A stretch of DNA of 64,000 bases from Streptomyces sp. NBC_00289 (lineage in GTDB: Bacteria > Actinomycetota > Actinomycetes > Streptomycetales > Streptomycetaceae). The stretch's first letter is position 1; each line of letters starts with the position of its first letter. Below, one piece after another: positions 1 to 64,000 of the stretch. The stretch spans positions 4,216,001 to 4,280,000 of the forward strand of contig NZ_CP108046.1 in NCBI RefSeq assembly GCF_041435115.1, read 5' to 3'. The translations under genes and the position numbers were made by a program. A model generated the notes under the pieces. That model made no database searches. It was not told where the DNA came from and saw nothing but the letters and a program-made list of their open reading frames with translations.

Positions 1-2357
1 ACGATCACCTGCCGTGCCTTCGAGCCGTACGGTGTCGCCGTCGTGGCCAGCAGGTAGGTGCCCGGTTCCGGTACCGAGACGATGTACGAGCCGTCCGCGA
101 GGGACGTGACCCCGTCCAGCCGGCGTCCGCCCGTCGTCAGCAGGGTCACGGTCGCGTTCTCCACCGGTTCGCCCTCCGTGGTGCGGACGTAACCGTGGAC
201 CACCGAGGCGCCGCCCTCCGCCGAAGGCTCCTCGGGGGATTCCTGCTCCTCCTTGGGCTCCACCGCGAGATGCGGCAGCCGCTTCTCCAGCCCGGCCGGC
301 AGCCACCAGTTGGAATTGCCGAGCAGGTGCATCATGGCCGGCACCAGCGCCGTACGCAGGATGAAGGCGTCGAGGGCCACGGCGGCCGCCAGGCCGACGC
401 CCGCCATGGCCGCGCCGGCGTCGCCGCTCAGGACGAAGGCCAGGAAGACGCACACCATGATCAGGGCCGCGGAGTTGATCACGCGGCTGGTCTCCGCCAG
501 ACCGACCCGTACCGCGCGGGCGTTGTCCTTGGTGTGGACCCACTCCTCGTGCATACGGCTGACCAGGAAGACCTGGTAGTCCATCGAGAGGCCGAAGAGC
601 AGGGACAGCATGATGACCGGCAGGAAGGCGTTGATCGGGCCCTCCTTGCCGAGGCCGAGGAGGTCGAGTCCCCAGCCCCACTGGAAGACCGCGACGAGGA
701 CGCCGAAGGAGGCCGCCGCCGCGATCAGGTTCATCAGCGCGGCCGTCAGCGGCACCACCAGGGAGCGGAAGGCGACCAGCAGGAGCAGGAAGCCCAGGCC
801 GATGATCGTCGCGATGAAGAGGGGCAGACGGTCGCCCGTCACCGTGGCGAAGTCCTTGGAGACGGCCGTGACGCCGCCGACGTGGGCCTTCACCCCCGCC
901 TGCGGGATCACCTCGTCCCTCAGCGTGTCGATGAGGTTGTCCGTCTCCTCGGACTGCGGTGACGTGGTCGGGACGACCTGGATCACGGTCACGCCCCGCG
1001 CGGGCGGCAGCGCCGCGACCTGGGCGACCCCGGCCGTGTCCTTGATCCCCCGGACCAGCGCGGTGGTGTCCCCGCCGTCGGTGACCACCTGGAGCGGGCC
1101 GTTGAAGCCGGGCCCGAAGCCCTCGGCGAGCAGGTCGTACGCCTTTCTGGTGGTCGTCGTCGCGTCGTCGTTGCCCTGGTCGGTGGCGCCCAGGCGCAGT
1201 GACAGCACCGGCAGCGCGAGTACGGCCATGACGACGAGGGCGAGTGTGGCGATCCGGCGCGGGCGCTTCTGCACGCCCGTGGACCAGCGGGCGGCGAGAC
1301 CGCTCGCCTTCTCCGGCTCCGGACCGCTCGCGGCGAGCCTGCGCCGCTGCCGGCGGCTGAGCACCCGCGGGCCGAGGAAGCCGAGCATCGCCGGCAGCAG
1401 GGTCGTGGCGGCCAGCACGCTCAGCACCACGGTCAGGGAGGTGCCGATGACGACACCGTCCAGGAAACGCAGGTTCGTCACCAGCATTCCGGCGAGTGCG
1501 ATGCACACCGTGCCGCCCGCGAACAGCACGGCCCGGCCGGAGGTGTCGAGGGCGACGACCGCCGACTCCTCAGGCGCCATCCCCTTCAGGATGCCGCGCC
1601 GGTGGCGGGTGACGATGAACAGGGCGTAGTCGATGCCGACGCCGAGGCCGATCAGGGTGGCGAGCAGCGGGGCCAGGTCGGGGATGTCGGTGGTGTGGCT
1701 GAGCAGCTGGGTGGAGAACATGCCCGTGCCGACGCCGAAGATCGCGATGGCGAGCGGGAGCAGCATCGCGAAGAGCGAACCGAAGGCCAGGAACAGGACG
1801 ACGGCCGCCGCCAGGATCCCGATCATCTCCGCGAGTCCGGTGGGCGGTTCCTGCACCCGCTGGATCGCCTGGCCGCCGAGCTCGACCTCCAGTCCGTCGC
1901 GTTCGACGCCCCGCGCGGTGTCGACGACGTCCTGGACGAGTTCCTTGGGGACCGCGTTCGCCTGGTCGGCGAAGGTGATCTGGGCGTACGCGATCCGCCC
2001 GTCGCCGCTGACCTGTGCCGCGCCCCCGGCGCCCGCGTAGGGGCTGGTGACCCCGCCGACGCCCTTCATCCCGGCTATCTCGTCGAGTGCGGGCTGGATC
2101 CGGGACCGTACCGCCTGGTCCCGTACCGTCCCGGTGTCGACCTTCCACACCACCGTGTCGGTGTCGCCCGCGCTGTCCGGGAACGCCTTCTCCATCAGGT
2201 CGTACGCGCGCTTGGAGTCCGTGTTCGGGAGGGAGAAGACGTTCGCGTAGTCCGTGCCCGCCGCCGAGGCCGAGAAGCCCAGGCCGAACAATGCCCCCAC
2301 CCACAACAACAGGACCACCAGCCGGTGCCGATAGCACCACCGTGCCAATGCCGCCAC
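1..2357 (-). CDS. MMPL/RND-family transporter with C-terminal regulatory-like domain (partial, runs off left edge)
   Basis: About 785 codons lie in the window and the reading frame is still open at the edge. The protein starts with GTG (VAALARWCYRHRLVVLLLW), with GAGGAG 12 nt upstream. It has the MMPL layout: one N-terminal helix, a large outer loop, a helix block, then a second loop and helix block, ending near residue 690. The family exports lipids or hydrophobic compounds using the proton gradient. After a Glu/Pro-rich linker (about 695-710), a region beginning near GASVVHGYVRTTEGEPVENA resembles carboxypeptidase-regulatory/Cna-B beta-sandwich domains, which is unusual for an MMPL protein. 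It is divergent from a two-component system that may control it (inference). The substrate is unknown. Confidence 0.9.
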   Translation of the reverse strand, partial: MAALARWCYRHRLVVLLLWVGALFGLGFSASAAGTDYANVFSLPNTDSKRAYDLMEKAFPDSAGDTDTVVWKVDTGTVRDQAVRSRIQPALDEIAGMKGVGGVTSPYAGAGGAAQVSGDGRIAYAQITFADQANAVPKELVQDVVDTARGVERDGLEVELGGQAIQRVQEPPTGLAEMIGILAAAVVLFLAFGSLFAMLLPLAIAIFGVGTGMFSTQLLSHTTDIPDLAPLLATLIGLGVGIDYALFIVTRHRRGILKGMAPEESAVVALDTSGRAVLFAGGTVCIALAGMLVTNLRFLDGVVIGTSLTVVLSVLAATTLLPAMLGFLGPRVLSRRQRRRLAASGPEPEKASGLAARWSTGVQKRPRRIATLALVVMAVLALPVLSLRLGATDQGNDDATTTTRKAYDLLAEGFGPGFNGPLQVVTDGGDTTALVRGIKDTAGVAQVAALPPARGVTVIQVVPTTSPQSEETDNLIDTLRDEVIPQAGVKAHVGGVTAVSKDFATVTGDRLPLFIATIIGLGFLLLLVAFRSLVVPLTAALMNLIAAAASFGVLVAVFQWGWGLDLLGLGKEGPINAFLPVIMLSLLFGLSMDYQVFLVSRMHEEWVHTKDNARAVRVGLAETSRVINSAALIMVCVFLAFVLSGDAGAAMAGVGLAAAVALDAFILRTALVPAMMHLLGNSNWWLPAGLEKRLPHLAVEPKEEQESPEEPSAEGGASVVHGYVRTTEGEPVENATVTLLTTGGRRLDGVTSLADGSYIVSVPEPGTYLLATTATPYGSKARQVI

Positions 2358-2512
2358 GCTCAACAGCTCCTCAGTCGTCGGTTGGTCCCCCAGGTCCTGG
2401 ACAACAGGATTGGCCGCACCGCGCGCGTGTGGGGGCGGCTCGCCATGACTCTCAAGGAACTCCAAAGCTGCGAACCGACCCGGCTGTCAGTGGCGCCGCC
2501 GATACTGGGGGC
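2358..2512. promoter_or_regulatory. Divergent promoter region, MMPL transporter / response regulator
   Basis: This 155-bp gap separates two divergent starts. Around 2450-2470 it holds two similar half-sites, CTCAAGG and CTCCAAAG, spaced like the direct repeats that OmpR/PhoB regulators bind. This makes autoregulation and control of the transporter plausible but unproven. Confidence 0.35.
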
Positions 2513-3238
2513 ATGTCGACGGCTCCAGGCACCGTGCTGGTCGTGGAGGACGAACCGAGCATCGCGGACGTCCTCTCCATCGCCCTGCGCTACCACCGGT
2601 TCGAGGTCATGACGGCGGGCACCGTCCGGGAGGCGCTCGCGCTGGCCGGGCGCACCCGGCCCGACGTGGCGCTGCTCGACGTCATGCTGCCCGACGGGGA
2701 CGGCCGGGCCCTGGGCCGCCGGCTGCGCGCCGGACAACCCGGTCTTGCGCTGGTGTTCCTGACCGCCCGCGACTCACCCGCCGAGATCGTCGGCGCGCTG
2801 GAGTTCGGCGACGACTACATCACCAAGCCGTTCAACATCGACGAGGTCATCGCCCGGATATCGGCCGTCCTGCGCCGCACCCTCCCGCACGCGCGATCGG
2901 ACTCCCGCGAGGGCACCGCCCTGGCCGACGTCCTGCCGCAGCGACCGCCCCTGCGCTACGGCGACCTCGAGCTGGACGAGACGACGTACTCGGTGCACCG
3001 CGCGGGACGCACGGTCGAGCTCACCCCCACCGAGTACGCCCTGCTGCGCTTCCTGGTGCGCAACGGCGGCCGGATCGTGCCCAAGGAGCAACTCCTGCGC
3101 CACGTCTGGCAGTACGAGCACACCCCGCCCGAATCGACCGTCGTCGAGACCTACATCAGCTATCTGCGGCGCAAGCTCGACCCACTCGGCCCGCCGGTGA
3201 TCACCACCCGGCGGGGCGTCGGATACGGGCTGGCATGA
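2513..3238 (+). CDS. OmpR/PhoB-family response regulator
   Basis: This 241-residue protein has an N-terminal receiver domain (VLVVEDEPSIADVL). The acidic pocket is E12/D13, the phospho-acceptor is D56 in LLDVMLPDGDG, and the switch lysine is in YITKPF. A C-terminal winged helix follows (LTPTEYALLRFLVRN ... RRGVGYGLA), as in OmpR/PhoB regulators. The ATG has a G-rich Shine-Dalgarno run just upstream. The stop overlaps the kinase start in ATGA, so the two are translationally coupled. The likely target is the divergent MMPL transporter, from position only. Confidence 0.96.
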   Translation: MSTAPGTVLVVEDEPSIADVLSIALRYHRFEVMTAGTVREALALAGRTRPDVALLDVMLPDGDGRALGRRLRAGQPGLALVFLTARDSPAEIVGALEFGDDYITKPFNIDEVIARISAVLRRTLPHARSDSREGTALADVLPQRPPLRYGDLELDETTYSVHRAGRTVELTPTEYALLRFLVRNGGRIVPKEQLLRHVWQYEHTPPESTVVETYISYLRRKLDPLGPPVITTRRGVGYGLA

Positions 3239-4713
3239 GGTTCCCGAAAGCTCCCTGGTTTCCCGCCCTCCACCTGTCGCGCTGCACGCACGGCGTCCGC
3301 TCCCTGCGCGCCCAGCTGACACTGGCGAACGTGGCGTTGCTGGCCCTCGGAATCGTCGCGGCGACCGCCGTGAGCGTGATGGGCATGCGGTACTACCTGC
3401 TCGACCAGATCGACGCGGGGCTGGTCAAGACCCGGAACTCGCTGAGCAGTTCGCAGCTCACCCTGCGGCAGATCGACTCGCTGAGCGTGCTGGGCTTCCT
3501 CCACGACCGCGTCGCGCCGGGGACCGCGGCGGAGGACCCGAGACCGGACTCGATCTTCGCCGCCGTCGACAGCCGGGGCGAGCCCGTCGGCATCCTCGGG
3601 TTCAAGCCGACCGACGCCCAGCGCGCCCTGGCGGCCGCGGTCGACGACCCGCGCGCGCTGACCGAGGACACCGAGCCGCACGACCTGACGGTGCACGGCG
3701 CCGCCTACCGTGCGACGGCGACCCGCCTCGCCGACGGCACGTACATCCTGCTGGCCAGCTCGGCCGACGCCCTCCACCAGGGCGTCGGCAAGGCCGTCAA
3801 ACTGGACCTCACCATCGGCACCCTGCTGCTCGCGCTGCTGGCCTGTCTCACGATGTTCAGCGTCCGGCGCCGGATGCGGCCGCTGGAGGACATGGTGGAG
3901 ACCTCGTCGGCGATCGCCGAGGGCGACCTGACCCGGCGCGTCCCCTCCAGCCGTGAGGCCACCCTGGAGGTCGAACAGCTGCGGCTCGCCCTCAACTCCA
4001 TGCTCCACCAGGTCGAGTCGGCGCACCGCACACGCGAGCACAGCGCGGCCCAGCTGCGCCGCTTCGTCGCCGACGCCTCGCACGAGTTGCGCACCCCGCT
4101 GTCCGCGATACGCGGCTACCTCCAGCTGTACGACAAGGGGATGCTCAACGACCCGGCCGACCGCAAACGCGCCTGGGAGCGGGTGCTGGCGGAGGCGGAC
4201 CGCATGGGGCGCCTGGTCGACGAACTGCTCACCCTCGCCCGGCTCGACCAGCAGCCCGAACTGCGCTTCCGGAACGTCGACGTGAGCCGCCTGGTGCGGG
4301 AGGCGGCCGAGGACTTCCGGGTGCAGCAGCCCGAACGACCGGTCACCGTCGGCGCCGAGGGCACCCTGTTGGTACGCGCCGACGAGTCGGGGCTGCGGCA
4401 GGTGCTCGGCAACCTGCTGGGCAACGTGCGCACGCACACGCCCGCCGACGTGCCGGTGCGGCTGGCCGTCGAGCGTACGGACGGGGCCGTACGGCTGTGC
4501 GTCTCGGACGAGGGCCCGGGGCTCCGTCCGGAGGACTCGGCCCGCGTCTTCGACCGGTTCTTCCGGGCCGGAGGGGGTGCGGGAAGCGGGCTCGGCCTGG
4601 CGATCGTGCAGGGGGTCGTGCAGGCACACGGTGGCGAGGTCGCGGTGCGGACGGCGCCCGGCGAGGGGCTGGCGGTCACCGTCACGCTGCCGGCCGGGGC
4701 CACCCCGCCGTAG
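3235..4713 (+). CDS. Membrane sensor histidine kinase
   Basis: This 492-residue kinase is the partner of the response regulator just upstream. It has a membrane helix at about 30-50, an extracytoplasmic sensor region at about 51-188, a second helix at about 190-210, a HAMP segment at about 211-263, then the dimerisation domain with phospho-accepting H283 in DASHELRTPLSAIRGY. The ATPase domain shows the N box (GNLLGNVRTHTP), a DEGPGL G1 box and a GSGLGLAIV G2 box. All catalytic motifs look intact. The sensor region matches nothing I recognise, so the signal is unknown. Confidence 0.96.
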   Translation: MRFPKAPWFPALHLSRCTHGVRSLRAQLTLANVALLALGIVAATAVSVMGMRYYLLDQIDAGLVKTRNSLSSSQLTLRQIDSLSVLGFLHDRVAPGTAAEDPRPDSIFAAVDSRGEPVGILGFKPTDAQRALAAAVDDPRALTEDTEPHDLTVHGAAYRATATRLADGTYILLASSADALHQGVGKAVKLDLTIGTLLLALLACLTMFSVRRRMRPLEDMVETSSAIAEGDLTRRVPSSREATLEVEQLRLALNSMLHQVESAHRTREHSAAQLRRFVADASHELRTPLSAIRGYLQLYDKGMLNDPADRKRAWERVLAEADRMGRLVDELLTLARLDQQPELRFRNVDVSRLVREAAEDFRVQQPERPVTVGAEGTLLVRADESGLRQVLGNLLGNVRTHTPADVPVRLAVERTDGAVRLCVSDEGPGLRPEDSARVFDRFFRAGGGAGSGLGLAIVQGVVQAHGGEVAVRTAPGEGLAVTVTLPAGATPP

Positions 4714-4735
4714 GTCCGCTTCGCGACCGTACGGC

Positions 4736-5167
4736 TCAGGGGGCGGAGCGCACGACGGCCCACACCGTCTTCCCGTACCGGCCCCCGCTCCCCACGCCCC
4801 AGGCCGCCGCGACGCTCTCCACCAGCCGCGGTCCGCGGTCGGCGTCCTCACCCGCACCGACCAACCGCAGCCGGGGCGGCCCGGCCTCGTCCGACACCTC
4901 GACGAGACAGGAGCCGTCGGCGAGCGCCGTCACCGCCACCTCGAACTCCCGCTCCGGGCGGGCCTTGTCGAGGCCCGGGAAGCCCGGGGCGGCAGCACCG
5001 CGGCGTACGACGTCGGTGGCCGGCTCGGACACGACCAGCACCGCGTCCTGGAGCATCGGCTCGTCGAACGTGTGCCCCCACTCGGCCAGATGGTCCCGGA
5101 CCATGCGGCGGGCGAGACCGACGGAGGCCGGATTCCGGGGCAGCACGAAGGCGTTGCGTCTGAGCAC
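4736..5167 (-). CDS. Degenerate GHKL ATPase of the anti-sigma regulatory factor type
   Basis: This 143-residue protein has the size and fold signature of the RsbW-like ATPases that are abundant in Streptomyces. A helix with VVSEPATDVVRRG stands where an ATP-binding N box (E..xN) is expected, and VSDEAGPPRLR stands for the G1 box. The N-box asparagine appears to be aspartate, so Mg-ATP binding may be weak or lost. The start is GTG, 12 nt after the upstream substrate-binding protein gene, with a poor Shine-Dalgarno. It converges on the histidine kinase gene. The partner sigma or anti-anti-sigma factor is unknown. Confidence 0.8.
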   Translation of the reverse strand: MLRRNAFVLPRNPASVGLARRMVRDHLAEWGHTFDEPMLQDAVLVVSEPATDVVRRGAAAPGFPGLDKARPEREFEVAVTALADGSCLVEVSDEAGPPRLRLVGAGEDADRGPRLVESVAAAWGVGSGGRYGKTVWAVVRSAP

Positions 5168-5179
5168 CGCGGGATCGCG

Positions 5180-6736
5180 TCAGATCCAGGTCAGGCGCCA
5201 GAGCCGGAAGACCCCGGTGCCGTCCGACAGGTACTGGCCCCCGCCGACGTCCTCGCTGCCCACGACGTACTCCTTCGCCTGCCACAGCGGGATGACCGGC
5301 ACATCCGCCGCGACCGCCTGCTGCAGCTCCCGGAAGTCCTCGGTGGCCTCGCCGCGGTCGGCGTACCCGCGGCCGCTCTGGATCAGGTGGTCGACGAGGC
5401 CGCTGCTGTAGCCGGTGTTCATGGTGCCGTCGGTGCCCACGAGCGGGGCGCCGAAGGTGTCCGCGTCGGGATAGTCGGCCACCCAGCCGACGGCGTACGC
5501 GTCCAGCTTGCCGGTGGCCCACCGCTTCTGGAAGTCGGACCACTCGTAGCCCTTGACCGTCACCTTGAACAGGCCGCCCGTCTCCAGCTGCCGCTTGAGT
5601 TCCGCGGCCTCCGCGGCGGCGGCGCCCCGGCCGGCGCCGTAGCCGTAGGTGAAGCGGATGGGCAGCGTGACACCGGCCTCGGTGAGCAGCTGCTTGGCCT
5701 TCGCGGTGTCCGGCTTCGGGTAGGCGTCGAAGAACGACGTCGTATGGCCGGTGATACCCGTGGGGATCAGCGAGTACAGCGGGTCCACGGTCCCGTCGTA
5801 CACCTGGGCGGCGAGCTGCTCCCGGTCGACGAGCCAGGCCATGGCCTGACGGACCTTCGTCTCGTGCAACGGCGAACCCGTGCGGGTGTTGAGGTAGAGG
5901 TTGCGGGTCTCGGCGCTGTCGGACTCGGAGACGCGCCGGCCCGGGTCGCTCGCGTTCAGCCCGGCGAGGACCTGGGGCGGCAGCTGGCGGGTGGCGACGT
6001 CGACCCGCTTCGCCTTCCAGGCACTGTCCAGCTTGTTCGCGTCGGCGTAGTAGAGCAGGTCGACGGGCCGTCCGGTGTCCTTGACGGCGCCCTCGTAGTT
6101 CCCGTTGGGCGTGAGGCGGGCCTTCTTGTTCTTCGTATACGCCGTCAGTTCGTACGGGCCGGTGCCGTCCACGCCGTTGTCGGTGCGCTGCCCGTCGGCG
6201 GGGTACTTGGTGCGGTCGACGATCGAACCGGCGCCGGTGGCCACCTTGAACGGGAAGGTCGCGTCCGGCGAGGAGAGGTGGAAGGTGACTTTCAGGCCAT
6301 CCGCGCTCACCGAGGCGAGGGTGTCCAGCAGGGCGGAGGGGCCGACGTCCGACTTGATCTTCTTGACCCGGTCGAAGGAGTACTTCACGTCCTCGGCGGT
6401 CATCGAGCGGCCGCTCGGGAAGGTGAGGCCCTCGCGCAGGGTGCAGCGGTAGGTGCGCAGGTCGTGGCCCACGAAGCCACAGCTCTCGGCCGCGTCGGGC
6501 ACGGGTGAGGCGCCGCCCGGCTCGTAGGTCAGCAGTGACTGGAAAACGTTGCTGAACAGAGCCCACGACCCGGCGTCGTAGGCCGCTGCCGGGTCGAGCG
6601 ACGTGACGGCGTCCGTCGTACCGACCTGGATGGACTTGTCCGAGTCCCCCTGCGACGGCAACAACTGCCAGCCGCCGACTCCCACAGCCGCCAGTACGGC
6701 GAGCATCGCGAGAATCCGCATGCGAACCGATCGCAT
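5180..6736 (-). CDS. Family 5 (oligopeptide-type) ABC transporter substrate-binding protein
   Basis: The 518-residue product matches SBP_bac_5 proteins: LDPAAAYDAGSW near the N-terminus, a LREGLTFPSG segment and VRQAMAWLVDREQLA are typical of OppA/DppA relatives that bind peptides or nickel chelates. I chose the ATG of MRSVRMRILAMLAV, preceded by GGGGAGGG. The N-terminus is a hydrophobic segment (MLAVLAAVGVGGWQLLP) with no lipobox cysteine, so it is probably held by an uncleaved anchor or secreted rather than lipidated. No permease or ATPase genes are adjacent, so it is an orphan binding protein. Confidence 0.9.
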   Translation of the reverse strand: MRSVRMRILAMLAVLAAVGVGGWQLLPSQGDSDKSIQVGTTDAVTSLDPAAAYDAGSWALFSNVFQSLLTYEPGGASPVPDAAESCGFVGHDLRTYRCTLREGLTFPSGRSMTAEDVKYSFDRVKKIKSDVGPSALLDTLASVSADGLKVTFHLSSPDATFPFKVATGAGSIVDRTKYPADGQRTDNGVDGTGPYELTAYTKNKKARLTPNGNYEGAVKDTGRPVDLLYYADANKLDSAWKAKRVDVATRQLPPQVLAGLNASDPGRRVSESDSAETRNLYLNTRTGSPLHETKVRQAMAWLVDREQLAAQVYDGTVDPLYSLIPTGITGHTTSFFDAYPKPDTAKAKQLLTEAGVTLPIRFTYGYGAGRGAAAAEAAELKRQLETGGLFKVTVKGYEWSDFQKRWATGKLDAYAVGWVADYPDADTFGAPLVGTDGTMNTGYSSGLVDHLIQSGRGYADRGEATEDFRELQQAVAADVPVIPLWQAKEYVVGSEDVGGGQYLSDGTGVFRLWRLTWI

Positions 6737-7030
6737 CGGTTTGCCCTCCCCGGACCCCCGGGGGCCCCAGTGCACAGGCCACTCCCCTAGTGGCGCGGCT
6801 CACCTAACCACAGGTGTTTCTCCTGGCGGAAGAGTGATTTGGTGAGTTGGGGAAGAACTTGCCGCAAGCGGTTTCCGGAACGTTTCACAGCCTCCTCACA
6901 GAATCCGCGGCGAAGGCCCACCGGCTCGCGTGCGTGCTCCGTGCGGGGCGGGTGCGGGCCGTGAACCGGCGGGCGCGGAAAGGCTGTTCGCGCCTGGGCG
7001 AGGCCGTCTTCCCGCCCGGGCCGTAAGCCG
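6737..7030. other. Intergenic region upstream of the substrate-binding protein gene
   Basis: These 294 bases hold the presumed promoter of the minus-strand binding-protein gene and the 3' side of the metallophosphoesterase gene. The part next to the gene is relatively AT-rich for this genome. No convincing gene was seen. Confidence 0.4.
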
Positions 7031-8428
7031 TCACGCCTGTAGCGAGGCCAGTTCGATCACCGTGATGTCGGACGGTGCGCCCACGCGCGTGGGAGGCCCC
7101 CACGCGCCCGCACCCCGGCTGACGTACAGCTGGGTGTCGCCGTAGCGCTCCAGTCCGGCCACGGTCGGATTCGCGGCCTCGGCGATGAGGCTGCCGGGCC
7201 AGAGCTGGCCGCCGTGGGTGTGGCCGGAGAGCTGGAGGTCGACGCCGTGCTCGACGGCGTCGTGGATCTGGACCGGCTGATGGGCGAGCAGCACGCACGC
7301 GCGGGCCCGGTCCCGGTCGCCGAGGGCCCTGGTGAAGTCGGGACCGTGGCCCTCGCTCTCGCCCGCCACGTCGTTGACACCGGCGAGGTCGAAATGGGCC
7401 AGCTCGGTGCGGGCGTTCTCCAGCGGGCGCAGTCCGAGCCGGCGTACCTCCTCGACCCACTGCTCGGCGCCGGAGAAGTACTCGTGGTTGCCGGTGACGA
7501 AGAAGCTTCCGTGCCGGGCCCTCAGCCGGGCGAGGGGCGCCGCCGCCGGGCCCAGGTCCTTCACGCTGCCGTCCACCAGGTCGCCGACGACCGCGATCAG
7601 GTCGGGCTGGGTCGCGTTGACCGTGTCGACGACCTTCTGGGCGAAGCCCCGCCCCAGGACCGGGCCCAGGTGGATGTCGCTGACCACCGCGATACGGTAA
7701 CCGTGCGCCGCGCGCGGGAGCTTGGCCAGCGGGACGGTGACCCGCTTGACCCGCGGCCCGCGCAGCACGCCGTACGTGCCGTAGCCGACCGTCCCGACGG
7801 CCGCCGCCGCCGCGGCACCGCCGACGACACGGGAGACGAACAGGCGGCGCGAGGGGGCGGCGACGAGCCGGGGCGACTTCGCGGACTCCTGTTCCTCGCG
7901 TGCCCCGCGTGCCCCGCGGTCCTCGCCCGCGTCGCGAGACTCGGGTGCGTCGTGTCCGTGGTGCGCGCCGTGTCCGTCGTGCACGCGGCGTTCGTCGTGC
8001 GCGTGGCGTTCGTCGTGCGCCTCGCGTTCGTCACGTGGCGCGGGTGTCTCGCGCGGTCCGCCCGCCGGGACCCGTTCCGGGCGCGGTGCGGGCAGCCCGG
8101 TGGGGGCCCGCCTCTCCAGGACGCGTCGCAGCAGCGGCCGTACGACCTCTCCCGCCAGCAGTGCCAGCAGCAGGTATATCGACAGCGCCAGCCACAGGAA
8201 GCCGGGCCAGGCCAGCACCTGCTGGAGCCAGAAGGGCGCGCCCGTGCGTTCGGCGACGAGCGCTCCGATCGCCAGCACCCAGCCGCCCGCGACGAGGACC
8301 GCCCCCGCTCGGCGCGCCCGACCCGGGCCCCGGGTCGTGTCGCGGAACAGACGGCGCCACAGGTACCAGTTGGCCGCCACCACGACGGCCAGCGCGGCCA
8401 GCGCGATCAGGACGAAAAGTATGACCAC
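7031..8428 (-). CDS. Membrane-anchored metallophosphoesterase
   Basis: This 465-residue protein has helices at about 1-20, 42-60 and 75-97, then a long charged linker, and then a calcineurin-like phosphoesterase domain. The metal-binding motifs are complete: VVSDIHLG (D251, H253), VVGDLVDG, TGNHEYF, LLAHQP and LSGHTHGGQ. It resembles the YkuE/YaeI group that hydrolyses phosphodiester bonds in lipids or nucleotides; the substrate here is unknown. The linker (about 130-165) is built of HDER, HDGHG and HHGHD pieces and could bind metal. A twin-arginine-like segment, SRRLFVSRVVGG, lies just before the catalytic domain. The GTG start has GGAGG upstream. Confidence 0.93.
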   Translation of the reverse strand: MVILFVLIALAALAVVVAANWYLWRRLFRDTTRGPGRARRAGAVLVAGGWVLAIGALVAERTGAPFWLQQVLAWPGFLWLALSIYLLLALLAGEVVRPLLRRVLERRAPTGLPAPRPERVPAGGPRETPAPRDEREAHDERHAHDERRVHDGHGAHHGHDAPESRDAGEDRGARGAREEQESAKSPRLVAAPSRRLFVSRVVGGAAAAAAVGTVGYGTYGVLRGPRVKRVTVPLAKLPRAAHGYRIAVVSDIHLGPVLGRGFAQKVVDTVNATQPDLIAVVGDLVDGSVKDLGPAAAPLARLRARHGSFFVTGNHEYFSGAEQWVEEVRRLGLRPLENARTELAHFDLAGVNDVAGESEGHGPDFTRALGDRDRARACVLLAHQPVQIHDAVEHGVDLQLSGHTHGGQLWPGSLIAEAANPTVAGLERYGDTQLYVSRGAGAWGPPTRVGAPSDITVIELASLQA

Positions 8429-8477
8429 GGTGTCGTGTCCTCCGTCGTGGGCCGGGCGGTCGGTCGGTGCTGCGGTC

Positions 8478-8525
8478 GGCCGATCAGTCAGCCGATCAGT
8501 CAGCCGATCGGTCTGCCGATCGGTC
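8478..8525. repeat. 12-bp tandem repeat, four copies
   Basis: Four near-identical 12-bp units (core GCCGATCRGTC) lie between the metallophosphoesterase start and the end of the SCO4848-type gene. Each unit carries CCGATCGG or CCGATCAG, so the array also holds small palindromes. Its role is unknown. Confidence 0.8.
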
Positions 8526-8527
8526 GG

Positions 8528-8767
8528 CTATGACGTGCGGCGCAGTGCGCGCAGTCCGCGCAACCCGATGCCTCCGATGACCGTCCCCAATACGAAGGAC
8601 ACGACCGCGAGCAGCAGGTGCACCCAGAAGTACGCCGTCGGCCGGCCGTCGTCGAAGGCGAGCCCGCTGCCGTCCTTGACCAGGTTTTTGACGAAAGTGA
8701 CCCAGATGATCCAGCTCCACACCCCGAAGGCGAGCAGGAACCAGGAGAGGGGGCGGCTGAGCTTCAT
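8528..8767 (-). CDS. SCO4848-family small membrane protein
   Basis: This 79-residue protein starts at MKLSRPLSWFLLAFGVW and has two membrane helices (about 8-27 and 45-68) and a basic C-terminus ending RALRRTS. It matches the Streptomyces family named after SCO4848. No catalytic residues are evident and the function is unknown. It is divergent from the D,D-carboxypeptidase gene, as I recall for other streptomycetes, which hints at an envelope role. Confidence 0.88.
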   Translation of the reverse strand: MKLSRPLSWFLLAFGVWSWIIWVTFVKNLVKDGSGLAFDDGRPTAYFWVHLLLAVVSFVLGTVIGGIGLRGLRALRRTS

Positions 8768-8858
8768 GACCTCAGTATCGCCGTCCCGTGTCCGGTTCCA
8801 TGACCGGGGTGGGGAGGGCGGTGGGACTTCGCCGCGCACGGCAGGTACGTTCTCCGTC

Positions 8859-10226
8859 GTGCCCGCATCCCACCGGACCGGCAGGCGATCCCTGCTGGTC
8901 GCTTCCGCGACCCTCGTGTCCCTCGCGCTGACCGCGCCCGCCTCCCTGGCGGCCCCCGTCCCGTCGCCGGGCAAGTCCGGGAGTCCGTCGCCGAAAAAGT
9001 CCGCGAGTCCGTCGCCGGAAGGTTCGGCGAGTTCGTCGGCTAGTCCTTCGGTCACTCCCCCGGCGAACATGTCCGCCGTCGGCGGCGCCCGCCTCGCGCA
9101 GGCCGGCCCGCAGGTCAACCTCGCGACGGGTGTCCCGGTACTGCCGAAGGACCTCACCGCGCGCTCGTGGATCGTCTCGGACGCCGAGTCCGGCCAGGTG
9201 CTCGCCGCGCACAACGCGCACTGGCGGCTGCCGCCGGCGAGCACCCTGAAGATGCTGTTCGCGGACACCGTCCTGCCGAAGTTCCCGAGGACGGAGAAGC
9301 ACAAGGTCCGGCCCACCGACCTGGCGGGGATAGGGGCCGGCTCCAGCATGGTCGGGATAAAGGAGGGCGAGACGTACACGGTCCACGACCTGTGGCTCGG
9401 CGTCTTCCTGCGCTCCGGCAACGACGCGGTGCACGTCCTGTCCGCGATGAACGGCGGCGTCGACAACACCGTCCGGGACATGAACGAGCACGCCGAACAG
9501 CTCCAGGCCCTCGACACGGACGTGGTCAGCCCGGACGGCTACGACGCCCCGGGCCAGGTCTCCTCCGCGTACGACCTGACCCTGTTCGCCCGCTCCGGAC
9601 TGCAGAAGAAGGACTTCCGCGAGTACTGCTCGACGGTCACGGCGAAGTTCCCGGGCGAGACGACGAAGAAGAAGGGCAAGTCGGTCCGCGGCTCCTTCGA
9701 GATCCAGAACACCAACCGGCTGCTCAGCGGCGACTCCGACATCTCCGTCTACCAGGGCATCGCGGGCGTCAAGAACGGCAACACCACCAACGCGGGCGCC
9801 ACCTTCACCGGCGTCGCCGAACGCAACGGCAAGGTGCTGCTCGTCACGGTCATGAACCCGGAGAAGAACGAGCACAACGAGGTCTACAAGGAGACCGCCA
9901 AGCTGTTCGACTGGGGTTTCCGGGCAGTCGGCAAGGTCCAGCCGGTGGGTGAACTGGTGCCGCCGAAGGGCACCGCGCAGGCGAGTGCCCAGCCGGGCGC
10001 GAACGCCTCCGGCGAGGCGGGCGGCGCGGGAAGCGGCGGGCCGTCGGCAGCGGGCGCGGCCGGGGAGTCGACGAAGCCGGTGGTGAGCGCCACCTCCGAG
10101 GGCGGATCCGGCGGCATGGGGATCGCGCTGGCGATCACCGGCGGGCTGCTCGCACTGCTCGCGGCGGGCGCGTACCTGGTCAACCGCCGCTGGCCACTGC
10201 CGGATCTGGTACGGCGTCGTCGTTGA
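8859..10226 (+). CDS. D-alanyl-D-alanine carboxypeptidase (S11 family, SCO4847-like)
   Basis: This 455-residue product starts with GTG. It has a signal peptide (cleavage near SLAAPVP), a Ser/Pro/Lys-rich stretch (about 35-68), the penicillin-binding domain, an Ala/Gly-rich linker and a C-terminal anchor helix with a basic tail (WPLPDLVRRRR). The active-site motifs are S128-T-L-K131 and S186-G-N188. The third motif is K305-N-G307 instead of KTG. It should trim the terminal D-Ala of peptidoglycan stem peptides outside the membrane. Its 3' end overlaps the convergent YihY gene by 47 bp. Confidence 0.92.
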   Translation: MPASHRTGRRSLLVASATLVSLALTAPASLAAPVPSPGKSGSPSPKKSASPSPEGSASSSASPSVTPPANMSAVGGARLAQAGPQVNLATGVPVLPKDLTARSWIVSDAESGQVLAAHNAHWRLPPASTLKMLFADTVLPKFPRTEKHKVRPTDLAGIGAGSSMVGIKEGETYTVHDLWLGVFLRSGNDAVHVLSAMNGGVDNTVRDMNEHAEQLQALDTDVVSPDGYDAPGQVSSAYDLTLFARSGLQKKDFREYCSTVTAKFPGETTKKKGKSVRGSFEIQNTNRLLSGDSDISVYQGIAGVKNGNTTNAGATFTGVAERNGKVLLVTVMNPEKNEHNEVYKETAKLFDWGFRAVGKVQPVGELVPPKGTAQASAQPGANASGEAGGAGSGGPSAAGAAGESTKPVVSATSEGGSGGMGIALAITGGLLALLAAGAYLVNRRWPLPDLVRRRR

Positions 10227-11094
10227 CCTCGGGAGCCAACTCGACCTCCTTGCTCTGCGTCGCCGTCCAGGAGGCGCAGAACAGCACCAGCTTCGAGGTG
10301 AAGTTGATCCACAGCAGCAGCGCGACGGGGACGCCGAACGCTCCGTACATGCTCTTCGCGGCCACGCCCTGCATGTAGCCGCTCAGCAGCAGCTTCAGCA
10401 GTTCGAAGCCGACCGCGCCGATCAGCGCGGCCACCATCAGGCGATGGCGCCCCGGTTCGACGCCGGGCAGCAGCGTGAGGACGTACAGGAGCAGCAGGAA
10501 GTCGGCGAGTACGGCGACCAGGAACGCGGCGGTCCGCAGCAGGACGCCGCCCCAGCCGCCCTCGTCGACGCCGAGCTGACGGATGATCCAGCCGACCATC
10601 GCGGAGGCGACGGTGGACGTGGCGAGCGTGACCAGAACCGCGCCGCCGAGCCCGACCAGGATGCCCAGGTCCTTGGCCTTGCGCAGGACCGGGTTCTCCT
10701 CCTCGTCGGGCAGCTCCCACACCGCCCGGAGGCACTCGCGCATCGAGCCGGCCCAGCCGATGCCGGTGAACAGCAGGACGGCGCCCGCGATGAGGCCGAT
10801 GGCACCGGCGTTCTGCACCAGCCCCTCGATGTTCAGCTGGTCGGCGATGCCGGGCACCTGCTCGGTGATCTTGTCCTGCAGATCGTTCTGCTGGTCGGTG
10901 CTGAGGGTGGCGGCGGCGATCGCGGCGGCCACGGTGAGCAGCGGGAAGAGCGCGACGAAGCTGGTGAAGGTCATCGCGGCGGCCAGCCGCGTCCAGTGCA
11001 CCCGGTCCAGCCGCAGGTAGGAGCGCCACGCGTGCGTGCGGGTCAGGCGGGTCACCAGCGGCCCGACGCCCGGGAGCTTTTTCAGCCAGTCCAT
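10180..11094 (-). CDS. YihY/BrkB family inner-membrane protein
   Basis: This 304-residue protein starts at MDWLKKLPGVGPLVTRLTRT and has about six membrane helices. Family-typical pieces include AAAMTFTSFVALFPLLTV, the aqueous-loop region around NIEGLVQNAG and a closing LLLWINFTSKLVLFCASW helix. The family was once thought to be RNase BN; its real function is unknown. Its start overlaps the GtrA stop by 13 bp, so it is co-transcribed with the arabinose-lipid genes upstream. A 25-bp near-duplication (tccatgatccnaccctgccc) spans the junction. Confidence 0.92.
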   Translation of the reverse strand: MDWLKKLPGVGPLVTRLTRTHAWRSYLRLDRVHWTRLAAAMTFTSFVALFPLLTVAAAIAAATLSTDQQNDLQDKITEQVPGIADQLNIEGLVQNAGAIGLIAGAVLLFTGIGWAGSMRECLRAVWELPDEEENPVLRKAKDLGILVGLGGAVLVTLATSTVASAMVGWIIRQLGVDEGGWGGVLLRTAAFLVAVLADFLLLLYVLTLLPGVEPGRHRLMVAALIGAVGFELLKLLLSGYMQGVAAKSMYGAFGVPVALLLWINFTSKLVLFCASWTATQSKEVELAPEVNDDAVPDPAVASGG

Positions 11095-11546
11095 GATCCG
11101 ACCCTGCCCTCGCTAGTCCATGATCCCACTCTGCCCTGGTGGCGGAAGACCCATGTACGGGTGCCCCAAAAGCGCAGGACAGTGGCCAGTGCCATGCCGA
11201 TTCCCGCCCCGGAGACGGTGTCGGCGCGCTGCGAGGTGTAGCCGAGGCCGTAGTGACTGACGGTGAGGCAGAGCAGCTGGACGAGGGCGCCCGCGGCGTT
11301 CACCGCGAAGAAGACGGCGTAGGGGCGCAGGCCTTTGGACCGCAGGTGCCGGTAGGTGCCGAGGGCGTTGCCCGCGTACGCCACCGAGCAGCCGGCGACG
11401 AACGAGAGCACCTTCGCGCTCAGCGGGGCCAGACCGGCGGGGCCGCGCAGGTACGTGAAGAGGGCCAGGTCGGCGGCGTAGGCGAGGAGCCCGACGACGG
11501 CGAAGCCCAGCAGCTCACGCCGACCCGGCCACGCGCGCGTGCTCAC
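11082..11546 (-). CDS. GtrA-family membrane protein (Rv3789-like)
   Basis: This 154-residue product starts at the GTG of VSTRAWPGRRELLGFAVV. It has four predicted helices in the GtrA pattern (FAVVGLLAYAADLALF, SVAYAGNALGTYRHL, ending VLRFWGTRTWVF). GtrA proteins move or hold polyprenyl-phosphate sugars. Next to UbiA, PAP2, DprE1 and DprE2 homologues it corresponds to mycobacterial Rv3789, proposed to act in decaprenylphosphoryl-arabinose handling. The same frame stays open upstream through a 39-bp repeat, so a longer form with a basic N-terminus starting near 11726 cannot be excluded. The C-terminus carries a duplicated GRVGSWT. Confidence 0.85.
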   Translation of the reverse strand: MSTRAWPGRRELLGFAVVGLLAYAADLALFTYLRGPAGLAPLSAKVLSFVAGCSVAYAGNALGTYRHLRSKGLRPYAVFFAVNAAGALVQLLCLTVSHYGLGYTSQRADTVSGAGIGMALATVLRFWGTRTWVFRHQGRVGSWTSEGRVGSWTG

Positions 11547-11576
11547 CGGTCGCCAACGGGGGTCGAGGACGCGGGC

Positions 11577-11740
11577 GCGGTCACGAGGCCGCCACCGCCG
11601 GACGCGCACACACGCGCGGTCACGAGACCGCCACCGCCCGACGCGCACACGCGCGTGATCACGAGACCGCCACCGCCCGACGCGCACACGCGCGCGGTCA
11701 CGAGGCCGCCACCGCCGGACATGCACGCGGGCGTGATCAC
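11577..11740. repeat. 39-bp tandem repeat, about 4.2 copies
   Basis: Units begin at 11577, 11616, 11655, 11694 and 11733, each led by GCGGTCACGAG or GTGATCACGAG. The period is a multiple of three, so the minus strand keeps an open frame of 13-residue Arg-rich repeats joined to the GtrA gene. It is either a non-coding leader or an optional N-terminal extension. Confidence 0.88.
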
Positions 11741-11770
11741 TGTTTCCCCGCGCCGGTCACCCATGCGTGC

Positions 11771-12742
11771 TCACCAGTTCGCCACGGCCAGGCCGTACAT
11801 CGCGAGCCAGACCAGGCCGATCAGGGCGAGCGCGCGGTCGCGCAGGACGACCTCCTCGGGTTCGCCCGCCGTGCCGCGGTCGGCGAAGACGGCGTACCGG
11901 AGGATCGCGAGGACGAAGGCGATCACGGACAGCTGGCGCCAGGGCAGCACGCTCGTGTGCGGCACCCCGCCCTCCTCCAGGGCCCACAGGCAGTAGCCGA
12001 GGACGGCGACGCCGGCCGCCAGCTGCCATACGAAGCGCAGGTAGCCGGTGGTGTACTCGGTGAGCAACGCGCGCGTGGCGCCCGCCTTTCCGGCCATCTG
12101 CACGGCTTCGGAGTAGCGCTTGGCCGCCACCATGAACAGCGCGCCGAAGCCGGTGGTGATCAGGAACCAGCGCGACAGCGGGATGCCGAGGGCGAGGCCG
12201 CCGATGACCGCCCGCATCAGGAACCCGGTCGTCACGACCACGAGGTCGACGACCAGAACGTGCTTGAGGCTGACGCAGTACGCCAGTTGCATGCCCAGGT
12301 ACGCCGTCAGCAGCGCCGCGACCACGGGCGAGACGAGCCAGGCCGCAAGGGCGGGCCCGAAGACCGCGAGGGCACCCCCGACGGCGTACGCGAACGGCAC
12401 CGGGACCTGTCCGGCGGCGACCGGGCGGTGGCACTTGGTCGGGTGGGCGCGGTCGGCCTCGGCGTCACGGGCGTCGTTGATCAGGTAGACGGCGGCGGCG
12501 CAGGCGGTGAACAGGGCGAAGACGAGCGGGAGTCGGGCGACGGCCTGACGGGAGAAGAGCTGCCCGGCCGCGGCCGGGGCGGCGACGACCAGGACGTTCT
12601 TGACCCACTGTTTGGGGCGGGCGGTCCTGAGAAGGCCTCGCGGAAGGGATCCGGGCCGGGGTGGCGGGACGGGCCTGCGGGCGGTGCGCTGCTCGTGGAG
12701 CGCGGTGCGCGCGGTGTCCGTCAGCGGCGCGGTCTCAGTCAT
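11771..12742 (-). CDS. UbiA-family decaprenyl-phosphate phosphoribosyltransferase (Rv3806c-like)
   Basis: This 323-residue prenyltransferase has about nine helices. The first aspartate-rich motif is NDARDAEADRAHPTK and an AKRYSEAV loop lies further on. The opening RTARPKQWVKNVLV matches enzymes that transfer 5-phosphoribose from PRPP to decaprenyl phosphate, the first committed step to decaprenylphosphoryl-arabinose. It overlaps the phosphatase gene upstream by 8 bp and is followed by the GtrA gene, giving pathway order PAP2-UbiA-GtrA. The call rests on motifs plus this context. Confidence 0.92.
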   Translation of the reverse strand: MTETAPLTDTARTALHEQRTARRPVPPPRPGSLPRGLLRTARPKQWVKNVLVVAAPAAAGQLFSRQAVARLPLVFALFTACAAAVYLINDARDAEADRAHPTKCHRPVAAGQVPVPFAYAVGGALAVFGPALAAWLVSPVVAALLTAYLGMQLAYCVSLKHVLVVDLVVVTTGFLMRAVIGGLALGIPLSRWFLITTGFGALFMVAAKRYSEAVQMAGKAGATRALLTEYTTGYLRFVWQLAAGVAVLGYCLWALEEGGVPHTSVLPWRQLSVIAFVLAILRYAVFADRGTAGEPEEVVLRDRALALIGLVWLAMYGLAVANW

Positions 12743-13268
12743 CCGGGCACCCGTTCACCCAGCGCGCTCCGACGCGCGCGGTGAGTGCCCCGAGGGCGGC
12801 GCCCGCCGCCACGTCCGAGGGGTAGTGGACGCCGACGACCAGCCGCGACACGCACATGGCGGCGGCGAGCACGGGGATCACGCGCGCCCCGAGCGCGCCG
12901 TAGGCGACGGCGGCCGCCGCCGCGGACGTCGCGTGCGAACTGGGGAAGGAGTGCCGGCCGGCGGTGCGCACCAGGGGCTCGACGTGTGTGGGGCGCGGAC
13001 GGCGCACCACCCGCTTCACGCCCATGCTGACGAGGTGCGCGCCCGCCGTGAGTGCCGTGCCCCGCAGCCACGCGCCACGCCGGGCGCCGTCCACGGCCGC
13101 TCCCGCGAGTCCCGCCGCGAGCCACAGCGCACCGTGTTCACCGGCCCGGGACAGGGCACGCGCGGCGCCGGCGACGCGTGGGTCTCCGGCGCGGGCGCGG
13201 AGTGCGGAAAGGATTCGGTGATCCACACCTCGGAGGCTTCGTCGGTCCATGTCGTCGAGGTCGTCCAT
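12735..13268 (-). CDS. PAP2-family phosphatase (decaprenylphosphoryl-phosphoribose phosphatase, Rv3807c-like)
   Basis: The 177-residue protein shows all three PAP2 motifs: KRVVRRPRP, PSSHATSAAA and SRLVVGVHYPSDV, with several membrane segments. Next to UbiA it is expected to remove the 5-phosphate from decaprenylphosphoryl-5-phosphoribose. No clear Shine-Dalgarno precedes the first ATG, and a second ATG six codons later is equally possible. It is the first gene of the minus-strand unit and is divergent from the DprE1 gene. Confidence 0.9.
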   Translation of the reverse strand: MDDLDDMDRRSLRGVDHRILSALRARAGDPRVAGAARALSRAGEHGALWLAAGLAGAAVDGARRGAWLRGTALTAGAHLVSMGVKRVVRRPRPTHVEPLVRTAGRHSFPSSHATSAAAAAVAYGALGARVIPVLAAAMCVSRLVVGVHYPSDVAAGAALGALTARVGARWVNGCPDD

Positions 13269-13401
13269 GTGGACTCACTGTTCACGTCAACACCGCCGGA
13301 ACTCCGGCAATATTGAGCGACATCCCATTAATCACCCATTTCGGGGAGGCTGTGTATGTTTCAGAACTAATCGTCCACATAAGGGCGATACGGTCGCCAG
13401 C
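13269..13401. promoter_or_regulatory. AT-rich divergent promoter region, PAP2-UbiA / DprE1
   Basis: This 133-bp gap is markedly AT-rich for the genome, with CAATATTG, CATTAATCACC and GAACTAATCG segments. It must hold promoters for both arms of the arabinose-lipid genes. No Shine-Dalgarno is properly spaced before the DprE1 ATG, so a leaderless or short-leader mRNA is possible. Confidence 0.45.
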
Positions 13402-14751
13402 ATGCCTGCCGACACCGTTTCCGTCACGGGATGGGGACGCACCGCTCCCACCACCGCCCGCCTGATCCGCCCGCGGACCTACGAGGAGGCCGCGGCCGCG
13501 GTCCGGGACTGCGGCACCCGCGGAGGCATCCCCCGGGGGCTCGGACGGGCGTACGGGGACGCGGCGCAGAACGCCGGCGGAGCGGTGTTCGACATGACGG
13601 GGCTGGACCGCGTCCACGCGATCGACGCCGACGGCGGGACCGTGCTGTGCGACGCAGGAGTGTCCCTGCACCGGCTCATGGAAGTGCTGCTGCCGCTCGG
13701 CTGGTTCGTGCCGGTGACCCCCGGCACGCGCTACGTCACGGTCGGCGGCGCGATCGGCGCGGACATCCACGGCAAGAACCACCACGTGTCGGGCTCCTTC
13801 ACCCGGCACGTCCTGTCCCTGGAACTGCTCACCGCCGACGGCGAGATCCGCACGGTGAGCCGCGGCACCCCCCTGTTCGACGCCACCGCGGGCGGCATGG
13901 GCCTGACCGGCGTGATCCTCACCGCGACCGTCCAACTCCAGCCTGTGGAAACCTCCCTGATGTCGGTCGACACCGAGCGCGCGCGGGACCTGGACGACCT
14001 CATGGCGCGCCTGACGGCCACCGACCACCGCTACCCCTACTCGGTCGCGTGGATCGACCTGCTGGCCCGCGGCGCGGCGACAGGTCGCGCCGTCCTCACG
14101 CGCGGCGCGCACGCGCCGCTGGACGCACTCTCCGCACGCGCGCGCAGAGCCCCGCTGTCCTTCCGCCCCGGCCGGCTCCCGGCACCCCCCGCCTTCCTCC
14201 CGGAGGGACTGCTCAGCCGCAGGACCGTGGGCTGGTTCAACGAACTCTGGTACCGGAAGGCGCCCCGCGCGCGTACCGGTGAACTCCAGCGCCTCGCCAC
14301 GTTCTTCCACCCCCTGGACGGGGTGCCGCACTGGAACCGGATCTACGGCCGCGGCGGCTTCGTGCAGTACCAGTTCGCCGTCGGACACGGCCGGGAGGAG
14401 ACCCTGCGCCGGATCGTGCGGCGCCTCTCGCAGAGCAGGTGCCCGTCCTTCCTCGCCGTCCTCAAACGCTTCGGCGACGCGGACCCGGGCTGGCTCTCCT
14501 TTCCCCTGCCCGGCTGGACGCTCGCCCTGGACATCCCCGCCGGACTGCCCGGGCTCGGCGCCCTCCTCGACGAACTCGACGAGGAGGTCGCCGCGGCCGG
14601 CGGGCGGGTCTACCTCGCCAAGGACTCCCGGCTACGGCCCGAACTGCTCGCCGGGATGTACCCGCGGCTGGACGACTTCCGCGCCCTGCGCGCGGAGCTG
14701 GACCCGCGCGCGGTGTTCACGTCGGACCTTGCCCGCCGGCTCGGGCTCTAG
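13402..14751 (+). CDS. dprE1: Decaprenylphosphoryl-beta-D-ribose 2'-oxidase (DprE1-like FAD enzyme)
   Basis: This 449-residue enzyme has a VAO-type FAD-binding N-terminal half (PRGLGRAYGDAAQ loop) and a substrate half. Residues matching M. tuberculosis DprE1 are visible: H123 in DIHGKNHH (H132), Y404 and K407 in VYLAKDSR (Y415, K418). The C-terminus DPRAVFTSDLARRLGL is also family-typical. It should oxidise the ribose 2'-OH of decaprenylphosphoryl-ribose. At the position of M. tuberculosis C387 (GWNxC) this protein has A375 (GWTLALD). The DprE2 partner follows after a 163-bp gap. Confidence 0.94.
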   Translation: MPADTVSVTGWGRTAPTTARLIRPRTYEEAAAAVRDCGTRGGIPRGLGRAYGDAAQNAGGAVFDMTGLDRVHAIDADGGTVLCDAGVSLHRLMEVLLPLGWFVPVTPGTRYVTVGGAIGADIHGKNHHVSGSFTRHVLSLELLTADGEIRTVSRGTPLFDATAGGMGLTGVILTATVQLQPVETSLMSVDTERARDLDDLMARLTATDHRYPYSVAWIDLLARGAATGRAVLTRGAHAPLDALSARARRAPLSFRPGRLPAPPAFLPEGLLSRRTVGWFNELWYRKAPRARTGELQRLATFFHPLDGVPHWNRIYGRGGFVQYQFAVGHGREETLRRIVRRLSQSRCPSFLAVLKRFGDADPGWLSFPLPGWTLALDIPAGLPGLGALLDELDEEVAAAGGRVYLAKDSRLRPELLAGMYPRLDDFRALRAELDPRAVFTSDLARRLGL

Positions 14752-14783
14752 GGCCTGCCCTTCACTTCGGTCGCTTCGGTCGC

Positions 14784-14819
14784 TTCGTTTGTTCGTTTGT
14801 TCGTTTGTTCGTTTGTTCG
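14784..14819. repeat. 8-bp microsatellite (TTCGTTTG, 4.5 copies) between dprE1 and dprE2
   Basis: Four and a half perfect TTCGTTTG units follow two copies of the 9-mer CTTCGGTCG. The run is T-rich on the plus strand, odd for this genome, and lies in the 163-bp spacer. Slippage would change the spacer length but not a protein. Confidence 0.9.
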
Positions 14820-14914
14820 GGCAATGGTTTGGCCCTTGTTCTGGTCGTTGTTCCGGCCCTGTTCTGGTCGTTCGTTTCGGGCCTGTCGGCCCGCGCCATC
14901 CTTTAGGAGCTGTC

Positions 14915-15670
14915 GTGAAGGACGCCTTCGGCATTCCCCAGTCCCTGCTCGTCCTCGGCGGTACGTCCGAGATCGCGCTGGCCACCGCCCGCCGGATGAT
15001 CGCCCGCCGCACCCGCACGGTGTGGCTGGCGGGGCGCCCCTCCCCCGCCCTGGACACGGCCGCCGCGCAACTGCGCGCGCTGGGGGCCGCTGTGCACACC
15101 GTCGCCTTCGACGCGCTCGACCCCGAGTCCCACGAGGCGGTGCTCGGGAAGGTCTTCGCCGAGGGCGACGTCGACATGGTGCTGCTCGCCTTCGGAATCC
15201 TCGGCGACCAGGCGCACGACGAGCGTGAGCCGGTGAACGCGGTGCGCGTCGCCCAGACCAACTACACGGGCGCGGTGTCGGCGGGCCTGGTCAGCGCCGG
15301 CGCACTGCAGGCCCAGGGCCACGGCTCCCTCGTGATCCTCTCCTCCGTCGCCGGCGAACGGGCCCGCCGCTCCAACTTCATCTACGGCTCCAGCAAGGCC
15401 GGCCTGGACGCCTTCGCCCAGGGGCTGGGCGACGCCCTGCACGGTACGGGCGTCCACGTCATGGTCGTACGCCCCGGGTTCGTCCGCTCGAAGATGACCG
15501 CCGGACTTGAGGAGGCCCCGCTGGCGACGACGCCGGAAGCCGTCGCGGCGGCCGTCGAGCTGGGGCTGCGCAGGCGGTCGGAGACGGTGTGGGTGCCAGG
15601 GGCACTGCGGATGGTGATGTCGGCGTTGCGCCACCTGCCGCGTTCGGTGTTCCGACGCCTGCCGGTCTGA
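14915..15670 (+). CDS. dprE2: Decaprenylphosphoryl-2-keto-ribose reductase (DprE2-like short-chain dehydrogenase)
   Basis: This 251-residue SDR protein starts at a GTG with AGGAGC upstream. It has the nucleotide-binding turn LLVLGGTSEIALATA, the catalytic serine in VILSSVAGER and the YGSSK motif. The family reduces the 2'-keto intermediate made by DprE1, giving decaprenylphosphoryl-arabinose. It completes the pathway encoded by the neighbouring genes. The C-terminus (HLPRSVFRRLPV) resembles mycobacterial DprE2. Confidence 0.93.
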   Translation: MKDAFGIPQSLLVLGGTSEIALATARRMIARRTRTVWLAGRPSPALDTAAAQLRALGAAVHTVAFDALDPESHEAVLGKVFAEGDVDMVLLAFGILGDQAHDEREPVNAVRVAQTNYTGAVSAGLVSAGALQAQGHGSLVILSSVAGERARRSNFIYGSSKAGLDAFAQGLGDALHGTGVHVMVVRPGFVRSKMTAGLEEAPLATTPEAVAAAVELGLRRRSETVWVPGALRMVMSALRHLPRSVFRRLPV

Positions 15671-15773
15671 CGGCTTCGGGACGGTGTGACGGCCTGTCGG
15701 GGTCCCGGTGATCGCCGGCCTGACGGCTTCGGGACGGTGTGACGGCCTGTCGGGGTCCCGGTGATCGCCGGCC
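15668..15773. repeat. Perfect 53-bp tandem duplication
   Basis: Two identical 53-bp copies, each starting TGACGGCTTCGGGACGG, abut directly. The first begins in the dprE2 stop codon. A partial, diverged third copy follows. Such perfect copies imply a recent duplication in the convergent spacer between dprE2 and the 2'-5' RNA ligase-like gene. Confidence 0.95.
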
Positions 15774-15833
15774 TGACGCCTTCGGGGCGGTGGCACCGTC
15801 CCGACGCCTACCGTCCGGCGATGCGCGGGCGGC

Positions 15834-16412
15834 TCAGCGGGTGTGGATCGAGCCGCGCTCGACGTGACCCGCCTGCGGCGGTACCACCGGGCCCCCGAAG
15901 ACGTACTCCCGGAGCTGGCGCCACACGCCGTCGGCGCCCTGTTCGTAGAGGGCGAAACCGGTGCACGGCCACTGGGCCTCGTAGTCGGCCAGCTCCTCGA
16001 AGGCGCGGTCCATCGCGTCCTCGCCGATGCCGTGCGCCACGGTGACGTGCGGGTGGTACGGGAACTGCAGCTCGCGTGCCACCGGGCCGGAGGCGTCGCG
16101 GACCTGCTTCTGCAGCCAGGTGCAGGCCTCGGCGCCCAGGACGAGCCGGAGGTAGACGACCGGCGACAGGGGCCGGAAGGTGCCCGTGCCGGACAGTCGC
16201 ATCGGGAACGGCCGGCCGGCCCCGGCGACCTCGGTGAGGTGCGCCTCGACGGCCGGCAGCTCGCTGTCGTCGACCTCCGTCGGCGGCAGCAGGGTGACGT
16301 GCGTGGGGATGCCGTGGGCCGCGAGGTCGCCGAAGCCCGCGCGCAGCTGCTGGATCAGGCTGCCGTGAGGCTCCGGGACCGCGATCGACACGCCGATCGT
16401 TACGGTCCCCAC
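15834..16412 (-). CDS. 2'-5' RNA ligase-family (2H phosphoesterase) protein
   Basis: The 192-residue product has the two HxT motifs of the 2H superfamily: THVTLLPP near residue 38 and PHVTVAHG near residue 122. These two histidines are the catalytic pair in LigT/ThpR enzymes, which act on 2'-5' linkages or 2',3'-cyclic phosphates. The start is GTG. It is downstream of trpS on the same strand but 135 bp away, so probably has its own promoter. The RNA or nucleotide substrate is unknown. Confidence 0.9.
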   Translation of the reverse strand: MGTVTIGVSIAVPEPHGSLIQQLRAGFGDLAAHGIPTHVTLLPPTEVDDSELPAVEAHLTEVAGAGRPFPMRLSGTGTFRPLSPVVYLRLVLGAEACTWLQKQVRDASGPVARELQFPYHPHVTVAHGIGEDAMDRAFEELADYEAQWPCTGFALYEQGADGVWRQLREYVFGGPVVPPQAGHVERGSIHTR

Positions 16413-16547
16413 TGCGTCTCCTGTCGTCGTGTCTGTTTTGTTCTCAGCCGTCCGGCTATCGACTGTACGGCCATGGCTGTGCTGTGGGCAGGCGCAGTCG
16501 TAGTGATGTGCAGCGCTCTGCCCAGTGGTACGTGTGCGCCGTGGCGC

Positions 16548-18299
<1,752 letters not shown>

Positions 18300-18307
<8 letters not shown>

Positions 18308-19274
18308 CGAGCGCGACGCGTACGACGGCGAGGACAGCGCGGGGGGCGTGCTCGGCCCTGGTCCCGAACCCCGTCCCGGTGGGCGTGGCGGTGGGCCCGG
18401 CATCGCCGGTGGGCGTTCGCGGGAGGCCGGGGGCCGGCTGCCCGAGGAGTTGCGGGCGCTCGGGCGCTCGCTGGACGCGCCGGGCGGAGCCGGGGCCGAG
18501 TCGATGGTGGAACAGGTGCTGGAGCGGATACTCGCCGAGCGGGTTCCGGTCCCGGTGGTCGAGCCGCCGTCGGCGGTCGAGCGGCTGCGGGCGGTGCGGC
18601 GCTGGACGCGGACGCGGTGGCGATCCCTGACCGCGGGGCTGTGCGGAGTGCTGACGGTCCTCGTCCTCACGCCTCCGGTGCGGGCCGCGGTCGTCGACTG
18701 GTTCGACTTCGGCGGGGTCGAGATCCGTTACGACCCGTCGGCGGTGCCCTCGCCGGGGTCCGAGGTGCCCGGCTGCGGACGCTCGGTCTCCCTCGCGCAG
18801 GCAGGCGGCCGGGCCGGGTTCGAGCCGCTGGTGCCCGGCGCGCTCGGCACGCCGGACACGGTCACGGTGACCGGCGCACCGCGAGGACGCTTCCTGGTGA
18901 GCCTGTGCTGGCGCGACCACGGACACACGATCCGGCTCGACGAGTACCCCGCCCGCCTGGACGTCAGCTTCACCAAGACGGTGGCCGAGCAGCCGGAGTG
19001 GCTCGTGCTGGACTCCGGCACCACGGACAGCGGCGTGCCGGACTCGGCACTGTGGTTCCCGCGACCGCACCTGCTGAGCTTCTGGCTGGTGGACGCGGAG
19101 GGGAACCGCTTCACACGGTCGGAGCGCCCGGCCGGGCCGACGTTGCTGTGGCCCCACGACGCGGCCGACGGCGGGGGGAGCCTGGTGCTCCGGCTGGAGG
19201 GCGTGGCGTCGAAGGGGCGCGCGGTGGAGATCGCGAAGTCTCTCGGACAGTGGCCGGAGAAGTCCTCGAGATAG
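18300..19274 (+). CDS. Single-pass membrane protein, possible anti-sigma partner
   Basis: This 324-residue protein starts at the GTG of VSDERDAYDG, with AAGGGGG upstream, and overlaps the sigma-factor gene. Residues 1-95 are cytoplasmic and Gly/Arg-rich. One helix (SLTAGLCGVLTVLVLTPPV, about 105-125) is followed by an outer domain of about 200 residues. The inner part lacks the HxxxCxxC zinc motif of classic ZAS anti-sigma factors. The outer domain matches nothing I recognise. Gene order is the main reason to suspect sigma control. Confidence 0.75.
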
Positions 19275-19372
19275 TGCGGGCGGGGTGGGAACCCCGGCGG
19301 GCCGGGCGGTGTACCAGAAGTGACACGCGGCGCGTGAGCGGGCCGCACGGGACCTACCGGCTGGGGGATGGG

Positions 19373-20137
19373 ATGCGCGGGTGGAGGGGCTGGGTTCGTG
19401 AACTGGGTGCTCTGACAGGAGCGTTGGCGGTGGTGTGCACGCTGATGGTGTGGGGTGCGTCGTCGGCTTCGGCGGGCGGTCCGACGAGTGTGCTGATCAC
19501 CTCGCCGGCCGCCGGGGAGGCCTCCGCGCTGTACTACTCCGACGCGGACTACAGAGAGCTGGAGCGGCTGCTGGGCCCCGCGGAGACGGGTTCGACGGAG
19601 CAACCGAAAAGGCCCGATCTGGACCGTGCGCGCCAGATCAACGTCACCTGGCTGGCGCACGACATATCGCCCTGGCGGATCGACCGGGTCTTCGCCGTCG
19701 AGTCCGAGCCGCCGTGGGTCTGGATCCACACGGCCGCGAACGTGCCCGAGAACCTCAACGGCTACTGGCACCGCGCCGAGCAGCCGGGCCGGCTGAGCTC
19801 GCTGCTCAAGAGGCTGGGGGTCACCGGCAAGGCCTCGGGTGAGGGCTACACGGGCATCTTCCCGGCACCTTGGCAGTCGGACGCGGCGGACGCACCTGAC
19901 GCGGCGGAGACCCCGGGCCCCGCCACCACCGACACGAGGACGGGCTCGGTGCGGGCCGGCGCTCCGGGAGCAGGCGACAGGACGGACGACGGCACGGACT
20001 GGTGGTGGGCGTTGCCGGGCATGGCGGCCGGGGCCGTGCTGGCACTGCTGCTGCGCCCGTTCGCCTTGCAGGTCCGGCCGGACCGTTGGAGGCGGAAGGA
20101 CTCGGCGGGCCCCCGGCAGGAACTTCGCGACATATGA
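19373..20137 (+). CDS. Secreted or anchored protein of unknown function
   Basis: This 254-residue product has a signal peptide (LTGALAVVCTLMVWGASSASAG), an outer domain (about 36-165) with several Trp and Asp residues (NVTWLAHDISPWRIDRVF), an Ala/Thr/Asp linker and a C-terminal helix (WWWALPGMAAGAVLALLL) with a basic tail. It is thus exposed and tethered outside. GGGGGA lies 6 nt before the ATG. It follows the sigma/membrane-protein pair by 98 bp and may belong to that regulon. I do not recognise the family. Confidence 0.8.
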   Translation: MRGWRGWVRELGALTGALAVVCTLMVWGASSASAGGPTSVLITSPAAGEASALYYSDADYRELERLLGPAETGSTEQPKRPDLDRARQINVTWLAHDISPWRIDRVFAVESEPPWVWIHTAANVPENLNGYWHRAEQPGRLSSLLKRLGVTGKASGEGYTGIFPAPWQSDAADAPDAAETPGPATTDTRTGSVRAGAPGAGDRTDDGTDWWWALPGMAAGAVLALLLRPFALQVRPDRWRRKDSAGPRQELRDI

Positions 20138-20222
20138 GCTGCGGCGGGAGTTCGGGAAGGAGGCGGGCTCGGGGCGGACACGGCGGCCCGGCCGAAGCCG
20201 AACCGCCGCTGGAGGAACCCGG

Positions 20223-20250
20223 ACCGGGCCGGACCGGACGCAGGCCCGGT
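20223..20250 (-). terminator. Hairpin terminator after glyA
   Basis: A perfect 8-bp stem (ACCGGGCC / GGCCCGGT) with a 12-nt loop begins 8 nt past the glyA stop. There is no U-tract, as is usual in Streptomyces. Confidence 0.6.
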
Positions 20251-20257
20251 CGGCGTG

Positions 20258-21709
20258 TCAGCCGAGGTCGATCTCCGGGTAGAGCGGGAAGCCGGCCACG
20301 AGGTCGGTGGCGCGGCGGGAGATCTCGTCCGCGATCTTCGGGTCGAGGATGTGCTGGGCCTTGGAGGGAGCACCCTTGCTCGTCGTGCCGGGCTCCGTGG
20401 TGGTCAGGACGCGGTCGATGAGGCTCGCGACCTCGTCCATCTCGGCGGTGCCGAGACCACGGGTGGTGAGGGCCGGCGTGCCGATGCGGATGCCGGAGGT
20501 GTACCAGGCACCGTTCGGGTCGGCCGGGATGGCGTTGCGGTTGGTGACGATGCCGGACTCGAGCAGCGCGGCCTCCGCCTGGCGGCCGGTGAGTCCGTAG
20601 GAGGAGGTGACGTCGATCAGGTTGAGGTGGTTGTCGGTGCCGCCGGTGACGAGCGTGGCGCCTCGGCGCATCAGGCCCTCGGCGAGAGCGCGGGAGTTGT
20701 CCACGATGCGCTGGGCGTAGCCGCGGAAGGAGTCCTGGCGGGCCTCCGCCAGAGCCACCGCCTTGGCGGCCATGACGTGCGGGAGCGGACCGCCGAGAAC
20801 CATCGGGCAGCCGCGGTCGACCTGGTCCTTGAGGGAGTCGTCGCACAGGACCATGCCGCCGCGCGGGCCGCGCAGCGACTTGTGGGTGGTGGTGGTGACG
20901 ATCTGGGCGTGCGGTACGGGATCGAAGTCGCCGGTGAGGACCTTGCCGGCGACGAGACCCGCGAAGTGGGCCATGTCGACCATGAGCGTGGCGCCCACCT
21001 CGTCGGCGATCTCGCGCATGATGCGGAAGTTCACGAGACGGGGGTAGGCGGAGTAGCCGGCGACGATGATGAGCGGCTTGAAGTCGCGGGCGGTGGCGCG
21101 CAGGGCCTCGTAGTCGAGGAGGCCGGTGGCGGAATCGGTGCCGTAGGAGCGCTGGTCGAACATCTTGCCGGAGATGTTCGGGCGGAAGCCGTGGGTGAGG
21201 TGGCCGCCGGCGTCCAGCGACATGCCCAGCATGCGCTGGTTGCCGAAGGCCTGGCGCAGTTCGGCCCAGTCGGCGTCGGAGAGGTCGTTGACCTGACGGA
21301 CGCCGGCCTTCTCCAGGGCGGGGACCTCGACGCGCTGAGCGAGGACGGACCAGAAGGCGACGAGGTTGGCGTCGATGCCGGAGTGCGGCTGGACGTAGGC
21401 GTGGCGGGCGCCGAACAGTTCCCGGGCGTGTTCGGCGGCGAGGGCTTCGACCGTGTCGACGTTGCGACAACCGGCGTAGAAGCGGCGGCCGATGGTGCCC
21501 TCGGCGTACTTGTCGCTGAACCAGTTGCCCATCGCGAGGAGGGTGGCCGGGGAGGCGTAGTTCTCGGAGGCGATCAGCTTGAGCATCTCGCGCTGGTCGG
21601 CGACCTCTTGGCCGATGGCCTCGGCGACGCGCGGCTCGACGGCGCGGATCACGTCGAGGGCGGCTCGGAAGGCGGTGGACTCGGTGGAGAGGGGCTGCTG
21701 CTCTGACAT
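20258..21709 (-). CDS. glyA: Serine hydroxymethyltransferase (long actinobacterial form)
   Basis: This 483-residue PLP enzyme interconverts serine and glycine, loading one-carbon units onto tetrahydrofolate. The PLP lysine is K277 in [14 protein letters not shown], and [16 protein letters not shown] and [10 protein letters not shown] are recognisable family blocks. It is about 60 residues longer than E. coli GlyA, with an insertion at about 125-165 ([16 protein letters not shown]) seen in actinobacterial homologues. GGAGG precedes the ATG. A ZTP riboswitch lies in its leader, tying expression to one-carbon/purine status. Confidence 0.97.
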
Positions 21710-21747
21710 GTCGGCCTCCGGACGGCGTGGCGTTCAGCGTTCACGGT

Positions 21748-21835
21748 TCGGCCCAGGCGCACGGCACTAGCTGGTTCCCGGGCCGCTCCCCGATGGTCTG
21801 TCCCATCCCAGCGCGCCAGTCACGGCCCGCTGGTC
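21748..21835 (-). promoter_or_regulatory. ZTP (pfl-motif) riboswitch in the glyA leader
   Basis: Read on the minus strand, the leader holds the conserved pfl blocks in order: CCGTGACTGGCG (21825-21814), CATCGGGGAGCG (21795-21784) closing the GGGCC/GGCCC stem, and CGCCTGGGC (21759-21751) of the downstream hairpin. These are the hallmark sequences of the RNA that binds ZMP/ZTP (AICAR ribotide), which rises when 10-formyl-THF is short. It ends about 40 nt before the glyA ATG, so control could be at translation start or by early termination; I could not settle which. Confidence 0.9.
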
Positions 21836-22115
21836 AGCCTACCGGGTGCGCCGCAGGCCGCAGGTTGGCGTCCACGATGCGAAAGGGACGGAAGGAGGGG
21901 GCGGTGGTGACAGCAGGAGGCGCTTGTGCCGCCGCCGTTGGCCAGGCTGTCGAGGTCGCCACGGCCCGCCTGCTCCGCCGTCTCCTCGAGGTGGGTCACA
22001 GCCATCAGGTCCTCACCGCGATCGCCTCACCGCGATTGTCCGGCGGACAGCACAAAGATCGGCGAGAGCGTCACAGACGCATCCCGACCGTGAGCCCCTC
22101 CCCTACAGTCGCTTC
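21836..22115. promoter_or_regulatory. Divergent promoter region, glyA / DMT-type transporter
   Basis: About 280 bases between the riboswitch and the transporter start. They must carry the glyA promoter on the minus strand and the transporter promoter on the plus strand. No convincing small gene or repeat was seen. Confidence 0.4.
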
Positions 22116-23036
22116 GTGCTCTTTGGAATGGTGTGCGCGCTTGGTGCCGCGGTCTGCTTCGGAACGGCGACGGTGTTGCAGGCGGTCGCCACACGTACGG
22201 CGGACGCGGGTGAAGGGGGCGGGGACGCGGCGCTGCTGCTGCGCGCGTTGCGGCAGTGGCGGTATCTGGCCGGGCTCGCGCTGGACGGGGCAGGCTTCGT
22301 ACTCCAGGTCGCCGCGCTGCGGTCGATCCCGATCTACGCCGTGGGCGCGGCCCTGGCCTCCAGTCTCGCGGTGACCGCGGTCGTCGCGGCGCGGCTGCTC
22401 AAGGTCCGGTTGAGCCGTGCCGAGTGGGGCGCCGTGATCGTGGTGTGCGCCGGGCTCGGGATGCTGGCGCTGGCGTCCGGGACGGAAGGGGAACGGACCG
22501 GGCCGACGGCGCTGAAGTACGCGATGCTCGCCACGGCGGCCGGTGTGCTGGCCCTGGGCGCGCTCGGCGGGCGGCTGCCGGAGCGGGGGCGGCCACTCGC
22601 CCTCGGGCTGGGCGCCGGGTTCGGGTTCGGGGTGGTGGAGGTGGCGGTCCGGCTCATCGACGACGTGTCACCCGGCGCGCTGCTCACCAATCCGGCGACG
22701 TACGCGCTGCTCCTGGGCGGCGGCGCGGCGTTCCTGCTGCTCACCTCGGCGCTCCAGCGCGGCTCGGTGACGACGGCCACGGCCGGGATGGTGATCGGGG
22801 AGACGATCGGGCCGGCGGCGGTGGGCGTGGTGTGGCTGGGCGACCGTACGCGGGAGGGGCTGGAGTGGCTGGCCCTGCTGGGTTTCGCCGTGGCCGTGGT
22901 GGGGGCGTTGGCGTTGGCGCGGTTCGGGGAGATTCCGGCCGAGGTGCCCTCGGACGACGACACCCTCGTCAGCCCGTCGCCTTCGCCCCCACCTTTGTCC
23001 CCGCCTTCGTCTCCAACCCCTCCATCGTCTCCGTGA
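22116..23036 (+). CDS. DMT/EamA-like multi-pass membrane transporter
   Basis: About 306 residues with nine or ten helices, beginning [20 protein letters not shown]. The ATG four codons in is an alternative start. The pattern of two five-helix halves with small-residue helices ([40 protein letters not shown]) fits the drug/metabolite transporter superfamily. The substrate is unknown. The C-terminus is a Ser/Pro tail. Its 3' end overlaps the convergent DUF3050 gene by 68 bp, and the tail is encoded within that overlap. Confidence 0.87.
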
Positions 23037-23796
23037 TGCCGTCCCACAGGCGGGACCTCGCTTCCAGCGCGAGGGTCGCCGTCTCGACGGCCTCCTGCCA
23101 GCGGGTGTCGTCCGTGCCGCAGAGGTCGGCGACCATCTGCATGGCCATGGGGGTGTGCTCCTCGCCGTCGACCTCGATATGGCGGGCCAGGTAGTCGCGG
23201 AAGAGCGGGAACCGTGCGGTGCCCTCCTTCTTGATCACCTGGTCGAACATGTCCGGGATGAGGTCCTCGCGGGAGAAGGCGAAGGCGGCCGCCCGGCAGT
23301 GCAGGGGCCGGTCGGCGATGATCCCGAAGGTCGTGCGCACGAACTCGGCGGCGGGGGCGGGGACCTGGGCGACACGCAGCGCCGACGACACGTCGTGCCC
23401 CTCCCCGACGAGTGCGAGGAACGTGTCGATCCTGGTCGTGTCGGCCTCCGCCTCGGCCATGCCGGCCCGGTACAGCTCGAAGTGGCTGGTGAAGCCGCCG
23501 TTCAGCTCGTCGCTCTCCTCGACCAGCACGATGTCGTTGATGAGCCGTCGGCTGACCTCCGAACCGCGCGGCACCCAGGGCACGTCGACACAGGTGAGTT
23601 CCCGTTGCAGTGACTTGAGCAGGGACATGAAGTCCCATACCGCGAACACGTGGTGCGACATGAAAGCCGCGAGGTGTTCCCGGTCGGTTATCCGTTGGTA
23701 GATCGGGTGGGCGGTGACTTCTTTTCGCGCGGGTTCGATCGCGGAACGGGCCCGGTCGATTCCCTCGTCGGTCAGATTCCAGTCGTACCTGGGCAT
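22969..23796 (-). CDS. DUF3050 protein (heme-oxygenase-like fold, possible diiron oxygenase)
   Basis: About 275 residues. I chose the ATG of [12 protein letters not shown], with GGAG 8 nt upstream, over an upstream TTG. The sequence matches DUF3050: [36 protein letters not shown] and [17 protein letters not shown]. His and Glu/Asp residues recur in positions suited to the metal ligands of TENA/PqqC-like or heme-oxygenase-like diiron oxidases, some of which N-oxygenate amines. No enzyme activity is established for this family to my knowledge. It heads the divergent arm of the aminobenzoate island, so oxidation of an arylamine is an attractive guess. Confidence 0.85.
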
Positions 23797-24005
23797 GGAT
23801 ACTCCATTCAGAGCCGGAGAGCGATCGTGCAACTTTCTCGGCGACTCCGGCAAGCGCTTCCTGGAATTCCGTAGAAGTTACCCCGGGTATCGCTCGACAG
23901 AAGAGGTCAAGCGGTCGGAAAGTCTCTGAAAAGTAACGTTCCGGACAGCCGGAAAACTTCGTTGAATCTTTGAACGCGCCGGGTCTTCATTCCGTACTCG
24001 TCGGC
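23797..24005. promoter_or_regulatory. Divergent control region of the aminobenzoate island
   Basis: This 209-bp stretch is AT-rich for the genome and separates the DUF3050 gene from the plus-strand run. It contains a perfect inverted repeat TTCCGG-ACAG-CCGGAA at 23939-23954, a candidate operator. No pathway-specific regulator gene is nearby to pair with it. Confidence 0.5.
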
Positions 24006-24584
24006 GTGACCAGTAATCCCGTCACCGTCACCGTGGCCTATCACGTGGTGCCGGGCCGCGAGGCCGAGTTTCATTCCTGGGGGTGGGCCCTGCTGGGCGC
24101 GAGCGCCCGGCAGTCGGGCTTCCTGGGGGGTGGCGTTCTTGTCGACCGAGAGGCGGAGTGGCATGTCGTCTATCGCTTCGCCAGTGAGGGCACGGCCCGG
24201 GCCTGGGAGGACTCGACCGCCCGGGTGCAGTGGGACGCCCGGGTGGTGGGCTTCGCCCGGCAGACCGGCCGCACGAGTGTGCGGGGCTCCCAGGCCTGGT
24301 TCGACTCCCAGACCGCCACACCGAAGGCACCGGCCCCGCCGTCGAAATGGAAACTGTGGTTTGTGAACATGAGCGCGGTTTTCCCGCCGGTGCTTATGTT
24401 CAATCTGATCGTGCTCCCCTATCTTGGCGGCCTTAATGCGTTCGTTCGCACACTGCTGTTGTGCCTGTGCGTGACGGCCCTCGTCACCTGGATTCTCATG
24501 CCGCGCCTTCAGCGTTTCTTCAAGAAATGGCTGTATCCACCGCTCCAGGCACTGCGCGGACGACACAAAAGACGGACGGCATAG
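24006..24584 (+). CDS. Membrane-bound antibiotic biosynthesis monooxygenase (ABM)-family protein
   Basis: This 192-residue protein starts at GTG (an in-frame TTG 12 codons upstream is possible). Residues 1-100 form an ABM-type dimeric alpha/beta barrel (VTVTVAYHVVPGREAEFHSW, AWEDSTARVQWDARV). The C-terminal third has two helices (FPPVLMFNLIVLPYLGG and TLLLCLCVTALVTWILM) and a basic tail. Similar ABM-plus-membrane proteins are widespread and mostly uncharacterised. ABM domains can oxidise aromatics without cofactors. It precedes pabAB by 30 bp, so is likely co-expressed with it. Confidence 0.85.
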   Translation: MTSNPVTVTVAYHVVPGREAEFHSWGWALLGASARQSGFLGGGVLVDREAEWHVVYRFASEGTARAWEDSTARVQWDARVVGFARQTGRTSVRGSQAWFDSQTATPKAPAPPSKWKLWFVNMSAVFPPVLMFNLIVLPYLGGLNAFVRTLLLCLCVTALVTWILMPRLQRFFKKWLYPPLQALRGRHKRRTA

Positions 24585-24614
24585 CCCCGAGAACGACCCG
24601 AGGGAGGTGGGCGG

Positions 24615-27038
24615 GTGAAGACCCTGCTCATCGACAATTACGACTCGTACACGTACAACCTGTTCCAGCTGATCGCCGAGGTCAACGGCGAGGAACCGGT
24701 GGTGATCCTCAATGACGCGCCCGCCGGCGCCATGGAGAATCTCGCGGAATTCGACAACGTGGTGGTGTCGCCGGGCCCGGGGCACCCGGCGACGGCGCGT
24801 GACTTCGGCATCAGTGCCCGGATGCTCGCCGAGTCCCCGGTCCCCGTACTCGGCGTCTGCCTCGGCCACCAGGGCATCGCCCTCGGGGAGCACGGCCGGG
24901 TGGCCCCCGCCCCCGAACCCCGGCACGGGCATCTGTCCACGGTCCGGCACGACGGGCGGGACCTGTTCCAGGGACTGCCGCAGAACTTCACCGCGGTCCG
25001 CTACCACTCGCTGTCCGTACGAGAGCCGCTGCCCGAAACGCTGGAGGCCACCGCCTGGGCGGAGGACGGCGTCCTGATGGGCCTGCGACACCGCAGCAGG
25101 CCGCTGTGGGGGGTGCAGTTCCACCCGGAGTCGGTGCTCACGGAGTACGGCCACCGCATGCTCGTGAACTTCCGCAACCTGACGGCGGAGCTGGCCCGCA
25201 AGACCCGTGCGAAGAACACCGCGGTGCCCCGGACCGAGGCGTCGGTGCCCCGTCCGGCGGGCAGATCGTCGGCCGCGGCCGGCACGTCGTCCCACAACGC
25301 CGGACCGTCTGTCCGGGCCGGCGCCAGGTCGGGCGCGGGCGCCACATCGGCCGGGGCGGGCGCCGGGTCGCACGCGAACGCCGGACCCGCCGAGACGGGC
25401 GCCACAGCGCGCCCGATCGACCCGTCCCCGACGGCTCCCGCGTCGCTTGAGTCGCCCGCGTCACCCACCTCGACGTCACCCACGACCATCCCCCGCCCCC
25501 GGCGTGCCGGCCGTCCCGCGTTTCGGCTGCACACCCGGCGTGTCGCCGGAGCGGTCGACGCGGAGGCCGCGTTCACGCGGATGTACGGTGCCTCGCCGCG
25601 GGCGTTCTGGCTGGACAGCTCCCGTGTCGAGCGGGGGCAGTCCCGCTTCTCGTTCTTCGGTGACGACAGCGGCCCACTCGCCGAGTTCGTCCGCTACGAC
25701 GTCGAGGCCGGCCGCTGTGAGATCGAGCGGGCCGGGCGGCCCACGCGCAAGGTCGCGGCGAGTGTCTTCGACTACCTCAAGCGGCAGTTGACGAGCCGTC
25801 GGGTGGACGCGACCGGGCTGCCCTTCGACTTCACCGGCGGCTACGTGGGCTACTTCGGCTACGAGACGAAGTCCGACTGCGGCTCGCCGAACCGCCACCG
25901 TGCCGAAACGCCGGACGCCTGCTGGCTGTTCGCCGACCGGCTGATCGCGGTGGATCACCAGAAGGGCTTCACCTACGCGGTCTGCCTGGCGGAGGACACC
26001 CCGCAGGCAGCCGGGGAGGCCACCGACTGGCTGGAGAGCGCGCTGGCGCAGCTCACCTTCGTCGCGGCGGACCCCGGCACGGCGCCGCCGACCGTGCCGC
26101 CCGAGGGTCCGGACCTCGCCGCCGCCGAGCCGTGGCTGGTGCGCGGCCGGGACACCTATCTCGCGGACATCGAGGCCTGCCAACGGGAACTCAGGGCCGG
26201 CACCAGCTACGAGATCTGTCTGACCAACGCCGCCCGGTTACCCGCACCGCCCGACGCGTACGAGTTCTACCGGGTGCTGCGCCGCGTCAATCCGGCGCCG
26301 TACGCGGCCTTCCTGAGATTCGGCGACCTCGACGTGGCCTGTTCCTCACCCGAGCGGTTCCTGCGGATCACGCGGGACGGTGTCGCCGAGGCCAAGCCGA
26401 TCAAGGGCACCGCGCCGCGGGGTGACGGGCCCCGGGAGGACGCCCGGCTCCGGGACGCGCTGGCGGCGGACGCCAAGACGCGTGCCGAGAACCTGATGAT
26501 CGTCGACCTGCTCCGCAACGACCTGGGCCGGGTCTGCCGTACCGGGTCCGTGCGCGTGTCCCGGCTGATGGCCACCGAGACGTACGCGACCGTGCACCAG
26601 CTCGTCTCCACCGTCGAGGGGCGGCTGCGGGAGGGCACGGACGCGGTGGACTGCGTGCGGGCGTGCTTTCCCGGCGGGTCGATGACCGGCGCGCCGAAGC
26701 TGCGCACGATGGAGATCATCGACGGGCTGGAGACCGAGGCCCGCGGGGTCTACTCCGGGGCCCTCGGCTATCTGGGGTGCAGCGGCGGCGCGGACCTGAG
26801 CATCGTCATCCGTACGGCCGTGCTGGCGGACGGTCTGATGCGGCTGGGCGCCGGTGGCGCGATCGTCCTCGACTCCGATCCGGTCGCCGAGTACGACGAG
26901 ATGCTGCTGAAGACGGCCGCGCAGATGCGGGCCCACCGGGAACACACGGTCGCCCGGATCCGGGGGGAACGTACGGAGACCGCGGCTCGGGCCGGTGCCC
27001 GGGTCCGCCGGACCGTCGCCGAGGAGCCCGCGCGATGA
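24615..27038 (+). CDS. pabAB: Fused aminodeoxychorismate synthase (PabA-PabB)
   Basis: This 807-residue fusion makes 4-amino-4-deoxychorismate from chorismate and glutamine. Residues 1-195 are the class I amidotransferase, with C82 in GVCLGHQG and H170/E172 in FHPES. An Ala/Pro/Ser-rich linker of about 95 residues follows. The chorismate-binding half carries PIKGTAPRG with K597; lysine here marks PabB rather than anthranilate synthase. FPGGSMTGAPKLRTME closes the site. The start is GTG with GAGGGAGG upstream. Codon 542 is TTA, which needs the bldA tRNA in Streptomyces. It overlaps the next gene in ATGA. Confidence 0.95.
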   Translation: MKTLLIDNYDSYTYNLFQLIAEVNGEEPVVILNDAPAGAMENLAEFDNVVVSPGPGHPATARDFGISARMLAESPVPVLGVCLGHQGIALGEHGRVAPAPEPRHGHLSTVRHDGRDLFQGLPQNFTAVRYHSLSVREPLPETLEATAWAEDGVLMGLRHRSRPLWGVQFHPESVLTEYGHRMLVNFRNLTAELARKTRAKNTAVPRTEASVPRPAGRSSAAAGTSSHNAGPSVRAGARSGAGATSAGAGAGSHANAGPAETGATARPIDPSPTAPASLESPASPTSTSPTTIPRPRRAGRPAFRLHTRRVAGAVDAEAAFTRMYGASPRAFWLDSSRVERGQSRFSFFGDDSGPLAEFVRYDVEAGRCEIERAGRPTRKVAASVFDYLKRQLTSRRVDATGLPFDFTGGYVGYFGYETKSDCGSPNRHRAETPDACWLFADRLIAVDHQKGFTYAVCLAEDTPQAAGEATDWLESALAQLTFVAADPGTAPPTVPPEGPDLAAAEPWLVRGRDTYLADIEACQRELRAGTSYEICLTNAARLPAPPDAYEFYRVLRRVNPAPYAAFLRFGDLDVACSSPERFLRITRDGVAEAKPIKGTAPRGDGPREDARLRDALAADAKTRAENLMIVDLLRNDLGRVCRTGSVRVSRLMATETYATVHQLVSTVEGRLREGTDAVDCVRACFPGGSMTGAPKLRTMEIIDGLETEARGVYSGALGYLGCSGGADLSIVIRTAVLADGLMRLGAGGAIVLDSDPVAEYDEMLLKTAAQMRAHREHTVARIRGERTETAARAGARVRRTVAEEPAR

Positions 27039-28558
27039 CGACTGCGCAGACCGCGCCGACTCCGGCCGACGCCGAGGCCCCCGGCAACCTGGCGGCGCAC
27101 CTCGCCGCACTCGCCGAGCGTCGCGGCTGGACCGACCGGCCCGCCTTCCACCAGGGTCACCGGGCCTGGACCCACGGGGAGGTGCACGACCTCGGGTCCC
27201 GGGCGGCCGCGGTGTTCGCAGGGCTCGGTGTGCGTCCCGGGGACCGGGTGCTGCTCGCCCTGCCCGACGGGATCGCCTGGGTGACGGCCTTCCTGGGGGC
27301 AGCCCGCCTCGGTGCCGTGGCCGTCCTGGTCAACCCGGAACTCCCCGCCGCCGAGCACGGGTTCGTGGCCGAGGACACCGAGGCCGTGCTGTGCGTGACC
27401 GGGCCGGGCCTGGAGGAACGGTTCTCCGACCGGGCTTGCCTCGGCGCCGACCAGCTGGTCGCGCTCGGCGCCGCCGCCGAACCGGCCGCCGCCCACCCGG
27501 TCGACGCGCACGCCCCGCTGTACGTCCAGTACACGTCCGGTACGACGGGCCGCCCCAAGGGGGTCGTGCACTGCCACGCCGACCCGAAGACGTACCACGA
27601 CCTGATCGGCCGACGGCTGCTGCGGATCACCCCGGACGACGTCACCCTGTCGGTGTCGAAGCTGTACTTCGCCTACGGCTTCGGCAACGCCTTCGTCTTC
27701 CCGCTCTTCTCCGGCTCCTCCGCCGTACTGGTGGACCGGCGTCCGGCCCCGGCCGCCGTCGACGAACTCGTCGCCCGGCACCGGGTGACCCTGCTCTACT
27801 CCGTACCGTCCGCGTACGCCGCGCTCGTGGCCGACCGGGGCAGCGGACACGGGGCCTGCTTCGCCTCCCTACGGGCGGCGGTGTCGGCCGGCGAGGGCAT
27901 GCCGGCCGGGCTCGGCCGGCAGGTCACCGAGCTGCTCGGCGCACCGGTCCTGGAGCAGATCGGCTCCACCGAGGCGGGGCACGCCTTCTGCGCCAACAGC
28001 TTCGAGCACAACCACCCGGGCACGGTCGGCCGTCCCGTCCCCGGCTTCGAGGTGGAGCTGCGCGACCGTGCCGGGCAGCCGGTGCCGGACGGCGCGACGG
28101 GTGAACTGTGGGTGCGCGGGCCGACGGTGACGCCCGGCTATCTGAACCGGCCCGAGGAGACGGACCGCGCCCTGGTCGGCGGCTGGCTCGCCACCCGGGA
28201 CCGGGCCCGCCGCGAGCCGGACGGCAGCTACCGTCACCTGGGCCGCAGCGACGACATGGAGATGGTCGGCGGCATCACCGTCTCCCCGTTGGAGGTGGAG
28301 GCCGTGCTGCGCGCCCATCCGGCGGTGAGGGAGGTCGCGGTCGCCGCCGTCACGGACGGGCGCGGCTTCAGCCGGCTGCGCGCGTTCGTGGTGCCCGTCG
28401 CAACGCCGTCGGCCCGGCTGGAGGACGACCTCGTCGGTCTGGCCCGTGAGCGCCTCGCCGCGTTCAAGGTCCCCAGAAGCGTCAGTTTCGTCCCGTCGCT
28501 GCCCCGCACCCCGACCGGAAAGCTCCGCCGGCACCTGGTCCGCCAGGGCGCCTGGTGA
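27035..28558 (+). CDS. Benzoate-CoA-ligase-like acyl-CoA synthetase
   Basis: This 507-residue ANL-family enzyme has the P-loop YTSGTTGRPKG (166-176), the A5 region QIGSTEAGH and the catalytic lysine K496 in TPTGKLRR. The SKLYFAYGFGNAFVFPLF stretch is characteristic of benzoate-CoA and aminobenzoate-CoA ligases. Since the gene overlaps pabAB (ATGA) and the run ends with an ADC lyase, 4-aminobenzoate or a hydroxylated derivative is the natural substrate guess. Its stop overlaps an upstream GTG of the next ligase frame. Substrate specificity cannot be read by eye. Confidence 0.9.
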   Translation: MTTAQTAPTPADAEAPGNLAAHLAALAERRGWTDRPAFHQGHRAWTHGEVHDLGSRAAAVFAGLGVRPGDRVLLALPDGIAWVTAFLGAARLGAVAVLVNPELPAAEHGFVAEDTEAVLCVTGPGLEERFSDRACLGADQLVALGAAAEPAAAHPVDAHAPLYVQYTSGTTGRPKGVVHCHADPKTYHDLIGRRLLRITPDDVTLSVSKLYFAYGFGNAFVFPLFSGSSAVLVDRRPAPAAVDELVARHRVTLLYSVPSAYAALVADRGSGHGACFASLRAAVSAGEGMPAGLGRQVTELLGAPVLEQIGSTEAGHAFCANSFEHNHPGTVGRPVPGFEVELRDRAGQPVPDGATGELWVRGPTVTPGYLNRPEETDRALVGGWLATRDRARREPDGSYRHLGRSDDMEMVGGITVSPLEVEAVLRAHPAVREVAVAAVTDGRGFSRLRAFVVPVATPSARLEDDLVGLARERLAAFKVPRSVSFVPSLPRTPTGKLRRHLVRQGAW

Positions 28559-28644
28559 CCGGGCCGGGGCCGGTGACCAGGACAGAGCCGCCGACCAGGA
28601 CCGACCTGGTGACCACGAAAGAACGCCAAGAGAGGAACGGCGCC

Positions 28645-30222
28645 ATGCAAGAGCAGCAGACCCTGCTCGCCGACCGCGGGTTCTACCTGGGCCCGGTGTT
28701 CCGGCGGGCCGCCGACCGCCACGGAGCCGTCTTCGTCACCCTGGACCGCCCGCTGGACGTCCGTCCCGAGCTGGGGTGCGACCTCAGCTATCCGGTGCTG
28801 GCCGACGTCGTCGAGGAACTGTCCGGCCGGCTGTGGAAGGCCGGGGTGCGGCCCTCGGAACAGGTGGTCGTCCACAAGTCGGACAACGTCGACATCGTGC
28901 TGCTGACCTGTGCCGTCTCCCGTATCGGCGCGGTTCCGGTGCTGCTCTCCCCCGCGCTGGCCGGCCCCGTGGTGGGACAGCTCCTCGGCCGTCTCCAGCG
29001 GCCCTGGCTGATCACCGACAGAGCCAAGCTGGACGGCCCCCTGCGGGACGTCGACGTCTCCGCGCTCGTACGACGGACCCTGTCCGTGGACGACGCGTCC
29101 GGAGCGGACCTTCTGGAGAAGTACGCCGGGGCCGCGCCTCCCGCGCCGGTGCGGCTGCACCCCAGGGACCCCTCCCTGATCACGCACAGCTCGGGCACCA
29201 CCGGCCTCCCCAAGCTGGCCGTGCACTGCGCCAACACCATGTGGAACCGCCTCGTACCGCAGAAGGCGATGGGCTGGCCCACCCGTGGCGAGACCGCGGC
29301 GCTGCACATGTCCTTCGTGCACTCGCGCTTCTACCATCTGCTCGGCTTCCTGCTGCACTTCGGCAGCCCGCTCGTGCTGATCACCGACCCGGAACCGGCG
29401 GCCGTGGGTCCGATGCTGGTGCGGCACCGCCCCGGCATCGTCGAGACCCACCCCAACACCTTCGTGCTGTGGGAGGAGTTGGCGGACGCGCCGGGCGCGC
29501 CGCTGTCGCGGGTCCGGTCGTACGGCTCCACGTTCGACGCGATCCACCCGCGTACCGTACGGCGGCTGCTGGACGCCTCGAAGCGCCGTTCGCCCTGGCT
29601 GATCCAGCTGTACGGGCAGAGCGAGACGGGGCCCGTCGCGTTCCAGTGGTTCACGCGGCGCAGCGCGGCCCGCGCGGACGGGCGGCGGGTCGGGACCGGC
29701 ATCCCCGGCTTCACCCGGATCCGTGTCACCGACCCCGACGGCAGGCGGGTCGCGCCCGGCACGCCCGGCCGGATGTAGGCGCGCACCAGGGGTCGCATCC
29801 TCACCTATCTCGGCGCCCGGGAGCAGTACGAGCGTCAACTCGACGGCGGCTGGTGGCAGATGGGCGACATGGGCTACCGGAGTCGGCTGGGCGCGCTGCG
29901 TCTGATCGACCGTGAGGTCGATCAGATCGACTCCGTGCACAGCAATCTGGAGGTCGAGGACACGCTGATGTCCCGCCTGGAGGAGCTGCGGGAGGTCGTC
30001 ATCGTGCCCGGCGTGGACCGCGAGCCGGTGCCCGTGGTGTGTGTGCGGGGCGAACGTGCCCTCGACCCGGAGCGCTGGCGGGAGGCCACCGCCGATCTGC
30101 CCGCGATGGCCGAGCCGCGGCAGTGGCGGTTCGAGGAGCTGCCGATGACCGCCACGTGGAAGGTGAAGCGGGTGGAGATCACCCGCATGCTGGCCACGAC
30201 GCCAGAGAGCACGCGCGCGTGA
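28645..30222 (+). pseudogene. Second AMP-dependent ligase interrupted by an in-frame TAG
   Basis: The frame encodes an ANL ligase of about 525 residues starting at MQEQQTLLADRG (GAGAGGA upstream), with P-loop HSSGTTGLPKL and A5 motif LYGQSETGP. A TAG at 29776-29778 stops it after 377 residues, at GTPGRM. The same frame continues without a shift through RTRGRILTYLG, WWQMGDMGYRSR and the C-terminal lysine region MTATWKVKRVEI to a TGA that overlaps the next gene. The truncated product lacks the mobile C-terminal domain needed for adenylation. It may be a recent nonsense mutation, a sequencing error, or two pieces working in trans (restart possible at 29860). Confidence 0.85.
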
Positions 30223-31394
30223 AGCCGGTCGTCGTGGTCGGCGCCGGCCCCGTGGGACTGTCGGCGGCCCTGGGACTGCGGGCGGGCGGACTGCCGGTCG
30301 TCCTGCTGGAGGCGGACCCCGAGAACCGCGAACGGCCGGGCAGCCGCGCCCTGTTCGTGCACCGGGAGACCCTCGGCCTGCTCGACGGGATGTCTCCCGG
30401 GCTCGCCGCCGAGATCACGTCGTACGGACGGACCTGGCAGACCCGGCGCACCCTCTACCGGGGCCGCGAGGTGTACGCCCGGACCTTCCCGCGGGCCTCC
30501 GGCACGCCGCCCTTCACCAGCCTGCGCCAGGTGGACACCGAGCGCTTCCTGCGCGCCGCCTGCGAGCGGGCGGGGGTCGAGTTCGTGTGGGGCGCCCGCG
30601 TCACGCGCGTCCGCAGCACGGAGACGGGCGTCTCGCTGACCGGTGAGGACGGGCGGGTGTGGACGGGCGCGTACGCCGTCGCCGCCGACGGTGCCCGCTC
30701 CGCGGTCCGGCGGGAGCTGGGCATCGCCATGGAGGGCGTTCGGGGTGAGGGCTTCCACGTGGTCGTGGACGTGGCCGACGTCCCGGGCGCGGAACTGCCG
30801 CTGGAGCGGGTCTTCCACTACGAGCATCCGGGGACCGGCGGCCGCAGCGTGATGCGGGTGCCGTTCACCGGGGGCTTCCAGGTCGATCTGCAGTGCCGGG
30901 ACGAGGACGCGGAGGAGGCCTACGGCACCGAGGAGGCCGTACGCCGGTGGCTGCCCGGGGTCGTCGGGGACGGGTACGACGAGCGGATCCTGTGGGTGTC
31001 GACGTACCGTTTCCTGCGGAAGGTCGCGGCCTCCTTCACCGATCCCCACCGGCGGGTGCTGCTGGTCGGGGAGGCGGCGCATCTCTTCCCGCCGTTCGGC
31101 GCGCGCGGCATGAACAGCGGGATCGCGGACGCCGCCGCGGCGGCGAAGGCCGTCGCGACCGGTACGGCGGGGGCGGTCGCCGGGTTCGCCGAGGTACGGC
31201 GTGCGGCGGGCCTGTACAACAGCGCCGCCGCCGGGGCCGCGCTGGAGCACCTGCGGCCACGGCGCCGGATCGTCCGGGTCCGGCAGCGTGCCGCGGCGGT
31301 CCTCTCGCCCGTGCTGCCCCGGTGCGGGTCGTGGCTGGAGCACGCGCCGTACGGGCCCCGGCGCGGGGCGCCGGCGGCGACCGGCACGTACTGA
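30219..31394 (+). CDS. FAD-dependent aromatic hydroxylase
   Basis: This 391-residue flavoprotein monooxygenase has the GxGxxG fingerprint VVGAGPVGLSAALGL, the DG motif at 157-158 (VAADGARSAVRR) and the second FAD motif VGEAAHLFPPFGARGMNSGI. Glutamate E285 replaces the usual aspartate of GD. The group hydroxylates phenols or aminobenzoates using NAD(P)H and oxygen; 4-aminobenzoate hydroxylases that release 4-hydroxyaniline are one precedent. The GTG overlaps the broken ligase stop in GTGA. Substrate is inferred from neighbours only. Confidence 0.9.
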   Translation: MKPVVVVGAGPVGLSAALGLRAGGLPVVLLEADPENRERPGSRALFVHRETLGLLDGMSPGLAAEITSYGRTWQTRRTLYRGREVYARTFPRASGTPPFTSLRQVDTERFLRAACERAGVEFVWGARVTRVRSTETGVSLTGEDGRVWTGAYAVAADGARSAVRRELGIAMEGVRGEGFHVVVDVADVPGAELPLERVFHYEHPGTGGRSVMRVPFTGGFQVDLQCRDEDAEEAYGTEEAVRRWLPGVVGDGYDERILWVSTYRFLRKVAASFTDPHRRVLLVGEAAHLFPPFGARGMNSGIADAAAAAKAVATGTAGAVAGFAEVRRAAGLYNSAAAGAALEHLRPRRRIVRVRQRAAAVLSPVLPRCGSWLEHAPYGPRRGAPAATGTY

Positions 31395-31404
31395 GGAGGA
31401 ACAG

Positions 31405-32205
31405 TTGACGACACGATCGGCGATCGCGGAAGGGCTGTCGACCTGGACGCCCGGCCGGGGCCTGGTCGCGGCGGCCGCGGACGGAGGCGGACGGCTGCTC
31501 GCCGCGGACTCGTGGCTGCTGCGCGAGGGCCGGATGCGCGGGTACGCCCGGCACCGGGAGCGGTTTCTGCGCGCGTGCGCCGAGTGCGGCGGGCCGGGGC
31601 CGCGCCGGCTGGTCGAGTTCTGGCAGGACGTGACCGCCGTACTGCCGCGCACGGGTGAGTGGTTTCCCCGGGTGGAACTCACGGCGGGATCAATGGAGTT
31701 GCGGCTGCTGCTGCGGCAGGCCCCGCCGCTCGCCCGCGAGGTGCGGGTCTGGGCGGCGGGGCAGCCCGATCCGCGGACCGCCCCGCGTCGCAAGGGCCCG
31801 GACCTGGACGCCCTGGCCCGGGTCCGCGGGCGGGCCTTCGACGAGGGTGCGGAGGAGGCGGTGCTCGTCACGCCCTCCGGTCTCGTGCTGGAGTCGGCCA
31901 CGGCGAGCGTGCTGTGGTGGGAGGACGACACCCTGTGCCTGCCCTCGCCGCGGCTGCCCGTCCTGGCCGGGGTGACCGCCGGGCTCGTCCAGGAGCGGGC
32001 CCGGCGCTCGGGAGTCCGGGTCGCGTCTCGCGAGCGGACCGTGGCGGAGCTGGACGGCCGTGAGGTGTGGCTGGTCAACGCGCTGCACGGGATCCGGCCG
32101 GTGACGGGCTGGATCGGACGGCCGATGAAGGCGGCACCGGCGGCGCGTGCCGAAGAATGGCGAAATTGGCTGGACGACATCCTGGAGCCGCTGCCGACCG
32201 ACTGA
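31405..32205 (+). CDS. pabC: Aminodeoxychorismate lyase-like class IV PLP enzyme
   Basis: This 266-residue fold-type IV protein starts at TTG behind a strong GAGGAGG. The PLP lysine is K130 in APRRKGPDLDALARVR, and E163 lies in GLVLESATASVLWW, as in PabC. It should eliminate pyruvate from aminodeoxychorismate to give 4-aminobenzoate. Together with the fused PabAB four genes earlier it makes the island self-sufficient for that acid. The N-terminal 100 residues are less conserved, so a relative such as a D-amino acid aminotransferase is a weaker alternative. Confidence 0.88.
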   Translation: MTTRSAIAEGLSTWTPGRGLVAAAADGGGRLLAADSWLLREGRMRGYARHRERFLRACAECGGPGPRRLVEFWQDVTAVLPRTGEWFPRVELTAGSMELRLLLRQAPPLAREVRVWAAGQPDPRTAPRRKGPDLDALARVRGRAFDEGAEEAVLVTPSGLVLESATASVLWWEDDTLCLPSPRLPVLAGVTAGLVQERARRSGVRVASRERTVAELDGREVWLVNALHGIRPVTGWIGRPMKAAPAARAEEWRNWLDDILEPLPTD

Positions 32206-32253
32206 ATTCCCCTGCCGAAAAGCTGCGCCGGGACACGTCCGGACGTGCTCAGA

Positions 32254-32294
32254 AAACTGCGCCGGATCGAATTGCCTTCGACCCGGCGCAGTTT
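32254..32294. terminator. Strong bidirectional terminator at the end of the aminobenzoate island
   Basis: An 18-bp stem with one mismatch surrounds a 5-nt loop. The outer arms are AAACTGCGCCGG and CCGGCGCAGTTT. It sits between two convergent genes, 49 nt after the ADC lyase stop and 14 nt from the AhpD-like stop, and has A/T ends on both sides. Confidence 0.88.
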
Positions 32295-32307
32295 CCGCTG
32301 CCTGAAT

Positions 32308-32799
32308 TCAGCTCTTCTTCTGGGCGGGCTGATAAGCCCCCGGAACCATCCGCGTCGCGATCGCGATCCGGTTGTACGCGTTGATGACGGTGACCGCCCA
32401 GATCAGCGCCGCCACCTGAGCCTCGTCGAAGACCGCCGCCGCCTCGGCGTAGACCGCGTCCGGGACGTGGCCGTCGTGGACCAGGGTCACCGACTCGGTC
32501 AATGCCAGCGCGGCGCGCTCCCGTTCGGTGAAGAAGGGGGTCTCCCGCCAGGCGTTCAGCGCGTAGAGGCGCTGCTCGGTCTCGCCCTGGGCACGGGCGT
32601 CCTTCGTGTGCATGTCGAGGCAGAACGCGCAGCCGTTGATCTGCGAGGCGCGGATCCTGACCAGTTCCAGGATCTCCGGCTCCACCTTGGCGTCCTGGGC
32701 CGCGGAAACGGCGGCACCGTGCAGGGAACCCATCGCCGCGGAAACGCCGGGGGTTATCTTTTTGAGGGCTGCGCGGGATATGGAATCACTGTTGCTCAT
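32308..32799 (-). CDS. AhpD-like carboxymuconolactone decarboxylase-family protein
   Basis: This 163-residue protein has the AhpD/CMD core: ELVRIRASQINGCAFCLDMHT with the redox CxxC (C-A-F-C) and a nearby histidine. Members act as peroxidase partners or unknown oxidoreductases. The ending VINAYNRIAIATRMVPGAY is typical of the single-domain form common in Streptomyces. It converges on the aminobenzoate island across a strong terminator, so is probably not part of it. It is 82 bp from the betaine-binding protein gene on the same strand, with a hairpin between. Confidence 0.92.
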   Translation of the reverse strand: MSNSDSISRAALKKITPGVSAAMGSLHGAAVSAAQDAKVEPEILELVRIRASQINGCAFCLDMHTKDARAQGETEQRLYALNAWRETPFFTERERAALALTESVTLVHDGHVPDAVYAEAAAVFDEAQVAALIWAVTVINAYNRIAIATRMVPGAYQPAQKKS

Positions 32800-32821
32800 G
32801 GGCAGACTCTATCCACGAAAA

Positions 32822-32863
32822 GGACCGCCGAAGTCGCGGTCGCCGAAAAAGGCGGCGCGGTCC
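32822..32863 (-). terminator. Hairpin after the betaine operon
   Basis: GGACCGC and GCGGTCC arms enclose a smaller CGCC-GAAAAA-GGCG hairpin. It starts 19 nt after the stop of the binding-protein gene and precedes the AhpD-like start. Confidence 0.55.
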
Positions 32864-32881
32864 GGTCTCGCGCGGTGGATG

Positions 32882-33838
32882 TCACGACAGCCATGCCTTC
32901 CAGGTCGAGGCGTGGGTGTCGACCCATTTCTTCGCCGCCTCCTCCGGTGCCAGTTTCTGGTCGGCGATCATCAGGGAGACCTCGTTCTGGTCCTCGGTCG
33001 TCCACCTGAACTTCTTCAGGAAGGCCGCCGCCCTGCCGCCGCTCCTGGCGAAGTCCGCGTTGAGGTACTTCTGCAGCGGGGTGTGCGGGTAGGCGCAGGC
33101 GACCTTGTCGGGGTCGGCGTCGCAGCCCTCCTTGTACGCCGGCAGCTTCACCTCGGTCATGGGGACCTTCTTGAACAGCCACTGCGGGGCGTACCAGTAC
33201 GTCAGGAAGGGCTTCTTCTCCTTCGCGAACTGCTTCATCTGCGTGATCTGCGCGGCCTCCGAACCGGCGAACACCACCTGGTAGTTCAGCTTCAGGTTCT
33301 TCACCAGCGCCTTGTCGTTGGTGACGTAGGACGGGGAGCCGTCCATCAGCTGGCCCTTGCCGCCGCTCTCCGCGGTACGGAACCGGTCGGCGTACTTGTT
33401 CAGGTTCTTCCAGTTCGTGACGTCCGGGTGCTGCTTGGCGAAGTACGTCGGGACGTACCAGCCGATGTGCCCGGTCACCCCGAGCCCGCCGCCCCGCCGG
33501 ATCGTCTTCTTGTCGTCGACGTACCGCTTCTCCTGGTCGGGGTGGCCCCAGTCCTCCAGGATCGCGTCGACGCGGCCCTGGCTGAGCGCGTCCCAGGCGG
33601 GGACCTCGTCGACCTGGACGGTGTCGACGCGGTAGCCGAGCTTGTGCTCCAGGAGGTACTGGGCGACGGCGACGTTGGCCTGCGCGCCGACCCAGGACTG
33701 CACCGACAGGGTGAGGGTCTTGGCGCCCTGGGCGTTGGCGAACGGTGAGGCCTGCTTGGTCATGTCGGCGGCGCCGCAGCCGGTGAGCAGCAGCAGTGAG
33801 GCTCCGGCGGCCACCGCGGACGTGGTACGGACTCGCAT
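32882..33838 (-). CDS. Glycine betaine/choline ABC transporter substrate-binding lipoprotein (ProX/OpuAC type)
   Basis: This 318-residue lipoprotein has a signal peptide ending in the lipobox LLTGC (C21). Family pieces include SWVGAQANVAVAQYLLEHKLGY, VPAWDALSQGRVDAILEDW and several Trp/Tyr residues (HIGWYVP, TYWYAPQWLF) that could form the aromatic cage for a quaternary amine. It is the last gene of an operon with BetA, BetB, ATPase and permease, so choline or glycine betaine uptake is likely. One base separates it from the permease gene. Confidence 0.94.
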   Translation of the reverse strand: MRVRTTSAVAAGASLLLLTGCGAADMTKQASPFANAQGAKTLTLSVQSWVGAQANVAVAQYLLEHKLGYRVDTVQVDEVPAWDALSQGRVDAILEDWGHPDQEKRYVDDKKTIRRGGGLGVTGHIGWYVPTYFAKQHPDVTNWKNLNKYADRFRTAESGGKGQLMDGSPSYVTNDKALVKNLKLNYQVVFAGSEAAQITQMKQFAKEKKPFLTYWYAPQWLFKKVPMTEVKLPAYKEGCDADPDKVACAYPHTPLQKYLNADFARSGGRAAAFLKKFRWTTEDQNEVSLMIADQKLAPEEAAKKWVDTHASTWKAWLS

Positions 33839-33839
33839 G

Positions 33840-35782
33840 TCAGGCTCCCTTCCTGGCGCGGCGTTCCGTCGGCTGGGTCACCCGGTCGAGCATCAGGCCG
33901 AGGCAGACGATCGCGGCTCCGGCCACCAGACCGGTCGCCAGGTCGCCCTGGGCGAGGCCGAAGACGGCGTCGTAGCCGAGCGCGCCGCCGCCGACTAGAC
34001 CGCCGATGACGACGACGGCGAGGACCAGGACCACGCCCTGGTTGACGGCGAGCAGCAGCGCCGGCCGGGCCAGCGGAAGCTGGACCTGGCGGAGTTGCTG
34101 GCCGCTGGTCGCGCCGAGGGAGCGCGCCGATTCCAGTGCCGCGGGGTCGACCTGGCGCAGGCCCTGGGCGGTGATGCGGACGACGGCGGGCAGGGCGTAG
34201 ACCACGGCCGCGGCGACGGCGGGGGCGCGGCCGACGCCGAACAGGGCGACGACGGGGATCAGGTACACGAACTGCGGCATCGTCTGGAAGACGTCCAGGA
34301 CGGGCCGCAGCAGCCGTTCGAGGCGGTCGCTGCGGGCGGCCGCGATACCGATGGCGAAGCCGAGGACCAGGGTGACGGCGACCGCCGCCAGCACCTGGGA
34401 CAGCGTGTCCAGCGAGGGCTGCCAGACGCCGAGGACACCGATCGCGGCCATGGCCAGGACGGCGGTGAGCGCGGTGCGCCAGGTGCCGATCAGCCAGGCC
34501 AGGGCGGCCACCACGAGCAGGACCGACCACCAGGGCAGCCACTGCAGGCCGTCGCGGACCGGGTCGAGGACCCAGGTGGTGAAGTGGCCCGCCCAGTCGG
34601 CGGTGCCGCCCACGTAGGGCACGCCCGAGTACAGGTGGGCGGTCATCCAGTCAACGGCACGGTTGACGGGGTCGGCGATGTTCACCGTCCACGCGTCGGG
34701 CCAGTCGAGCCGGCCGACCAGCCGCCCGGCGAGGCCGACGGCGACGACGGCCACCAGGCCGTACGCCCAGTGTCCGCGCTCCTTGCGGTCCTCCCCGAGG
34801 CGCTCCCCCGCCGCGCCGGTCACCCGGTCCAGGACGACGGCGAGCAGCACGATCGGGATGCCGGCGGCGAGCGCCGCGCCCACGTCGACCGAGGCCAGCG
34901 CCTGGTAGACGCGGTCACCCAGGCCGCCCGCGCCGATCACGGACGCGATGACCGCCATGGACAGCGCCATCATGATCGTCTGGTTGAGGCCGAGCAGGAG
35001 TTCCTTGCGGGCCAGCGGGAGCCGCGCGGTCAGCAGGCGCTGCCGGGCGGTGGCGCCCAGCGACTCGACGGCTTCCAGGACGCCCTTGTCGGCGCCGCGC
35101 AGGCCCAGCGCGGTGAGGCGGGCCATGGGCGGGGCGGCGTAGACGACGGTGGCGAGGACCGCCGCGGGGACGCCGATGCCGAAGACGAGGACGACGGGCA
35201 GCAGGTAGGCGAAGGCGGGCAGCACCTGCATGGTGTCGAGGACCGGACGCAGCGCCCGGTCCGTGCGGTCGGACAGGCCCGTCGCCAGGCCGAGCAGGGC
35301 GCCCACGACAACTGAGGTGAGCACCGCGACGACCATCAGGGCGAGGGTCTGCATGGTCGGCACCCACATGCCGAGCAGACCGCAGGCGAGGAACGCGGCG
35401 GCGGTGCCGGCCGCGAGCCGCACCCCGGCGACCCGCCACGCGACGAGCCCGGCGAACGCGGTGACGCCGGCCCAGCCCGCCGCCAGCAGGACGAGGTAGA
35501 CGGCGCGCACGGACAGCACGACGGCGTTGCTGAGATAGCCGAAGAAGTAGAGGAACAGGGGGTGGCTGTCCCGGTTGTCGATGATCCAGTCACTGGCGCT
35601 GGTGAGCGGCGCGGACACGTCGACGGTGAGCGCCTGCGGCCAGCTTCCGCCGGACCAGCGGGCGTTGGCGAGCGGGACGAGGACCGCCGCGGCGAGGGCG
35701 AGCAGCAGCAGCTTGTGCACGGCACGGTGTTTGAGGACACCGGGCAGCGCGATGCGGGGGACGGATGCGGTGACCGTTGCCA

Positions 35783-35783
<1 letters not shown>
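33840..35783 (-). CDS. Betaine ABC permease with two fused ProW-like domains
   Basis: This 647-residue protein is an internal duplication. Each half has about six helices and the same permease signature: VLDTMQVLPAFAYLLPVV ... ESLGATARQRLLTARLPLA and VLDVFQTMPQFVYLIPVV ... RSLGATSGQQLRQVQLPLA. Most OpuAB/ProW permeases are half this length and dimerise; here the dimer is one chain. The ATG follows AAAGGAGG and shares one base with the ATPase stop (TGATG). It forms the channel for the adjacent binding protein. Confidence 0.94.
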
Positions 35784-36879
<1,096 letters not shown>

Positions 36880-36883
<4 letters not shown>

Positions 36884-38421
36884 GCACCATCTCCCAGCAG
36901 TTCGGCGGCTTTTTCACCGACCATGAGGACCCCGATCATGGGGTTCACGGCGGGCATGGTCGGGAACACGGAGGCGTCGGCGATCCGGATGCCGTCCAGC
37001 CCGCGGACCCGCAGCTCGGGGTCGACCACCGCCAGCCGGTCGTCGACGGCGCCCATACGGCAGGTGCCCGCCGGGTGGTAGACGGTGTGGGCGACCTTGC
37101 GGGCGTACTCGCTCAGCTCCTCGTCCCCGGTCACGTCCGGGCCGGGGGCCACCTCGCGCCTGAGCCAGCCCGCCAGGGGCTCGGTCCGGGCGATCTCGCG
37201 GGCGATACGGATGCCGTCGACGAGGGTGCGGCCGTCGTAGTCGTCCTCGTCGGTGAAGTAGCGGAAGTCGAGAGCGGGCTTGACGGACGGGTCGGCGCTC
37301 TCCAGGTACAGCCGGCCGCGGCTCTTCGGCTTGGGAATGTTGGGGGTCAACGAGACGCCGTACGGCGGCCGTTCGTAGCCCAGGCGCTCCGGGTTGTCCG
37401 TGAAGGGGATCTGGTAGAAGTGGAACATCAGGTCGGGGCCCGCGTGTCCGGGATCGCGGCGCACGAACAGGCCCGCGTCGGAGTCCATCGCGGAGTTCTC
37501 CGGGATGGGCCCGCCGGTCTCCCACACGATCACCGACTCGGGGTGGTCGAGCAGGTTCTCGCCGACGCCGGGCAGGTCGTGCGCCACGGGTATGCCGAGC
37601 GCCTCCAGGTCCGCCTTCGGGCCGATGCCGGAGTGCAGCAGCAGCCGGGGCGAGTCGACGGCGCCCGCACACAGCAGGACCTCGTTGCGGGCCCGTACGA
37701 GGAGTTCCTCGCCGTCCTTGGTGCGGACGTGCACGCCGTCGGCGCGGGTGCCGTCCAGCTCCAGCCGGTACGCCCAGGTCTCCAGCAGGATCGTGAGGTT
37801 CGGGCGCTCGTCCATCACCGGGTGCAGGTACGCCACCGACGCGGACGACCGCTTGTTGTTCTCCGGGTGGTAGGCGAGGTCGAAGAACCCGACGCCGTCG
37901 TCGAACGGCTTCTGGTTGAAGCCCTCGACGCGCGGGACGCCGAGCGCGGTCTGCGCCGCGTCGACGAAGTCGCGGGCGATGGCGTTCCGGTCCTGCTCGT
38001 CCACCGGCACGATGTTGTTCAGGAGGCGCGCGTAGTACGCCTCCATCGGCACCGCGCCCCAGCCCTTGGCGCCGGCCGCCTCCCACTCGTCCCAGTCGGA
38101 CGGCAGCGGCTTGAACGCGATGAGGGTGTTGTGGCTGGAACAGCCGCCGAGGACGCGGGCGCGGCTGTGCCGGATGTGCGAGTTGCCGCGCGGCTGCTCG
38201 GTGGTCGGGTAGTCGTAGTCGAGTTCGCCGCCGAGCAGGCCCATCCAGCGGCGCAGCGTCAGCACGTCGTCGCGGCCGACGTCGCTCGGACCGCCCTCGA
38301 TGACGGCGACGGTGACGTCGGGGTTCTCGGTGAGACGGGAGGCGATGACGGATCCTGCGGTGCCACCGCCGATGACGACATAGTCGTAGACGTGGGGGGT
38401 CTGGGACATGGTGGTACTCAC
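36880..38421 (-). CDS. betA: GMC-family choline dehydrogenase
   Basis: This 513-residue FAD enzyme (509 if the second start, MSQTPHVYD, is used, which has GGAG 11 nt upstream) shows the dinucleotide motif [16 protein letters not shown], the GMC signature [12 protein letters not shown] and the catalytic-histidine region [10 protein letters not shown]. It should oxidise choline to betaine aldehyde, which the aldehyde dehydrogenase encoded just upstream converts to glycine betaine. Coupling to a betaine-type ABC transporter supports choline use for osmoprotection or as a carbon source. Other GMC alcohols cannot be excluded. Confidence 0.9.
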
Positions 38422-38466
38422 TCCAGGGGGATCGAACCGGTGGATCGAGGAAGGGGGCTCAGCGGC

Positions 38467-39996
38467 TCAGCCCGTGAACCACCGGACCGGCTTCGGCGCG
38501 AGGTTCTGGTAGACGTGCTTGGTCTCGCGGTACTCGGCGAGTCCGGCGGGGCCCAGTTCGCGGCCCACCCCGCTCTTGCCGAAGCCGCCCCACTCCGCCT
38601 GCGGGAGGTAGGGGTGGAAGTCGTTGATCCAGACGGTGCCGTGGCGCAGCCGGCCCGCCACCCGCCGGGCCCGTCCCGCGTCGGCGGTCCAGACGGCGCC
38701 CGCGAGGCCGTACTCGGTGTCGTTGGCGAGGGCCACCGCCTCGTCCTCGGTGCGGAAGGTCTCGACGGTGAGGACCGGCCCGAAGACCTCCTCCCGGACC
38801 ACCCGCATCTCGCGGTGGCACGCGTCCAGCACGGTCGGCTCGTAGAAGTAGCCGGTGTCCGGGCGTTCGGCGGAGGGCTCGGGCCGCCTGCCGCCGGTGC
38901 GCAGCACCGCGCCCTCGGCGAGCGCGGAGGCGACGAAGTCCTCCACCTTGGCGCGCTGCTGCTCGGAGACGAGGGGGCCGCACTCGACGCCGTCCGCCGT
39001 GCCGCGTCCGAGGCGGATCCTGCCCGCCCGGCGGGCGAGTTCGGCGACGAAGCGTTCCCCGACGGACTCCTCGACGATGAGCCGGCCGCCCGCCGAGCAG
39101 ACCTGGCCGCTGTGGATGAACGCCGCGTTGAGGGCCTGGTCGACGGCGGTGTCGAAGCCCTCCTCGGTGGCGCAGGCGTCGGCGAACACGACGTTGGGGT
39201 TCTTGCCCCCGAGTTCGAGAGCGACCTTCTTCACGGACGGGGCGGCCGCCTGGGCCACCTTCGTGCCGCTGGCCAGACCGCCGGTGAAGGAGACCAGGTC
39301 GACGTCCGGGTGTTCGGCGAGGCGGGCACCGACCGAGTGCCCGGGGCCGGTGACGATGTTGGCCACACCGGCGGGCAGTCCCGCCTCGGCCAGCAGGTCG
39401 ATGAGGGCGACCGTGGTCAGCGGTGTGATCTCGCTCGGCTTGACGACGAAGGTGTTGCCGGCGGCCAGCGCGGGGGCGATCTTCCAACTGGCCTGGAGCA
39501 GCGGGTAGTTCCACGGGGTGATCAGCGCGCACACGCCGATGGGCTCGTGTACGACGACGCTGTGGATGTCGGGCGAGCCCGCGTCGACGACCCGGCCCGG
39601 CGCCTCGGCGGCGACGAGGTCGGCGAAGTACCGGAAGGCGTCGGCGACACAGTCGATGTCGACCCGGCCCTCCTCCACGGTCTTGCCCGCGTCGCGGCTC
39701 TCCAGCAGGCCGAGCCGCTCACGGTCGCGGACGAGGAGGTCGGCGACGCGGCGCAACAGGGCCGCGCGCTCGGCGACGGGGGTGCGCGGCCAGTCGCCGT
39801 GGTCGAAGGCGTGCCGGGCGGCCGCGACCGCCAGGTCGGTGTCCTTCTCGTCGCCCTCCGCGACCACGGCGAAGGGCAGGGCGTCCGCGGGGTCGAGGAT
39901 CTCGCGCGTCGCGCCGGAGACCGCTTCCAGCCACTCTCCTCCCGCGTGAATGGTTTTGTTCATCTGAGGTACTTGGGGTTCGGCGGTTTCCGCCAT
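38467..39996 (-). CDS. betB: Betaine-aldehyde-type NAD(P) aldehyde dehydrogenase
   Basis: This 509-residue aldehyde dehydrogenase has E261 in ALELGGKNP and the nucleophile C300 in [10 protein letters not shown], plus [14 protein letters not shown] and the [15 protein letters not shown] ending typical of the BetB/ALDH9 group. It converts betaine aldehyde to glycine betaine. It is the first gene of the five-gene operon, 45 bp before betA. The promoter should lie in the 316-bp gap upstream. Other amino-aldehydes are possible substrates. Confidence 0.92.
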
Positions 39997-40312
39997 GATC
40001 CGATGTGCCTTCCGTTCCTGTTCACTGCCCCCGCGTCACAGCCGTCTCACTTTCGAGGACCGTGTCCGCCTGCCCTCGACCTCTCGTTGCATGCGCAATC
40101 CATGGCTGAAAGTGCGCTGCGTCACTGAGAATGCGGGTAATTGGGGCGAAAGGGATGCGGAGATGTGACGCGCGCCACGGAATTCCGCTGATGTCCGTGT
40201 ATGAGGCGGCGCGGCAAACGGCGACGGGACCGGATCGACGTGGACCGTGAAGGTCGGCGTCGGGCCGGTCCCGTGGACAGCGGGGCAGCGGGGGGAAGTG
40301 CGGAGGTCGTGG
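39997..40312. other. Intergenic region: bet operon promoter and upstream gene terminator
   Basis: The half next to betB is AT-richer (around 40000-40160) and should hold the bet operon promoter. The other half holds the long hairpin listed separately. No gene was seen. Confidence 0.45.
40224..40274 (-). terminator. Long imperfect hairpin after the 555-residue membrane protein gene
   Basis: Perfect 10-bp outer arms (ACGGGACCGG / CCGGTCCCGT) enclose a CGACG/CGTCG stem and a GACC/GGTC stem, separated by 2x2 mismatches, with loop GTGAA. It lies 39 nt past the stop. Confidence 0.75.
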
Positions 40313-41980
40313 TCAGTCGACCGCCGCCGGGTCGCAGCCCCCGAGGGAGGGGCAGAACCAGTCCAACGCCGTGGTGAGGACCTCGAGCTCGTCGTCCCCG
40401 CCGTCCGAGTCGGGGCCGTAGGCGGCGATCGCGTAGATGTTGCCGTCGGCGGCCACGAAACGTTCGTCGTAGACGTGCCAGACGCCGACGTCGGGTTCAC
40501 CCTTGATGGAGTCGGCCAGGTACTCCAGCCGGGAACCGGTGAACTCGCCGTCGTCGAGGTTGCGCAGTCTCAGCTTGTCGAAGCCGGCCGGCTTGGGGGT
40601 CTCGGCGGACAGGTACAGGTCGAACGAGGCGTCCGGCGACTCCTCCGCGACCTGGTACACCTGCAGCCGGTGTTCGCTGTCCGCGCTGCGGTAGTTGACC
40701 ACCGCGATGCCGTACGACGAGTCCACCGTGCTGCGCGTCCACCCCTCGGGCCGGGCGATCCGGAAGCCCTCGTCGTCCTCGAACGTCTCGTAACCGGTGG
40801 GGAGTTCGGGGAGGGTGGGGCTGGGCGAGGCGGTGTCCTCGGTGGGCGACCCGGTCACCTCCGTCGGCTGCGTGGGCTCGGGCGTCGGGGACTCGCTCGC
40901 CGCGACCGTCCGGTTGCCCTTGCCGTCGTCGTCCCCGGTGTCGACCACCAGGGTCAGCACCAGACTCACGGCGACACCGACCGCGGCGGCCCCGATCAAC
41001 ACGGACCAGACGAGCCGCCGGCTCATCCCGCCCACCGTCGCCGGAGGTGCCGGCTGCCGGTCGGCGGACGGCCACTGGGCGGAGGGCCAGTCGGAACCGA
41101 CCCCGACCCCGACTCCGGCGCCAGGCCAGTCCGGCCCGGCACCAGCGGTTCCGACGGGAGGCCAGTCCGACCCAGCGCCACCGGCCCCCGCGGAAGGCCA
41201 GTCCGGTCCTGCACCGATCCCGGCGGAGGGCGCGCCCCCGGTCGACACCTCCGTGGGGGACCAGGCGCCGGCGTCGGCGGCCGTCGCTCCCGTCGGCGAC
41301 CACCCATCGCCGTCGCCGACCGCAGGTTCCACGCCTCCCGGCCCGTGCCAGGTGCTCGGCCCACCGGCGGCCGGCCATCCACCGGGCGGAGCGGAGGGCG
41401 CTCCGCCCGCCACGGCGGGGCCTGCGGACGCCGCCGCCGGCCAGACGGCCGGGTGCGCGTCCGGACCGGCGGTCGGCGTACCGGCACCGGCGGCCACCTC
41501 ACCCGAGGTGGCCGGGTCAACGGGCGCCACCGGCCAGGTCGCCGGGTGCGCGTCCGGACCGGCGGTCGGCGTACCGGTACCGGCGGCCGCCGCACCCGGA
41601 GCCGCCGGGGATGCGGGCGCCTGGGCAGCCGGGGGTGTGTCCGTCGGAGCGTCGGTCCCGGGTGGCTCGGCGCCTGGCGGTGCACCGGCCGGGGGACCCG
41701 GCTGCCCGTTCGCCGGGGCGCTTCCGGTCGGCGGCTCGGCCCCGGGCGACGCGCCGTCCGAGGCCCCACCGCCCGGCGGGTCCGCCTTCGGGCGCCGCTC
41801 TGTCGGAGGGCTCGCGACGGGCGGCCAGGTGCTCGGTGGTTCGGTCGGTGTCACCGGGGGCCAGGCCGGGGCGAAGTCCGGTCTGGCCGGAGGCGGTGGT
41901 GTGGTCGGGGCGGTGCCGCGGGTGTCGTCGTCCTCCCAGCGCTGGGTCTCCTCGTTCCAGAACCGCTCTCCCCCGCTCAC
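40313..41980 (-). CDS. Pro/Ala-rich single-pass membrane protein with conserved outer domain
   Basis: This 555-residue protein has a start like a WW module (RFWNEETQRWEDDDT), about 300 residues of Pro/Ala/Gly/Thr low complexity with near-repeats (AAGAGTPTAGPDAHPAVWP), one helix (RRLVWSVLIGAAAVGVAVSL) and an outer domain of about 180 residues. That domain (DDEGFRIARPEGWTRS ... LTTALDWFCPSLGGCD) is clearly homologous to the C-terminus of the 354-residue protein encoded a few genes upstream. Similar tails occur on Streptomyces Ser/Thr kinases, but no kinase domain is present. It lies 10 bp after the 117-residue gene, so in the same operon. Function unknown. Confidence 0.82.
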   Translation of the reverse strand: MSGGERFWNEETQRWEDDDTRGTAPTTPPPPARPDFAPAWPPVTPTEPPSTWPPVASPPTERRPKADPPGGGASDGASPGAEPPTGSAPANGQPGPPAGAPPGAEPPGTDAPTDTPPAAQAPASPAAPGAAAAGTGTPTAGPDAHPATWPVAPVDPATSGEVAAGAGTPTAGPDAHPAVWPAAASAGPAVAGGAPSAPPGGWPAAGGPSTWHGPGGVEPAVGDGDGWSPTGATAADAGAWSPTEVSTGGAPSAGIGAGPDWPSAGAGGAGSDWPPVGTAGAGPDWPGAGVGVGVGSDWPSAQWPSADRQPAPPATVGGMSRRLVWSVLIGAAAVGVAVSLVLTLVVDTGDDDGKGNRTVAASESPTPEPTQPTEVTGSPTEDTASPSPTLPELPTGYETFEDDEGFRIARPEGWTRSTVDSSYGIAVVNYRSADSEHRLQVYQVAEESPDASFDLYLSAETPKPAGFDKLRLRNLDDGEFTGSRLEYLADSIKGEPDVGVWHVYDERFVAADGNIYAIAAYGPDSDGGDDELEVLTTALDWFCPSLGGCDPAAVD

Positions 41981-41990
41981 GGTGTCCCCC

Positions 41991-42344
41991 TCACATCCCC
42001 AGCAGACCCGCGACGGCGCCGGCCGAGGCGAGGACGCTCAACAGGGCCTGGGAGTCGGTGAGCAGTTCCCGCAGGCGCTCCCGGCGGGTCGGCGCGGCCT
42101 GGCCGGTGCGGGTGATCTCGTCCTCCGTCTCGGCGAGCTCGGCGGCCAGCGCGGCCGTCTGCTCGCTGCCGCGCACCCGCTCCAGGTCCGCGCGCAGCTC
42201 GCGCACCGCTTCGAGGAGTTCCTCGGCGGCCCGGTCGCGCTGCGGGGCCGTGCCGTGATGGCTCTCGGCCCGCGCGTGGCTCCCGATGGCGAAGGTGCTC
42301 TGTGAGACGTCGCCGAGGCTGACGTTCGGCTCATCCGTTGCCAT
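41991..42344 (-). CDS. Small coiled-coil protein with STFAIGSHA motif
   Basis: This 117-residue protein has an N-terminal NVSLGDVSQSTFAIGSHAR segment, a charged helical middle (RAAEELLEAVRELRADLERVR) likely to form a coiled coil, and a short hydrophobic C-terminus (LLSVLASAGAVAGLLGM). The STFA(I/V)GSHA motif recurs near the C-terminus of the protein encoded just upstream, whose gene it overlaps by 14 bp, so the two probably work together. I do not recognise a function. Confidence 0.8.
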   Translation of the reverse strand: MATDEPNVSLGDVSQSTFAIGSHARAESHHGTAPQRDRAAEELLEAVRELRADLERVRGSEQTAALAAELAETEDEITRTGQAAPTRRERLRELLTDSQALLSVLASAGAVAGLLGM

Positions 42345-44124
42345 CGGTGCCCGGTCCCTTCTGCGGCGCGGCGCCGCCGGTCGTGGAGTTGGTGCCGGAG
42401 GTGTGGGTGGAGGAGGCGGAGGCGTGCGAGCCGACGGCGAAGGTGCTGCCCTCGACCCGGTCGATGTTCACTCCACCGTTGCTGACGTTGACGATCTTCT
42501 GGACGAACTCGCCGGTCAGGTAGCCGGACGCCTCGAGCGCGACCCGCACCCCGTTCGCGACGCGGTCCTGCACGCTCTTGAGGTAGCGGGCGACGTCCAT
42601 CTCCTGGAAGAGGGACCCGGCGGGCACCGAGCCGAGCTCCCGCACGGACAGCGCCGGCCCGTCGGGCAGCGCGCCCGCGTAGCCGCCGGTCAGCAGCCGC
42701 CAGGCGTAGAGCAGGCCCCGTCCGAGGCTGACCACGGAGGCTGCCGCGGACCCGGGCACCCGGGCGAGGGCCCAGGCGGCCTTGCCGAACACGTTGTTGT
42801 GACGGAAGCGGTGAGCCGTACGGTCGGCGTTCTTGAAGTCCTCCCGGATCGGCGTCAGCACGTGCGGGGCGATCTCCAGCATGAGCATGCGGCCCTGGGT
42901 GTGGATGCGCACGAAGACCGTGACGACCAGTTCCTCCTCCCAGCCGCCGACGCGGACGCGGAGGAAGTGCCGCCGTTTCTCGGCGCCCTCCTCGACGGCC
43001 CGTGCCCGGTGGTCCTCGAAGGCCTGCGGGTGGTACGGCGCCTCGTCGCGCCGCCGCAGCCCCTCGGCCGGCAGGAACACGCACTCGTCGATCTCCAGCC
43101 AGCGCAGCCGGTCACGGCCCAGGTGGCCGGCGTACTCGGCGGGCAGCCGCAGCTGTTCGATCAGCGGGCGGATCGTCTCCAGGATCGTGCGGTTGCTGAT
43201 CGGCTGCTGCTTCTTCATGCCGTCGGGCCGCAGCTCGACGGCGAGGACCCAGGTGTCGTAGGCGGCGCCCGCCCCGCAGAACGGACGCGTCTCGTGGTAC
43301 ATGATCAACGGGGCGTGCTGTTCGTGCCGGATACGGGCCTTGAGCCGCTGGAAGCGGTGGCTCTCGCTCTGTTCCGCCGGGTCGCCGGCCGCGTCTGGGA
43401 AGCGCTGCGGGGACAGCTCGGCGGCCATGACGCGGGCGAACTGGCCCCGTTGCGCGGCCAAGCACAGCGCGATCAGCGCGAACAGGGCGAGCGTGAGCCA
43501 GGCCCGCCAGGGTTCGATCAGGTCGCCGAAGTCGCCGGAGCTCGGGAACACCAGGTCGGACGGGGAGGTCGAGTCGCCGTACGAGCCGCCGTAGCCGTAG
43601 GAGTCGTCGTACGAGGAGCCGCTGTCCGAACCGGCGTCGAACGCGGCGAGGACCGTGACGACGAGGAAGACCGTGAAGATGATCCGGCCCCACCAGCGGA
43701 TGAGGAAGGCGGGCAGCAGCCGGTACAGCGGCGGGTCCGCCCGGTGGCCGCGGATCCAGGACGCGAGGGCCAGCAGCAGGCTGGGCGCGAGGAATCCGGC
43801 CAGCAGGCCGCCGCTCAACGGTAGTCCGACCACCCACAGGCCGAGGATCAGCCCGGCCCACAGCAGCTCCTGGCGGCGGGCCCGCAGGGCGTGCGCGAGG
43901 ACGCGGGCCGCGTCGTAGCCGAGGGAGGGCGCCACGATCCGCTGTTCGTTGAGGTGCAGTTCCCGGATGACCCGGTCGCGGTATCCCGAGTCGAGATAGG
44001 TGCCCGCGCACAGCAGCCGGGTGGCCTCGCTGGCGTGTGGCGCGGTGGGCGGTGGTACCGGTGGTGCGCCGGTGTGTGCCGGCTGTGTCGGCTGTGGTTG
44101 CTGCGGCACGTATGCGGTGCTCAC
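42331..44124 (-). CDS. Four-helix membrane protein of unknown function (597 residues)
   Basis: A Pro/Gln-rich N-terminus (1-30) is followed by a conserved soluble segment (SEATRLLCAGTYLDSGYRD), helices at about 88-105, 106-124, 145-163 and 209-224, and a cytoplasmic region of about 370 residues (for example YHETRPFCGAGAAYDTW and RRHFLRVRVGGWEEELVV). The end carries NVSNGGVNIDRVEGSTFAVGSHA, matching the next protein's STFAIGSHA. Residues 165-190 are Ser/Tyr/Gly/Asp-rich. No catalytic motif was seen. It heads a three-gene operon. Confidence 0.82.
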   Translation of the reverse strand: MSTAYVPQQPQPTQPAHTGAPPVPPPTAPHASEATRLLCAGTYLDSGYRDRVIRELHLNEQRIVAPSLGYDAARVLAHALRARRQELLWAGLILGLWVVGLPLSGGLLAGFLAPSLLLALASWIRGHRADPPLYRLLPAFLIRWWGRIIFTVFLVVTVLAAFDAGSDSGSSYDDSYGYGGSYGDSTSPSDLVFPSSGDFGDLIEPWRAWLTLALFALIALCLAAQRGQFARVMAAELSPQRFPDAAGDPAEQSESHRFQRLKARIRHEQHAPLIMYHETRPFCGAGAAYDTWVLAVELRPDGMKKQQPISNRTILETIRPLIEQLRLPAEYAGHLGRDRLRWLEIDECVFLPAEGLRRRDEAPYHPQAFEDHRARAVEEGAEKRRHFLRVRVGGWEEELVVTVFVRIHTQGRMLMLEIAPHVLTPIREDFKNADRTAHRFRHNNVFGKAAWALARVPGSAAASVVSLGRGLLYAWRLLTGGYAGALPDGPALSVRELGSVPAGSLFQEMDVARYLKSVQDRVANGVRVALEASGYLTGEFVQKIVNVSNGGVNIDRVEGSTFAVGSHASASSTHTSGTNSTTGGAAPQKGPGTDGNG

Positions 44125-44195
44125 GCCACTCCCCCGATGCGTGGAAAGACCCTTGTCAGAAGTTCAGTTGACAAACGGTCAGCATAGGGGGACGG

Positions 44196-44333
44196 GTGGG
44201 ACCGGGGGAACCGGAATACCGCCCACTGGGCGAGGCCCGCCTGCTCTTCGATGTCTCCGACGGCACGGACGGGATCTCGCTGCGCGCCCTGCGGGGCCGG
44301 CTGGACCTGGAAGCCGGACACCTGAGCCGGACG
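44196..44333 (+). pseudogene. Decayed fragment of a MarR-type winged-helix regulator
   Basis: In the 264-bp gap on the plus strand, a short frame from a GTG reads LGEARLLFDVSDGTDGISLR then ALRGRLDLEAGHLSR. This follows the helix-turn-helix of MarR or MarR-GNAT proteins (LTxxEARVL ... L..RLGLDAGYLSR). Right after the recognition helix the similarity ends (TAPADGPRC) with no wing or further domain. It looks like the 5' remnant of a lost gene. Confidence 0.5.
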
Positions 44334-44388
44334 GCCCCGGCCGACGGACCTCGCTGCCGGGAACCGTCACGAGCGCGGCCGGGAACCG

Positions 44389-45453
44389 TCACGGGCACTG
44401 GAGGCCCGCCGGGCAGAAGGAGGCCAGCGCGGTGGTGAGCGGCTCGCGCACCTGCGCGGGGGCCAGGCGCTCGGGGCCGCTGGAGCGGATCGCGTACAGG
44501 GTGCCGTCGGCCGTGCGGAACCGGTGGTCGACTACCTGCCGCGGGCCCTTGTCCGTGTCGTCGTAACGGTAGGTGAGCTCGGACCAGGCCGCGCCGGAGG
44601 TGCGGTCCAGGACCTGGTAGCCGGGCTGGCGCGCGAAGCCGTACCCGGGATCGCGCTCGGCCAGGTCCAGGGACTGGGCCGGGGTGTCCTCGGCGAGCTG
44701 GAAGATCTGCAGTTGCCGGCCGCCGGCCGGGGCGTCGTAGTAGACCACCGCGGCCAGCTGCCCCTGCTTCTGTCTGCGGGTCCAGCCCTCGGGGACGTCG
44801 ATCGTGAAACCGACCGGGTCCTCGGCACGGCGGTAGCCGGTGGCGGAGGACGGAGACAGGGACGGGGACGCGGGCGGGGAAGTGGACTCCGGAGGCGAGG
44901 AGACAGCGGGCGCGGAGGCGGGGGGCGCGGAGGTGGTGACCGTGACACTCCGCGCGGGGCCGGCACCGCCGTGGGTGTCGTCGCCTCCGCCGCCCGCGTC
45001 ACGGATGAGGAACCAGACCCCGGTGCCGGCGCCCGCGCCCAGCACGACGGCGGCGGCGAACGCGGCGAGCACCCGGCCGGCCCGGCGGGGACGAGCGAGG
45101 GGCGGCGCGTACGGCGGCGCGTACGGCGGCGCGGCGGGCGGGGTCACGTACGCGGGTGTGGCGGGCGAGGGAACGTACCCGGGGGTGAGCGGCGGGGGCA
45201 TGGCGCCCGGGGCGAACGGTGGTGGCAGGGTGCCGCGGGTCTGGGTCTCGGCGGAGGCCCACGGCGGCAGGGGCGGGTCCGCCGGCCCGGCCTCCCCCGT
45301 GCCCCAGGCCGCCTGGCCCCGGTCCTCGCTCGGCTCGTGCGCCGCCCCGGAACCGGAACCGGAGCTGTAGCCGCTGCCGGTGCTGCCGCCGTTGCCGTCG
45401 CCGGTGCTGCCGCCGTTGCCGTCGCCGTAGCCGTCGCTGTTCCAAGCGCTCAT
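44389..45453 (-). CDS. Gly/Pro-rich single-pass membrane protein, paralogue of the 555-residue protein
   Basis: This 354-residue protein begins MSAWNSDGYGDGNGGS with Gly/Ser/Asn near-repeats, then a Pro/Ala-rich region with APPYAPPYAPP, one helix (AGRVLAAFAAAVVLGAGAGTG), a Ser/Thr/Pro stalk and an outer domain of about 150 residues. That domain (DPVGFTIDVPEGWTRRQ ... LTTALASFCPAGLQCP) aligns with the end of the 555-residue protein, sharing PEGWTR and two cysteines near the end. GGGGGG precedes the ATG. Function unknown; probably a tethered outer binding or sensing domain. Confidence 0.82.
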   Translation of the reverse strand: MSAWNSDGYGDGNGGSTGDGNGGSTGSGYSSGSGSGAAHEPSEDRGQAAWGTGEAGPADPPLPPWASAETQTRGTLPPPFAPGAMPPPLTPGYVPSPATPAYVTPPAAPPYAPPYAPPLARPRRAGRVLAAFAAAVVLGAGAGTGVWFLIRDAGGGGDDTHGGAGPARSVTVTTSAPPASAPAVSSPPESTSPPASPSLSPSSATGYRRAEDPVGFTIDVPEGWTRRQKQGQLAAVVYYDAPAGGRQLQIFQLAEDTPAQSLDLAERDPGYGFARQPGYQVLDRTSGAAWSELTYRYDDTDKGPRQVVDHRFRTADGTLYAIRSSGPERLAPAQVREPLTTALASFCPAGLQCP

Positions 45454-45513
45454 CGCGAACCCCCCGAATCACCCCACCAGGTAACGCTCCCGACGGTAGC
45501 GGCGGAAACGGGA

Positions 45514-45551
45514 ACGGGCCCTGTTCCGGCCGAAACCGGAACAGGGCCCGT
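45514..45551 (-). terminator. Perfect 16-bp hairpin terminator after mdh
   Basis: Arms ACGGGCCCTGTTCCGG and CCGGAACAGGGCCCGT flank the loop CCGAAA. It lies 30 nt past the mdh stop and before the next start on the same strand. Confidence 0.9.
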
Positions 45552-45581
45552 GCGCGCTCGTGACGAAGCCGTCGAGAAGGC

Positions 45582-47035
<1,454 letters not shown>

Positions 47036-48145
47036 CTACCTCGTGCAGCCCTTCTTCCCGGATGCCAGCGTGGCGCAGACCGTGGCCTGGCCGGCGTCCT
47101 TCACCGCCACCATCGGCGTGTACGCGATCGTGTCGCCGGCCACCGTGATGTTCCCCCTGCGCACGGTACGGCCGACCGTCACCCGCACCTCGTCCCCGGG
47201 GGCGGCCCGGGTGATACGTCCCCACGCCGCCCCGCAGGTCGCGCTGTACCGGACCTCGACCACGGTCGCCCCCACGCTCACCGTCCCGGTCGTGGCCACC
47301 CGCTCGCCGCTGCACCCCATGCTCTCCGCGTCCTTGCCCTCACAGGCGGCGCCGGAGCACCTCACTCCGGCGGGCAGGTCACGCTTCGCACCGAGAGGCG
47401 GCGCGGGCGACCCGGCGGCGACCTGGTCCTTCTTCTGTCCGCCGCCGTCCATCAGGAACAGCACCCCGCCGAGGACGGCCAGCGCGCCGACGACACCGAC
47501 GAGGAACGCCACCCAGCGCCGCCTGCCACCGGGCGACGGAGGCGGAGGCGGAGGCGCCGACGCGGACGGAGAGGACGGTGGCGAGGACGACATCGAGGTC
47601 GCTCCCGCGTACCCGGCCGCCGCCCCCCGCGAGCCCACACGGCCCGTCCCGCCGCCGCTCCCGACAGCGTCCTGCACCTCGGGCGCCGTCGGCTGGAGCG
47701 GCACCGTGGGGGACACACCCGCGGGTCCGGCGATGCCCGGTGTCACGGTCGCGCTGCCGCCCTTGCGGGCCGTCCTGCCGCCCTTGGCGTTCGCCGGCGG
47801 CGGGCCGAACTCGCCGAGCGCCGCCCGCGCCTGGGAGATCCGGACCGCCTCCATGGTCCGGTCGTGGCGCATCTCCGAGCGGCTCCAGGCACGCTCGGCG
47901 AGCTCCCACATCGTGGTCAGGTGAACGGTGTTGGTTCCGGTGACCTCGGCCAGGGCGACTATCGCGCCCTTGGGCGCGAGGAGCCGGCCGTTGAGATAAC
48001 GCTCCCAGGACGTCTTGCTGTAGCCGGTGCGGTCGGCCACCGCCGCGACACTCAGACCGCCGCGGTCCACCAGCCTCCGCAGCTGGCTCGCGAACTCCCT
48101 GACCTGCGGATCGAGTTCATCCGGCAAGGCCCTCCAACGAGGCAT
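47036..48145 (-). CDS. Membrane-anchored XRE-type HTH protein with DUF2690 domain
   Basis: This 369-residue protein starts at MPRWRALPDELDPQ, after a GGGGGGAAG Shine-Dalgarno. An N-terminal helix-turn-helix (LSVAAVADRTGYSKTSWERY) is followed by a Ser/Pro/Gly linker, one helix (RRRWVAFLVGVVGALAVLGG) and a C-terminal DUF2690 domain with four cysteines (VRCSGAACEGKDAESMGC, SATCGAAWGRI). The HTH is inside and DUF2690 outside the cell. DUF2690 is a Streptomyces-type domain of unknown role. A shorter paralogue lies just upstream. Confidence 0.88.
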   Translation of the reverse strand: MPRWRALPDELDPQVREFASQLRRLVDRGGLSVAAVADRTGYSKTSWERYLNGRLLAPKGAIVALAEVTGTNTVHLTTMWELAERAWSRSEMRHDRTMEAVRISQARAALGEFGPPPANAKGGRTARKGGSATVTPGIAGPAGVSPTVPLQPTAPEVQDAVGSGGGTGRVGSRGAAAGYAGATSMSSSPPSSPSASAPPPPPPSPGGRRRWVAFLVGVVGALAVLGGVLFLMDGGGQKKDQVAAGSPAPPLGAKRDLPAGVRCSGAACEGKDAESMGCSGERVATTGTVSVGATVVEVRYSATCGAAWGRITRAAPGDEVRVTVGRTVRRGNITVAGDTIAYTPMVAVKDAGQATVCATLASGKKGCTR

Positions 48146-48746
48146 CACTTCCCCCCTCTTCCCCCCGGTTCGTGCTGGCTGTCCCCCGGTTGTTCCGGTC
48201 GGCCCGCCCTCCTCCCGTGTGCGGTCGTCCCCCGAGTCCCCGTTCCGCCCGTTCTGGCCTACCCACAGGGATGCGCCCGGTCGGGATCCCAGTTCCCGTC
48301 TCAGGGGCGCACAGGAGCGTCGGGACGCGGGCGCACGCCGTCGCACGCCCCGGCATATGCGAGGGACGTCCGGACCCGTCCGAACCATCCCGATTACCAC
48401 GCTAACCCCGCCGCCGGACGACGTCGGGCCGCCTGCACGAAGTTGCCGGCCGGTCACCGCGGCGAGCGCGCAAGGCCGGTCACCGCGGCGAGCGCGCAAG
48501 CCGGTGTCACAGGGCGAGCGCGCAAGGACGGTCACCGCAGGGAGCGCCCGAGGCGGGTCACAGCCGCGGGCGCAAGGCCGGTCACCGCAGCGAACACACA
48601 AGGCCGGTCACCGCAGCGAGCGCACAAGCCGGTGTCACAGGGCGAGCGCGCAAGGACGGTCACCGCGGCGAGCGCCCGAGGCGGGTCACAGCCGCCGGCG
48701 CGGCGGGCCGGCACGGTCGCCCCCGTGCGTCACCCGCGTGCCCGGC
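48146..48746. other. Intergenic region with nested repeats between two HTH genes
   Basis: This 601-bp gap lies between the DUF2690 HTH gene and its shorter paralogue on the same strand. The half near 48145 should hold the DUF2690 gene promoter; the other half is the repeat array listed separately. No gene was recognised. Confidence 0.5.
48452..48707. repeat. Nested tandem repeat: two 128-bp blocks of five about 26-bp units
   Basis: Ten units of 24-27 bp start with GGTCAC or GGTGTCAC and most contain GCGAGCGCRCAAG. Units 1-5 (from 48452) and 6-10 (from 48580) correspond pairwise, so a five-unit block was duplicated. Without unique spacers it is not a CRISPR array. Confidence 0.9.
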
Positions 48747-49208
48747 TCACCCGAGGGCGACGGCGCCGACCACACCGGTCAGCACCAGCGCGAGGAGCAG
48801 CAGCACGGCGTAGAGCAGCACCCGTCCGCCCGGTCCGCGGCCACCGCCCCCGCTCGCCTCGGGGGGCGTGTCCCACCAGGGCAGGGTGGGGTCGTCCTCG
48901 TACTCCTGGCCGGCGGCCGGCCGGTCGGGCATCGCCGCCGGGCGGGGCCAGGCCTGGACCGCCAACTCCCAGCGGATGCCGTGCCGTTCGGGATCCACTC
49001 CCGCGACCCGGCACAGGGCGACGACCGCCTGTCGGGGCGGGGGCTGGGTGGCGTTCAGGTAGCGGTGCCAGGAGGACTTGCTGTACGCGGTGCGCGCGCC
49101 GAGCGCGACCAGGCTGAGCCCGGTGCGGTCCTTGAGGAGCCGCAGCTGTTCCACGAGGTGCCGTACCTCCGGCGGCAGGTCGTCCGGCAGCGGCTGCCAG
49201 GCGCTCAT
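48747..49208 (-). CDS. Small membrane-anchored XRE-type HTH protein
   Basis: This 153-residue protein is a paralogue of the larger HTH protein encoded downstream. It opens MSAWQPLPDDLPPEVRHL, has the HTH LSLVALGARTAYSKSSWHRY, a short acidic/Trp segment (DDPTLPWWDTPPE), and ends in a helix (RVLLYAVLLLLALVLTGVVG) with no outer domain. The HTH is therefore tethered to the membrane. Target and partner are unknown. Confidence 0.85.
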   Translation of the reverse strand: MSAWQPLPDDLPPEVRHLVEQLRLLKDRTGLSLVALGARTAYSKSSWHRYLNATQPPPRQAVVALCRVAGVDPERHGIRWELAVQAWPRPAAMPDRPAAGQEYEDDPTLPWWDTPPEASGGGGRGPGGRVLLYAVLLLLALVLTGVVGAVALG

Positions 49209-49488
49209 CGCTCACCTCCACGGCGTTCCTCGCGTTGCCCGGTCCGAGCGGACTGACGACGTCGGAGGGGTGCTCGGTTCCCGTGCTGCGCCCGACCGGA
49301 CGCCCGCCGCCGTGGCAGAGCGCGGACAACATGGCGGAACTGTCACACCCCTGCCACAGCGGACGGACAGCGGTTGAACAGGTCGTTCGCCGTGCAGGAG
49401 GGTGGGTCCCGGCGGCGGTCCGTCCTTGCTCGGGGGAGAGGACGGGCCGCCGTCCGTATGCGTCCGGGACACCCGTCCCGGGCGGCTG

Positions 49489-49971
49489 TCAGCCGCCGCT
49501 GCTGACGGTGAAGTGCAACGTGTCCTTCAGGAACGGGATCTGCAGCAACGGGTGCGGCTGCGCCATCAGGGCCAGCAGGACGATCGCGGCGCCGAGCACA
49601 CCGTAGGTGACGATGTCGGTGAAGCGGGAGCGTACGGCGAGCATGCCGACGTCCGGCAGGAGCCAGCGCAGGAGGCCGCCGGCCAGCAGCGCGGCGCCGA
49701 TCAGCAGGGTCCCGTAGCGGAACACGTCCAGCGCGGTCAGCAGCAGGCCCAGGGCGACCGTGCTCAGCACGGCGAGGATCGGCCACTGCCGGGCGGGTGC
49801 CGGGGCGTCACCGGGCGCGGCCCGGCCACCGCCCTCCGGGCGCGCGGTGTCCCTGGTGAACAGCGGGAACCGGCGCGTCGTACGCCGGGGGCGTCCGTCG
49901 GCGTCGGGCGCGCTGACGGGGTCCCGTACCTCGATGTCCTCGGTCTCGCCGGGGGTGTCCTCAGCCGGCAC
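49489..49971 (-). CDS. DUF3017 membrane protein
   Basis: About 160 residues from a GTG ([15 protein letters not shown]) that overlaps the folD stop. The N-terminal 65 residues are charged and Pro-rich; then come three helices ([56 protein letters not shown]). It matches DUF3017, a small actinobacterial family usually found after folD. Function is unknown. Translational coupling to folD is likely. Confidence 0.88.
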
Positions 49972-50815
49972 TGCGCTCCGCCGCCTCGACCACGTTGACG
50001 AGCAGCTGGGCACGGGTCATCGGGCCGACGCCGCCCGGGTTGGGGGAGATCCAGCCGGCCACCTCGGCGACGCCCGGGTGGACGTCGCCCACGATCTTGC
50101 CCTCGGCGCTGCGCGAGACGCCGACGTCGAGGACGGCCGCGCCCGGCTTCACGTCGTCCGGCCGGATCAGGTGGGCCGAACCGGCGGCCGCGACGATGAT
50201 GTCCGCCCGCCGCAGGTGGGCCGCCAGGTCACGGGTGCCGGTGTGGCACTGGGTCACCGTCGCGTTCTCGCTGCGGCGGGTCAGCAGCAGCGGCATCGGG
50301 CGGCCGATGGTGACGCCACGGCCGACGACCACGACCTCCGCGCCCTTGATCTCGACGCCGTAGCGGCGCAGGAGGGTGAGGACGCCGTTGGGGGTGCAGG
50401 GCAGCGGGGCCGGCTCGTTCAGGACCAGGCGGCCGAGGTTCATCGGGTGGAGGCCGTCGGCGTCCTTGTCCGGGTCCATGAGCTCGAGGATGCGGTTCTC
50501 GTCGATGCCCTTGGGGAGCGGCAGCTGCACGATGTAGCCGGTGCAGGCCGGGTCCTCGTTCAGCTCGCGTACGACTGCCTCGATCTCCTCCTGCGTCGCC
50601 GTGGCCGGCAGCCCGCGCTGGATGGAGGCGATGCCGACCTCGGCGCAGTCGCGGTGCTTGCCGGCGACGTACTTCTGGCTGCCGGGGTCGTCCCCGACGA
50701 GGATCGTGCCGAGGCCGGGCGTGACGCCCTTCTCCTTCAGCGCCGCCACGCGGGCGGTCAGGTCGGACTTGATCGCGGCTGCGGTGGCCTTGCCATCGAG
50801 AATCTGGGCGGTCAT
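49961..50815 (-). CDS. folD: Methylenetetrahydrofolate dehydrogenase / cyclohydrolase
   Basis: This 284-residue bifunctional enzyme links 5,10-methylene-THF to 10-formyl-THF. The catalytic Y49 and K53 are in [11 protein letters not shown], followed by the [12 protein letters not shown] block, and the NADP-binding [14 protein letters not shown] and ending [20 protein letters not shown] are diagnostic. In S. coelicolor-like genomes it supplies formyl-THF to PurN and PurH, both encoded nearby. No ZTP-riboswitch blocks were found in its own leader. Confidence 0.97.
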
Positions 50816-51068
50816 GGCCCCATCCTCGCGGATGACGGGGTCCCGGTTCCAATCCGGGGTCCCGGGGCAGCCTGGATCGCATGATCATCGATGTTGCACT
50901 TGCACAACACATGCGGATTGCGGCTGGACAAGTAAGTACAGGCTAAAGAACGATGGCCTGAACAGTGCCGCGGGCAGCTCATCGGGGGGATGAACCGCTT
51001 CTGTAGAACCTTCCTCCGCACGGTGCCGCGCGTCGTCCCCGCACTTGGACAACGGAGGAAACACCGCC
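50816..51068. promoter_or_regulatory. Divergent promoter region, folD / 188-residue membrane protein
   Basis: A 253-bp gap with an AT-richer core near 50880-50950. It contains TTGCACTTGCAC, a direct 6-bp repeat, followed by AACACATGC. Promoters for both genes should lie here. Confidence 0.4.
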
Positions 51069-51635
51069 ATGAGTTTCGGCGACCCGAACAACCCCTACGG
51101 CGCGCCGCAGGGCCAGCAGCAGGGCTACGGCTACCCGCAGCAGCAGCCCCAGGCGCCCGGATACGGCTACCCGCAGGCTCCTCCGGTGCACTACGGCATG
51201 CCCGCCGGCCCGACGACGATGCCCGGCACGGTGAGCGCGGCCCGCGTGATGCTCTGGGTCATCGCGGGTCTGCAGATCCTCGGCGTCGCCCTGTTCGCCT
51301 TCGCCGCCGCGAGCGTCAACGCGGCGAAGAACGACGACGAGCTCAAGGACAACGCCAACTTCCAGCAGCTCGCCGACTACTCGTCCGGCATGCTGTGGGG
51401 CCTCACCATCTTCGCGGTGGCCTGGACGGTGTTCACGATCGTGCTGGCGGTGAAGTTCAACTCCGGCGGCAACGGCGTCCGGATCACGACCCTGGTCTAC
51501 GGCATCATCACCGCGATCCTCGGCATCTACCCGTTCGTCGTCGTGGGCCTCATCCACACGGTGCTCGCCATCCTGATCGCCGTGTTCGTCGGCAACTCCA
51601 ACGGCGCCGCCTGGTTCAACCGCCCGCGCTACTGA
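51069..51635 (+). CDS. Gln/Pro/Tyr-rich multi-pass membrane protein
   Basis: This 188-residue protein starts at MSFGDPNNPYGAPQG with GGAGGAAA before the ATG. The first 50 residues are rich in Gln, Pro, Gly and Tyr, with GYGYPQQQP near-repeats. About four helices follow (RVMLWVIAGLQILGVALFAF, GLTIFAVAWTVFTIVLAV, and a long C-terminal pair). Proteins of this plan are common in Streptomyces; the tails may mediate weak self-association. Function unknown. Confidence 0.85.
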   Translation: MSFGDPNNPYGAPQGQQQGYGYPQQQPQAPGYGYPQAPPVHYGMPAGPTTMPGTVSAARVMLWVIAGLQILGVALFAFAAASVNAAKNDDELKDNANFQQLADYSSGMLWGLTIFAVAWTVFTIVLAVKFNSGGNGVRITTLVYGIITAILGIYPFVVVGLIHTVLAILIAVFVGNSNGAAWFNRPRY

Positions 51636-51703
51636 CGGGCCCCACCCGAACCCGCCGCACTCGAACGCGCCTCCGACTGAACAGTTCGCGCCAATCACAT
51701 CCA

Positions 51704-51741
51704 AGGGCCGTGTCTCACCCGTACGAGGGGGACACGGCCCT
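51704..51741 (+). terminator. Hairpin terminator after the 188-residue protein gene
   Basis: A perfect 11-bp stem (AGGGCCGTGTC / GACACGGCCCT) with a 16-nt loop lies 69 nt past the stop. Confidence 0.8.
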
Positions 51742-51794
51742 GGTGCGTCGCCCTACTCTGGCCCGTGTAGCCGTCAGGCACGGGGAGACGCACC

Positions 51795-52322
51795 TTGTAC
51801 AGCATCATCGTGGTACCTCCGCCGACCACGGAGGACGAGGAAAACCGCGCCCAGCGGCGGCTCGCACCCGGCGAGCGGCTCGGCTTCGGGCGGTCCGCAC
51901 GGGAGTCCGACCTGCGCATCGCGCACGACGGGGTGTCCCGCAGGGCCGGTGAGATCCGCGCGCAGGGCGCCTTCTGGACCCTGAGCAACCTCAGCGCCCG
52001 CCGGACGCGCTACTTCGCGGTCCTCGCCGCCCTGTGCGAACCGCGTCTGCGCGGCGCGCCGCACGCCCCGCCGCCCACCGTCGACCACGTGGTCGAGCGG
52101 CTGCGTCCCACCTGGCCGGCCGCGTCCCGTACGTCGGTGCAGTGGAACATCGACTACCCGGCGGTGAAGCTGCGCCTCAAGCCCGGCCCGGAGACCGCGG
52201 AGCCGGGCCCGCGGCTGAACGGCAAGAAGGAGTTCCCGGTGTCCCTGGCGCTCCGCTTCGACCTGGTCCGGGAGGACGACCTCGTCGTCCTGGCCACGCC
52301 GTCCGGCCGGGTCTCGCGGTGA
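51795..52322 (+). CDS. FHA-domain protein coupled to a Ser/Thr kinase
   Basis: This 175-residue protein starts at TTG with GGGGAG upstream (MYSIIVVPPPTTEDEE). Residues 25-75 (LGFGRSARESDLRIAHDGVS then RRAGEIRAQGAFWTLSNLS) match a forkhead-associated domain, including GR.. and the S-R pair that bind phosphothreonine. The second half is conserved-looking but unrecognised. Its stop overlaps the kinase start in GTGA, so it is very likely a ligand or substrate of that kinase. Confidence 0.85.
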   Translation: MYSIIVVPPPTTEDEENRAQRRLAPGERLGFGRSARESDLRIAHDGVSRRAGEIRAQGAFWTLSNLSARRTRYFAVLAALCEPRLRGAPHAPPPTVDHVVERLRPTWPAASRTSVQWNIDYPAVKLRLKPGPETAEPGPRLNGKKEFPVSLALRFDLVREDDLVVLATPSGRVSR

Positions 52323-53899
52323 CCGGGCCCTACGCCGTGCCGGTCCCCAAGGGGTACCGCGTCGGCGACTGGGAGGTGCGCTCGCCGATCGCGACGGGCG
52401 CCTTCGGAAGCGTCTACGAGGGCCGGCGCACCGGCGAGCCCCGTGCCGGCGAGGGCCTCCCCCGCACGGCCGCCCTCAAGTTCCTGCCCACCGGCACGGG
52501 CACCCCCCGGCAGCTGACCCATCTGCGCGAACTCGTGGACCGCGAGGTCGAGTTGCACCGCCGGCTCAAACGCCCGCGGCTGATCCGGATGTACGAGACC
52601 CTCACCGTCGACGACCCCGGCCGCCCAGGCCTCGACGGCGCCACCGTCCTCGTGCTGGAGAAGGCGGAAGTCTCGCTGGCGGCGCTGCTCGGCGCGCGGC
52701 CGCGTCCGGACGGCGGTCCGGCCCTGCTCGCGCAGATCTGCGAGGGGCTGGCGCAACTGCACCGCGCGGGCTGGGTGCACGGTGACCTGAAGCCGGCCAA
52801 CGTGCTGCTGATGAAGGACGGTTCGGCGCGGCTGGCCGACTTCAACATGGCCGCGGAACTGGAGGGCACGCACGCGTACACCCCCGCCTTCTCCACCCCC
52901 GACTACACCCCGCCGGAGCTGCTCTGGTCGGAGATCGGCGACCGCGGCCGCCGGATCCGCCCGTCGGCCGACGTCTGGGCGTTCGGTGTCCTCGCCCACC
53001 TCGTCCTCACCGGCTCCTTCCCGCTGCCCGGCGGCACCCCGACGGCCCGCCGGGACGCCGCCGCCGCGTACGCCCGGGGCAGCGACGAGCTGCGACTGTC
53101 CCCCGAACTGCCGGACGCCTGGCGGGAGATCGTGCGGGGCTGCCTGGCCCGTACGCATGCGGCGCGTATCACCACGGAGAGTCTCCTGCGCCGGGTGGAG
53201 GCGGCGGCGGGCACCGGCCGGTCCGCGCGGCTGCCCCGTCTGTTCGCCCGGCGCGGCCGCCGCTCCGGCCCCCTGCTGATCGCCGGCGCGTCCGCCGCGA
53301 CCGTCGCCGTCGTGGCGCTCGGGTACGGCATCACCACCTGGGCCGGCGACGGCGCGAACGGCGATCGCGCCGGCGTGGCTCCCACGAACGCGGTGAACGC
53401 CACCGCCGCCGCGTACGGCGCGGACGACCTCCGTACCGACCGGGGCATTCCGGCGGCCTACCGCCTGCTGATCGTGGAAACGGCGCACGACTGCGACCGG
53501 TCTGCCGTCAGTCCGCCCCTGATCGCCGCCATGCTGAAGGTGGAGAGCGACTTCGACCCGGCCCTGTCCGACCCCGACATGAACGAGTACGGCATCGCCC
53601 GCTGGACCCCGAGCGTGCTGCGCTGGTGGATGAACGAGGACGGCACACCCGGGGAGGCGGTCCCCGAACCGCCCTTCCCGCCCGCCGAGTCCATCCCGGC
53701 AATGGGCCGGTACCTGTGCTGGATCGCCCCGCGCCTGGACCCCGACCTGCCGGGCGACCGCGGGGTGTTGATCGCCGCCGCCTACCGGACGTCGTTCGAC
53801 AAGGTGAACGACGCGGCCGGAGTGCCCCCGAAGTACCGCGCCTACGCCGACCGCGTCGCCCACTACCTCAAGGAGTACACGCCACCGGGCCGGAAGTGA
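52319..53899 (+). CDS. Transmembrane Ser/Thr kinase with lysozyme-like extracellular domain
   Basis: This 526-residue protein has a Hanks-type kinase domain (1-295) with the glycine loop ATGAFGSVYEG, K54 in AALKFL, the catalytic loop HGDLKPANVLL (D156) and DFN (174-176) in place of DFG. One helix spans about 318-342. Outside, instead of PASTA repeats, residues 375-520 resemble a lysozyme/transglycosylase fold: PPLIAAMLKVESDFDPALSD carries E409 where a catalytic glutamate would lie, then a Trp-rich segment and a C-terminal helix. It may bind or cut cell-wall glycan and signal inward (inference). Confidence 0.88.
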   Translation: MTGPYAVPVPKGYRVGDWEVRSPIATGAFGSVYEGRRTGEPRAGEGLPRTAALKFLPTGTGTPRQLTHLRELVDREVELHRRLKRPRLIRMYETLTVDDPGRPGLDGATVLVLEKAEVSLAALLGARPRPDGGPALLAQICEGLAQLHRAGWVHGDLKPANVLLMKDGSARLADFNMAAELEGTHAYTPAFSTPDYTPPELLWSEIGDRGRRIRPSADVWAFGVLAHLVLTGSFPLPGGTPTARRDAAAAYARGSDELRLSPELPDAWREIVRGCLARTHAARITTESLLRRVEAAAGTGRSARLPRLFARRGRRSGPLLIAGASAATVAVVALGYGITTWAGDGANGDRAGVAPTNAVNATAAAYGADDLRTDRGIPAAYRLLIVETAHDCDRSAVSPPLIAAMLKVESDFDPALSDPDMNEYGIARWTPSVLRWWMNEDGTPGEAVPEPPFPPAESIPAMGRYLCWIAPRLDPDLPGDRGVLIAAAYRTSFDKVNDAAGVPPKYRAYADRVAHYLKEYTPPGRK

Positions 53900-53926
53900 C
53901 CCTGGGACTTCCGAGGTACCGCGTCC

Positions 53927-53956
53927 GCCCGTACGCGCACGGCGGCACGTACGGGC
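53927..53956. terminator. Hairpin between convergent kinase and purH genes
   Basis: An 8-bp perfect stem (GCCCGTAC / GTACGGGC) with a 14-nt loop, about 27 nt past the kinase stop and 20 nt from the purH stop. Confidence 0.65.
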
Positions 53957-53975
53957 AGGAATCGTCGGACACGGC

Positions 53976-55541
53976 CTAGTGGAAGAAGTGCCGCGTCCCC
54001 GTGAAGTACATCGTCACGCCCGCCTTCTTGGCGGCCTCGACGACCAGTTCGTCACGGACCGAACCGCCGGGCTGGACCACTGCCCGGACGCCGGCCTCGA
54101 CGAGGATCTCCAGGCCGTCCGGGAAGGGGAAGAAGGCGTCGGAGGCGGCGAAGGAGCCCTGGGCGCGCTCGGCACCCGCCCGCTCGACGGCCAGCTTCGC
54201 GGAGTCCACCCGGTTGACCTGGCCCATGCCGACGCCGACCGAGGCACCGCCCTTGGCGAGCAGGATGGCGTTGGACTTGACGGCCCGGCACGCCCGCCAG
54301 GCGAAGGCGAGCTCGGTCAGCTCGTCGGCGGTGAGGGCCTCGCCCGTCGCCAGCGTCCAGTTCGCCGGGTCGTCGCCCTCGGCCTGGAGCCGGTCGGTCA
54401 CCTGGAGCAGCGCGCCGCCGTCGATCGGCTTGACCTCGACCGCGTTGGACGGGCCGTTCGGGGCCTTGAGGACCCTGATGTTCTTCTTCTTGGCCAGCGC
54501 CTCCAGCGCGCCCTCCTCGTAGCCGGGCGCGACGATGACCTCGGTGAAGATCTCGGCGACCTGCTCCGCCATCTCCCTGGACACCGGGCGGTTGACCGCG
54601 ATCACCCCGCCGAACGCCGACAGCGGGTCGCACGCGTGCGCCTTGCGGTGGGCCTCGGCGACGTCCGCGCCGATCGCGATGCCGCAGGGGTTGGCGTGCT
54701 TGATGATCGCGACACAGGGCTCGGCGTGGTCGTAGGCGGCACGGCGGGCGGCGTCCGTGTCCGTGTAGTTGTTGTACGACATCTCCTTGCCGTGCAGCTG
54801 CTCGGCCTCGGCGAGACCGCCACCGTTGCCGTCCAGGTACAGGGCGGCCGGCTGGTGCGGGTTCTCGCCGTAGCGCAGGGTGCTGCCGCGCTCCCAGGTG
54901 GCGCCCAGGAAGTCGGGGAACCGCGACTCGTCGACGGGGGCGTAGGAACTGGCGAACCAGCTCGCGACGGCCACGTCGTACGCCGCCGTGTGCTGGAAGG
55001 CCTCGGCGGCCAGACGCTTGCGGGTGGTGAGGTCGAAGCCGCCGCTCTGCACCGCGGCGAGGACGTCGGCGTACCGCTCGGGGCTGGTGACCACGGCCAC
55101 GGACGGATGGTTCTTGGCGGCGGCGCGCACCATCGACGGTCCGCCGATGTCGATCTGCTCGACGCACTCGTCGGGCGTGGCACCCGAGGCGACGGTCTCG
55201 CTGAACGGGTAGAGGTTGACGACGACGAGGTCGAACGGCTCGACGCCCAGCTCGGCGAGCTGCCGCCGGTGGTCCTCCAGCCGAAGGTCGGCGAGGATGC
55301 CGGCGTGGACCTTGGGGTGCAGGGTCTTGACGCGGCCGTCCAGGCACTCGGGGAAGCCGGTGAGCTCCTCGACCCTGGTCACGGGGACACCGGCGCCGGC
55401 GATACGCCCGGCGGTGGAGCCGGTGGAGACGAGTTCCACGCCCGCCTCGTGGAGCCCACGGGCGAGCTCCTCGAGCCCGGTCTTGTCGTAGACGCTGACG
55501 AGTGCCCGGCGAAGGGGCCGCTTGTTGCTCTCGGCGGTCAC
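53976..55541 (-). CDS. purH: Bifunctional AICAR formyltransferase / IMP cyclohydrolase
   Basis: This 521-residue enzyme does the last two steps of IMP synthesis. The N-terminal cyclohydrolase (MGS-like fold, 1-200) shows [16 protein letters not shown] and [11 protein letters not shown]. The formyltransferase part has the [12 protein letters not shown] block and catalytic K281-H282 in [13 protein letters not shown]. It consumes ZMP (AICAR ribotide), the ligand of the glyA riboswitch in this window. The GTG start overlaps the purN stop in GTGA. Confidence 0.97.
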
Positions 55542-56167
55542 TGGATAACTACCTTTCGTCCCTCAATGCGATAGCCGTTGCGGGCGAGCCGCCCCACGAC
55601 ATCGACGAGCAGCCTTCGCTCGACTTCCTTGATGCGCTCGTGCAGAGCGCTCTCGTCGTCCTCGTCCCGGATCTCCACCACGCCCTGGGCGATGATCGGT
55701 CCGGTGTCGACGCCGTCGTCGACGAAGTGGACGGTGCAGCCGGTGACCCTGGCGCCGTACGCGAGCGCGTCCCGCACACCGTGGGCTCCCGGGAAACTGG
55801 GCAGCAGGGCGGGGTGCGTGTTCACGAACCGACCGCCGAAACGGGCCAGGAACTCCTTGCCCACGATCTTCATGAACCCGGCGGACACCACGAGGTCGGG
55901 CTCGTACGCTGCGGTCGCCTCGGCCAGCGCGGCATCCCACTCCTCGCGGCTCGCGTGGTCCTTCACCCGGCAGACGAAGGTGGGAAGCCCGGCGCGCTCG
56001 GCGCGGGCCAGCCCCTCGACACCGGCGCGGTCGGCCCCGACCGCCACGATCCGCGCTCCGTACGCCTCGGTGCCGGCGCTCGCGATGGCGTCGAGGAGCG
56101 CCTGGAGGTTCGTACCGGAACCGGAGACCAGCACGACCATGCGTTTGGCCACGGGCTTGGCGGCCAC
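55538..56167 (-). CDS. purN: Phosphoribosylglycinamide formyltransferase
   Basis: This 209-residue enzyme transfers the formyl group from 10-formyl-THF to GAR. Substrate loop [17 protein letters not shown]; catalytic residues N116 and H118 in [18 protein letters not shown] and D151 in [10 protein letters not shown] chose the GTG of [10 protein letters not shown], with AAAGGG upstream; the ATG ten codons in is an alternative. It is the first gene of the purN-purH operon. Confidence 0.96.
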
Positions 56168-56423
56168 GGCGGGGCCCTTTCTCGGGGGAGCGTTTGTACG
56201 GTCGTACGAATGCTTCGCGCCCCGGGATACGGGGAAGTCTACGAAGCGGCCGACCGTCAGCAACGATACCGGCACTCCTGGCGGCCCCCGTGGGACGGGG
56301 GCGTGGCCGGAAGGTAGCGTCTGGATCGAGCGGGCTCGGGAACGCGGTCGGTATGCGGTGCGTTCACGAAGTGACAGCTCACGCCAGACAAGCCGTATTC
56401 ACCAAGGGGAAGACGCTCACTTG
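56168..56423. promoter_or_regulatory. Divergent promoter region, purN / 271-residue membrane protein
   Basis: This 256-bp gap contains GTACGGTCGTACGA close to purN, a short palindromic patch, and a GC-rich hairpin (GGCCCCCGTGGGACGGGGGC) near 56283. No ZTP-type blocks were found. Promoters for both directions should lie here. Confidence 0.4.
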
Positions 56424-57239
56424 ATGCCGGACCGCAGCCTGCGACTCCTCACGCTCCCCCAGCAGTCGGTGCAGGGAGGGGAGCGCGGCGGCATGCTCCT
56501 GCGTGAGCGCCCCGCCTCGCCGCCCGACGCGCCCTCGGGCCGGAACAACGGCGACGAGCAGGGCGGCCCGGCCACGGACGACAACCCCTTCGCACCGCCG
56601 CCGGAGGGCACGCCGGACCGCCCCTGGCAGCCACGCCGCCCGGCCGGCGGCGAGGGCTCCGACGGTTCGCAGGACGGCTCCCCGAACCCCGAGCAGCCCC
56701 AGGACGGGCACTCTCCGTGGGGCAGCCAGTGGAGCGACCAGCAGCCCGGCCGCTCCCCCGGCGGCTTCGGGCAGCGTCCGGGCGGCCCGGGCACCGGCCC
56801 GCAGGGACCCACTGGCGGCGGCCCCGGCGCGGGCCCCCGCTGGGACGCCGCCGACCCCTCCCAGCGCCGTGCCCGCTACTCCCTCCTCAGCGGCATGTGG
56901 GCCTTCTTCTTCGCCCTCTTCAGCTGGCCGTACGTCGCCCTGCTGCTCGGCGCGCTCTCCCTGTACTGGGGCATCAGCGCACTGCGCGGCAAGCCCCGCA
57001 CCCCCGACCCGGACTCTCCGGCGCCCGACCCGAAGGCCCGCCCGCAGACCTCGGCGGCGGTGAGCGGCCTGGTCACCGCGTCCCTGGCGCTCGCCCTGGT
57101 CGCCGCGTCCTTCACCGCGCAGCTGGTGTACAGCGACTACTACACCTGCACGAACGACGCCCTCACCAACGAGGCGAAGCAGTCCTGCAACGACCTCCTG
57201 CCGAAGGAACTGCGGACCCTGCTGGGTGTGAGCAACTGA
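56424..57239 (+). CDS. Pro/Gly-rich membrane protein of unknown function
   Basis: Up to 271 residues from [11 protein letters not shown]; the in-frame ATG at [12 protein letters not shown] (56493), with GGGAGGGGA upstream, is an equally good start. Residues 25-150 are Pro/Gly/Gln/Asp-rich and disordered. Helices follow ([21 protein letters not shown] and [20 protein letters not shown]). The end ([20 protein letters not shown]) carries two cysteines probably outside the membrane. It is divergent from purN and convergent with the PerM-like gene. Confidence 0.8.
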
Positions 57240-57286
57240 CGGGGCGATTGCTCTGACGGGCCTTCCGGGCGGAAACGGACGGGGGG

Positions 57287-59641
57287 TTACGGGGCGTCCG
57301 GTGGTTGGGGTTGCGGCTGCGGTGTGGCCGAGTCCGGCGGTGGCTGGGGTGACTGCGGTGGCGTCGGTGCGTCCGGTGGCGCGGTCTCGTCGCGGGGTGC
57401 GGTCCGGTGGGTCTCCCGGGCGGTGCCCTCGTACCAGGGCTCGGGCGTGTTCGCCGGGGAGGGCGGGTGCACCGGCGACGGTGAAGACGTGCGCGTGGGC
57501 GGGGGCTCGATGGGCAGGAAGTCGTACGCGTCGTCGTAGGTGAGGTGCTGGTCCCGCAGACCGGCCATGACGTCCTGGTCACTCAGCCCGGCGAGCGCGG
57601 ACAGCGCCGCCATGGCGTCCTGGTCGTAGGGCACGGCTGTGGGCAGCGCCGAGCCGGTGGCCGTCGTCGCCCTGCGGCCGGAGTCCTTCCTCCTCCCGGC
57701 CAACCATCCGCCCGACGGACGCAGCGGCAGCCGGAAGCGACGTCGACCTGGCAGCTGGGGCGCTGTCGACGGTTGCTGGGTGGTGGGGGGTGCTTGGGTG
57801 ATGGGGGGTGCTTGGCTGGTGGCGGGTGCTTGACCGACGGGGGGTTCTTGGTTGGTCGGCTTCCGGTCCGGTGGTTCCTCGCTGAGCGGCTTCCCGTCCG
57901 GTGGGTTCTTGCTGAGCTGGTCGTCCGAGTGCGGCGAGGGGTGATCGGTGCGCTCGGGCTGCCGGAGACCAGGGCGTGAGTTCCGGTCCTGCGGTTCTTG
58001 GCCGAGCGTCTCTCGGTCCGGTTCTAGCCGGGCGAGCGTCTTACGGTCCGTTGCTTGCTGGCCGAGCGGCTTCCGGTCCGCTGCCTTCTCGCCGAGCGGC
58101 TTCCGGTCCGCTGCCTTCTCGCCGAGCGGCTTCCGGTCCGCTGCCTTCTCGCCGAGCGGCTTCCGGTCCGCTGCCTTCTCGCCGAGCGGCTTCCGGTCCG
58201 CTGCCTTCTCGCCGAGCGGCTTCCGGTCCGCTGCCTTCTCGCCGAGCGGCTTCCGGTCCGGCGTCGCCACCCGTGGCTTGCCGATGGTCGCCGTCCGCCC
58301 GCCGCCCGACTCGCCGGACCGCTCGCCGCGGCGTCGGCAGCGCCAGCTCCGTACTCCCAGTGCCGCGGGAACGCCCGCCGCCGCGAGCCAGAGCAGGGCC
58401 GCGCCGCCCGTCTGCCACCACACGGGGCCGAACCGGGCGAGGGCACGGACGCCGAGCGGACCGCCCGCGGGAGCGGCGAGGACGGCGATCCCCACCGCGC
58501 ACAGCGCGCAGGCGAGCGCGGTGACGCCCGCGGTCCGCCTGCGCGACCAGGCTGTGTCCCGGCCACCGGCCGACGAGGCCGTTCCCGTGAACCATCCCAG
58601 CGTCACCCCGGCCACCACAGGCACCGCTCCCGCCAGCCAGTTCAACGGCGTTCCGGTCCCCGCGTCCGGCACGGCCGCCAGCAGGGGGAACGGCGGCAGC
58701 AGGGTCGGAGGCGCCGAGGACAGCGGCCCCACGACATGGCCGACACCGAGCGCGAAGCCGGGCCCGAGGGCGTAGGCCGCCCCCCACACCGCCGCGTTCG
58801 GCACCAGCGTCAGACAGAGCAGCAGGACGGCGAAGCGTCCCGACCAGCCCTCGGTGAGCTGCAGGAACGATCCCCGCGCCACGTCGCCGTGCCACACCAG
58901 CGACGTGGCAACCAGCAGCGCCCCGCCGCCGACGAGCACCGCCAACCCGGCGGCCGCGGCCCGCGCGGCGATGCCGAGGCGGGCCCGGGCGTCCGGTCCG
59001 ACGAGCAGGCGCCGTACGTCCTTCGGCAACGCGATCAGCACGCCGTCCAGGACTGCGCCGGGACGGCCGTGCGCCGTCCACACCCCCGATCCGGCCGCCG
59101 CCGCGACGACCAGCGGCAGACACACCGCCGTCCACCCCCACGAGGGCCGCAGCGCGCCGTCCGACGCGTAGAGCACGGCCGCCGTGCCGACCGTGAGGTA
59201 GCCGACGGCGACACCCGTCCACGCCGTGCGGGCCCGGACCGGCGGCGGCGCGTCGCTCCCCGTGTCCGCCTCCACGCCCCCGTCGGTCGCGTCGCGTGCC
59301 GCCCGGTGCAGCAGCCAGACCGGCAGCGCGAGCAGCAGCATCGGGGTGACGCCCACGGGCGCGGGAACGCCGGACAGCGTGTCGGTGCGCACCAGCTCGG
59401 CGCCGTGCGCCAGCAGCCACAGCGCGGCGGCGGCGTGCAGCGCACCGCTGGGCCCGCTGTCGGGATACGGCGAGCTGATCCACAGCAAGATGACGAGTAC
59501 GGCGAACATCCCGAGGCCGAGCCCGGCCGCGACGGCGCCGCCAAGGAGGCCGGCGCCCAGTCCGGGCGATCGGTCGCGCACCCGGGTGAGCAGGGATGAC
59601 AACGGCGGTCGGGGAGCGGTCATCTGGATCACGACGGTCAT
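57287..59641 (-). CDS. DUF6350 / PerM-type multi-pass membrane protein with repeat region
   Basis: This 784-residue protein has about 430 residues with ten or more helices ([36 protein letters not shown] and so on), matching DUF6350, annotated as cell division protein PerM in actinobacteria. A cytoplasmic tail of about 330 residues follows. It contains six identical [10 protein letters not shown] repeats with diverged copies on both sides, then Pro/Gln-rich stretches ([14 protein letters not shown]) and a final PPDAP end. [12 protein letters not shown], six codons in, is an alternative start. Repeat number probably varies between strains. Confidence 0.85.
58081..58260. repeat. Perfect 30-bp tandem repeat, six copies (coding VNTR)
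   Basis: Six identical 30-bp units (CTGCCTTCTCGCCGAGCGGC plus TTCCGGTCCG) encode [10 protein letters not shown] on the minus strand. Units on either side are diverged relatives. Perfect identity implies recent expansion or gene conversion; the frame is kept because 30 is a multiple of three. Confidence 0.97.
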
Positions 59642-59737
59642 GCTCCCAACGACACGCGCTTTCTCGTCGTAACAGGCGAAGCTCGGATGTGTCGCTCAAT
59701 ATACGTTTATGTACTTTTTCGTACGAAAGGGGTTCCT
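59642..59737. promoter_or_regulatory. Divergent AT-rich promoter, PerM-like / HTH-sigma-like gene
   Basis: A short gap with an unusual AT-rich stretch (ATACGTTTATGTACTTTTTC) ending in GTACGAAAGG, where GAAAGGGG serves as the ribosome site of the plus-strand gene. Two GTAC sites flank the T-run. Confidence 0.5.
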
Positions 59738-61015
59738 GTGACGCAGAGCCCCGCCACCCCGCTCCCCCCGACCAAGGAACGCCGACGCCTGCGTGAGGCC
59801 GCGTCGTTGACGCAGGCTCAGGTCGCGGCGCGGCTCGGCGTCGCCCGCGAGACCGTGCGCGGATGGGAGGCCGGCCGGACCAGTCCGCGCGGCCGAAAGG
59901 GGGAGGCGTACGCGAAACTGCTGACCACGCTCGCGGGCCCGGACCACCAGAAGCCGCCGGAGCCGAACCGGAAGCCGGATGTGGCGGAGCATCAGCCTGA
60001 GAACTCGGCACCCGCGGAGGAGCCCGAAGCCGTCGCGATCGCCGTCGCCGTCGCCGTCGCCGAGGACCCCGTACCGGCCGTACAACCCGTAGAACGCGTA
60101 GAACCCGTAGAAACCGCAGGCTCTCGCTCCGTGGATCCCGCTCCGGTGGTGGTGCGCACCGTACGCGCGCCGGAGAGAGTGGCCGGGCCCGAGCCCGAAC
60201 CGGTGACGAGTCCGGCGGACCTGACGCCCGATCAGGCCTTCGACGCGCTGTACGCCTTCTGCGCGCCCGCCCTCGTACGGCAGACCTATCTGCTCACCGG
60301 GCGACGCGAGCTGGCCCGCGAGTCGGTCGAGCGGTCCTTCCAACTCGCCTGGCAGCGCTGGCCCGAGGTGGCCGTGGACCGCGACCCGGCGGGCTGGGTG
60401 CGGGCGGCGGCGTACGAGTACGCGCTCTCCCCCTGGCACCGGTTCCGCCCGCGCCACCGCCAGCCCGAACCCCCGCCCGTCGACGCCTCCGACCGCGCCC
60501 TGCTCGACGTACTCCTGCACCTCCCGCCGCCGTACCGCCGCGCCCTGCTCCTCTACGACGGTGTCGGCCTCGGCCTGCCGGAGACGGCCGCGGAGACGGA
60601 GGCGAGCACCCCGGCGACGGCGAACCGGCTGCTGAACGCGCGCGCGGCGGTCGCCACCCGCCTGCCCGAGCTGGCCGATCCCGCCGCCCTCCACCGGCGG
60701 CTGACCGGACTGGCCTCCGCGGGCCGGCTGCGGGCCGCGAAGCCACCGGCGGTGCGGTACTGCGGCGAACGCCGGGCACGGTTCTGGACCCGGGCCGCCA
60801 TCGCCTTCACCATCGCCCTGATCGGCACCACCGCGCTGACCGTACGCACCGCGCCGACGCACTACGAGCCACCGGTCGCGCCGGGGGCGGAGGTGCACGG
60901 GGTGCCGCCGCATGTCGCGCCGGGCCCGTTGTCGGAGGCGGAGCGGGAACTGCGGTCGAAGCTGCGGGAGGAGACGGTCAGAGGTCCGGAGAGGCTGGTA
61001 CCACGGCCGGGTTAG
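59738..61015 (+). CDS. HTH protein with sigma-factor-like region and membrane anchor
   Basis: This 425-residue protein starts at GTG (VTQSPATPLPPTKERRRL). Residues 18-55 form an XRE-type helix-turn-helix (LTQAQVAARLGVARETVRGW). A Pro/Val/Glu-rich linker contains AVAIAVAVAVAEDP and VEPVE near-repeats. Residues 165-300 resemble sigma-70 regions 2 and 4 (DALYAFCAPALVRQTYLLTG and ALLLYDGVGLGLPETAAETE), though region 4 looks degenerate. One helix (AAIAFTIALIGTTALTV) follows near 355. It is probably a membrane-tethered regulator. Target unknown. Confidence 0.78.
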   Translation: MTQSPATPLPPTKERRRLREAASLTQAQVAARLGVARETVRGWEAGRTSPRGRKGEAYAKLLTTLAGPDHQKPPEPNRKPDVAEHQPENSAPAEEPEAVAIAVAVAVAEDPVPAVQPVERVEPVETAGSRSVDPAPVVVRTVRAPERVAGPEPEPVTSPADLTPDQAFDALYAFCAPALVRQTYLLTGRRELARESVERSFQLAWQRWPEVAVDRDPAGWVRAAAYEYALSPWHRFRPRHRQPEPPPVDASDRALLDVLLHLPPPYRRALLLYDGVGLGLPETAAETEASTPATANRLLNARAAVATRLPELADPAALHRRLTGLASAGRLRAAKPPAVRYCGERRARFWTRAAIAFTIALIGTTALTVRTAPTHYEPPVAPGAEVHGVPPHVAPGPLSEAERELRSKLREETVRGPERLVPRPG

Positions 61016-61034
61016 CCGTGCGCCCGGACCGTCG

Positions 61035-61140
61035 GTCGCGGGCACGGATCACCGGTCGCGGGCGCGGATCGCTCGTCGCCGGCGCGGATCGCCCGTCGCG
61101 GGTGTGGATCACTCGTCGCAGGCGCGGATCACTGATCGTT
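61035..61140. repeat. 20-bp tandem repeat, about 5.3 copies
   Basis: Units with consensus GTCGCGGGCGCGGATCACTC repeat every 20 bp between the HTH-sigma-like stop and the sucD terminator. Each carries a GATC. Non-coding; role unknown. Confidence 0.9.
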
Positions 61141-61174
61141 TGCGCGGGCGGACACGCGGGTGGGTGAGAAACGC

Positions 61175-61210
61175 GATGGGCCCGCCCCAGTTTCCGGGGG
61201 CGGGCCCATC
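61175..61210 (-). terminator. Perfect 14-bp hairpin terminator after sucCD
   Basis: Arms GATGGGCCCGCCCC and GGGGCGGGCCCATC with an 8-nt loop, 18 nt past the sucD stop. Confidence 0.9.
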
Positions 61211-61228
61211 CGCGTGTCGGCTGAGAGG

Positions 61229-62113
61229 TCAGCCGGCCAGGATCTCGCGGGCGAGCTTCGCCGTCTCGGTCGGCGTCTTGCCGACCTTGACGCCGGCGGC
61301 CTCGAGGGCCTCCTTCTTCGCGGCGGCCGTACCGGAGGAGCCGGAGACGATGGCGCCGGCGTGGCCCATGGTCTTGCCCTCGGGCGCGGTGAAGCCGGCG
61401 ACGTAGCCGACGACCGGCTTCGTCACGTTCTTCGCGATGAAGTCCGCCGCGCGCTCCTCGGCGTCGCCGCCGATCTCACCGATCATGACGATCAGGTCGG
61501 TGTCGGGGTCGGCCTCGAACGCGGCGAGCGCGTCGATGTGCGTCGTACCGATGATCGGGTCGCCACCGATGCCGACGGCGGAGGAGAAGCCGATGTCACG
61601 CAGCTCGTACATCATCTGGTACGTCAGCGTGCCCGACTTCGAGACCAGGCCGATGCGGCCCGGCTTGGTGATGTCGCCCGGGATGATGCCGGCGTTCGAC
61701 TGGCCCGGCGTGATGAGACCGGGGCAGTTCGGGCCGATGATCCGGGTCTTGTTGCCCTTGGACCCGGCGTACGCGTAGAACGCGGCCGAGTCGTGGACCG
61801 CGATGCCCTCGGTGATGACGACCGCGAGGGGAATCTCCGCGTCGATCGCCTCGACGACGGCGGCCTTGGCGAAGGCCGGCGGCACGAAGAGGACGGACAC
61901 GTTCGCGCCCGTCTTCTCGATCGCCTCGGCGACCGTACCGAAGACCGGGATCTCGGTGCCGTCGATGTCGACCGACGTGCCCGCCTTGCGCGGGTTCACG
62001 CCACCGACGATGTTCGTGCCGTCCGCCAGCATGAGCTTGGTGTGCTTCATGCCCGTGGCACCGGTCATGCCCTGGACGATGACCTTGCTGTCCTTGTTGA
62101 GGAAGATAGCCAT
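61229..62113 (-). CDS. sucD: Succinyl-CoA synthetase alpha subunit
   Basis: This 294-residue subunit binds CoA and carries the phosphohistidine. The CoA-binding start [19 protein letters not shown] and the histidine region [19 protein letters not shown] are plain, along with [11 protein letters not shown]. With SucC it makes ATP or GTP from succinyl-CoA in the TCA cycle. It follows sucC by 21 bp. Confidence 0.98.
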
Positions 62114-62134
62114 GGCTGTGTCTGTCCCTCTTCC

Positions 62135-63313
62135 TTACTTCGCAGCCGCGAGCTCGGCGGCCTTGTCGGCCGCGCCGTCCATGGTGTCCACACGCTGCAC
62201 CAGCGGGTGGTTGGCGTCGGAGAGGATCTTGCGACCCAGCTCGGCGTTGTTGCCGTCGAGGCGCACGACGAGGGGCTTGGTGACTTCCTCGCCCTTGTCC
62301 TTGAGCAGCTGGAGCGCCTGGACGATGCCGTTGGCGACCTCGTCGCAGGCGGTGATGCCACCGAAGACGTTGACGAACACGGACTTGACGTCCGGGTCGC
62401 CGAGGATGATCTCCAGGCCGTTCGCCATGACCGCGGCGGAGGCGCCGCCGCCGATGTCGAGGAAGTTGGCGGGCTTCACGCCACCGTGGTTCTCACCGGC
62501 GTACGCGACGACGTCGAGGGTGCTCATGACGAGACCCGCGCCGTTGCCGATGATGCCGACCTCACCGTCGAGCTTGACGTAGTTGAGGTTCTTCTCCTTG
62601 GCGGCGGCCTCGAGCGGGTTGGCCGCGGCGTGGTCGACGAGCTCCGCGTGGTCGGGGTGGCGGAAGTCCGCGTTCTCGTCCAGGGAGACCTTGCCGTCGA
62701 GGGCGATGACGTCGCCGGAGGCGACCTTCGCCAGCGGGTTGACCTCGACGAGGAGAGCGTCCTCCTCGATGAAGGTCTTCCACAACGTGACCAGCACGTT
62801 GACGATCTTGTCGGCGACCTCGGCCGGGAACTTCGCGGCCTCGACGATCTCGCGGGCCTTCTCGGGGGTCACACCCTCGTTGGCGTCGATCGGCGTCTTG
62901 GCGACGGCCTCCGGACGGGTGGCCGCCACCTCCTCGATCTCCATGCCGCCCTCGACGGAGGCGATGGAGAGGAAGGTGCGGTTGGTGCGGTCCAGGAGGA
63001 AGGAGACGTAGTACTCCTCCACGATCTCCGGGGCCGTCTCGGCGATCATCACCTTGTGGACCGTGTGGCCCTTGATGTCCATGCCGAGGATGTCCGTCGC
63101 ACGGGCGACGGCCTCGTCCGGGGTGGCGGCGAGCTTCACGCCACCGGCCTTGCCACGGCCGCCGACCTTCACCTGAGCCTTGACTACGGACTTGCCACCG
63201 AGACGCTCAGTGGCTGCGCGGGCCGCCTCAGGCGTGTCGATGACTTCACCGGCCAGCACCGGTACATCGTGCTTGGCGAAGAGGTCCCTCGCCTGGTACT
63301 CGAACAGGTCCAC
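62135..63313 (-). CDS. sucC: Succinyl-CoA synthetase beta subunit
   Basis: This 392-residue subunit has an ATP-grasp domain ([47 protein letters not shown]) and the C-terminal ligase domain ([35 protein letters not shown]). It binds nucleotide and succinate. First gene of sucCD; the promoter should lie in the 545-bp region upstream. Length is normal. Confidence 0.98.
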
Positions 63314-63482
63314 GCGCTTCCGTCCCTATCAGTGATCTCGCGGTTCGTTGTCTGCGTGGGCGTGCCGCGAGGGCAACGTGACGTCCGCCGTCTGTCAGTC
63401 ACAAGGGAGGCGCACACGGTGTCCGAGCGCGCGGCATGTCCGTCTCGCAGGCTATCGCCGCTTGCCGTAGGTCTCTAAATCG

Positions 63483-63513
63483 CAGGTCACACCTGAGCGG
63501 TGATACCTGTCAC
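63483..63513. promoter_or_regulatory. Paired palindromes upstream of sucCD
   Basis: CAGGT-CAC-ACCTG and, 4 bp later, GTGA-TACCTG-TCAC lie about 170 bp upstream of the sucC start. They share the ACCTG/CAGGT core and could bind a dimeric regulator. No known consensus was matched. Confidence 0.4.
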
Positions 63514-63578
63514 ATGATGCCGGGATCCATGGCACGGCGTGCCGGAAGCAGGCGAACAGACGGGCGAACGGGGCGGGA

Positions 63579-63608
63579 CCTCACCGGGTTGGGGTTGGCC
63601 CGGTGAGG
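63579..63608 (-). terminator. Hairpin downstream of the right-edge gene
   Basis: A perfect 10-bp stem (CCTCACCGGG / CCCGGTGAGG) with a 10-nt loop. A second hairpin, with AGGGC-GGGTGA and TCACCCTGCCCT arms around CCCCA/TGGGG, lies at about 63635-63677. Together they could end minus-strand transcription before sucC. Confidence 0.55.
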
Positions 63609-63858
63609 CCCCTCGAACAGCCCCTGAGGGCTCAGGGCGGGTGAACCCCACCCCAATGGGGATCACCCTGCCCTTCCGTGAGAAGCCGACCGGACGAACC
63701 GCTGGCTTTCGGCCATCCGGGTCAGGTGCCTCACGGAGTCTGGATGGCGGCGCCGACGGAATGGATACGGCTTCCGAGGCGCGCGCCCGCACTCGTCCGG
63801 AGCTCGCCCGGAACTCGTCGGGAGCTCGCCCAGAACCAGTCGGGAGCTCGTCCGGAGC

Positions 63859-64000
63859 TCAGAGAAGCGTCCGGCTCACCGGTGGGCGCCGGGCGCGCGC
63901 GGGCCTGGAGGTCGAACGCGGTCCCCAGAGGAAGCCGAGTGCGAACAATCCGCCCGCCAGCAGTGCCACGTGCGGCGCACGCCGCCCGGCCGCCGTGCGC
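63859..64000 (-). CDS. C-terminal end of a membrane protein (partial, cut by right edge)
   Basis: An open minus-strand frame enters from the edge and ends in TGA after about 46 codons. It reads a hydrophobic helix (HVALLAGGLFALGFLWGP) followed by an Arg/Pro-rich tail (RPARARRPPVSRTLL), a usual membrane-anchor ending. No other frame here looks coding. The gene identity cannot be told. Confidence 0.5.
   Translation of the reverse strand, partial: RTAAGRRAPHVALLAGGLFALGFLWGPRSTSRPARARRPPVSRTLL

Follow-up and report, generated by a model that had tools for sequence, protein, structure and literature searches.

A portable five-gene module in Streptomyces is a candidate operon for a small 4-aminobenzoate-derived metabolite

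The PhgABC enzymes convert 4-hydroxybenzoate to gentisate through a CoA ester, ring hydroxylation with a 1,2-shift and thioester hydrolysis, as outlined in PMC7862547, although phgABC as used in that study gave no significant gentisate, which counts against drawing an analogy from it. For the nybomycin and streptonigrin pathways, a table in PMC6265801 lists a ligase (NybO/StnJ, similar to the second ligase of the locus described here) and a flavin hydroxylase, acting on a chorismate-derived aminobenzoate. XimA of the xiamenmycin pathway is presented in PMC4053376 as a 520-aa class I adenylate-forming, ATP-dependent amide synthetase that uses an aryl acid. Here, we describe an island of Streptomyces sp. 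NBC_00289, located at positions 22969–32799 of the window (the whole stretch of 64,000 nucleotides analysed), the gene set of which is predicted to make 4-aminobenzoate and then probably activates and oxidises it to a small molecule. We assign a probability of about 60% to the reading that the island is an operon dedicated to the biosynthesis of a small metabolite derived from 4-aminobenzoate. Neither the gene set nor a product was found described in the open-access PMC literature searched, consistent with the original prediction, which had matched the island to no described cluster.

The island consists of a DUF3050 gene on the minus strand, followed on the plus strand by genes for an ABM-like protein, a fused PabAB, a benzoate-CoA-ligase-family enzyme (BCL), a second AMP-ligase (LIG2), an FAD monooxygenase (FADH) and a PabC-like lyase, and by a convergent gene for a carboxymuconolactone decarboxylase family protein (CMD). 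Family profile scores bear out the predicted presence of the DUF3050, PabAB, BCL, LIG2, FADH and PabC-like genes, and the overlapping stops and starts previously proposed can be read from the sequence at three junctions, namely, ATGA at 27035–27038 (PabAB stop and BCL start), GTGA at 28555–28558 (BCL/LIG2) and GTGA at 30219–30222 (LIG2/FADH). The predicted ABM-family membrane protein was recovered in part: the gene (23970–24584, plus strand) is present and encodes an ABM-like domain with a C-terminal hydrophobic segment, but the label is weak, with PF03992 at 19.0 bits lying under the cut-off of 23.1, and the membrane part was assigned by eye. The CMD gene (32308–32799, minus strand; AhpD-like, PF02627, 68.3 bits) was absent from the earlier gene list. 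As predicted, family scans revealed no PKS or NRPS gene among the island's own genes. The view of the locus as a small stand-alone island is correct here but does not extend to other genomes, where the same module recurs in larger clusters with PKS-like or fatty-acyl neighbours.

PabAB (24615–27038, plus strand) is a fused aminodeoxychorismate synthase in which the GATase precedes the chorismate-binding part; it scores above the cut-off of the NCBI pabB equivalog TIGR00553 (341.9 versus 328.4 bits) and contains a PIKGT motif, which we take to mark PabB-type enzymes. The PabC-like aminodeoxychorismate lyase (31405–32205, plus strand; probable TTG start after GAGGAGG) belongs to Aminotran_4 (PF01063, 89 bits) and does not reach the PabC equivalog level, its best score of 44.7 bits versus 253 being below every listed PabC cut-off. 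Together, the two enzymes would convert chorismate to 4-aminobenzoate, an assignment made with strong confidence for PabAB and fair confidence for PabC. BCL (27035–28558, plus strand), the start of which overlaps the PabAB stop, passes the benzoate-CoA ligase model TIGR02262 with 382.7 bits (cut-off 375.25; score taken on the long ORF 26663–28558), and its nearest solved chain is the benzoate-CoA ligase 2v7b (312.5 bits). Judging from its family and neighbourhood, BCL would turn 4-aminobenzoate into 4-aminobenzoyl-CoA or the acyl-adenylate, and FADH (30219–31394, plus strand; PF01494, 153.8 bits) may then hydroxylate the activated ring. This ligase–hydroxylase pair resembles CoA-dependent ring hydroxylation.

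LIG2 (28555–30222, plus strand; PF00501; start at GTG 28555 or ATG 28645), a second class I adenylate-forming ligase, would activate the product and either couple it with an amine or alcohol or reload it. In agreement with the original prediction that this gene is broken, a single in-frame TAG (29776–29778) ends it after 407 residues, with the conserved coding frame otherwise open to 30222. LIG2 is uninterrupted in all 80 relative loci, and its mean identity between the window and the 12 nearest loci is 90.3% after the stop and 87.9% before it, which rules out old decay. Because the part after the stop is equally conserved, the stop is either recent or an assembly error. It probably blocks the LIG2 step, which this strain has thus probably lost.

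The five core genes, from PabAB to the PabC-like lyase, are all present in 73 of the 80 relative loci and are collinear on the same strand in each of the 73 (gene calls by GC3, for which a wrong frame is possible; some, such as PabAB and PabC in L091, were mended by tblastn). The conservation check suggested along with the original prediction thus recovered one gene order across loci, ruling out a strain-specific accident. The suggested search for DUF3050 as part of the conserved set gave a weaker result: although the distant L135 locus has it too, the gene is found in only 33 of the 62 loci with enough flank and is accessory to the module. It encodes a heme-oxygenase-like putative di-iron oxygenase (22969–23853, minus strand; likely start ATG 23796) that matches PF11251 (323.6 bits), has a solved relative (9vwb, 184 bits) and carries an HxxxDxxxH motif, corresponding to the His-Asp-His metal motif; the metal ligand set of heme-oxygenase-like di-iron proteins is that given in PMC4520260, and the main text of PMC8154892 does not mention DUF3050. 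Among loci with flank, 61 of 62 carry the ABM-like gene and 70 of 72 a convergent CMD gene. Both products, like DUF3050 in the loci that have it, might act as accessory redox or tailoring proteins. Within the genus, 53 of 392 genomes encode FADH; among 10 such genomes viewed, 8 contain the module, whereas PabAB was not found in L108 and L109. The module also forms part of a FAAL/desaturase cluster carried by Streptomyces plasmids, adjoins PKS-like genes in G028, and occurs in genomes of three other families (G589, G460 and G722). The five genes are a portable module, newly recognised here, found in fatty-acyl/desaturase and PKS-like settings and across families. Larger clusters in several families contain it as well. 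The key chemistry, that is, which carbon is hydroxylated and whether a CoA ester or a free acid is used, would inform several clusters at once, including one with fatty-acyl desaturases on linear plasmids.

FADH is 44–48% identical to four haloarchaeal proteins and 50–51% identical to two Bacillales proteins. In a 34-row tree of hand-chosen loci, the FADH sequences of the module form one clade (support 97/95), sister to ten haloarchaeal sequences with joint support of 82/92, in a joint clade not starred by the tree tool. Of the 16 rows in the FADH clade, 15 have PabAB encoded in their stretch, and 15 have BCL. Five of the ten haloarchaeal regions viewed contain cupin and fumarylacetoacetate-hydrolase genes, two more contain the hydrolase only, and L132, L144 and L146 contain neither; an annotated AMP-binding, CoA-ligase, CoA-binding or thioesterase gene is found in eight of the ten, and a chorismate lyase gene lies directly upstream in one. 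Against the proposed pathway, BCL and the AMP-ligase near the Natrinema enzyme share only 30.7% identity. Assignment of the haloarchaeal proteins as 3-hydroxybenzoate 6-hydroxylases was rejected, with 4bjy and others scoring only 34–35 bits against the Natrinema protein; 4bjy and related chains are titled probable salicylate monooxygenase, and we take them to be 3-hydroxybenzoate 6-hydroxylases. Enzymes 48–52% identical to FADH but outside the joint clade are those of L136 (Frankia gtarii) and L137 and the second FAD monooxygenases of L128 and L134. Given that such similar enzymes fall outside the clade and that gentisate genes were not recognised beside L136 or L137, the FADH subfamily may have several tasks.

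By analogy with PhgABC, the likeliest site of FADH attack would be C1, with the thioester migrating to C2 to yield 5-amino-2-hydroxybenzoyl-CoA, a guess that falls somewhat short of even odds. Tentatively, we propose that an NIH-shift carboxyl migration has been turned biosynthetic, converting 4-aminobenzoyl-CoA to a 5-aminosalicyl-CoA head group that would be used alone or on fatty-acyl or polyketide chains; if so, a catabolic carboxyl shift of the 4-hydroxybenzoate type would be reused as a building step in Streptomyces. Ordinary flavin chemistry, a rather doubtful alternative, would give 4-amino-3-hydroxybenzoate by ortho-hydroxylation, or 4-aminophenol by C1 hydroxylation with loss of CO2, for activation by BCL and LIG2 towards an ester, amide or benzoxazole. 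It is consistent with the solved relatives of FADH, all distant, which include 4-hydroxybenzoate 3-monooxygenases and a chain named 4-hydroxybenzoate decarboxylase, with the extra, second FAD_binding_3 gene of L135, and with the proposal, put forward in PMC6265801, that nybomycin is made via hydroxylation and decarboxylation of 4-aminoanthranilate. However, FADH is 25–30% identical to three NybP-like hydroxylases of streptonigrin/nybomycin-like loci (named by locus resemblance), compared with 44–51% to the haloarchaeal and Bacillales proteins, ruling out a hydroxylase of the NybP/StnH2 type, and BCL accompanies FADH in 15 of the 16 clade rows.

It is unlikely that the operon serves an assembly line encoded at another, unlinked site in the genome by providing 4-aminobenzoate or an oxidised form of it: FAAL/desaturase or PKS-like genes do adjoin the module in other strains, yet the same small gene set is kept in 73 of 80 loci. 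Still less probable is that LIG2 is an ATP-dependent diazotase forming an N–N bond from aminobenzoate and nitrite. By sequence, the solved structures nearest to LIG2 are 9bq0 and 8tf7 (102 bits), the latter titled Tri17 and presumably engaged in N–N bond chemistry, the NCBIfam diazotase model AvaA6 scores 49 bits on LIG2, and the diazotase CmaA6 is among the matches of a fold search with a LIG2 relative. These relatives are nevertheless distant (19–23% identical in the fold list); the top 20 also contains aryl-acid adenylating enzymes and amide synthetases at similar ranks, and the search does not tell the three classes apart. Among the island's genes, none that would make nitrite was seen, and LIG2 is closer (45–50% identity) to ligases of L089, L090 and L093, loci judged streptonigrin/nybomycin-like by eye. 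PabAB and PabC being enzymes of folate synthesis, the island could in principle be a redundant folate-supply operon, the least credible reading of all. The genome search located a second PabB with PIKGT (match at 8127838–8128584) and an adjoining Aminotran_4 match at 8128728, showing that the island pabB/pabC is not the only such pair; because of this separate pair, the island set looks dedicated, as the original prediction of a pathway beyond folate supply had it, and a folate-only role is judged unlikely. Furthermore, we know of no folate role for BCL, LIG2 or FADH, and only the 53 of 392 genomes mentioned above encode FADH.

Like PhgABC, the island couples an aryl-CoA-ligase-family enzyme to an FAD monooxygenase for a para-donor benzoate (a likeness at the level of enzyme families), and 5 of the 10 haloarchaeal regions viewed carry gentisate-type genes close to the FADH relative. 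Unlike PhgABC, it makes its own substrate, 4-aminobenzoate, and lacks both a gentisate dioxygenase and a thioesterase, none of the PhgC type being among the family matches of the scanned island genes. With the early steps of nybomycin and streptonigrin it shares a chorismate-derived aminobenzoate, a LIG2-like ligase and a flavin hydroxylase, and L089, L090 and L093 appear similar by eye; the portions of PMC6965495 and PMC12573870 consulted say nothing of the role of NybO or NybP. However, those pathways use an anthranilate-synthase-type enzyme and an isochorismatase in place of PabAB/PabC; the island synthase is of the PabB type and no isochorismatase is among the island family matches. LIG2 is class I adenylate-forming, as is XimA, with a further likeness by locus only, LIG2 relatives in L098, L101 and L103 having neighbours that resemble UbiA by eye, whereas the island has no UbiA, chorismate lyase or cyclase. 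Finally, the plasmid cluster of Streptomyces sp. Mg1 and ADI95-16 shares the five core genes and CMD at 47–67% identity, and adds an AMP-ligase/aldehyde-dehydrogenase pair, a DAHP synthase, a FAAL, three desaturases, an ACP, a rubredoxin and a P450.

The genes lying between a glycine hydroxymethyltransferase gene (SHMT; 20258-21709, minus strand) and an apparent glycine-betaine ABC transporter, judged by eye (32882-36883, minus strand), constitute a real, conserved biosynthetic gene set of the aminobenzoate-derived cluster kind. In the 11.0-Mb, 6-contig genome of Streptomyces sp. NBC_00289, of which the window covers contig 1, 4216001-4280000, a minus-strand gene for a DUF3050 protein is followed by plus-strand genes for an ABM-like protein, the fused aminodeoxychorismate synthase PabAB, a benzoate-CoA-ligase-family enzyme (BCL), a second AMP-ligase (LIG2), an FAD monooxygenase (FADH) and a PabC-like lyase, and then by a minus-strand gene for the AhpD-like protein CMD. 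The overlapping stops and starts of the original prediction proved to be four-base overlaps, stop to start, along PabAB, BCL, LIG2 and FADH. It had also matched the set to no described cluster; no paper describing the module was found in searches of open-access papers, and the module is apparently undescribed. Tandem repeat arrays with periods of 20 to 128 bases are present in the window at 11575-11740, 15661-15792, 41432-41609, 48448-48701, 58000-58304 and 61035-61133.

Conservation of the set in other actinomycetes, suggested as a check, was assessed by tblastn in 80 of the 93 confirmed loci from one scan (77 titled Streptomyces). BCL and LIG2 were present in all 80 loci, FADH in 79, PabAB in 77, and PabC and CMD in 75 each. 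The 5 core genes (PabAB, BCL, LIG2, FADH and PabC) were complete in 73 loci, in one order and on one strand in all 73, and are evidently inherited together. Upstream sequence exceeded 6.5 kb in 62 loci, of which 61 have the ABM gene, 33 DUF3050 and 31 SHMT. CMD was convergent in 70 of the 72 loci with more than 4.5 kb downstream, the exceptions being L086, where no CMD was found, and L088, where it lies on the other strand; ProX, scored on the same flank, was present in 35 of the 69 loci with more than 9.5 kb. Across the genus, 53 of 392 genomes, counting the own one, gave an FADH match at E <= 1e-120; across the class, 13 of 394 did so at E <= 1e-50. Following this survey, 10 genus genomes were viewed, 8 of which carry the module; among the 10, FADH is present at L108 and L109, with PabAB absent from the stretch. 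Contig 1 of one genome (G367) contains 2 FADH matches of equal score and opposite orientation near both contig ends (82439-83614 and 10046941-10048116), as if the cluster were placed within terminal inverted repeats.

The second AMP-ligase had been predicted to be broken, and LIG2 is indeed terminated by a single in-frame TAG (29776-29778), beyond which the frame is open up to 30222. Compared with the 12 nearest loci, LIG2 averages 90.3% identity past the stop and 87.9% ahead of it, and in 80/80 relative loci more than 85% of LIG2 is covered by one uninterrupted match. A spare copy is not evident in the own genome, because the next best match reaches only E = 6.7e-12 (28% identity). The stop is either a recent event or an assembly error. 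FADH of Streptomyces sp. NPDC087903 (P0125) is 97% identical to that of the window, while the best LIG2 among the matches listed, from any strain, reaches 90%; LIG2 of NPDC087903 may also be broken, or be masked by database clustering.

The own genome contains 5 chorismate-binding matches, one with a PIAGT motif, that of the island with PIKGT, a second with PIKGT and two with PISGT; the PIKGT motif is characteristic of PabB. The island PabAB scores above the NCBI pabB cut-off and is assigned, from its sequence, to the aminodeoxychorismate-synthase type. A folate-only role of the island is disfavoured by the second PIKGT match, elsewhere in the genome at 8127838-8128584, with an Aminotran_4 match (8128728) immediately after it; the island PabAB/PabC set looks dedicated, apart from folate supply.

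The 5 core genes form what gene content identifies as a portable module, present in several other gene settings. In 2 plasmid clusters (L128, pSMg1-1 of Streptomyces sp. Mg1; L147, ADI95-16), the module and CMD are accompanied by an AMP-ligase/aldehyde-dehydrogenase pair and a DAHP synthase, followed by a fatty-acyl-AMP ligase, 3 desaturases, an ACP, a rubredoxin and a P450, a set reminiscent of polyyne clusters. The same pair and DAHP synthase accompany the module in G589 (family f19). In G028 (f3; L091, L123), the module adjoins a ketosynthase and a tryptophan-halogenase-family gene (Pfam), with more apparent ketosynthase and ACP genes nearby (by eye), which suggests an aromatic-headed polyene or polyketide. 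DUF3050, LIG2, BCL and PabAB are divergent from FADH and PabC in G460 (f20), and PabAB, PabC, FADH and BCL are clustered in G722 (f19), with a partial LIG2 at the contig end.

BCL belongs by sequence to the benzoate-CoA-ligase family, and 4-aminobenzoyl-CoA would be the shared intermediate; ring hydroxylation at C1 with a migrating thioester might, as a guess, give 5-aminosalicyl-CoA, and the role of LIG2 may be amide formation or reloading of the product. Ligases of 3 loci judged streptonigrin/nybomycin-like (L089, L090, L093) share 45-50% identity with LIG2. Both PMC6265801 and a table of PMC11206028 mention the LIG2-like NybO and StnJ, and XimA, of the same superfamily, is a tested amide synthetase (PMC4053376). 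A model of an intact LIG2 relative (mean pLDDT 85.3) has matches of three kinds alike: aryl-acid adenylating enzymes, amide synthetases and diazotases. More distant LIG2 relatives (34-35%; L099, L100, L102) have neighbours resembling, by eye, genes for kynureninase and tryptophan dioxygenase, a hint that their substrates may be of the 3-hydroxyanthranilate type. The DUF3050 protein, a putative di-iron oxygenase, retains the metal motif and has a relative with a solved structure; MgoB is a DUF3050 protein of the mgo operon (PMC3298696).

Beyond the module loci, flavin hydroxylases of streptonigrin/nybomycin-like loci were ruled out as FADH kin, being 25-30% identical over part of the length only, compared with 44-48% for 4 haloarchaeal and 50-51% for 2 Bacillales proteins. 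In a 34-row FADH tree, which did not include the Bacillales proteins, the 16 module-type rows form a single clade (97/95) with 10 haloarchaeal rows (99/100) as its sister (joint support 82/92). Of these 16 rows, 15 (exception, L109) have PabAB in their stretch and 14 have the complete core, with PabC missing from L086 and LIG2 partial in L138. An FADH subfamily with a single task is disfavoured, because the joint clade leaves out proteins that are 48-52% identical to FADH, namely those encoded at L136 and L137 and the second monooxygenase at each of L128 and L134; moreover, no gentisate genes were recognised beside L136 or L137. FADH itself is classified as a flavin monooxygenase whose relatives often lie near putative para-substituted-benzoate or gentisate-type genes.

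The phgABC genes, PhgB being the monooxygenase, reportedly convert 4-hydroxybenzoate to gentisate through CoA ester formation, hydroxylation with a 1,2-shift and hydrolysis, and their use in the same paper gave no significant gentisate (PMC7862547). Ten haloarchaeal regions encoding FADH relatives were viewed out of 23 plasmid records, and 8 contain an annotated AMP-binding, CoA-ligase, CoA-binding or thioesterase gene (exceptions, L130 and L132). A 1,2-shift of the phgABC kind has reportedly been described in an archaeon, according to the title of a cited work. In Halorussus caseinilyticus (L141, 7276-9122), a chorismate pyruvate-lyase family gene, whose enzyme would yield 4-hydroxybenzoate, lies directly upstream of the FADH relative. 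Among the 10 regions, neither a cupin nor a fumarylacetoacetate-hydrolase gene was found in L132, L144 and L146, and L141 and L145 have the latter without the former; the remaining 5 (L129, L130, L131, L142 and L143) carry both, as expected for a gentisate pathway.
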